DNA from: a virus
IMG/VR virus record: IMGVR_UViG_3300042112_000103
Span: 1-21,455 of that record
Length of the DNA: 21,455 nucleotides
Reading direction: 5' to 3' (one strand)
Position 1 is the stretch's first letter; each line of letters begins with the position of its first letter. A program made the position numbers and the translations under genes. The notes under the pieces are model-generated. The model worked only from the letters and a program-made list of their open reading frames with translations, ran no database searches and was not told the origin of the DNA. Shown here in pieces: positions 1 through 21,455 of the stretch.

Positions 1-89
1 AGATTCAAATCTACGTCACTAAATCTGGAAAGGTTCGCATCAGCGATAGGACCGGAGAATGGAATAAACCGAAGGAGGCCAAGCCGTGA
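1..89 (+). CDS. C-terminal end of an upstream phage gene (partial)
   Basis: Reading from base 3, the frame is open from the window edge to a TGA at 87-89 and gives the last 28 residues of a protein, ending GEWNKPKEAKP. I see no recognisable domain. The reason to call it a gene is the junction: its stop overlaps the GTG start of the next gene as GTGA (86-89), the same coupling used throughout this block, and the Shine-Dalgarno sequence of the next gene lies inside it. The other two forward frames either stop early or run on through the next gene. The product is unknown. Confidence 0.6.
   Translation, partial: IQIYVTKSGKVRISDRTGEWNKPKEAKP
72..78 (+). promoter_or_regulatory. Ribosome binding site deciding a GTG start
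   Basis: AAGGAGG is a near-perfect Shine-Dalgarno sequence, seven bases before the GTG at 86. It is much stronger than most sites in this window and is the reason for choosing GTG 86 as the start of the 72-residue gene. Confidence 0.8.
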
Positions 90-304
90 ACATACCAATC
101 GGACCAGCGGCATTCGTCTTCAAGCACCGGAAGACCGGACAGATCGTAGTCGCACCCAGCGAGCGGTGGCACGAGTACTACGACAACAACGAGGACTGGG
201 AACACACCGCCAGCGTCAACGCCTGCCTTGCAATCCAATACATCCTGTCGGTCAAACCGAAGCAGCGGAACAAGTACCTGAGATCGCTCACCGAGAAGGT
301 ATGA
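86..304 (+). CDS. Small hypothetical phage protein, 72 aa
   Basis: The product is 72 residues, mixed charge, with an aromatic-rich stretch (RWHEYYDNNEDWEH, about residues 27-40) and a basic C-terminus. I recognise no family, signal peptide or membrane segment. The start is a GTG with a strong AAGGAGG site seven bases upstream. Its TGA overlaps the ATG of the next gene as ATGA at 301-304, so the two are probably translationally coupled. It lies just ahead of the helix-turn-helix-like gene and the helicase, so an early or replication-associated role is possible, but this is inference from position only. Confidence 0.7.
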   Translation: MNIPIGPAAFVFKHRKTGQIVVAPSERWHEYYDNNEDWEHTASVNACLAIQYILSVKPKQRNKYLRSLTEKV

Positions 305-573
305 AACCAGTCCTCCCGCCCGTCCGATCCGGCGAACGCAGATGGCGCAAAGTCCCCGATCACATCCGGGCAATGATACTCAAGGAGCATCCAACAATCT
401 CCTACTCAGAACTCTCTAAGAAATACAACCTCTCAAACTCCGTACTGTGGTACATCCGTAACAACGTCAAATTCCCAAGTAAGTACAAAAAAAATGAATC
501 TTCGAGAATACCAAAAACGAGTCGTCAACTGGGCCAAGACATCGGACGGACTGATCATCGCCCCAGCCGGTAG
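301..573 (+). CDS. Small basic protein with putative helix-turn-helix, 90 aa
   Basis: The start is the ATG at 301, which overlaps the previous stop (ATGA). Upstream extension to 166 would only read the previous gene out of frame. Residues about 20-50 (HPTISYSELSKKYNLSNSVL and on) look like a helix-turn-helix: a helix, a short turn, then a second helix with a YNLS boundary. The C-terminal part is rich in Lys, Arg and Ser. A DNA-binding role, perhaps regulating this block, is inferred. The last 80 bases overlap the beginning of the helicase gene in another frame, so the functional protein may end near residue 65, with the rest being a tail set by the overlap. Confidence in the gene is moderate and in the function low. 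Confidence 0.55.
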   Translation: MKPVLPPVRSGERRWRKVPDHIRAMILKEHPTISYSELSKKYNLSNSVLWYIRNNVKFPSKYKKNESSRIPKTSRQLGQDIGRTDHRPSR

Positions 574-2611
574 CGGCAAGACCTGGATCGCCGCTTCAAT
601 CGTCAACCTCTATCCCAATGATCGCATCGGCTGGTTAGCTCCAACAATCGAAACCTGCAAACAGGCAAAGGTAGCCCTCGACCTAGCCGGTGTTGATCCC
701 GCTCGCTACGAGATCCGATGCCCGCATGAGAGCGTCGATTTCACCAAGTGCGAACTCCTGATAGTGGACGAGTGCTTTCCTAGTTGGACAAAAATAGGCC
801 ATAAAAACATCAGCGAAATCAAAGCTGGAGACATGGTTGATTCGTACAACCACGATTTAAAAACCGTTGAAAAACGCAGAGTTCTTGAGGTCTTCAAAAC
901 GCCAGCACCGGACACAATGGTGACGGTTTGGACTGAAAACGGTCCAACAACCTGTACGCCAGGACACCCGTTCTGGAACGGATTCAAATATGTTCCAGCC
1001 GTGAGCTTGACACGCGACGATGTGGTGGCAATCATTCCATCGCATGAACATGGAATGCAGAGAATGTGGGTCGATGACCGAAAGAAAAGGTCATTTTTCA
1101 ACAACTCGGAAGCCGGTTTGCAATCAATGCAAAATCGCTCTCAGGTTAAAGAAAAAGAAACGCGTCGAAACTCAATGTGCTTGGTGCAAAACGCCAGTCA
1201 CCTGCATGGGGAGAACACCGGCTTACAAGAGTCTGGATGCAATCAAACGTGGTCGAGCATACTGCTCGACTCAGTGTCGGGATTTGATGGTTTCAAAAAT
1301 GAGTTCGGAAACAATGTCGGCCACCAACAAGCGGATGGGCGACAGGATTTCCAAATGGATGTCAGAGAGGATTGTCTCGGACCAGACCAGAAAACGCATA
1401 TCGGAATCGCTGAAAAAGATCGGCCACAAGCCAAAGTTGCGCGGAGGAAATGGGAAAGGCCCAACATTGCCGCAAAAAATTCTTTCGCTTATGTGCAATC
1501 TACAAATGGAGTATCCGATACGAACAGCAAACAGTGGGATTCCAAATGTTCCAAATTGCTACAAAGTGGATCTGGCGAGACCAGAAGTGAAACTAGCAAT
1601 CGAGGTGGACGGTTCGTCGCACGATTCACTCGAAAGGAAAGCTGCGGACAAAAAGAAAACAGAAACACTCAATTCACTAGGGTGGTGCGTGTTGAGGTTC
1701 ACAAACAAGGAAGTGATTCTTGGATCTCTGGAATGCTCGGAGAAAATTTTGTCTACAATTTCTCAGTTGAGGGGAATGAAAATTACTTCGCAAACGGAAT
1801 CCTAGTTCATAACTGCAAACACAGCCCAGCGAACCAATGGAAGCGTGTGGTCGAGCAGTGTAACGGGCGGCGTTATGGATTCGATGCGACTCCGTGGTGC
1901 GATGATCCAGATCGGAATGAAGTCCTGCGGAAGCTCTTCCGCAATCGTCAGATCGAGATCACCAGGGGCGACATCGGTGATTCATTGGCCGACGCAACCC
2001 TAGTCCTTTCCAACGCTACCGACATGGGTCTTGAGATGCGAATCGACAACAACATCGAGCGGTTGTTCAAAGATCGCCGTCGGTACATGAGGATAAGTGA
2101 CGACGAATTGAAACGGATGTGCGCTTGGGAATCCATCGTGGACATCGGCATCTGCCAGAACACCGCTCGCAACGAGTACGCCCGTGACGTTGCCATAACG
2201 CATGGCGATATGCAGACATTGATCCTGGTCCCGCGCATCACGCTCGGCGAGTGGTACGAGCATGAGATCCCCGGTGCCAGATTGGTTCACTCCAAGATCG
2301 GGAAGAAGGATCGACGCTTCTACATGGAGGAGTTCAAGAGCGGCAACCTGAAGACGATGATCGCCACCTCTTTGGCCGACGAAGGACTCGATCTTCCGAA
2401 TGCGGAGCTGTTGATCATGGTGAGCGGAGGGCGGTCTCCGCAGAAGACGATCCAGCGGGCCAGCCGTGTGTTGCGGAAGACATCGGATAAAAATAACGCG
2501 ACAATCTATGATTTCACGGACAAGTTCCATCCTATCGGAGCGTTCCACGCTCGGAAGCGAATCAAATCATACAAACAACTTGGGATCATAGATGAGTGCG
2601 AGTCCAACTGA
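494..2611 (+). CDS. DExH-box superfamily 2 DNA helicase, interrupted by an intein
   Basis: The 705-residue precursor contains a 347-residue intein (residues 94-440), leaving a helicase of about 358 residues after splicing, a usual size for compact phage SF2 helicases. Visible motifs: an N-terminal REYQ motif (Q7), Walker A APAGSGKT (23-30), motif Ia near WLAPTIETC, and motif II reconstituted across the splice point as VDE/CKH. Then come GFDATPW after the intein, ILVPR, motif V ATSLADEGLDLP and motif VI QRASRVLRK with its arginines. It should use ATP to unwind or remodel DNA in phage replication or recombination, as suggested by its SSB, resolvase and primase-helicase neighbours. The ATG at 494 lies inside the preceding gene and lacks a strong Shine-Dalgarno, but MNLREYQKR is a typical start for this family. 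It overlaps the SSB-like gene by 20 bases. Activity should depend on splicing because the intein splits motif II. Confidence 0.9.
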   Translation: MNLREYQKRVVNWAKTSDGLIIAPAGSGKTWIAASIVNLYPNDRIGWLAPTIETCKQAKVALDLAGVDPARYEIRCPHESVDFTKCELLIVDECFPSWTKIGHKNISEIKAGDMVDSYNHDLKTVEKRRVLEVFKTPAPDTMVTVWTENGPTTCTPGHPFWNGFKYVPAVSLTRDDVVAIIPSHEHGMQRMWVDDRKKRSFFNNSEAGLQSMQNRSQVKEKETRRNSMCLVQNASHLHGENTGLQESGCNQTWSSILLDSVSGFDGFKNEFGNNVGHQQADGRQDFQMDVREDCLGPDQKTHIGIAEKDRPQAKVARRKWERPNIAAKNSFAYVQSTNGVSDTNSKQWDSKCSKLLQSGSGETRSETSNRGGRFVARFTRKESCGQKENRNTQFTRVVRVEVHKQGSDSWISGMLGENFVYNFSVEGNENYFANGILVHNCKHSPANQWKRVVEQCNGRRYGFDATPWCDDPDRNEVLRKLFRNRQIEITRGDIGDSLADATLVLSNATDMGLEMRIDNNIERLFKDRRRYMRISDDELKRMCAWESIVDIGICQNTARNEYARDVAITHGDMQTLILVPRITLGEWYEHEIPGARLVHSKIGKKDRRFYMEEFKSGNLKTMIATSLADEGLDLPNAELLIMVSGGRSPQKTIQRASRVLRKTSDKNNATIYDFTDKFHPIGAFHARKRIKSYKQLGIIDECESN
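773..1813 (+). mobile_element. Intein in helicase motif II, with a nested out-of-frame endonuclease
   Basis: The intein is 347 residues in the helicase frame. It starts with Cys1 (TGC 773-775, in VDE/CFPSW) and ends with His-Asn (1808-1813), followed by Cys+1 (TGC 1814-1816, CKHSP). Block B has the TxxH motif TPGH within TCTPGHPFW. The C-terminal blocks are recognisable in VYNFSVEGNENYFANGILV then HN. All residues expected for protein splicing (Cys1, block B Thr and His, penultimate His, terminal Asn, Cys+1) are present, so splicing looks possible. Between about 1050 and 1700 the helicase frame encodes no LAGLIDADG or HNH domain, only a Gln/Asn/Ser/Gly/Arg-rich stretch without stops. The same bases encode a homing endonuclease one base out of phase (separate entry). 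Hand-counted GC is near 40-43% at 1081-1200 and about 60% at 541-600, which suggests arrival from elsewhere. Confidence 0.93.
1050..1805 (+). CDS. Vsr-like (EDxHD/DUF559-type) homing endonuclease in an alternative frame of the intein
   Basis: This frame is offset from the helicase frame and opens after a TGA at 1008-1010. From the ATG at 1050 it gives 251 residues. In order: CREC and CNQC (one zinc finger, residues about 3-27), CAWC and CSTQC (a second, about 43-76), then a NUMOD3-like segment with MSERIVSDQTRKRISESLKK. The RGGNGKGPTLPQK linker follows, and then a Vsr-fold nuclease core: YKVDLARPEVKLAIEVDGSS then HD, an RK/DKKK helix, and LGWCVLRFTNKEV. The likely catalytic residues are the Asp in KVDLA, Glu and Asp in IEVDG, and the following His. 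The expected role is cutting intein-free helicase alleles to drive intein homing. Starts at 1020, 1044 and 1074 are also possible and none has a clear ribosome site. The stop TAG at 1803-1805 lies only eight bases before the intein ends. This is not a frame shadow: the domain order and conserved residues match a known nuclease family. Confidence 0.85.
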   Translation: MECRECGSMTERKGHFSTTRKPVCNQCKIALRLKKKKRVETQCAWCKTPVTCMGRTPAYKSLDAIKRGRAYCSTQCRDLMVSKMSSETMSATNKRMGDRISKWMSERIVSDQTRKRISESLKKIGHKPKLRGGNGKGPTLPQKILSLMCNLQMEYPIRTANSGIPNVPNCYKVDLARPEVKLAIEVDGSSHDSLERKAADKKKTETLNSLGWCVLRFTNKEVILGSLECSEKILSTISQLRGMKITSQTES

Positions 2612-2924
2612 GAACATAGTGTTCTTGATCGGTGAACTGAAAGGGGTTTCGAGGAATGGCGAGACGAAGAACGGAGCGAGGATGGTTCGGAGAGTGATCA
2701 GTGTCGCGAGGCACTGGACCGATCCATCTGGGAAGTTCCACGAAGATTTCGACGACTTTGAGGTCGTCTCTTGGGGTCAGGTAGCGCAGCAGCTTGAGGA
2801 GATCGAGAATGGCGCGCTAGTGAGGATCAAGGGGCGGATCAAGGTCGAGCGATGGTACGACGGTGAAGAAACAAAAAGTGCAATCAGGATAGCTGCGGAG
2901 AACGTCGTTGTTCTCTGCTATTGA
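2592..2924 (+). CDS. ssb: Single-stranded DNA-binding protein (OB fold)
   Basis: The 110-residue product fits a single OB fold. It opens with NIVFLIGELKG, then NGARMVRRVISVARHW (strands 2-3), FDDFEVVSWGQVAQQL (the classical WG-hA motif of SSB), GALVRIKGRIKVERWYDGEE, and ends AAENVVVLCY. The role is coating single-stranded phage DNA during replication and recombination. It is shorter than bacterial SSB and lacks the acidic C-terminal tail that recruits partner proteins, so it may act alone or partner differently. It overlaps the end of the helicase gene by 20 bases, and the resolvase and MazG-like genes follow. The symbol is given by family, not by identity to a particular phage gene. Confidence 0.85.
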   Translation: MSASPTENIVFLIGELKGVSRNGETKNGARMVRRVISVARHWTDPSGKFHEDFDDFEVVSWGQVAQQLEEIENGALVRIKGRIKVERWYDGEETKSAIRIAAENVVVLCY

Positions 2925-2933
2925 GAAAACAAA

Positions 2934-3377
2934 ATGAAAAAAGAAATCAGACAGGTGGCTGCGTTCATGGCCAGCTTTGGCCAGGACACAAAGGTCAATC
3001 CACGGATACCGGATGAAAAGACTCGCTCCCTTCGCCGTGCATTGATCGACGAGGAGGCCGCAGAACTCGAAGCATCCAAAGATCCGGTCGAAGCACTCGA
3101 CGCCATCGCCGACCTCCTCTATGTCGTCTACGGAGCGGCAATCGCTTACGGATTCAGCGAGGATCAGGTCGAGCGAGCGTTCCAGACGGTTCACGAATCG
3201 AATATGTCGAAGCTCTGGGCACCGGCTGAATTGCAGTCGATCAATCAGTTGGCCAATATGCCAAAGGATTACACGGTCGAGAAAACCGGGGTCCGCTACA
3301 TCGTGAAGCGTAAGGACGGCAAGATCATCAAGAGTCCTTCGTACAAACCAGCCGACATCGCCTCCTGCCTCAAATGA
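2934..3377 (+). CDS. MazG-like / PRA-PH-like nucleotide pyrophosphohydrolase
   Basis: The 147-residue, mostly helical product contains the all-alpha NTP pyrophosphatase pattern: DEEAAELE (about residues 39-46, giving the ExxE metal ligands), followed by EALDAIADLLYVVYGAAIAY (about 53-72, with Asp56 and Asp60) and an HESNMSKL motif (87-94) typical of phage members. Such enzymes cleave the alpha-beta phosphate bond of nucleoside triphosphates using Mg ions; in phages they are thought to alter host nucleotide or alarmone pools. The last 50 or so residues (GVRYIVKRKDGKIIKSPSY) form a short beta-rich basic tail beyond the catalytic core, also common in phage versions. It begins nine bases after the SSB-like gene and its stop overlaps the resolvase start as ATGA (3374-3377). 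Confidence 0.8.
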   Translation: MKKEIRQVAAFMASFGQDTKVNPRIPDEKTRSLRRALIDEEAAELEASKDPVEALDAIADLLYVVYGAAIAYGFSEDQVERAFQTVHESNMSKLWAPAELQSINQLANMPKDYTVEKTGVRYIVKRKDGKIIKSPSYKPADIASCLK

Positions 3378-3826
3378 AAACCATCGTCGCTTGTGACCCA
3401 GGGGTGAATGGCGGTTTCGCGATCAAGACCCAAGACGGAATCATCCTCCTTCCGATGCCCGAATCGGTGCCGGACATGGCCCAGTTGATCAGCGGATTCA
3501 AGACGACCGAATCCCATTTCTGGATCGAGAAACTGCCCAAGTTCGTGTCGAGCCTGACACCGGCAGCAACGATGGCCACGCTCCACGAGAACTACGGCAT
3601 CTGCCAAGGACTGGCCTACGCATACGGTTACGCCCTGCATCGGGTCGAACCGAAGATATGGCAGGAACCGCTTGGATTAGGCGGCAAGAAGTCCTGTGCG
3701 AGCGGACCTGAGTGGAAGCGAAAGCTCAAATCGAAGGCTCAAGAACTCTATCCAAGCCAAGATGTAACGCTAAAGAACTGCGATGCGTTGCTCATTCTTC
3801 ACTACGCACTGGGTGGAGGTCGTTGA
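3374..3826 (+). CDS. RuvC-like Holliday junction resolvase
   Basis: The 150-residue product has the RNase H-fold signature of RuvC-type resolvases. ACDPGVNGGFAI (residues 6-17) carries the first catalytic Asp8, HFWIEKLP (48-55) carries Glu52, and NCDALLILHYA (135-145) carries the final Asp137 in a helix, with a preceding Lys-rich segment. It probably cuts four-way or branched DNA to make concatemers packageable or to finish recombination, fitting its place after the helicase, SSB and MazG-like genes. It starts in an ATGA overlap with the MazG-like gene. A crossover-junction endodeoxyribonuclease is the best reading; other RNase H-fold nucleases are less likely given the DPGxNGG start. Confidence 0.85.
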   Translation: MKTIVACDPGVNGGFAIKTQDGIILLPMPESVPDMAQLISGFKTTESHFWIEKLPKFVSSLTPAATMATLHENYGICQGLAYAYGYALHRVEPKIWQEPLGLGGKKSCASGPEWKRKLKSKAQELYPSQDVTLKNCDALLILHYALGGGR

Positions 3827-3860
3827 CAAATGATAATACTACGCTGATCCGCATAAAAAC

Positions 3861-3962
3861 ATGAGAATGAATCGCAGAGACGAGATCAAGTCGATAGCCA
3901 TCGCCGCTTTCGCAATGGGTCTCATTGTTGCAACAGCTTGGTTTCTTTTGTTCGTACTATGA
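3861..3962 (+). CDS. Small single-span membrane protein, 33 aa
   Basis: A 33-residue frame begins MRMNRRDEIK and continues as an almost uninterrupted hydrophobic helix (IAIAAFAMGLIVATAWFLLF) to its stop. The basic N-terminus followed by a transmembrane segment suggests an N-in orientation by the positive-inside rule. The TGA at 3960-3962 overlaps the ATG of the next gene (ATGA 3959-3962), the same coupling as the neighbours, which supports a real gene despite its size. An alternative start is the ATG at 3867. I do not recognise the family; it could be a small membrane effector. It is unlikely to be a full holin. Confidence 0.55.
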   Translation: MRMNRRDEIKSIAIAAFAMGLIVATAWFLLFVL

Positions 3963-4153
3963 ATACAACCATCCGAGTAGCAGAAGCAGACGAGTCATCA
4001 CCAAAACTCAACTTCGAGGACTTCAACCGTGCTTATCGCAAGTGGTTGATCCGCCGAGGATTCAACGATGAGGTCGAGCGAATCGACCGATTCAAAGGTA
4101 TCGCCCAGAGGTGCCGCGACAAGAAGGCAGCGAAAAAGAAACCTACCAAATGA
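3959..4153 (+). CDS. Small basic hypothetical protein, 64 aa
   Basis: The ATG at 3959 was chosen over one at 3938 because it makes an ATGA overlap with the preceding small membrane gene. The product has an acidic N-terminal third, a central helix-like segment (FEDFNRAYRKWLIRRGF) and a strongly basic tail (KKAAKKKPTK). No domain is recognised. The basic tail could contact nucleic acid, but this is a guess. Its stop overlaps the next start as ATGA at 4150-4153. Confidence 0.6.
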   Translation: MNTTIRVAEADESSPKLNFEDFNRAYRKWLIRRGFNDEVERIDRFKGIAQRCRDKKAAKKKPTK

Positions 4154-4347
4154 AAGAATCGACGATCACTAGAGAACAGTTGTTGAAAGAGGCACCACGA
4201 CTGGTCGAGTATGCAATCATGCGAGGATGGATGGCCTACCCAAAAAAGAAGGCCACTGTCCCCGATCACTGGAGCAACTCTCACCATTCTAAAGATGAAG
4301 ACATTCAAAAATTCCGTCAGACCATCACTGAAGGTTCAGGTGATTGA
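4150..4347 (+). CDS. Small hypothetical protein, 65 aa
   Basis: It starts at the ATG at 4150, coupled by ATGA to the gene before; an upstream ATG at 4111 in the same frame would only read that gene out of frame. The product is polar, with an amphipathic N-terminal segment (TREQLLKEAPRLVEYAI), a basic patch (YPKKKA) and an acidic C-terminus. No family is recognised. It overlaps the following gene by up to 53 bases, depending on that gene's start. Confidence 0.55.
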   Translation: MKESTITREQLLKEAPRLVEYAIMRGWMAYPKKKATVPDHWSNSHHSKDEDIQKFRQTITEGSGD

Positions 4348-4483
4348 TGACGATGCGGAGATCCGAATTGGCGAAATGAAGGTGCCAGCCGTGGCCTACG
4401 TTCGAGAAGGCCGCAAGAAGGTGAGCATCCGAACCAAGGAGGAGTTCAAGGCGAAGTTCGTTCGGGATGAACCGGAATCCTGA
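4295..4483 (+). CDS. Small hypothetical protein, 62 aa
   Basis: From the ATG at 4295 the product is MKTFKNSVRPSLKVQVIDDD and on to a basic, beta-rich middle (VPAVAYVREGRKKVSIRT) and a charged tail ending DEPES. A GTG at 4340 would give 47 residues and an eight-base overlap with the preceding gene instead of 53. The sequence before 4340 looks protein-like, so I favour ATG 4295, with modest certainty. Function is unknown. It overlaps the next gene by 17 bases. Confidence 0.5.
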   Translation: MKTFKNSVRPSLKVQVIDDDAEIRIGEMKVPAVAYVREGRKKVSIRTKEEFKAKFVRDEPES

Positions 4484-4694
4484 CACCTACATCGACGCTC
4501 AGGCAAAGCTCTTTGAACACTTCGACCAAAGGCGAATCAGAATTCAATTTTGGTCGAAGTATCTGATCACTCCAAAGGAGCTTGCCCTGCTGTTCAAGCG
4601 GAACCGCGAGCATCGTCAGTTCATTCAGGAAATAGCGTCATCGGACCTTGGTGAGGCGGGACGCAAAGCGCGTACATATCTTGGAATCACATGA
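4467..4694 (+). CDS. Small hypothetical protein, 75 aa
   Basis: The product is 75 residues, rich in Arg, Phe and Gln. It has two helix-like stretches, YIDAQAKLFEHFDQRR and ITPKELALLFKRNREHRQF; the second resembles a winged-helix or HTH arm but is too short to call. Its stop overlaps the start of the primase-helicase as ATGA (4691-4694), so its translation is probably coupled to that protein and it might be an accessory factor. The function is not known. Confidence 0.6.
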   Translation: MNRNPDTYIDAQAKLFEHFDQRRIRIQFWSKYLITPKELALLFKRNREHRQFIQEIASSDLGEAGRKARTYLGIT

Positions 4695-6505
4695 ATACAA
4701 TCGAACGGGCGCGGGCATGGCTTGCCAACGTCCCAGGAGCGGTCTCCGGCCAGAACGGCCATTCCCAAACATTCACAGCAGCTACAGGTCTCGTTCACGG
4801 GTTTGAACTGACCGCTGGTGACGCGCTCGCGTTGCTATCGGAATGGAACCAGAAATGTAGCCCCAAATGGAGCGATGCGGAGCTTCGGCATAAGATCACC
4901 CAAGCCGAGAAAACACCGCACACGAACGCCAAGGGCTACCTAAGGAACACCCGTTCGACCGGCAATCCGGTCTCGATGACGGGCAAGTTCGTCGTTCGCA
5001 AGATCCTTGCATTACCGGAACAGACTTCCCGATTTTCAACCGAGGACTTCCTCAAAGCCTGTTTCGATCCAGAGGATACGGTCTGCATCTGCAACGAGAT
5101 CATCACGGATGACGAAGGCCGATCTAGGCCCGCTTCCAAGGGGACATACCTCAAGAGGGACGAATGGATCAAATCGCACTTCACCGCGCCCATATCGCCA
5201 ATGTGGACCGGCAAAGAGGCCCGTGGTGCGTATGTACGGATCAATCCATGCAGCGACCAGACCGGAACCGATTCTGGCGTCTCAACCTTCCGCCATGTCC
5301 TGGTCGAGATGGATGAGAAGTCGAAGGATGAACAATGGACGATCCTGAAGGAGTCGAACCTGCCGTTCTCGGTCATCATCGATTCAGGCGGAAAAAGTCT
5401 GCACGGTTGGGTCCGAGTGGATGCTGCCAACCGCGACGAATGGGAGCAGCGAAGGAATGTGGTGTATCAACACCTCGATCACCTTGGGGTTGATCCTAAG
5501 AACAAGAATGCCAGTCGCTTTAGCCGGTTGCCCGGAGTGATGCGGAACGGTGTCGAGCAGAAGCTCTTGGCCCTGAATCAGGGTGCGCCGTGTTGGGACG
5601 ATTTCATCGATCACTTGGAGTCGGCCAATCTGCCGAGCAAGTTCGATCTCGTTGACATCATCACCTACGACAAGGAGAACGATCCTGACAACCTGATCGG
5701 TGACCGCTGGTTGCGCCGTGGAACCAGCCTTCTCTTTGTGGGACAAAGTGGATGCGGCAAATCGTCCTTGGTGATGTCGCAAGCGATCCATTGGTCGCAT
5801 GGATTGTCATGGTTCGGGATAGCCCCGATCAGACCGCTGAAGGTGATGGTGATCCAAGCGGAGAACGACATCGCGGATATGCACGATTCGCTGATCGGTG
5901 CGGCGAAGGGGGTGTTCTCGGATTACTGGGAATCGAAGATCCGAGAATCTGGAATTGAGTTCTACCGCGAGACGGTTCGGGTCGGGATCGATTTCACGAC
6001 GATGCTTCGGAAGATGGTCAAGAAATCGAAGCCTGACATCGTGTACATCGATCCGCTGCTTTCGTACATCGGCGGTAACCCTGCGGACATCGAGGTATGC
6101 TCGCAATTTACTCGGCAACAGCTTCAGCCTTTGATGATCGAGACGGGTGTGATCATCGTGCTTGTGCATCACTTCCCGAAGCCGAAGGGGAAGGATGAGA
6201 AACCTGAGAGCGTGGCAGAGATGGCCTACTCAGGATTTGGATCGAGCGACCTTACGAACTGGGCGCGAGAGGTGATGGTGCTGCGTGAAGTGGGCTACAA
6301 TATGCCGAGGAAGTTCCTGCTTGGGTTGGCCAAGAGATCGATGCGGAGCGGATTACAGGATCGTGAAGGAAAGAAGACAGGCGGGATCACTATCCAGCAT
6401 TCGTTGAAGAACATATGCTGGGAGTATGCGCCACCGGAGGTCTTCACGGTGGACAAGGAGCAGAAGCGGAAGAAGGCGAATGGCTACCGCAAGAAATTCG
6501 GCTGA
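4691..6505 (+). CDS. Primase-helicase: AEP-like primase fused to RepA-type hexameric ATPase
   Basis: The 604-residue product has three parts. Residues about 5-87 form a helical domain common at the N-terminus of phage primases (ALALLSEWNQKCSPKWSDAE, then HKI). Residues about 190-320 resemble an archaeo-eukaryotic primase core: VEMDEK (Glu206, Asp208, acidic metal pair), DSGGKSLHGWVRV (231-243, with His238) and ASRFSRLPG (274-282). The C-terminal part is a RecA/RepA-like ATPase: Walker A VGQSGCGKSS (350-359), Walker B DIVYIDPLLSYIGG (Asp454), and VLVHHFPKPKG as a sensor region. It should prime and unwind DNA at the fork. The acidic pair reads ExD rather than the usual DxD, so primase activity needs testing. 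It follows an ATGA overlap and ends against the convergent tail block. Confidence 0.82.
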   Translation: MNTIERARAWLANVPGAVSGQNGHSQTFTAATGLVHGFELTAGDALALLSEWNQKCSPKWSDAELRHKITQAEKTPHTNAKGYLRNTRSTGNPVSMTGKFVVRKILALPEQTSRFSTEDFLKACFDPEDTVCICNEIITDDEGRSRPASKGTYLKRDEWIKSHFTAPISPMWTGKEARGAYVRINPCSDQTGTDSGVSTFRHVLVEMDEKSKDEQWTILKESNLPFSVIIDSGGKSLHGWVRVDAANRDEWEQRRNVVYQHLDHLGVDPKNKNASRFSRLPGVMRNGVEQKLLALNQGAPCWDDFIDHLESANLPSKFDLVDIITYDKENDPDNLIGDRWLRRGTSLLFVGQSGCGKSSLVMSQAIHWSHGLSWFGIAPIRPLKVMVIQAENDIADMHDSLIGAAKGVFSDYWESKIRESGIEFYRETVRVGIDFTTMLRKMVKKSKPDIVYIDPLLSYIGGNPADIEVCSQFTRQQLQPLMIETGVIIVLVHHFPKPKGKDEKPESVAEMAYSGFGSSDLTNWAREVMVLREVGYNMPRKFLLGLAKRSMRSGLQDREGKKTGGITIQHSLKNICWEYAPPEVFTVDKEQKRKKANGYRKKFG

Positions 6506-6691
6506 TCAGGCGTTAGCCTCGCGCAGCGCACGGCGACGGCCTTTGGCGGCGAGAGACTGGAACTTGGCCTTGCCGAGCTTCTTACGTCCAATGTAAGCCG
6601 CCAAAGCACCTGGATCTTTCACACCCTTTTTCTCAAGCTGACCAACGAGTTTCTCGTAACGTCCGCCACCACCAAGTTTCATCTTGTCCAT
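6506..6691 (-). CDS. Small basic phage protein, 61 aa
   Basis: The product is very basic, starting MDKMKLGGGG, with a central motif VKDPGALAAYIGRKKLGKAK and a tail KGRRRALREANA. From memory, closely similar short sequences (KGVKxPxALAAYIGRKKYGK) recur in many tailed phages and phage-like metagenomic contigs, but I know no proven function. It is last in the minus-strand tail block, four bases after the 103-residue gene. Its stop abuts the stop of the primase-helicase with no spacer. A start at the second Met (6682) is also possible. DNA or capsid-interior binding is a reasonable guess from charge only. Confidence 0.7.
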   Translation of the reverse strand: MDKMKLGGGGRYEKLVGQLEKKGVKDPGALAAYIGRKKLGKAKFQSLAAKGRRRALREANA

Positions 6692-6695
6692 AAAA

Positions 6696-7007
6696 TCAGA
6701 TTGGGTTTGAGGTTAGAACCGACAGAACAATCGCAAGACCCCACGCGGCGCATGACCAGAACTTAGCCGTCGTCTTGTCCTTCGCACTCGCGCAATTATG
6801 CCGCGCACGGAAGTTCTTACGACGCTCAGGATTGTCGCGTTTGATCTCCATATTGGGATCGCCGAATCGGACGATGACAACCTTGCCAGCCGGATTCTTG
6901 ACGTACACCGCGCTCTTCTTCCGCTCGCCCGGAGTGTAGAACGGCTTGTTGAGCGTCACCTTACGACCCTTGTAGGTATTACCTTTTTTGGAGAGTGAGG
7001 TTTTCAT
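6696..7007 (-). CDS. Conserved phage protein with FGDPNMEIKRDNPERRKNFR-type motif, 103 aa
   Basis: Residues about 43-86 read GKVVIVRFGDPNMEIKRD, NPERRKNFRARHNC, then KTTAKFWSCAAW. This block, including the paired Cys and the final SCxAW, is one I recognise as recurrent in phage proteins, alone or fused to scaffold or protease-like proteins; its function is not established to my knowledge. The N-terminus is basic, with a beta-like segment (YKGRKVTLNKPFYTPG). After the motif comes a short hydrophobic tail (GLAIVLSVL) that may be a partial membrane helix. The ATG overlaps the stop of the giant gene upstream by one base (TAATG), implying coupled translation. A late-expressed structural or morphogenesis role is inferred. 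Confidence 0.7.
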   Translation of the reverse strand: MKTSLSKKGNTYKGRKVTLNKPFYTPGERKKSAVYVKNPAGKVVIVRFGDPNMEIKRDNPERRKNFRARHNCASAKDKTTAKFWSCAAWGLAIVLSVLTSNPI

Positions 7008-10000
7008 TAGTCGCGGCGACGCATCTGACGCTGTGTTTCACGAAGCACCTGTTCCGATTCCTTACGGTCTTCCTCTCGCATCAAATACCTGTCGGTTTCA
7101 AGCGAAAGCAGCTTTGGCCACCTGCGATTGAAGTTGTCCATTTGAGCTTTTTCGAGCGCATCAATCGGAGTCGAAACAATGCGGAGATACTCTGGACTCC
7201 TCAACGATTTTCCAGCCGATGCGATACCACTAGCCGACAGAATATTAACGAGAGCGGTTCTTCCGTAGAAATTGGCACCAGAAACGGCAGCGACAGCGGA
7301 TGTGACAGCCGGTATGATCTTCCTGCTGAGCATCGAATCCAGCTTCGTAACCTGAGACAGTTGGTCCGCAATCTTGTTCAACTGATCAACTCCGGTCTTT
7401 CCAAAAGCAGAATTGATCAGTGGGTTGTATTTGTCGGCAATGAGGTTCCTCATCTTTTCGATGTCAACCTCACGCTTACCTGGAACCACGGACTCCTTGA
7501 GAATGTTTCCAACGATGAAGTTTTGAACATCGCCAAGAAGCTCCGGTCGGTTGTTCTTGATTACATCGAAAAATTGATCGGTGACATACCGCTGCTTCAG
7601 CTCTCCATGCGGAGAAGTAAGGAACCGAACAATGTCTTCTGGGCTGGCATCGCCATAAAGATTTCCGGTGTCGATTGATTTGCGAACCAACCTTTGAAAA
7701 TCAGTTCCTTGTTTTGCCTGTTCTTGAACGTACAGCTTCAAATCATCGGCAAACCTTCTGGCATCAGGGTTTGACATGATTGCCTTGAGCTGATCGTCAT
7801 CAAGATTGATCGGACGCTTGCTTTTGACCGCCTCTTTGATGGTTGATAATGCGTCAACCACCTGACGAGTTCTGTCGTCCATCTCTTTGAACTCAGGGCC
7901 AAGGTCAGGAGAAGGACGGTTAAGCCGATCGATTTCTTTCTGGTTTGCGGCGAGCTTTGTTTCAACCTCGTTGAGCAAACCGCGAGCAGCCTTATCACCA
8001 GCATCGATCCTCGACTGAAGCTCAGCCATCTTGTCGTCCAACTGGACACGCTGAGATTCGAGAGTCGCTTTACGATCAATCAACGAACGGTATTTTTCCG
8101 CGACGTTTTGAATTTCAGTAAGCTGCGGGAAAAACTCGTTGGCAACTTCCTTTGAAAGTCCAGTTCCTTTCGCGGCTCTCGCCTCAGCAATGAGAGACAA
8201 AAACTGGTCGGGAGTTTGGCCGGTCTTCCTCAACTTGTTGTAAACAAAATCAGAAAGAACAGGTTTGAAGACGCCCTCCCATTCGTTTCCTGCGAGACGC
8301 TTGATCAGCTCAAGCGCGGTTCCACCGCTAGGTCCGATAAGGTTGACAATAGATTCAGGTCCGCCACCTGCCTCTCCGGTTTCTCTCAAGAACCGATTGA
8401 TGTACGCCCCTTTGAACCTAGTAATTCCTTCGCGGTAAGACTGATTCTGGGCTTTCAGAGCGTCTCGAAGAGCAGGGTTTTGATCGAGTCCTTCCTGAAT
8501 CTTTCGCTCGATATCTTCCAGCTCTTGAAACTTCTCAAACTTGGCCTGTTGAACAGGTTTTGTGAAATCAATCTGATCAAGAATTTCTGTGCGTTTTTTG
8601 CGAAGATCCTGAACTGTAAAGCTCTCTACAATTTCGTTTCCCTGTTCATCAACGCGACCAGTTGGAACCTGAACTGTAATTGCCTCAAGCTCAGGAGACA
8701 GCTTTCCATATCCTTCATTTTGAACCTTTTTGAAGTCCTTAAGGAGGCGATTGCCCTGTTCACCAACAAACGTGCCAGCCTCCTTTTGTGATATCGCTCT
8801 TCCCATTCCGAACGATGGGTCGAACCCATCCTCGATGTCTTTGATCTGCCTAGCTTTTTCTGCCATCTCGCTTTCGATTCTAGCCCGCTCCACCTGATCA
8901 GTGGCAGGAAGTGCGTTCCTCTGGTTTGAAAGATCGACAATCTCTTTTTTGAGATACTCAGATTCAAGCTGTAAGTCTCCCTCGGCCCTTCGTGCGGCAG
9001 CAATAAGCTCTGCGTTTCTCTCAGCAAACGCGAGGTCCACCTTGCCTTTGGCAGACTTCATCATGTCCTCTGCGTCATAAACGATTTTGCTGACAAGAGC
9101 AGGGTCAACCGACTTGATGTCTGCAACTCGTTGAAGTTCGCCAACCACTTCTTGAATCAAGGCGTCGCCGGACAATCCTCGACGAGTTCCAGAAGCCAAA
9201 GAATCTTGAAGGAACCGTTGAACATTCGATGTCCAGTTTCTGATGTCCTCCGGCCTTTTTCCCATCTTGTCAGGGGAATACAAAGCATTGGCCAACTCTT
9301 CGGCCATCGCAGGATTGATTCCGCCACCAGGTCCAAGCTCTCTTTGAACTTGCTGCGCCCGTTCTTGCAAAAGCTGCTGGGCGTAGGGCCGATTCAATTC
9401 AGCCCAGAATTCCCTTTGAGTCGGCCAACCGCCACGCGATGCAGCGGCGATTCCTCTGGAAATTCCAGAAAATGTGGGCATCAAAGCACCACCGAAAAGC
9501 ATCTGTTTGAACGAGTCTTGAGCAAAGTCTTTGTCTCCAGCAGATGAAACCATGCCTTGCGCCAATCCGGTTGCACCACCGACAGTGGTTTCTTTCGCAA
9601 TCTGTGCGAGGCGAGAAGACTGCTGGCCAACTCCAGTTTCAGCTTTGAGCAGATTTTTCAAAACGCTTGAACCAGGACGGCTGGTTTCAAAGACGTCTTT
9701 CATCGGAGTTTTAAGCCCAAGCGTTGGAACCGCAGAAGCCACAACTTCTTTGACCTCAAACTCATCTGGAGAAATAAACTGCCGTGCAAGTTCAACGGCA
9801 GCACCTCCGATTATTTCACCACCAAGAGTTTGACCACCAGGAAGTCTTGAAACAGCTATTCCAGCGGGAATTGAAAGGACGTTTGACGCAATTCTGCGAC
9901 CTTGTTTTACACGATAATCTACAAACAGTTTTTGTTCGTCAGGCGTCAGATCAATTGGAACTTCTGGATTGAAATTGGTTTCTTCTAGTTTTTGAAACTT

Positions 10001-10345
10001 TTCTGCGCTTGGTCTACCAAGGTAAAGATCTGCCTGTTGAACAAGAAGGCTTTTGGGCCTGAAAGTTCCAGGTTGGTATTGTTCTTTTGATGGTTGAGCT
10101 ATCGATGCAGATGGCAAAGCGGAAACTAGTCCTGCTTCTTCACGTTGCCGCATCTTCCCAATAGTAGCGGATTCGCTAACAGCTTTTTGAAGTTCGTTTG
10201 TAGATCCAACTGGAACTGGTTGCTGGACAGTGGGTGGTGTTGCAGCCTGAGTTTCATCAACAATTTCAAACGGCTGATCAGGGTCGAATCCAGCAGGTTC
10301 AGCCTGATCAACGATTTCAAACGGCTCGTCAGGATTGAATGGCAT
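7007..10345 (-). CDS. Very large internal virion / DNA ejection protein (T7 gp16-like position)
   Basis: The 1112-residue product begins with two copies of FxPDxPFEIVD. Residues about 150-195 contain a long small-residue hydrophobic stretch (VLSIPAGIAVSRLPGG and on). Two Lys/Glu/Gln-rich coiled-coil regions lie near 435-505 and 750-820. Near residue 1010-1050 there is another Ala/Gly/Ser-rich hydrophobic segment (IIPAVTSAVAAVSG), followed by a very basic end (RETQRQMRRRD). I see no transglycosylase catalytic signature, although one could be missed by eye. In short-tailed phages the largest late protein after two smaller internal proteins forms the ejection channel across the cell envelope; size, position, coiled coils and hydrophobic patches fit that. 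A tape-measure-like protein is the main alternative. Hand-counted lines in this gene range from about 40 to 50% GC, below the neighbouring tail genes. Confidence 0.65.
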   Translation of the reverse strand: MPFNPDEPFEIVDQAEPAGFDPDQPFEIVDETQAATPPTVQQPVPVGSTNELQKAVSESATIGKMRQREEAGLVSALPSASIAQPSKEQYQPGTFRPKSLLVQQADLYLGRPSAEKFQKLEETNFNPEVPIDLTPDEQKLFVDYRVKQGRRIASNVLSIPAGIAVSRLPGGQTLGGEIIGGAAVELARQFISPDEFEVKEVVASAVPTLGLKTPMKDVFETSRPGSSVLKNLLKAETGVGQQSSRLAQIAKETTVGGATGLAQGMVSSAGDKDFAQDSFKQMLFGGALMPTFSGISRGIAAASRGGWPTQREFWAELNRPYAQQLLQERAQQVQRELGPGGGINPAMAEELANALYSPDKMGKRPEDIRNWTSNVQRFLQDSLASGTRRGLSGDALIQEVVGELQRVADIKSVDPALVSKIVYDAEDMMKSAKGKVDLAFAERNAELIAAARRAEGDLQLESEYLKKEIVDLSNQRNALPATDQVERARIESEMAEKARQIKDIEDGFDPSFGMGRAISQKEAGTFVGEQGNRLLKDFKKVQNEGYGKLSPELEAITVQVPTGRVDEQGNEIVESFTVQDLRKKRTEILDQIDFTKPVQQAKFEKFQELEDIERKIQEGLDQNPALRDALKAQNQSYREGITRFKGAYINRFLRETGEAGGGPESIVNLIGPSGGTALELIKRLAGNEWEGVFKPVLSDFVYNKLRKTGQTPDQFLSLIAEARAAKGTGLSKEVANEFFPQLTEIQNVAEKYRSLIDRKATLESQRVQLDDKMAELQSRIDAGDKAARGLLNEVETKLAANQKEIDRLNRPSPDLGPEFKEMDDRTRQVVDALSTIKEAVKSKRPINLDDDQLKAIMSNPDARRFADDLKLYVQEQAKQGTDFQRLVRKSIDTGNLYGDASPEDIVRFLTSPHGELKQRYVTDQFFDVIKNNRPELLGDVQNFIVGNILKESVVPGKREVDIEKMRNLIADKYNPLINSAFGKTGVDQLNKIADQLSQVTKLDSMLSRKIIPAVTSAVAAVSGANFYGRTALVNILSASGIASAGKSLRSPEYLRIVSTPIDALEKAQMDNFNRRWPKLLSLETDRYLMREEDRKESEQVLRETQRQMRRRD
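10256..10339 (-). repeat. Tandem FxPDxPFEIVD repeat at the N-terminus of the large ejection protein
   Basis: Residues 3-13 (FNPDEPFEIVD) and 20-30 (FDPDQPFEIVD) are copies spaced 17 codons, or 51 bases. The DNA copies are also similar (TTTGAAATCGTTGAT against TTTGAAATTGTTGAT on the minus strand). Short acidic FDPxxPFE motifs are common at the N-termini of large phage internal proteins and may be a docking or packaging signal; that role is inference. Confidence 0.8.
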
Positions 10346-10346
10346 A

Positions 10347-11918
10347 TTATTGAGTCACTTCCTTCCAATCGTTGATGGTTTCATCCCAGATATATTCTTT
10401 TCCGCCTTGACGAACTCGCTTGGATTTTGGCGTCAATCCAGCAGGAGCATTTGTCGTCGTAACTCCAGAAGTCAATGTTGGTGCATTGGTCGTTTGGGTG
10501 ACGGATGAAACGGGAGCATTCGTGGGGGCAACTTGTGGTTGTACCGCTGTCCTGCCAACTGGAGTGGTTTGTCCTCGAGTTGTTCCAGCGGGCAAGTTCA
10601 TTCCATAACGAGAGTAAATGTCGTTTACGCGACTTGAAGATTCCTTTGCGCGTGTTTCAAGTTCCCCCTGCTTCAATAAAAGTTTTTCAGCAAAACTCTC
10701 CAAATCTGGCCCGATCAGGTTTCCACCCTGAAAGGCTCGCTTCAGATTGAAAAGATCCAGCTCACCAAGCAGACGTTTTGATTCTTCGACACCAACAGCA
10801 TCTCGTCCTTCCGCGCTGTTTAAAACCTTTGCAATAGCATTTGCGGAATTCAGTTTGACGTAATCTTCAATGCCTGGGTCTTGAAGAATCCCAATCTCGT
10901 ATCCAATGGCATCTGCAATGGTCTGCTTGTTTGCAATGTCGTCAGCGTATTTTTTGACAAGGCGATCATCAACTGCATTGAGCTTAATTTCAGAGGCTTT
11001 TGTCGGCTGAAGAACCTTTTGGCGATAGATATCGATCCGTTCTTTTGCCTGATCGATTCTAGCCTGTCCTTGAGCCAATCGAATGCGTTGAATTTGGTCG
11101 TAAATATCCAGCTTGCGACTCTTTAATTGTTGCTCTTCAGCAGCAGTTTTTTCTTTAATATCAAGTTCCCGGCCTTTGAGTTTTCTTTCCTCTTCACCAG
11201 ACAGCCTCTTTACATCAAGCTCTTCACGGTCAAGTTGAAGCCTTGCGTCATTAAAAGACTTTTGAACTTCTAGCCGCGCTCGATCAATTTCCGATTTTGA
11301 AGCTCCTTCTGAAATGAGTCTTTGAAGGTTGTTTTTTGCAACTTCAAGATTTCCAAGCAAGCTAGACGTTTGAGCTTGGGTCTTGGCTTGCTCTGACTTC
11401 TTAAAGTCGAATGCTCGCTGATTCAACAAGTCAACATTGATACCAAGAGATCCATCTGGATTCTTTGTGATGGCTCCAAATCTGATGGCTTCGTTGAGTG
11501 TTGATGCTGCAATTTTGTCCGCTTCAGCTTCTGCCCTAGATTGCGCTTTCAGCAAAGCGGCCCTAGCGGAATATTTCTCAAGATTGTTAAGCATCCGATC
11601 AGCTTCAGTGCGGAACTGACGGGATTTGAAAGCGGGAACAACAGGAAACTTTGCGTCAGGTTTGGGGTTAGTCAGATAATCTGAAACATCTTTACCAAGC
11701 TGGCTAAACGCTTTGAATTCGTTTGCTTGAGCTTCCGACTCTTCCAAAGCATCAGACAACGCTTTGGATTGAATTTGGTTCTGAAGATCATACTGCCGCT
11801 GCCGCATGACCTGATCAGCCGCCTGAAGCTGGAACTGTTCCATGAGACGCTGCTGAGTCTGAGCGCGGTCGAACAGACTCGCGCCTAGCTGAAACGCTTG
11901 AAGAGATTGGTCGGCCAT
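10347..11918 (-). CDS. Coiled-coil internal virion protein (T7 gp15-like position)
   Basis: The 523-residue product is almost entirely helical, Gln/Glu/Lys/Ala-rich, with long heptad-like stretches (for example residues about 195-300, with EELDVKRLSGEEERKLKGRE). The final 110 residues are low complexity, with three TNAP units (encoded near 10440-10535) between Thr/Val/Pro-rich spacers. It ends in a compact module, KEYIWDETINDWKEV. No enzymatic motif is visible. Placed between the short Gly/Ala-rich protein and the 1112-residue protein, it fits the middle internal/ejection protein of podoviruses; other coiled-coil tail components are possible. One base separates its stop from the start of the 1112-residue gene, and three bases separate its start from the gene upstream. 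Confidence 0.6.
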   Translation of the reverse strand: MADQSLQAFQLGASLFDRAQTQQRLMEQFQLQAADQVMRQRQYDLQNQIQSKALSDALEESEAQANEFKAFSQLGKDVSDYLTNPKPDAKFPVVPAFKSRQFRTEADRMLNNLEKYSARAALLKAQSRAEAEADKIAASTLNEAIRFGAITKNPDGSLGINVDLLNQRAFDFKKSEQAKTQAQTSSLLGNLEVAKNNLQRLISEGASKSEIDRARLEVQKSFNDARLQLDREELDVKRLSGEEERKLKGRELDIKEKTAAEEQQLKSRKLDIYDQIQRIRLAQGQARIDQAKERIDIYRQKVLQPTKASEIKLNAVDDRLVKKYADDIANKQTIADAIGYEIGILQDPGIEDYVKLNSANAIAKVLNSAEGRDAVGVEESKRLLGELDLFNLKRAFQGGNLIGPDLESFAEKLLLKQGELETRAKESSSRVNDIYSRYGMNLPAGTTRGQTTPVGRTAVQPQVAPTNAPVSSVTQTTNAPTLTSGVTTTNAPAGLTPKSKRVRQGGKEYIWDETINDWKEVTQ

Positions 11919-11921
11919 AAA

Positions 11922-12800
11922 TCAGCGGATTCCTGGGTAGTAAGAAGACGGAGGAACAGCGTAAACGCTAGCCGGTGACATCGGATTCGGATAAGCGGTT
12001 TCTCCGGTGCTGTAATCGACAGTCGTGCTGCTGACGCTCGGCATACCTCCGGGTGTAGTACCGTAAGCCGCAGGACTGTTGGCCAGCATGGCGTTGTACA
12101 AACCGTACTGCATCAGCGCACCGCCAGCGATGTTTCCGACATTTGTAAATGCACTCTGCGCCGCCTGCTGCATCGGCGACGGAGCAGCGGCAACTTGAGC
12201 GGCAGTCACATCGCGACCGTACTGACGAGCTTGCTGCTCTTGAATCGCGCCTATCCGCTGAGCAGGGGTGATGAACATACTGCTCACCGAGAACGGTTGA
12301 ACCATTCCAAAAGTCCGTTGCTGCTGGATGAAGTTCTGAGCTTGAGCAAGACCTTGATTCTGCAACTGCATCGAGGTCAGACCAAGATCGCGAGCAGTCA
12401 AAGCTCGTCCAGCACCAGTACCAGCATAACCACCCATCAAAGCTCGACCGGCAGCGGACCGTTGAACCTGAGCAGAAACCTCTGGCGAAATCTCACCGGC
12501 CAAGGCGGCACCGATGTTCTTGCTGGCTTGCTGAACCAACTGATCGTAACCGGGGATCGCCCTGCGAAGCTGCGCCTCAAGCTGAGTCTGTTCAGCCTGA
12601 GTGGTTCGCTGAGCAAGTTGAGTAGCAGGTTCAAGTGCCTCGATGTTTTGGCGAATCGCCTGTTGCTGTTCGCGAGCAAAATCAATCGGCTTCAACTCGG
12701 GAATCTTCGGCTTCTTTCCGCCGAACAAACCACCGAGCAGACTTCCACCAGCCGAAATGGCTGCGCTTCCCAAAAGTGCTGCACCTAATCCGATTGGCAT
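11922..12800 (-). CDS. Small internal virion protein (T7 gp14-like)
   Basis: The 292-residue product begins with a Gly/Ala-rich hydrophobic segment (GLGAALLGSAAISAGGSLLG, residues 4-23), followed by GGLFGGKKPK. The middle is Gln/Ala-rich and helical, with a glycine-rich turn (GRALMGGYAGTGAGRAL). The C-terminus is Pro/Ser/Tyr-rich (PPSSYYPGIR). T7 gp14-type proteins, which leave the capsid first and form a pore in the outer membrane, share this hydrophobic glycine-rich start, size and genomic place. An AAAGGA site lies five bases before the ATG, so the start is well supported. It follows the gp11-like gene with a short gap. Confidence 0.65.
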   Translation of the reverse strand: MPIGLGAALLGSAAISAGGSLLGGLFGGKKPKIPELKPIDFAREQQQAIRQNIEALEPATQLAQRTTQAEQTQLEAQLRRAIPGYDQLVQQASKNIGAALAGEISPEVSAQVQRSAAGRALMGGYAGTGAGRALTARDLGLTSMQLQNQGLAQAQNFIQQQRTFGMVQPFSVSSMFITPAQRIGAIQEQQARQYGRDVTAAQVAAAPSPMQQAAQSAFTNVGNIAGGALMQYGLYNAMLANSPAAYGTTPGGMPSVSSTTVDYSTGETAYPNPMSPASVYAVPPSSYYPGIR

Positions 12801-12805
12801 AAATA

Positions 12806-12811
12806 TCCTTT
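12806..12811 (-). promoter_or_regulatory. Ribosome binding site for the gp14-like gene
   Basis: AAAGGA on the minus strand lies five bases before the ATG at 12800 and overlaps the stop of the preceding gene. It confirms the start at 12800. Confidence 0.75.
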
Positions 12812-13784
12812 AGAACCACTGATACAATCCACCGCCACTCTGGCCCGCTCCGACCATACGGATCGTAGCGACCGCATCACCGAGGTATTGCATCGTTTGC
12901 TCTTGGACCGCTTGCACGGCCTTAGCTTCATACGCAACAGCCTCGTTTAGAAGATCATTCTCTTCCTTACGAATCGCCTGAACCATCAATTTGATGGCAT
13001 CCGCACAAGGAGGGATCAGGTAATCGTTCGGAGTCGATGCATTGATGTGACGCATCTTGGCCATCACCGTCACAGGCTTGTTCTCGTCCGCATTGCAACG
13101 ATTGCCCAAGAAGCTCCGACGATATTGCGGCAACGTCTCATCGGGATCGTAAACAGCGATATCTGTTTCAGCGAGAGTCGTTGCGTCGTACTCGTACAAA
13201 CGGCTGACCGTGTTGGTCGTCTGACGAATGACTCCGGTCAGAGAAGTGAACTTCTTGGTCGATTGAACGTATGGGAGGGCCAGAGTCAGCTTCTCGCCAT
13301 CGATCCAAACTCCACCGCTCTGAGTGCGAATCCACTGACCGTTTTGATCGACACCCTGCAATGTGATCGTCTTGCCGACATCGCTCGCGTCACCAGGGTA
13401 AACGCGGATGTAGCTGTTGGTTCCTCCGCTCATGTCGCGGTAGGAAACGACCGTTCCGCGATCAAGAAGTTGGTTCCCAAGACAGACTTGTCCGCCGCCA
13501 TTGACGAGTCCGAATCCGGTCTCCTGAAACTCGAACCATTGATTGCGAACAGTACCGACAGCGCAACAGTCGGCCACTGCTTCAATGGTCTCGATCTGAC
13601 GGGGCCAAGTGATGCACCCACTGGTGGGATGGATGGTGAATCGACCGTAAGCACCGGCCCACAGTCCCTTGTGAAGCAGACGCCGACAGGCTTGGTTGAT
13701 GTACTCGTAGACGCGGGGATCATCGGAGCAGACCCCGATAACCCGAGCGATCAACGACTGGATGTCAGCAACGATCAGCTTCAT
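12810..13784 (-). CDS. Tail tubular / head-tail adaptor-like protein (T7 gp11-like, putative)
   Basis: The 324-residue product starts with a helical segment (YINQACRRLLHKGLWAGAYG), followed by RFTIHPTSGCITWPRQIETI. A beta-rich middle follows (YIRVYPGDASDVGKTITLQG), and the C-terminus is helical (ADAIKLMVQAIRKEENDLLN). The early helix with an aromatic and glycine turn, then a GCITWPR-type strand, recurs in podovirus adaptor proteins that join portal and nozzle. Its place between the nozzle/collar genes and the internal proteins agrees. A different tail or baseplate part cannot be excluded. Its ATG overlaps the previous stop as ATGA (13781-13784), so it is translationally coupled to the collar-type protein. 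Confidence 0.6.
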   Translation of the reverse strand: MKLIVADIQSLIARVIGVCSDDPRVYEYINQACRRLLHKGLWAGAYGRFTIHPTSGCITWPRQIETIEAVADCCAVGTVRNQWFEFQETGFGLVNGGGQVCLGNQLLDRGTVVSYRDMSGGTNSYIRVYPGDASDVGKTITLQGVDQNGQWIRTQSGGVWIDGEKLTLALPYVQSTKKFTSLTGVIRQTTNTVSRLYEYDATTLAETDIAVYDPDETLPQYRRSFLGNRCNADENKPVTVMAKMRHINASTPNDYLIPPCADAIKLMVQAIRKEENDLLNEAVAYEAKAVQAVQEQTMQYLGDAVATIRMVGAGQSGGGLYQWF

Positions 13785-14494
13785 TTGGTGTAATAGACTC
13801 GGGCCGTCCGCTTGATGAAGTAAACGCCGTAGAACGGAGGCAGATTGTTGTGGGCGGAACCACCTCCAGAATCGCCGGTGTTCTTTTTGATATCATCAAA
13901 GGCGTTTGCGTCCGGTCCAGAATACAGCGTCTTCAACTGATTTCCTCCAGCGGTGTCTTGAGAATCCCAAGTCATCAGATGGCTGTGAGGAGGGATTTCA
14001 GATGTACTTAGAGTGTGCTGATCTTCGCCAGCAATCGCTGTAGAGGTAGTCGTTCCCTGCACCGCAACAGCACCGCTTGCGGCAAAAGTCCCAACTCCAA
14101 CAGGGAACCGCGCTGCAAAGTTAGAGTCCACCTCCCACATTGGCCCGCTGTAACTTGAAGCGGGATTGGTGTTTCCGCCGTCATAAGTTTGCAGGTCGGT
14201 GGTTGTTCCGATGAAAATGCGGCGTTCATTGCTGTTGATTTCAACCGGATGCTTTCGCGCCCAGAATCCGCCTTGATAAACCCACCAGTTACCATCGGCA
14301 TCGAGCCACGGATAAATCTGGTTATTCAACGATGGAACAGTCGCTCCAAAGTTGAAGAACGAGTTTCCAATCGAAGAAAGGAATGTCGCCTGAGTTCCAG
14401 AGATAACATCGTTGGCAAACTGTTGATAGTTCGCCGGACAATAGTTCAGCGGGAAATTCGGCGGCGTAAGCTGAATGAGAGTTAGGTTTGGCAT
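13781..14494 (-). CDS. Tail protein with C-terminal collar-type domain
   Basis: The 237-residue product has a divergent N-terminus with Asn- and Trp-rich strands (WLDADGNWWVYQGGFWARK). Its C-terminal half resembles the phage tail collar fold: FPVGVGTFA, then EDQHTLSTSEIPPHSHLMTW with a His-x-His pair, a Gly-rich linker, and SAHNNLPPFYGVYFIKRT. His residues in HTLSTSEIPPHSH and SAHNNLPP often bind metal in this fold. It probably sits on a fibre or tail tip and contacts the host surface. Gaps to its neighbours are minimal: one base after the nozzle-like gene and an ATGA overlap into the adaptor-like gene. Confidence 0.75.
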   Translation of the reverse strand: MPNLTLIQLTPPNFPLNYCPANYQQFANDVISGTQATFLSSIGNSFFNFGATVPSLNNQIYPWLDADGNWWVYQGGFWARKHPVEINSNERRIFIGTTTDLQTYDGGNTNPASSYSGPMWEVDSNFAARFPVGVGTFAASGAVAVQGTTTSTAIAGEDQHTLSTSEIPPHSHLMTWDSQDTAGGNQLKTLYSGPDANAFDDIKKNTGDSGGGSAHNNLPPFYGVYFIKRTARVYYTK

Positions 14495-14495
14495 A

Positions 14496-16352
14496 CTATT
14501 CCGATGAGTAGAAGAACATATTCAGGTCACACGATTCCAAGATGGAGCAAGGAACACTGATGGATCTGCAATCTCCAACCACCTGCTCCTGAACATCGTA
14601 AGCGTGTACTCGCACACTCTTGATGCGGCAATAGCCAGTAACCAAAAGCTGCATCTGAACCTCGAAAAGATTCCGTGTCGGAGTGCTGATGGTTGAATTG
14701 CACACAGTATCAGACGGTGTAGGCAAGCGCATCTTCGGTCTGTACTGCGGCTGATAATTGGTGATCGGCAAACAAGACGACGGGAACCCGCAAAGGTTAA
14801 CTCGCGCGCACTCGGCCCAGTCGGCCCACTCGATCCAACCGGGGTATTGGTCCGGCTTGTACTTCGCCTCAAACGAGACGTCGCCCTCAAGCTGATCGAT
14901 GAAGATGTCTCCGCTATCAAGACGCTTTAAACCGAACGGAATCTCGAAGTTGTATGCGCGAGTCTGGAACAACCACTGGATCTCTTTCGACTCGGACAAA
15001 TTGACATCGAACTTGCCGGACTTTGTGACTTCCCAGAGTTGAATGTTTCCGTTCTCGCCACGGGCAAAGATCCAGCACTGATCACCGTAAATATTCTCGG
15101 TTTTGACGATCTGAAGGATCTTCAGTCCTGTCCAAATCCCGGCCCAGGAGGGAGGCATCTTCTTCCGCATCGAGGTGATGAGATCAAAATCGAGAACACC
15201 AAGAGCGCGATGATAAACACCATCGTTGTCATAGACAGGCTGCGTGGTCATCAGCAGACGGTTGTCGAACACGACTGCGGAACCGGACCACAAGAGATTG
15301 GTTTGATCGTTCTCGACGATGTTGACGATCTCACCGCTGATGGGTGTATTGCCCCAATCGGTGAACGAGCGTCGAGCGATGATGAACGAGCGGATGCCAT
15401 CGACAGCGCGGTAGAAGACGTCGCCATTGACGGTAATGGCTGAACGCGCTCCCAGCGCACCGGAGGTGAGAAGGCTGATCGCTTGGATCGGGTAGGTCAG
15501 GTTCTTCCAAGTGTCCCGATTGACCGGAGCCTGTACGGAGAAGACGTATCGAGGAGTGAAGACTAGGAGCGGACCTTGGCCGAGCGAAGTGTCAGGGTCG
15601 CCGGGGACAGCCATCGCCGTGATGCCGCCTGAGTCCGACGGAACCGCGAAGTCTCCACCTTCATTGAGGAAGGTGTTCTCGGTTTCTTTGAGAACACTGG
15701 CCCGCGTTCCATCTCCATAAACGATGTCTGTGGCTCGGAAAGAGAATCCGTCAGGGAGCGCATACCAGATGCGTCCGTTGACGTAGGCCATGACTCTGCC
15801 GCACTTGATCTCGTTGTCTTCAGCCCTGCGAAGATTGGCTCCGTTGAAGATAAGAGGCTTGGAGAAACCGTCTTGGATGACGACGAAGTTCTCGGCCTGA
15901 ACCATCCATCCATCGAGCAGATTGGACGGGTTCTTGAGGTCGGGTGTCGTGCTGAGATTGATGAAGGTGTTTAGCTGGGTGTCATACAGCCAAACCTCAC
16001 CGCTGATGAGGGCCAGAATGTAGGTGCGTCCGTTGTCTGCGATGTATGGAAGAGCGCATTGGAAGACGCCGCCGATTTCATCTGGTCCGTAGCATTCCTC
16101 CGACCATCCGTCAGCGGTGACGTTCGTGGCATCGGCGGTGACGATGGCATTATCTGCCGTGATGGTCAGACAGATGTCGTAGTCTTTTTGAACGTACCCT
16201 GGGCGGGGCGAGACGAATCCTTCGCGGAAAGATGAATTGATGGCAAAAGCGACCTGATTCTTGTCGATCTCGGACGGCATAACGCCCGTATCGATGCCGC
16301 CCTCAAAGGTGACGGTTCCATCGGTGTAGCGTCTTGGTGCGCGTTCGCTCAT
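14496..16352 (-). CDS. Tail nozzle protein (T7 gp12-like beta-propeller, putative)
   Basis: The 618-residue, beta-rich product begins with VTFEGGIDTGVMPSEIDKNQ and SSFREGFVSPRPGY, a start typical of podovirus tail tubular protein B. There are repeated strand pairs of blade type, such as GRTYILALISGEVWLYDTQL, NFVVIQDGFSKPLIFNG, GRIWYALPDGFSF and DVFYRAVDGIRSFIIARRS. Cysteines cluster in the last third. Such proteins form the distal hexameric nozzle of the tail tube and bind fibres. No signal peptide or membrane segment is present. It begins three bases after the fibre gene and ends one base before the collar-type gene, so it belongs to the same transcript. Confidence 0.7.
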   Translation of the reverse strand: MSERAPRRYTDGTVTFEGGIDTGVMPSEIDKNQVAFAINSSFREGFVSPRPGYVQKDYDICLTITADNAIVTADATNVTADGWSEECYGPDEIGGVFQCALPYIADNGRTYILALISGEVWLYDTQLNTFINLSTTPDLKNPSNLLDGWMVQAENFVVIQDGFSKPLIFNGANLRRAEDNEIKCGRVMAYVNGRIWYALPDGFSFRATDIVYGDGTRASVLKETENTFLNEGGDFAVPSDSGGITAMAVPGDPDTSLGQGPLLVFTPRYVFSVQAPVNRDTWKNLTYPIQAISLLTSGALGARSAITVNGDVFYRAVDGIRSFIIARRSFTDWGNTPISGEIVNIVENDQTNLLWSGSAVVFDNRLLMTTQPVYDNDGVYHRALGVLDFDLITSMRKKMPPSWAGIWTGLKILQIVKTENIYGDQCWIFARGENGNIQLWEVTKSGKFDVNLSESKEIQWLFQTRAYNFEIPFGLKRLDSGDIFIDQLEGDVSFEAKYKPDQYPGWIEWADWAECARVNLCGFPSSCLPITNYQPQYRPKMRLPTPSDTVCNSTISTPTRNLFEVQMQLLVTGYCRIKSVRVHAYDVQEQVVGDCRSISVPCSILESCDLNMFFYSSE

Positions 16353-16355
16353 GGA

Positions 16356-17552
16356 TTAGAGAGAATCAATTCGCTCAATCGTCAGCGACGAATACTGCAC
16401 CACGTTCACGTTATGGACGTCTTGAATGTACATCCACAGTTCAAAATATTCGGAATTAGCTGTTGTGACCTTTTCAACATGATTGATCACAAGAGGAGCC
16501 GCTTGTTCAGTCGCGGCAGAACTAGGCAAATCGAGAAGCTGGGTCTGGCTGACAGTTACACCGCCCTTTTTGATGATGATCTGGGCATTCGATGTATTTC
16601 CATCCCCTTGAGCATAAATACAAGCAGTAATCCTAAAGTATCCTGTGTTTAGTGCTGTATATCGACCTAAGGCTTGATTCCATTGAGTGTTTGTGGACGG
16701 CTGACTAATTGGTGTTCCAACAAAAACTTGACGAGTTCCGCTATTTAGTAAACTAGCTACCGATCCAGTAATGTAAGCAAACTCTCTAGTGAGAGGCTGT
16801 GTTGCGGTTGTAGAGATTGTTATATTTCCTGCTGTATTAGTAACTACAATCGGAGCCGTTCCGACAATCTCCTTCTGGAGGTAGTTGGTTCCGTCACCAA
16901 CTAGAATCTTGTTGGCAGGAGCGGTCGTCAGGTTCGTCCCACCCTTGGCAATCGGAAGCGTTCCAGTGATATCCGCAACGGGGATTGTGGCCGTCGTCGA
17001 GATGACGCCAGCACCACCAGAACCGGCGGTCTTCATGTAACCTGCGGTAAGCAGATCAAGAGCGGTCTCGTTGGTCAGCGTTCCATCTCCGCTGCGGCAG
17101 ATGTAGGAAGCTCCGACCGGCGCACCGCCAGAAACTCCGGGTGCGCCCTGCGCCCCGACTGCACCAGCGAGAGTGATAAGCGATCCAGAAGGGATCGGAG
17201 TCGTTGGAATCGCGTTCGGAATACCGAGAACACCGGGATCAGGATTTTTGAGTGCGATAGTCAGACCAACGACATCCAAAACCTGCATATACCCGCATCC
17301 CTGAACGGACACAAAAAACTGGCCCTGAATGCTTTCGGGAAGAAACGAAGAACTGTCTACGGTTACATAGACAAAAGCACCTTGAGCAGGAACGAGAAAA
17401 AGCGCGGTGGTGTAGCAGAAAGCGTTCTCGCCATTGGTGCCGTTGGTTCCATTGGTTCCAGCCGGTCCTTGAGGGCCGGGGACGTTCACGACAACTGGAT
17501 CAGAGTCGCAAGGCTGGCAGCAGCCGGTTGAAGAAACGAGTTGCGACGGCAT
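16356..17552 (-). CDS. Tail fibre with collagen-like stem and C1q-like head
   Basis: The start at 17552 (398 residues) is preferred over the upstream ATG at 17588 because an AAAGGA site lies five bases ahead of it. The N-terminus has GCCQPCDSDPVVV, then six Gly-X-Y triplets (GPQGPAGTNGTNGTNGEN, residues 26-43). A second short collagen-like run, GAVGAQGAPGVSG, occurs mid-protein, then a linker DITGTLPIAKGGTNLTT, common before fibre tips. The final 130 residues (GRYTALNTGYFRITACIYAQ, then IIIKKGGVTVSQTQL and EYFELWMYIQ) look like a C1q/TNF jelly-roll head. The protein is probably trimeric and binds the host receptor. Its C-terminal DNA is AT-rich and the N-terminal DNA GC-rich, with the change near 16870-16900, suggesting tip exchange. 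It is the first gene of the minus-strand block. Confidence 0.78.
   Translation of the reverse strand: MPSQLVSSTGCCQPCDSDPVVVNVPGPQGPAGTNGTNGTNGENAFCYTTALFLVPAQGAFVYVTVDSSSFLPESIQGQFFVSVQGCGYMQVLDVVGLTIALKNPDPGVLGIPNAIPTTPIPSGSLITLAGAVGAQGAPGVSGGAPVGASYICRSGDGTLTNETALDLLTAGYMKTAGSGGAGVISTTATIPVADITGTLPIAKGGTNLTTAPANKILVGDGTNYLQKEIVGTAPIVVTNTAGNITISTTATQPLTREFAYITGSVASLLNSGTRQVFVGTPISQPSTNTQWNQALGRYTALNTGYFRITACIYAQGDGNTSNAQIIIKKGGVTVSQTQLLDLPSSAATEQAAPLVINHVEKVTTANSEYFELWMYIQDVHNVNVVQYSSLTIERIDSL
17424..17477 (-). repeat. Collagen-like Gly-X-Y triplets
   Basis: Six consecutive triplets GPQ, GPA, GTN, GTN, GTN, GEN, with three GTN copies in a row. Such runs form a trimeric triple helix in phage fibres and often vary in copy number by slippage. 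Confidence 0.85.
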
Positions 17553-17606
17553 ATTTTTCCTTTGCCAGAACCTCAAGTCCAGAGTCAATTATTGCAAGGG
17601 TAATCT
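17553..17606. promoter_or_regulatory. Divergent intergenic region between tail block and terminase
   Basis: This 54-base gap is the only place in the window where two blocks diverge, so promoters for the minus-strand tail genes and the plus-strand terminase may lie here or just inside the flanking genes. I see the two ribosome sites (AAAGGA for the fibre; AAGGG at 17596-17600 for the terminase) but no convincing -35/-10 pair in either direction. Phage-specific promoters, or transcription from outside the window, are possible. Confidence 0.4.
17558..17563 (-). promoter_or_regulatory. Ribosome binding site of the fibre gene
   Basis: AAAGGA on the minus strand, five bases before the ATG at 17552, decides the start over the in-frame ATG at 17588. 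Confidence 0.8.
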
Positions 17607-19280
17607 ATGTCTTCAGAGGTGTCCGAGAATCCAATGATCCAACACAAGTACGGCATCAAATCGCCGGTCAAAATACCTGATTTGGAGTTGGAACTTTACT
17701 GTTTTCGCAATCGGCTTCAGCCAAGTGAGGGTGGACTCGGCACTTTCGATCATTTTCGTAACGCCACGAAAATGTTATGGCCGAAGATGAGCTGGAACCC
17801 GTGGCTGGAGAAGCAGATCGAAAGTCTTTGCGACCACGATTACGTTGGATGGGCCGGTTGCGGTGCTTCCGGTAAGACTTTTGGAGCGACTCTTTTCGCG
17901 ACCGTCTGGTGGTTGGCCAATCCATCCAAGACAGCAGTCGTCCTTACGTCCACGACGGCGAAGATGATCCGAAAGCGTATGTGGGCCAATCTTCAGGATC
18001 TGACCCGTACGACTCGTGGATTCCCAGGTAACATGGTGGACTCGAAGATGAGTCTCCAAGCGGTCAAAGGAGATGATCGCCATTCGATCTCAGCGGTAGC
18101 GGTGGCCGAGGGTAACACATCGAAGGCGGTGGCCAACATTCAGGGTATCCACGCTGACCGTGTGATGGTCATCATTGACGAGGCGACGGATACGCCAGAA
18201 GCGGCGTTTGAGGCGTGTACGAACCTCTCGAAAGGTTGTCGCGAGTTCAAGATGCTGGTGATCGGAAACCCTGCATCAAAGTTCGATCCACACGGGAGAT
18301 TCTGCACCCCTGCAAAGGGTTGGCGAAGTGTGACGATTGAAGACCAGCATTGGCTGACTGAACGCGGGATGTGCTGTCGATTCGACGGCATGAAGAGTCC
18401 GAACATCAGTGAAGGTCGGACGAAGTATTCATACCTTATAACGCATGATCAGGTCTTATCCGCTATGCGACATGAGGGTGAGCAAAGCCCCACATTTTGG
18501 AAGTACACACGCGGATTTTGGGCTCCTGACGGAATGGTCAAAACCGTCTTGTCCGAAGCATTGGTCGAGACTCATTCGCCTCATAAAAAGCTGATTTTCA
18601 CCTCAAATGCTCAGGAAGTTGCTGCTCTTGACCCCGGTTTCGGTGGCGACCGATGTATCCTGCGGTTCGCCAAGGTCGGGACTGCCAACGACAAGGCGAG
18701 CATCTTGTTTGGCGACGTCATCCAAATATCGCCGAACGCGGCATTGCCCGATCCCGTCCATTACCAGATCGCCAATCGGGTCAAGGAGGAGTGCGTCAAG
18801 AGAGGAATTCAACCGGACAGATTCGCTCTTGATTCAAGCGGTGAAGGCGGTGGTTTGGCCGACATTTTGACCCGTGAATGGGGCATCGTTCATCGCGTCG
18901 AATTTGGCGGTTCACCATCGACGATTCCTGTCAGCGACGAGGACAGTAGGCCATGCAATGAGGCTTATGACCGGAAGGTGACTGAGCTTTGGTTCTCGAT
19001 GCGGAAATGGGTCGTCGAAGAGCGGATCGGTGGTCTTGATCTTGAGACGATGCAGGAGTTCTGCTCGCGGATGTTTGATGACGGCAAGCGTAAGATAGCG
19101 GTCGAATCAAAGACCGTGATGAAGCAGAGGACAGGGCGATCACCTGACTTGGCTGATGCGGCTGTCGTTTTGCTCGATCTGGTGAGGAAAACTGTTCAGT
19201 TCGAGCCGAGGAGAACCAAGGTCGATAAGATATGGGAAAAGCTCGTCGCTGAATCTGACATGATTTACCACGACATCTAG
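17607..19280 (+). CDS. terL: Terminase large subunit (packaging ATPase-nuclease)
   Basis: The 557-residue product has the two-domain terminase layout. ATPase: Walker A GCGASGKT (84-91, Lys90), VVLTSTTAKMIRKRMW as the strand after it, Walker B VMVIIDEATDT (186-196, Asp191-Glu192), and a coupling-type motif near MLVIGNPAS (216-224). Nuclease (RNase H fold): AALDPGFGGDRC (Asp342), RFALDSSGEGGG (Asp409) and RSPDLADAAVVLLDL (Asp514, Asp517). It pumps DNA into the procapsid and cuts concatemers. The start ATG is preceded by AAGGG six bases upstream. No small terminase subunit is visible in the window. The cysteine-rich gene begins two bases after its stop, followed by the portal. Confidence 0.93.
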   Translation: MSSEVSENPMIQHKYGIKSPVKIPDLELELYCFRNRLQPSEGGLGTFDHFRNATKMLWPKMSWNPWLEKQIESLCDHDYVGWAGCGASGKTFGATLFATVWWLANPSKTAVVLTSTTAKMIRKRMWANLQDLTRTTRGFPGNMVDSKMSLQAVKGDDRHSISAVAVAEGNTSKAVANIQGIHADRVMVIIDEATDTPEAAFEACTNLSKGCREFKMLVIGNPASKFDPHGRFCTPAKGWRSVTIEDQHWLTERGMCCRFDGMKSPNISEGRTKYSYLITHDQVLSAMRHEGEQSPTFWKYTRGFWAPDGMVKTVLSEALVETHSPHKKLIFTSNAQEVAALDPGFGGDRCILRFAKVGTANDKASILFGDVIQISPNAALPDPVHYQIANRVKEECVKRGIQPDRFALDSSGEGGGLADILTREWGIVHRVEFGGSPSTIPVSDEDSRPCNEAYDRKVTELWFSMRKWVVEERIGGLDLETMQEFCSRMFDDGKRKIAVESKTVMKQRTGRSPDLADAAVVLLDLVRKTVQFEPRRTKVDKIWEKLVAESDMIYHDI

Positions 19281-19282
19281 TT

Positions 19283-19900
19283 ATGGGTTACAAGCTACTG
19301 AATACTCACATTGTTCCACCGGGAAACTGGATTTATCGGGTTCCAGAGACCGGCATCGAGATTATTGCAAGTTCATGGCAGCAACTGGTCACCTTTGTTC
19401 AGGACCACTACAAGTCGAATGCCATAAAGATTCCTGACAATTTGGAAGAATTATTGGTGGAATTTTCATGCAAAAGGGGTGTCGAGTGCAGCTATAACGA
19501 TGTCGAGATCCCTCAAGTCAAAGGCACCAGATCGTTCCAGATCGGTGATGTCGTGAGGTTCAGCATGAGCTTGGCCCACGGTCTTACGATCGGTGGTGGT
19601 AAGGTTGCACCGCACGAAGCTACAAAAAGGGCAGCTATCTGTGCGTCCTGCATCTACAACCGGCAACCGCATGGGTGCAGTTCGTGCAATAACCGTGTCA
19701 TAAAAGAGACTGTAAAGGTGTTATCAGCTCATGGGTCCACGCCTTACGACGACGCGCTGAAAAGCTGCGAATTTTGCGGTTGTTTTATCAGAAGCATGGT
19801 TTGGTTTCCCATTGAAACCCTCCATAAATTCACAGACTCTGCGGAGAACAAGAACCTTCCGGCCCATTGCTGGAAAAAAAGACCATGTACGGATCAATAG
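19283..19900 (+). CDS. Cysteine-rich putative zinc-binding phage protein
   Basis: The 205-residue product sits between terminase and portal. Its first half (VPPGNWIYRVPETGIEI, then SSWQQLVTFVQDHYKSN) is an unidentified mixed alpha/beta domain. The second half holds CASC (120-123) and CSSC (132-135), a complete four-Cys zinc-ribbon spacing, and CEFCGC (162-167) with H195-C196 and C202 as a possible second site. It starts two bases after the terminase stop without a clear ribosome site, so reinitiation is likely. It overlaps the portal start by 16 bases. Position suggests a packaging or head-assembly role, but the family is unknown to me. A small terminase is not supported, since no HTH is visible. 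Confidence 0.7.
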   Translation: MGYKLLNTHIVPPGNWIYRVPETGIEIIASSWQQLVTFVQDHYKSNAIKIPDNLEELLVEFSCKRGVECSYNDVEIPQVKGTRSFQIGDVVRFSMSLAHGLTIGGGKVAPHEATKRAAICASCIYNRQPHGCSSCNNRVIKETVKVLSAHGSTPYDDALKSCEFCGCFIRSMVWFPIETLHKFTDSAENKNLPAHCWKKRPCTDQ

Positions 19901-21455
19901 CTCAACTGCCTCTTCAGACGCTCAACGAGAACGGGACGGCACCCGATACGCGCATTGAGGATGCAGCGTCAGCTCGTGAAATCTTCCAGAAGCTCATCAT
20001 GGCCGACGAGCTTCGGAACAATACGCGAGCCAAGCTGCGTGGTCTTGTTGACGGTAATCCGCCTTACAACCCTGCCGAACTGAGGCGGAACAACCAGGCT
20101 TATCGGACCAACGTGAACTTCCGCGAATCGGAAGCGTTCCTGACGTTGGCCATGTCTGCCTTCTACGATGTATTCGCCGAGGTTCCGACCTACGCGACGA
20201 TCAAGACCGCTTACGGCAACGACATCGACAAGCGTGAGGAGTGGTCGAAGATCATCACCGAGGAGTTCGACCGTCTTCAGAAGCTCGACAAGGATTTCGA
20301 CTATATCATGCAGCTTTCGCAGCGTGAGATGGTCTTGATCGGTCATGGTCCGCTGATCTTCGAGGATTCCAACAACTGGCGATGCAAGGCGATCCTCGCC
20401 ACGGATCTCCTGGTTCCTGACGGCACGAAGTCCAACGTGAGCGACTGGAAGGTGGCTGTCGTTCGCGTCCGCATGGGCGTCGATGATCTGTTCGAGAAGA
20501 TTCAGGACGAAGAAGCTGCCCGTGCTGCCGGTTGGAATGTCGATTATGTCCGCCAGCGTATCCGTGCTGCGATGCCTGAGCCGTATCGCTCCGGTGTGCA
20601 GTACGATTGGGAGTTCTTCCAGCGTCAGCTTCGCTCGAACGACATCACGTTCTCGGCTCGTTCCGAGGTGGTGATGATGGCCCATGTCTTCTACAAGGAG
20701 TTCGATGGGAAGATCAGCCATTGCATCATCGATGAGCGTGACAGCGAGGACTTCATGTATCGGAAGCTGCGCCGGTTCTCCAAGTGGGAGCAGGTGATTC
20801 ATCCGATGTATTACGACCGTGGTGATGGCGAGCATCACGGCGTGAAGGGCTTGGGCATCAAGATGCTTCAGGCGATGGAGCTGAAGAATCGTCTTCGCTG
20901 CTCGATGGTGGATAGCGCGTTTGCTCGGACGCAGATCCTTTTCAAGCCTCTCAACCCGAATGCTCTGAGCAAGACGAGTGTCGTGCAGCAGGGGCCGTAC
21001 GCGATTGTTCCGCCCGATTATGATGTCATTCAGCAAAATGTTGCGGGCGTTCTGGACGCGCCTATGGCGGTCAACGCCGACCTTGAAAACGTCCTCCAAG
21101 GCAACCTCTCGCAGTACCGGCAATCCCTCAACAAGCCTCAAGGAAATCCGCGCACCGCGACCGAAATCCAAGCAATCGTCTCGCAGCAAAGCGCGATTGG
21201 TAAGACTCAACTGAGTCGGTATTACAATCAGCTTGATGCTTTCTTCGAGGAGCGTTTCCGTCGTGCTTCCAATCCGAATCTGAATCCGATCACGAAGAGT
21301 GATCGCGATGCCATCGAGTTCCAGCGTCGTTGTCGTGAGCGCGGCGTTCCTGATCAAGCCATGCTTGATTTGGATTACGTCGAGGCGACTCGGACGGTGG
21401 GCCAAGGATCTCAGTTCGCTAAGCAGCAGCTTCTCGGATCGCTTCTCGGTCTGCT
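19885..21455 (+). CDS. Portal (head-tail connector) protein, 3' end outside the window
   Basis: The frame is open from the ATG at 19885 to the end of the window (523 full codons). It starts MYGSIAQLPLQTLNENG. Features expected of podovirus head-tail connectors include an N-terminal helical region (REIFQKLIMADELRNNTRAK), the wing-like segment FRESEAFLTLAMSAFYDVFA, WEQVIHPMYYDRGDGEHHG then VKGLGIKMLQAMELKNRL, a strand QGPYAIVPPDYDVIQQN, and the NPRTATEIQAI motif near residue 430, which is characteristic of these portals. Portals form dodecameric rings at one capsid vertex, dock the terminase and later hold the tail. The start overlaps the cysteine-rich gene by 16 bases. A long antisense frame over it is an artefact of codon bias. 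Confidence 0.88.
   Translation, partial: MYGSIAQLPLQTLNENGTAPDTRIEDAASAREIFQKLIMADELRNNTRAKLRGLVDGNPPYNPAELRRNNQAYRTNVNFRESEAFLTLAMSAFYDVFAEVPTYATIKTAYGNDIDKREEWSKIITEEFDRLQKLDKDFDYIMQLSQREMVLIGHGPLIFEDSNNWRCKAILATDLLVPDGTKSNVSDWKVAVVRVRMGVDDLFEKIQDEEAARAAGWNVDYVRQRIRAAMPEPYRSGVQYDWEFFQRQLRSNDITFSARSEVVMMAHVFYKEFDGKISHCIIDERDSEDFMYRKLRRFSKWEQVIHPMYYDRGDGEHHGVKGLGIKMLQAMELKNRLRCSMVDSAFARTQILFKPLNPNALSKTSVVQQGPYAIVPPDYDVIQQNVAGVLDAPMAVNADLENVLQGNLSQYRQSLNKPQGNPRTATEIQAIVSQQSAIGKTQLSRYYNQLDAFFEERFRRASNPNLNPITKSDRDAIEFQRRCRERGVPDQAMLDLDYVEATRTVGQGSQFAKQQLLGSLLGL

Follow-up and report, generated by a model that had tools for sequence, protein, structure and literature searches.

The textbook intein is one polypeptide, a splicing domain fused to an endonuclease. 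Fractured genes, in which split inteins occur together with EDxHD homing endonucleases, were reportedly described by Dassa et al. in 2009, and the PDB lists the EDxHD homing endonuclease I-Bth0305I (3r3p) as a mobile intron protein. Canonical inteins of the PI-SceI type normally carry an endonuclease that is fused in frame and placed between Hint blocks B and F, and they occupy a precise position within a conserved host-gene motif (PMC3943268). An endonuclease in a different frame is known from the ShiLan-type insertion in mycobacteriophage methylases, a mobile insertion with a stop-free host frame and a hidden out-of-frame HNH homing endonuclease, which has no splicing domain and whose host-frame product is believed to stay in the protein (PMC11855218). 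The same article cites a 2025 preprint on actinobacteriophage inteins of 'non-canonical architecture' for the frequent overlapping frames in actinobacteriophages. As far as this citation conveys its content, the preprint may cover part of the layout described here, namely out-of-frame endonucleases in inteins, and we therefore make no claim of first discovery.

The window analysed here, a stretch of 21,455 nucleotides (IMGVR_UViG_3300042112_000103), is of phage origin according to terminase and primase/helicase matches. Its helicase frame is a single ORF without stop codons (Table 1), of which residues 94-440 constitute an intein that interrupts helicase motif II after DE and before C(KH). The original prediction of an intein that is complete in this frame and carries no nuclease there was borne out. 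The splicing residues and motifs were found (C1, block B TCTPGHPF, block F and the C-terminal VHN/C, the slash marking the junction), and a Pfam search of the window's intein frame matched Intein_splicing and PT-HINT only and detected no nuclease domain. Among 53 intein-frame proteins of the family, all 53 matched Intein_splicing and none (0/53) a nuclease family in Pfam; the class 1 intein residues C1, T62, H65 and N347 are invariant and H346 is near-invariant in these inteins, with Cys at position +1. AlphaFold2 gave pLDDT values of 93-98 for residues 1-92 and ~300-347 and of ~40-50 in between. The intein frame is thus predicted to consist of both Hint halves around a disordered linker of ~200 residues. 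The C-terminal Hint half overlaps the 3' end of the nuclease gene up to position 1805.

Table 1 Features of the helicase-intein-nuclease locus in the window. Coordinates refer to the 21,455-nucleotide window.
Feature	Coordinates	Strand	Evidence
SF2-type helicase ORF (host gene: exteins and intein)	494..2611	+	Pfam Helicase_C 3.4e-13, ResIII 2e-7
Intein, 347 aa, cis, uninterrupted	773..1813	+	Splicing motifs; Pfam Intein_splicing 1.8e-10; exact intein-free alleles L260/L261
Single-coding N-terminal part of Hint (blocks A and B)	773..1048	+	AlphaFold2 pLDDT 93-98 (residues 1-92); dN/dS contrast
Nested EDxHD/DUF559 homing endonuclease gene, +1 frame	1044..1805	+	Pfam, conserved start, AlphaFold2, Foldseek 3r3p
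Intein-frame linker, ~residues 93-296, open, apparently unconstrained, predicted disordered	1049..1660	+	AlphaFold2 pLDDT ~40-50; intein-frame dN/dS 1.46
Cys-pair (zinc-finger-like) N-terminal region of nuclease	1056..1277	+	Conserved Cys in alignments
GGNG motif of nuclease (RGGNG in family)	1443..1454	+	Invariant in 9, near-invariant in 73 sequences
Catalytic DUF559/EDxHD domain (D..EVDGxxH...D...GWxxxRFxN)	1557..1757	+	Pfam; invariant D, E, D, G, H, D, R, N
C-terminal part of Hint with strand RVVRVEV, blocks F and G and terminal HN	1661..1813	+	AlphaFold2 pLDDT 94-98
Dual-coding element: GWCVLRFTN (nuclease frame) over Hint strand VVRVEV (intein frame)	1680..1706	+	Constant spacing, Arg codon bias

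One base out of phase, the same DNA encodes the nuclease that had been predicted, with a Pfam match to DUF559 (4.4e-12) and the motifs KVDLA, IEVDGSSH and LGWCVLRFTN. The predicted span of 1011-1805 holds as an open frame and not as the extent of the gene. Among the candidate ATG starts at 1020, 1044 and 1050, the first is not conserved (ATA in relative L004, GTG in L013), whereas ATG 1044 is kept in all relatives of the window's group and position 1050 is ATG or GTG. For these reasons 1044 or 1050 is the most likely start of the gene, rather than 1011 or 1020, judging from the alignments. Its TAG stop codon (1803-1805) lies within intein block G. From their lengths, the free intein of the window allele (347 aa) and the nuclease (253 aa) would have estimated masses of ~38 and ~28 kDa. 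The third frame over the same stretch contains 8-14 stops and both coding frames contain none in all ten family members tested, which argues against a chance overlap. The same element occurs on other viral contigs, in one of them with an identical nuclease.

DUF559 matched all 73 nuclease-frame proteins of the family, and the catalytic residues D, E, D, H, D, R and N are invariant in these 73 sequences. The AlphaFold2 model of the nuclease reached a pLDDT of 92.8; Foldseek placed I-Bth0305I (3r3p; probability 1.00) on top, followed by 3hrl, a DUF559 protein, and, with a weaker match, by Vsr (1cw0), and a sequence profile related the nuclease to I-Bth0305I with an E-value of 0.023. Catalytic residues and modelled Vsr-like fold thus point to an EDxHD nuclease. 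The earlier label of a zinc-finger/NUMOD-like/Vsr-like protein is in part retained, given the Cys pairs, the RGGNG motif and the Vsr-like fold; the NUMOD-like part was dropped as a claim because Pfam detected NUMOD3 in only 1 of 73 members.

The locus resembles canonical inteins in the position of the endonuclease between blocks B and F and in its precise insertion in a conserved host-gene motif. It differs from them in that the endonuclease is located outside the intein polypeptide, in the +1 frame instead of the Hint frame, while the linker in the intein frame is predicted to be disordered. With fractured genes it shares the nuclease family and a nuclease that is a separate gene between intein halves; here, however, host gene and intein are not divided into two separate halves but form a single ORF with an uninterrupted cis intein that is overlapped by the nuclease. 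The nearest published case is the ShiLan insertion (PMC11855218), which is likewise mobile and likewise combines a stop-free host frame with an endonuclease in another frame. Unlike in ShiLan, a complete Hint intein occupies the host frame, and the nuclease is of the EDxHD instead of the HNH type. I-Bth0305I is the best structural match for the catalytic domain of the nuclease.

Selection was analysed in both frames of ten members of the window's own group that could be aligned gap-free. Since dN/dS obtained by simple counting is distorted where genes overlap, interpretation is limited to the contrast between regions. The N-terminal part of Hint had a dN/dS of 0.18 when read as intein and of 1.05 when read as nuclease; in the middle of the element the corresponding values were 1.46 and 0.13. 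In the C-terminal overlap they were 0.32 and 0.53, with a divergence of about half that elsewhere. Along the element, substitutions shift from codon position 3 of the intein to codon position 3 of the nuclease. Comparison of these sequences therefore points to a change of the selected frame along the element and to constraint on both frames over the last ~145 bases; the original prediction had proposed a comparison of synonymous and non-synonymous changes in both frames. Within this overlap, 56 of 82 representatives encode the motif GWxVLRFxN over the Hint strand RVxxVE at a fixed 134 nt before the end of the intein; wherever the motif was detected, the Hint strand is co-encoded with it. The Arg of this motif is encoded by AGR in 77% of cases, compared to 35% at other Arg positions of the same genes (p 1e-13, related loci being counted as independent), a bias to be expected should the intein frame be of importance at this position as well.

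A profile of the nuclease retrieved 414 viral and 215 genome-contig relatives, mostly viral contigs and MAGs, of which the best 80 each were kept. Among these, 109 loci had a nuclease together with both intein halves. The nuclease is in the +1 frame relative to both halves in 109 of 109, and the intein frame is free of stops in 108 of 109, the exception being L117 (see below); the latter fraction and the counts of stop avoidance given below thus apply to loci selected for the presence of both halves. Of the 108, two represent second copies of CP-T1 and phi673, and 85 remain after dereplication at 80% identity. The overlap is present in Vibrio phage CP-T1, Corynebacterium phage phi673 (helicase gene gp43) and other Vibrio phages, in the isolate genomes of Ktedonobacter racemifer, Roseicella and Azospirillum and, including MAGs and counted from record titles, in ~14 bacterial phyla. 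The search for further inteins with a nuclease in a second frame, as originally suggested, hence yielded many. Insertion is nearly always in helicase motif II, at DE/C(H), in the 109 loci. A second search, seeded with the N-terminus of Hint, returned the same layout in 77 of 80 loci on contigs partly shared with the nuclease-seeded set; the others were two truncated contigs with the nuclease in +1 and one mini-intein (L221). On one viral contig (IMGVR_UViG_3300049719_000183), two nested nuclease-intein elements (L061 and L087) lie ~10 kb apart on opposite strands.

In the +1 layout, a stop in the intein frame arises only where an NNT codon of the nuclease precedes AA, AG or GA. Since this requires a codon ending in T, such a stop can always be avoided silently. 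NNT before AA, AG or GA was observed 0 times in 85 nested genes compared to ~1030 expected, a count which is conditioned on open frames, although only one locus was left out thereby. The same codon context occurred 498 times (524 expected) in 45 free-standing DUF559 genes, with at least one instance in 45 of 45. In the other phase, a stop is unavoidable wherever Lys, Asn, Met, Ile or Thr comes after Met, and 79 of the 85 nucleases would contain at least one (mean 2.35). The fixed phase can be explained by this asymmetry, as the other phase forces stops and those in +1 are silently avoidable. A single origin would also explain it.

The start of the nuclease is ATG in 75 of 82 representatives and lies a median of 6 residues before the first Cys. 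A Shine-Dalgarno motif precedes the nuclease start in 38 of 82 representatives, compared to 34 of 511 internal ATG codons (p 6e-18, with related loci treated as independent) and 81 of 867 flanking ATG codons. In three types of Vibrio phage, the GAGG motif is placed within the codons for Glu-Val of the intein. No clear Shine-Dalgarno motif was detected at the nuclease start in the window and its closest relatives, where most other genes checked in the window's contig are also without one. A stop in the nuclease frame is found at most one codon upstream of the ATG in 15 of 76 cases and within 10 codons in 38 of 76. Both the Shine-Dalgarno enrichment and the nearby stops support internal initiation of the nuclease over frameshifting, as far as can be judged from sequence. 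Programmed +1 ribosomal frameshifting, which would yield a fusion of N-extein, N-intein and nuclease and no separate protein, is in line with a phase that is always +1 and with the lack of a visible Shine-Dalgarno motif in the window family. However, the upstream stops leave almost no space for a shift site, and an ATG ~6 residues before the first Cys with strong Shine-Dalgarno enrichment is at odds with it, so that we regard frameshifting as improbable.

The chance is smaller still that the locus is a fractured gene, with two split-intein halves and a free-standing homing endonuclease gene between them. The nuclease family is the same, and exactly such a layout exists in a Lacinutrix MAG (L117:2481-3461), with the nuclease between the halves of a split intein, the same +1 phase and an intein frame broken by 23 stops. 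In the window and in 108 relatives, however, no stop separates the intein halves, and the active avoidance of intein-frame stops is understandable only for a precursor that is translated throughout. It is highly unlikely that the nuclease frame arose by chance or represents a gene that has decayed or is not expressed, in view of its dN/dS of 0.13 in the middle of the element, the invariance of catalytic and Cys residues in 73 sequences and the confidently modelled fold. As inteins normally carry the endonuclease fused in frame (PMC3943268), two compensating indels, by mutation or sequencing error, might have shifted a formerly in-frame endonuclease. An in-frame nuclease was found in none of the 109 nuclease-seeded and 80 Hint-seeded loci, the cultured phages CP-T1 and phi673 and the Vibrio phages have the same phase at 34-47% identity, and strong purifying selection acts on the nuclease in the phase that it now has, which makes this explanation next to negligible; the in-frame homologues or double indels that the original prediction had named as signs of an artefact were encountered in neither set of loci. 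The conserved +1 phase also led us to reject a chance ORF, a sequencing artefact and an in-frame ancestor as candidates.

We therefore favour, with a probability of about 0.87, the view that the cis-splicing intein of this phage helicase gene is overprinted by an autonomous, internally initiated EDxHD homing endonuclease. This reading draws on two open frames that differ in their selection regimes, a phase conserved among relatives, the signal at the nuclease starts, a modelled fold for each frame and the intein-free alleles described below. The anticipated self-contained nuclease gene in an uninterrupted intein is supported by the opposite selection, the phase in 108 of 109 loci, the Shine-Dalgarno enrichment, the stop avoidance and two fold models. 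The helicase frame would give rise to a precursor with a complete Hint splicing domain and a disordered linker of ~200 residues, from which the intein would excise itself and restore the helicase. From its own start within the helicase mRNA, the +1 frame would yield the EDxHD nuclease as a separate protein. This nuclease would cut intein-free helicase alleles at motif II (GACGAG/TGC), and repair would copy the whole element into the cut allele. Over the nuclease gene, the main role of the intein frame would be to stay free of stops and so let translation continue into the C-terminal half of Hint and the C-extein; constraint would act on both proteins simultaneously in the last ~145 bases.

Two viral contigs (L260, L261) carry intein-free alleles with intact motif II and an exact junction; identity amounts to ~98% for the helicase protein and to 94% for the downstream DNA. 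The empty allele of L260 would be a natural substrate for cleavage by the nuclease. Judged by match lengths, 78 of 80 helicase relatives match without a break at the insertion site. Distances of nuclease, Hint and helicase all correlate (Mantel rho 0.50-0.62), by which homing and co-inheritance are not separable, and discordant trees were for this reason dropped as proof of homing. The evidence for mobility of the element is provided, at the sequence level, by the empty alleles and the shared insertion site. Compared to the window (494-2611), L003 shows 97-99% protein identity in the exteins, 92% in the N-terminal part of the intein and 82% in the nuclease. This contrast suggests that the element may have been acquired or replaced separately from the host gene.

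Close relatives of the nuclease also occur as free-standing genes (L055:3010-3654, L077:2980-3627, L106:2992-3606), which adjoin the 5' edge of intein-free SF2 helicase genes and possibly represent an ancestral or collaborative homing state. In L221, a 137-residue mini-intein starts near position 3001 at the same helicase site and the nuclease is gone, as expected from the homing cycle. The split form in L117 has the same phase, and the fractured and nested forms thus look directly related; together with the profile and Foldseek matches to I-Bth0305I, this substantiates the proposed link to the EDxHD and fractured-gene family. A path from a free-standing nuclease via the nested overlap to a split intein is plausible, with the order of steps deduced from these forms.

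The layout is widespread, phase-locked and apparently old. In a wider reading, which we hold to be slightly better than an even bet, dual-coding inteins would be an old and widespread class with a single origin. One ancestral +1 overlap of EDxHD nuclease and Hint would have spread by homing into helicase motif II across many phyla and phages, and only the +1 phase would keep the intein frame open through synonymous changes in the nuclease. Stops in the linker alone could turn the nested form into a natural split intein, as in L117, and some inteins listed without an endonuclease may hide one in a second frame. The splicing domain and endonuclease are here two genes on one stretch of DNA, and therefore the nuclease dose could be uncoupled from splicing and helicase level. 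About 145 bases would encode two constrained proteins at once. The nested form would also offer a concrete route from a cis intein to a natural split intein, a long-standing question, and with its many alleles, empty sites, one mini-intein and one fractured form it provides a comparative system for the evolution of overlapping genes. Intein surveys that consider only the host frame will miss such endonucleases.

At position 3838 of the window, ~1.2 kb are absent that are present in L003, L260 and L261. In L260, this additional segment contains a 252-codon ORF resembling a metallophosphatase and, on the other strand, a small ORF.

Follow-up and report, generated by a model that had tools for sequence, protein, structure and literature searches.

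The stretch of DNA analysed here, referred to as the window, is a virus record of 21,455 bases (IMGVR_UViG_3300042112_000103, positions 1 to 21,455). According to the ORF list and Pfam, an SF2 helicase ORF (494-2611) forms one continuous frame with an intein inside it, and it matches the profiles ResIII (E 2e-7, whole ORF), Helicase_C and Intein_splicing. The intein is inserted within helicase motif II (LLIVDE|CKH), with its Cys1 codon at 773-775 and its last Asn codon at 1811-1813. The +1 frame of the intein encodes a DUF559-type nuclease. Other large ORFs in the window, named from their translations only, code for a protein of 1112 aa (7007-10345, minus strand), a terminase-like protein (17607-19280, plus strand) and a portal-like protein (19867-21453, plus strand).

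Table 1. Features of the intein-nuclease element in the window, and mini-inteins among its relatives. Loci with an L number are relatives.
Feature	Position or locus	Strand	Evidence
N-extein, SF2 helicase N-terminal part up to ..LLIVDE (motif II)	494..772	+	Pfam ResIII E 2e-7 on whole ORF
Class-1 intein, helicase frame, 347 aa, Cys1 to Asn, then Cys+1 (1814-1816)	773..1813	+	Pfam Intein_splicing E 1.7e-9; TIGR01443 E 3e-8; precise empty alleles L021-L023
Splicing fold, N-terminal half (blocks A and B, TxxH)	773..1042	+	model residues 1-90, pLDDT block means at least 90
Intein-frame linker: open, unconstrained as intein protein, constrained as nuclease	1043..1673	+	intein-given-nuclease mean z 0.53 over 1152-1671; pLDDT <50 throughout residues 91-293, with one exception
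DUF559-type (Vsr/EDxHD-like) nuclease with N-terminal CxxC pairs, +1 frame, ATG 1050, TAG stop	1050..1805	+	Pfam DUF559 (PF04480) E 4e-12; fold matches 3hrl, 3r3p; mean pLDDT 92
Dual-coded zone 1: nuclease GWCVLRFTNKEV.. / intein strand RVVRVEV..	1674..1736	+	mean z 7.1 (intein), 15.9 (nuclease), 56 loci; 4.2, 10.3 in 28 loci
Dual-coded zone 2: nuclease helix SEKILSTISQL / intein block F	1737..1769	+	mean z 11.9 (intein), 8.2 (nuclease), 56 loci; 7.5, 5.1 in 28 loci
Nuclease read-through tail and stop, bases constrained as intein only	1770..1805	+	nuclease-given-intein mean z 0.82 (56 loci), 0.23 (28 loci); tail codons at background
C-extein, remaining helicase (CKHSPA.., Helicase_C)	1814..2611	+	uninterrupted in empty alleles L021-L023
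Mini-inteins, 135-146 aa, nuclease body absent	L136, L157, L208, L216, L225		DE|CFPAGT sample

Near the intein end, the helicase frame (start 494) reads ENFVYNFSVEG NENYFANGILVHN|C. Over the same bases the +1 frame reads SEKILSTISQLRGMKITSQTES and then terminates at TAG 1803-1805, a stop which is made by the Leu-Val codons of the intein (CTA GTT) and lies 8 bases before the intein end. A preliminary description of the window, made from the letters alone, had placed the block F translation and the splicing blocks correctly, and likewise SEKILSTISQL in the nuclease frame, the stop and the eight-base gap. It had also recognized a resemblance of the nuclease end to the terminal helix of its family, and indeed this helix aligns without gaps to the end of the solved DUF559 protein 3hrl.

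Both products have the characteristics of their families. The intein carries Cys1, the TxxH of block B, the C-terminal HN and Cys+1, as class-1 inteins do; among 28 sequences C1, T62, H65, H346 and N347 are invariant and C348 is nearly so. A structure model of the intein frame (23 sequences) is confident for residues 1-90 and from about residue 294 (base 1652) onward, while the middle is unstructured. Foldseek pairs it with inteins and HINT domains (best E 3e-5), which identifies the HINT fold. Sequence and model together identify the element as a class-1 intein that is predicted to splice. For the nuclease, D174, D187, H191 and D200 are invariant in 57 aligned rows and E185 is nearly so, which is the DUF559/EDxHD core. 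In addition to the Pfam match, the nuclease matches 3hrl by profile (E 8.6e-13). Its structure model, made from 52 sequences, ends in a helix at residues 226-245, and its nearest folds are 3hrl (E 6e-3) and I-Bth0305I, 3r3p (E 9e-3), which are modest E-values for PD-(D/E)XK-like structures.

Alleles with and without the intein occur at one exact site, as expected for a homing element. Three relatives (L021-L023) lack precisely 773-1813, and the exteins of L021 and L022 are 97-98% identical in protein to those of the window. In another relative, L073, a free-standing nuclease (3013-3654) overlaps with its end the start of an intein-less SF2 helicase (3620-5281), the motif II of which is DEAH, not DECH. 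This nuclease is possibly one that homes beside a resistant allele.

Relatives were searched with the nuclease alone or with the helicase; in one nuclease search, 80 of 333 relatives were fetched. Among 107 loci with a nuclease match, some of which are one contig fetched twice, 102 carry the nuclease in the +1 frame, enclosed by an open ORF that includes an intein C-terminus. The five exceptions are three bacterial chromosomal DUF559 genes (L027-L029), a cut contig (L060) and the free-standing L073. Nine further loci from later scans agree with the +1 arrangement, several being contigs already counted. We also collected 100 stretches independently of the nuclease, using a DNA pattern for the N-terminal intein motif DE|CFPAGT; as this pattern was derived from the family's own motif, the sample has no bearing on inteins in general. 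The nuclease is in the +1 frame in 88 of them, L200 has a shortened one in the +1 frame, five are mini-inteins and six are too short to tell. Not one of the 100 carries a nuclease in the intein's own frame or in the third frame.

The element occurs in named phages of Vibrio (CP-T1, 159E43-1b, 103E44.1, 1.088.O, 1.194.O, K391), Corynebacterium (phi673) and Pseudomonas (MR14). Their records (L030-L037) show a single CDS across the element, called helicase, P-loop, hypothetical or 'coil containing', and annotate neither an intein nor a separate nuclease. A scan of five host ORFs identified three SF2 helicases, a terminase (L014) and a clamp-loader-like AAA protein (L015); in the last of these, the +1 element likewise splits an IDE|CHQ site. 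No relative was found on plasmids, and the search of genome contigs returned only three distant bacterial DUF559 loci, with no intein. A scan with the L014 nuclease found its own contig only, and one with the N-terminal half of the intein as protein found four loci that are 99% alike. As the register of nuclease STI over intein VYN is kept in nearly all loci, the +1 intein-nuclease looks to have been inherited once and then spread.

Four of the five mini-inteins (L136, L157, L208 and L225; 141-146 aa) still read the nuclease end in the +1 frame from the GW-LRF motif onward, although the Gly of GW is changed in L136 and L208. The fifth, L216 (135 aa), has no such ghost in the +1 frame. The intein with the shortened nuclease, L200, has 196 aa and is perhaps an intermediate in nuclease loss.

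Selection in the two frames was analysed by codon tests. From the 102 loci, 57 remained at less than 75% nuclease identity and 56 were used; L108 was left out because its C-terminus did not fit. In test (a) the nuclease residues were held, codons were redrawn from the usage of each nuclease, and the likeness of intein residues across loci was compared to that expected. In test (b) the intein residues were held, extein codon usage was applied, and the likeness of nuclease residues was compared to that expected. A stricter set comprised 28 loci with less than 50% identity, where the linker was scored over 1176-1671. As the loci share ancestry, the z and binomial values overstate certainty and are not to be read as probabilities.

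The linker calibrates test (a), with a mean z of 0.53 in (a) and 11.4 in (b) over 1152-1671 (0.19 and 7.8 in the stricter set), while the tail (1770-1802) calibrates test (b), with 11.4 in (a) and 0.82 in (b) (7.9 and 0.23). Therefore, both frames are constrained only in the two zones between 1674 and 1769 (Table 1). These approximately 96 bases are selected in both frames, as is characteristic of overlapping genes, and 1770-1805 are not. The two structure models place the edges of this region where the codon test does: the nuclease helix is confident up to base 1769 (block mean 98 at residues 231-240, followed by blocks of 70 and 41), and the C-terminal half of the intein is confident from 1652. 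Individual columns are less uniform, as the intein frame exceeds z 3 in only 52% of the zone 1 columns of the stricter set, and tail column 1791 has a z of 5.0 in the 56 loci and of 1.3 in the 28. Conservation in the third frame was tried as a control and rejected, as bases that are under constraint from two frames do not give a clean value; it is also raised, with means of 2.2 and 6.4 in the dual-coded zones and 4.8 in the tail.

The preliminary description had proposed selection in both frames over 1737-1805. The first half of this interval, 1737-1769, bears this out. The second half does not, and an absence of constraint on the nuclease frame, along with a nuclease that works without its last 20-25 residues, had been regarded in that description itself as the mark of read-through to the first stop. 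The limits thus have to be moved to 1674-1769. Shared coding begins 63 bases upstream of the proposed interval, where the nuclease motif GWxVLRF coincides with the intein beta-strand RVDSVEI. Dual coding is real, and it is general, deeper and older than had been thought.

Codon choice points in the same direction. In the nuclease motif GWxVLRF, Gly is GGG in 46 of 56 cases (background 0.32), Leu is TTR in 44 of 48 (0.43) and Arg is AGR in 49 of 56 (0.37), which matches the needs of the intein strand RVDSVEI. In VYN of intein block F, Val is GTC in 48 of 53 cases (0.29), Tyr is TAC in 46 of 53 (0.53) and Asn is AAT in 45 of 52 (0.43), as the nuclease STI requires. Control codons in the tail are near background (Tyr TAC 31 of 53, 0.53; Asn AAT 22 of 40, 0.43). 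All six biases persist in the 28-locus set, with p between 2e-3 and 5e-10 if ancestry is ignored. Third codon positions of the intein were then compared among ten near relatives, the window and nine loci that are 71-82% DNA-identical to it. They vary at 9 of 11 positions in the tail and 26 of 28 in the extein, versus 3 of 11 in zone 2 and 4 of 21 in zone 1 (zones 7/32 against tail plus extein 35/39, p 5e-9; zone 2 alone against the tail, p 0.03 on small counts). Each of the nine variable tail positions alters a nuclease residue.

In all 56 non-redundant loci, the intein frame stays open over a stretch of up to 170 nuclease codons, while 0.055 loci would be expected under synonymous recoding, and openness is thus far from chance. 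In 55 of the 56 loci, the nuclease frame terminates within the last 19 codons of the intein, compared to 31.2 +/- 3.3 expected, a value that depends on the codon-usage model. Therefore, it seems that a stop before the extein is selected while its exact place is free. Stops precede the intein end by 8 to 50 bases. The nuclease ORF runs into the C-extein in L053 (stop 3765) by 37 bases and in L108 (stop 3891) by 217. Natural nucleases stop at the STI position, as in L052, L062, L070, L077 and L094, or a few residues beyond it, as in CP-T1 (STISK) and L014 (STILKLK).

We are highly confident that the element is a mobile intein, the homing endonuclease of which is overprinted in the +1 frame rather than being an in-frame domain, with a doubly selected overlap. 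Two other readings deny one of the frames its function at the overlap. If the nuclease needed nothing past about 1736, all of 1737-1805 would serve the intein only. Such plain read-through is what we see in 1770-1805, and the variable nuclease length past STI is in agreement with it. Upstream of the tail, however, the nuclease frame exceeds z 3 at each of the 11 zone 2 columns in the 56 loci (at 64% of them in the strict 28), the Val, Tyr and Asn codons of block F are far from extein background while those of the tail are near it, and the helix is present both in solved 3hrl and in the free-standing L073 nuclease. The latter shares 38% identity with the window nuclease in an alignment of 205 positions, which reaches residue 240 of the window protein, and it keeps the helix (NLNYCLQKINFCIAEVL) without the Ser-Thr. 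We thus regard read-through from 1736 as improbable. Conversely, the intein frame might be a by-product of a nuclease insertion that is tolerated without splicing, in the style of ShiLan. The unconstrained linker would fit such an origin, but the class-1 splicing residues are all conserved (C1, TxxH, block F, HN, C+1) and the intein halves model as an intein fold, which makes this reading very improbable.

Two further readings concern the way in which the +1 frame is reached. A +1 ribosomal frameshift in the N-terminal half of the intein, rather than internal initiation, could yield the nuclease as a fusion protein; this was weighed by upstream stops and by SD-like motifs. A +1 offset that is fixed in all embedded loci would be expected from it, and some loci are without a good start or SD motif: none of the four ATGs of the window nuclease is preceded by an SD-like motif, and no ATG, GTG or TTG precedes the first conserved cysteine of L094 and L096. 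Several loci, however, have a nuclease-frame stop 3-6 codons before that cysteine, which leaves little room for a frameshift. Moreover, SD-like motifs of at least 5 bases precede 30 of 131 nuclease-frame ATG or GTG codons within the 60 codons before it, as opposed to 1 of 128 when this region is read in the other frames and 47 of 1214 inside the nuclease. Counted by locus, this is a large minority (23 of 53, with 5.5 expected). A frameshift fusion is thus unlikely, and internal initiation is the likely route in many loci, judging from these start-site signals; the window nuclease may be translated in its own phage as well. That a sequencing error or a real indel displaced a nuclease which had once been in frame, as it is in classic inteins, can be dismissed: the same +1 offset recurs in Vibrio, Corynebacterium and Pseudomonas phages and in the 102 of 107 loci, with both frames open.

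Returning to the overprinted homing intein, we propose the following course. Ribosomes on the helicase frame would produce N-extein, intein and C-extein. The middle 200 residues of the intein form an unstructured spacer, and its two halves would splice out. Ribosomes that start inside the intein (at ATG 1050 in the window) would produce a separate zinc-finger/DUF559 nuclease, which may cut intein-free helicase alleles at the DE-C-x-H codons of motif II; repair of the cut allele would then copy the intein in. In this arrangement, the nuclease gene starts just after the N-terminal splicing half and ends inside the C-terminal one. Bases 1674-1769 encode two beta-strands of the splicing fold and, in the other frame, the beta-strand and the helix with which the nuclease core ends, while 1770-1805 serve only the intein, the nuclease reading on to the next stop.

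On balance, but with reservation, we favour the wider view that these phage inteins form a widespread and undescribed class with a single origin, in which the homing nuclease is always in the +1 frame and overlaps the splicing domain by some 96 bases that are selected in both frames. Upon loss of the nuclease body, a mini-intein would keep the C-terminal ghost, because these bases are needed for splicing, and annotation would show one 'helicase'. In many diverged phages, two enzymes with unrelated folds use common bases for a strand and a helix, which makes the limits of overprinting measurable codon by codon. The element explains a set of unnamed phage proteins, it is a warning that annotation hides +1 nucleases, and it is a source of new homing nucleases and mini-inteins. 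If the proposal is true, the overlap ties the nuclease and intein genes together.

Classic inteins carry an in-frame homing endonuclease domain (LAGLIDADG, HNH). The window element resembles them in its splicing blocks A, B, F and G, in a nuclease between B and F and in its empty alleles, but its nuclease is a separate +1 product that overlaps the C-terminal splicing blocks. Among EDxHD/DUF559 nucleases, I-Bth0305I (3r3p) and NGO0050 (3hrl) are the nearest by fold and profile and have the conserved Asp/Glu/His core, while the window nuclease has an additional CxxC-rich N-terminus. To our knowledge, neither of these two is overprinted on an intein. Dassa et al. are said to have described in 2009 fractured genes in which the parts of a split intein flank a free-standing nuclease. 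There, likewise, a Vsr-like nuclease is tied to an intein without being fused to it, but the host gene is in two ORFs, whereas the window helicase is one unbroken ORF.

We found no printed description of a doubly selected intein class in the literature covered, to which bioRxiv 10.1101/2025.01.02.630785 does not belong. A work on overlapping frames, the title of which suggests overlapping intein and nuclease frames and which may be a prior report, is cited in PMC11855218. The same article describes ShiLan, an out-of-frame HNH insertion in phage methylases. As in the window, a homing-type nuclease is encoded out of frame within a host gene that stays open, with its stop near the insertion end and its start without a clear ribosome binding site (PMC11855218). 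The ShiLan nuclease, however, is of the HNH type and its authors find no intein splicing domain, whereas the window has a DUF559-type nuclease, a complete intein and doubly selected bases (PMC11855218). Out-of-frame insertion of a nuclease is known from ShiLan, while its doubly selected overlap with a complete intein may be new.

Follow-up and report, generated by a model that had tools for sequence, protein, structure and literature searches.

A low-GC, predicted C1q/TNF-like fibre head replaced between close relatives of an uncultured tailed phage

Exchangeable C1q-like tips have already been described in phages. In uncultured marine phages, putative receptor-binding proteins with C1q domains were reported as the variable, under-recruiting part of variable islands (PMC3909814), and in a Mu-like phage from cryoconite, C1q receptor-binding variants with 54–69% nucleotide identity occur on core genomes that are 96–99.7% identical (PMC7468147). 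Other reports concern the shuffling of domains among the receptor-binding proteins of phages (PMC10684548), recombination of Litunavirus tail fibres (PMC9786124) and C1q domains in the fibres of contractile injection systems (PMC12923769). The fibre presented below is a sharply resolved further example. The marine proteins resemble it in that their C1q-like domain is far more variable than the N-terminal part and was read as a host recognition module. However, that evidence was read recruitment, whereas here nearly identical genomes were compared to locate the edges of a replacement, and both the phage group and the protein, which has a collagen-like N-terminus, are different. Likewise, the cryoconite phage carries distinct C1q-gene variants on near-identical core genomes, but its variation is described over a 1.7 kb gene, whereas the junctions found here lie within the gene and are placed to about 20 bases. 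The shuffled receptor-binding proteins and the Litunavirus fibres share the conserved N-terminus and the exchanged C-terminal receptor-binding domain; they concern other domains and other phages, and the accessible sections of both papers describe no composition step. An arrangement in which a C1q/TNF jelly-roll head comes after a collagen-like stretch is also known from Bacillus BclA and the mammalian C1q family. These proteins are cellular, their sequence similarity to the fibre is weak (profile E values of 0.0018 for BclA and 0.11 for C1q-related factor), and unlike theirs, the collagen-like stretch of the present fibre is very short.

The stretch of DNA analyzed here (termed the window) comprises positions 1 to 21,455 of the IMG/VR virus record IMGVR_UViG_3300042112_000103. 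The neighbourhood of its fibre gene (Table 1) includes a terminase gene (17607-19280, plus strand, phrog_2) and a Gp10_C baseplate domain in 13781-14494, and the fibre protein is probably part of the virion. A homologous fibre ORF was present in 77 of 80 terminase loci. The fibre had no significant Pfam or PHROGs match; the Pfam Collagen model gave an E value of 0.19, below the cut-off, in a single-sequence scan. Conservation within the gene peaked at residues 11-20, with a mean pairwise nucleotide identity of 0.96, and the stretch of residues 13-54 presumably serves as an anchor. Inside 13781-14494, at approximately 13855-14010, nucleotide homology breaks off in many relatives, which perhaps points to a second variable tail gene.

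Table 1 Features of the fibre gene in the window (residue numbers follow the 410-residue reading)
Feature	Position	Strand	Basis and remarks
Fibre gene	16356..17552	-	ORF and translation; 398 aa from the likely start ATG 17552; alternative start TTG 17588 gives 410 aa
Anchor-like N-terminal stretch with short collagen-like GPQGPAGTNGTNGTNGEN repeat (residues 13-54)	17427..17552	-	Translation
Shaft (residues 55-208), containing a second region exchanged between relatives	16965..17426	-	Blocks in close pairs
GTLPIAKGGTNLTT linker (residues 209-222), joint in other relatives	16923..16964	-	Starts of tip blocks, local conservation
Base segment of type B1 (residues 223-249); B2 in other relatives	16842..16922	-	Alignments, base-tip combinations
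Low-GC exchanged tip block (residues about 250-410, stop and 3 bases before the next ATG)	16353..16839	-	Three-block fit
Predicted C1q/TNF-like jelly-roll head (residues 262-410)	16359..16805	-	Predicted model and structure matches
3′ joint, covering the final ten fibre codons, their stop (16356-16358) and the beginning of the following gene (ATG 16350-16352)	16323..16388	-	Ends of tip blocks, nucleotide conservation

A preliminary description of the window had reported a sharp composition break in this gene, and a change-point fit together with codon shuffles confirmed it. The GC fractions of 0.383 (16441-16500), 0.400 (16741-16800) and 0.400 (16801-16860) agreed with the roughly 40% reported for these intervals; of the two intervals put at about 60%, 16981-17040 indeed had 0.600, whereas 17101-17160 reached 0.700. 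The mean of the whole window is 0.516. Within the ORF 16356-17588, the best single change point was 16850, with GC of 0.558 and 0.426 on either side (0.57 and 0.43 if counted from the ATG at 17552), and none of 1000 codon shuffles matched its score. Among 13 ORFs tested, the fibre ORF exhibited the strongest internal GC step (LLR 11.3), followed by 10347-11918 (LLR 5.1, a score reached by 4 of 300 shuffles) and 494-2611 (LLR 4.5). Comparison of adjacent 300-base intervals gave a maximal GC contrast at 16914 (0.207), the next value in the window being 0.130. Because the fibre gene is on the minus strand, the low-GC part corresponds to the C-terminus of the protein. Expected values were computed from the codon usage of seven other genes of the window. 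For residues 250-410, the observed GC was 0.433 (expected 0.519 ± 0.013, z = –6.8) and the observed GC3 was 0.366 (expected 0.621 ± 0.037, z = –6.9), while residues 13-222 matched expectation (z = –0.7 for GC and –1.3 for GC3). With the GC3 of the tip so far below the codon-usage expectation, the step must be largely synonymous and cannot reflect amino-acid make-up alone. GC3 was lowest at residues 241-325, approximately, and partly recovered beyond. All 8405 bases of a second locus, L002, were identical to 13051-21455 of the window, so that the step is present in two records, although these may come from one sample. Two further genes of the window were GC-poor, namely 7007-10345 (GC3 0.447) and 10347-11918 (GC3 0.399). 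These large genes (7007-11918, minus strand; 1112 and 523 aa) lie beside genes with GC3 of 0.52-0.67, and the PHROGs matches of the 1112-aa protein were weak (best E value 0.028).

A terminase search of viral contigs confirmed 210 stretches, the best 80 of which were kept as loci. In a blastn search with 12001-19300 of the window, homology ended near 16358; many loci regained it at 16819, others at 16912-17161. The breakpoint analysis among relatives that the preliminary description had proposed yielded a sharp-edged replaced block in the comparison with L003 and L004, which are identical in this test and about 95% identical to the window on both sides of the block. A three-block fit placed it at 16353-16839, with a divergence of 0.550 inside and 0.046 outside (LLR 389) and edge support at 16351-16360 and 16824-16841. 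The low edge falls between the ATG of the next gene and the fibre stop, indicating that the block extends to the end of the gene. For L008, the same fit returned a block at 16359-16818 (LLR 123). For L009, it chose a different, less diverged block (17440-19180); as this pair differs by about 30% outside the block, it is unsuited to the three-block test. Hence the relatives did not diverge uniformly over the gene, but combined nearly identical flanks with a replaced segment and a tip that varied almost independently of the backbone. The exchange site of this putative host-recognition part was placed to about 20 bases, at 16824-16841 and not at 16870-16900, where the breakpoint had been expected. 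The GC change point at 16850 sits 11 bases from the DNA junction, just beyond its support interval, and illustrates that a composition step noticed by eye in a single raw sequence can coincide with a real recombination joint. The GTLPIAKGGTNLTT linker, formerly suggested as the boundary, is the joint in other pairs, whereas in the window about 28 codons separate the linker end from the junction that follows it. The linker is thus only one among several joints.

Pairs of loci were regarded as close if the downstream gene was at least 93% identical in nucleotides over its first 480 bases (103 of 1770); these pairs are related by descent and do not represent independent events. An internal divergent block was detected in the fibre region of 41 of the 103 close pairs (26 in the tip, 1 in the base only and 14 in the shaft), while the same test returned none in the terminase (0 of 103) and none in the downstream gene (0 of the 98 pairs that covered enough of it). 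The 26 tip blocks began at residues 214-219 (six), 255 (one), 261 (five) and 273-276 (14), and every one of them ended close to the fibre stop, at –49 to +2 bases. Over residues 401-410, mean pairwise nucleotide identity was 0.83, and over the 30 bases past the stop it was 0.91, a value exceeded only at residues 11-20 (0.96). A local conservation peak coincided with the GGTN linker (0.79 at residues 211-220) compared with 0.73 and 0.66 alongside. Conserved flanks of this kind would fit homologous recombination, and we infer that this is how the exchange takes place: crossovers in the linker and base upstream, and in the last codons and the start of the next gene downstream, would swap the DNA of the head and retain the anchor, the shaft and the remaining genome. 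In the 14 close pairs with shaft blocks, the 5′ edge was at residues 28-153 and the block ended 571-832 bases before the fibre stop. This second exchanged region spans about 17380-17480 to 17050-17190 and is exemplified by the pair L005 and L007.

Three of the 80 terminase loci gave no fibre ORF (L030, L031 and L034). With L002 set aside for its identity to the window and L078 because it was cut, 76 fibres including that of the window remained, 60 of which were distinct; the tail gene was too short in one of these, leaving 59 records for identity correlations and trees. The first 222 residues were mostly alignable, although the first 40 differed wherever additional genes lie next to the fibre. 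Beyond residue 222, the base segment (about residues 223-258) occurred in two alternative forms and the tip in three types. Among the 60 distinct fibres, the combinations were B1-TA (29), B2-TA (24), B1-TC (3), B1-TB (2, namely the window and L022) and B2-TB (1, L009); L007 carried B1 with a tip that could not be classed by motif. Two bases and two tips thus occur in all four combinations and therefore require recombination. Median pairwise identity was 0.95 for the terminase, 0.86 for the tail gene, 0.78 for the shaft, 0.70 for the base and 0.49 (amino acids) for the tip, and tip identity hardly followed backbone identity (Spearman coefficients of 0.14 with the terminase, 0.15 with the tail gene and 0.03 with the shaft; 59 records). 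The trees conflicted accordingly. The tail-gene tree united the window with L003, L005, L007 and L008 (support 100), a clade rejected by the tip (p-AU 8.7e-67), while the tip tree united the window with L009 and L022 (support 98.8), a clade rejected by the tail gene (p-AU 1.8e-37) and the terminase (8.2e-50). The terminase tree neither recovered nor rejected the backbone clade (p-AU 0.21). Clades for these tests were chosen after inspection of the data, and a quick tree method without mixture model was used. In L124, a related tip (70% amino-acid identity) sits on a tail gene that is just 78% identical.

In several loci, fibre and terminase are separated by additional genes totalling about 3 kb: L022 (2849-6000), L005-L007, L023, L028, L032, L046, L048, L072, L076 and L077. 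The extra ORFs of L022 encode 663, 116 and 140 aa. The 140-aa protein adjoins the terminase, and its MPSQ start and cysteines resemble the N-terminus of the window fibre. As the start of the L022 fibre differs, a protein of its own may have taken over the anchor there.

The head was modelled as a monomer. The prediction for the window head (m5cf43568f4d8; 38 aligned sequences) had a mean pLDDT of 79.9, that for the alternative head of L003 (32 aligned sequences) a pLDDT of 84.3. Over model residues of about 54-202, the window head matched C1q/TNF chains with Z scores of 12.7-15.7 among the 50 matches listed, and the L003 head matched C1q/TNF heads with Z scores of 13.1-15.8. Two phage proteins were among the matches listed for the window head, the central spike of phi812 (Z 14.3) and the receptor-binding domain of TM4 gp23 (Z 12.7); many proteins in the viral library bear the name 'C1q domain containing'. 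Both alternative heads are thus predicted to form C1q/TNF-like jelly rolls. Because neither the Pfam C1q model nor PHROGs matched the single fibre sequence, we refer to a resemblance in fold and not to membership in Pfam C1q. A conserved N-terminal part and a tip replaced between close relatives are as expected for a phage receptor-binding fibre with an exchangeable tip, and the modelled head most likely contacts the host surface. Its position, predicted fold and variability point to a role in receptor binding, in which case tip swaps would probably change the host range.

We therefore favour, with a probability of roughly 85%, the interpretation that the low-GC stretch encodes a replaceable C1q/TNF-like C-terminal head of a collagen-type fibre in an uncultured tailed phage. 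This interpretation draws on features observed at the sequence level, namely the replaced block with its edges, the tree conflict and the four base-tip combinations, and on the predicted fold; the sequence-level features also support the earlier notion that the break lies at a boundary for the swapping of tips. If no exchange had occurred and diversifying selection simply drove the head to accumulate point mutations and small indels at a much higher rate, the tip would be the least conserved part, as its median identity of 0.49 indeed makes it. Such an origin is nevertheless quite improbable, given the sharp block edges in pairs that are about 95% identical outside, the mutual rejection of clades by tip and backbone trees, the occurrence of each of two bases with each of two tips, and the tip of L003, whose identity reaches 0.86-0.90 with tips from backbones that have a tail identity of only 0.77-0.79. 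Diversity-generating retroelements and invertase cassettes are known to act on variable C-terminal fibre domains, and the variable domain is C-terminal in this fibre, too. However, the reverse transcriptase family PF00078 was found in none of 36 records (possibly fragments; the control search detected it in 3 of 14 genomes), and a whole domain is replaced instead of scattered positions, which makes a mechanism of this type very improbable. The same low probability applies to an assembly chimaera with the tip joined to the wrong backbone. Every relative compared is a metagenome contig, but L002, possibly from the same sample, exactly repeats the window across the junction, L003 and L004 give equal edges, the frame is open throughout, and the joints recur in other records.

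The composition step itself could be attributed to a recent import of the window tip from an AT-rich donor, in line with the strong synonymous shift (GC3 z = –6.9) and the short distance of 11 bases between change point and junction. However, shaft GC exceeded tip GC in all 60 distinct fibres, with a mean difference of 0.089, including that of L003, which has a different tip (shaft 0.56, tip 0.44). Relative to their own terminase, 58 of 60 tips and 23 of 60 shafts had GC3 z scores below –2, and the window tip ranked 15th lowest of the 60. Moreover, no close donor was found among the best 80 of at least 257 loci, where the nearest other tip outside L002 was 70-73% identical. As all 60 distinct fibres show the step, recent import is not supported as its cause and is unlikely; the step represents a standing property of the tips in this group and does not signal a fresh import. 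Present in every fibre compared, it neither dates the exchange nor names its source. The AT shift perhaps stems from a partly separate gene pool of tips, or from weaker codon selection. Against a fully separate pool, tip GC3 was moderately correlated with terminase GC3 (rho 0.41, compared with 0.78 between terminase and shaft), and the 23 shafts mentioned are GC3-low as well. A more far-reaching version of the head-replacement interpretation, which we put forward tentatively and consider doubtful, is that shaft, base and head are separately exchangeable cassettes with a few fixed DNA joints, and that heads, with synonymous codons richer in AT, would make up a separate gene pool that moves among backbones. 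If so, a GC step would mark a detachable tip even where relatives are lacking.

A scan of viral contigs with a tip/joint profile, the patterns of which lay within joint and base, yielded at least 257 loci, and the best 80 were analyzed. In 29 of these 80, the base/joint stretch occurred alone, with no match to the shaft, the tail gene or the terminase. The upstream joint thus appears portable, and heads might be traded with unrelated phages. Since the patterns lie in the joint and the loci extend at most 4 kb to each side, this count documents the joint in other contexts and not the frequency with which heads cross between groups. The joint GTLPIAKGGTN...VGDGT was seen by itself, apart from the shaft of this fibre, in part of the loci L098-L123 and L168-L203. 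A further scan with the tip profile returned 26 bacterial loci, nearly all of which matched just the joint end of the query. The terminase was 87-100% identical in the best 80 of 210 loci, but remained below 60% identity in all 18 matching records among 50,697 phage records; the phage thus belongs to a widespread group without close cultured member in this 50,697-record collection. A tblastn search of phage records with the fibre gave no match at E ≤ 1e-3, and no terminase relative was found in genome_contigs, where 74 stretches matched the pattern and none was confirmed.

Elsewhere in the window, the helicase ORF 494-2611 (plus strand) carries an intein (Pfam Intein_splicing, E value 1.7e-9). 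Inside the intein, a 261-aa endonuclease ORF (1020-1805, plus strand) is encoded in another frame and exhibits a DUF559 domain (E value 4.4e-12). Among 35 records searched, 21 contained the helicase, and the intein with the nested ORF was present in two of them (the window and the record of L005), while the remaining 19 lack the intein and have both helicase parts directly adjoining. Changes between these two records in the overlap were distributed 34/25/90 over the codon positions of the nested frame, indicating that the nested frame is the constrained one. The intein frame contained no stop in either record compared with 14.7 expected, and none of 5000 synonymous null codings was open. The nearest report found, on the ShiLan element (PMC11855218), describes an HNH endonuclease that is encoded out of frame but is not accompanied by intein splicing domains, and an intein that holds an out-of-frame endonuclease gene may be more novel than the exchange of fibre tips.
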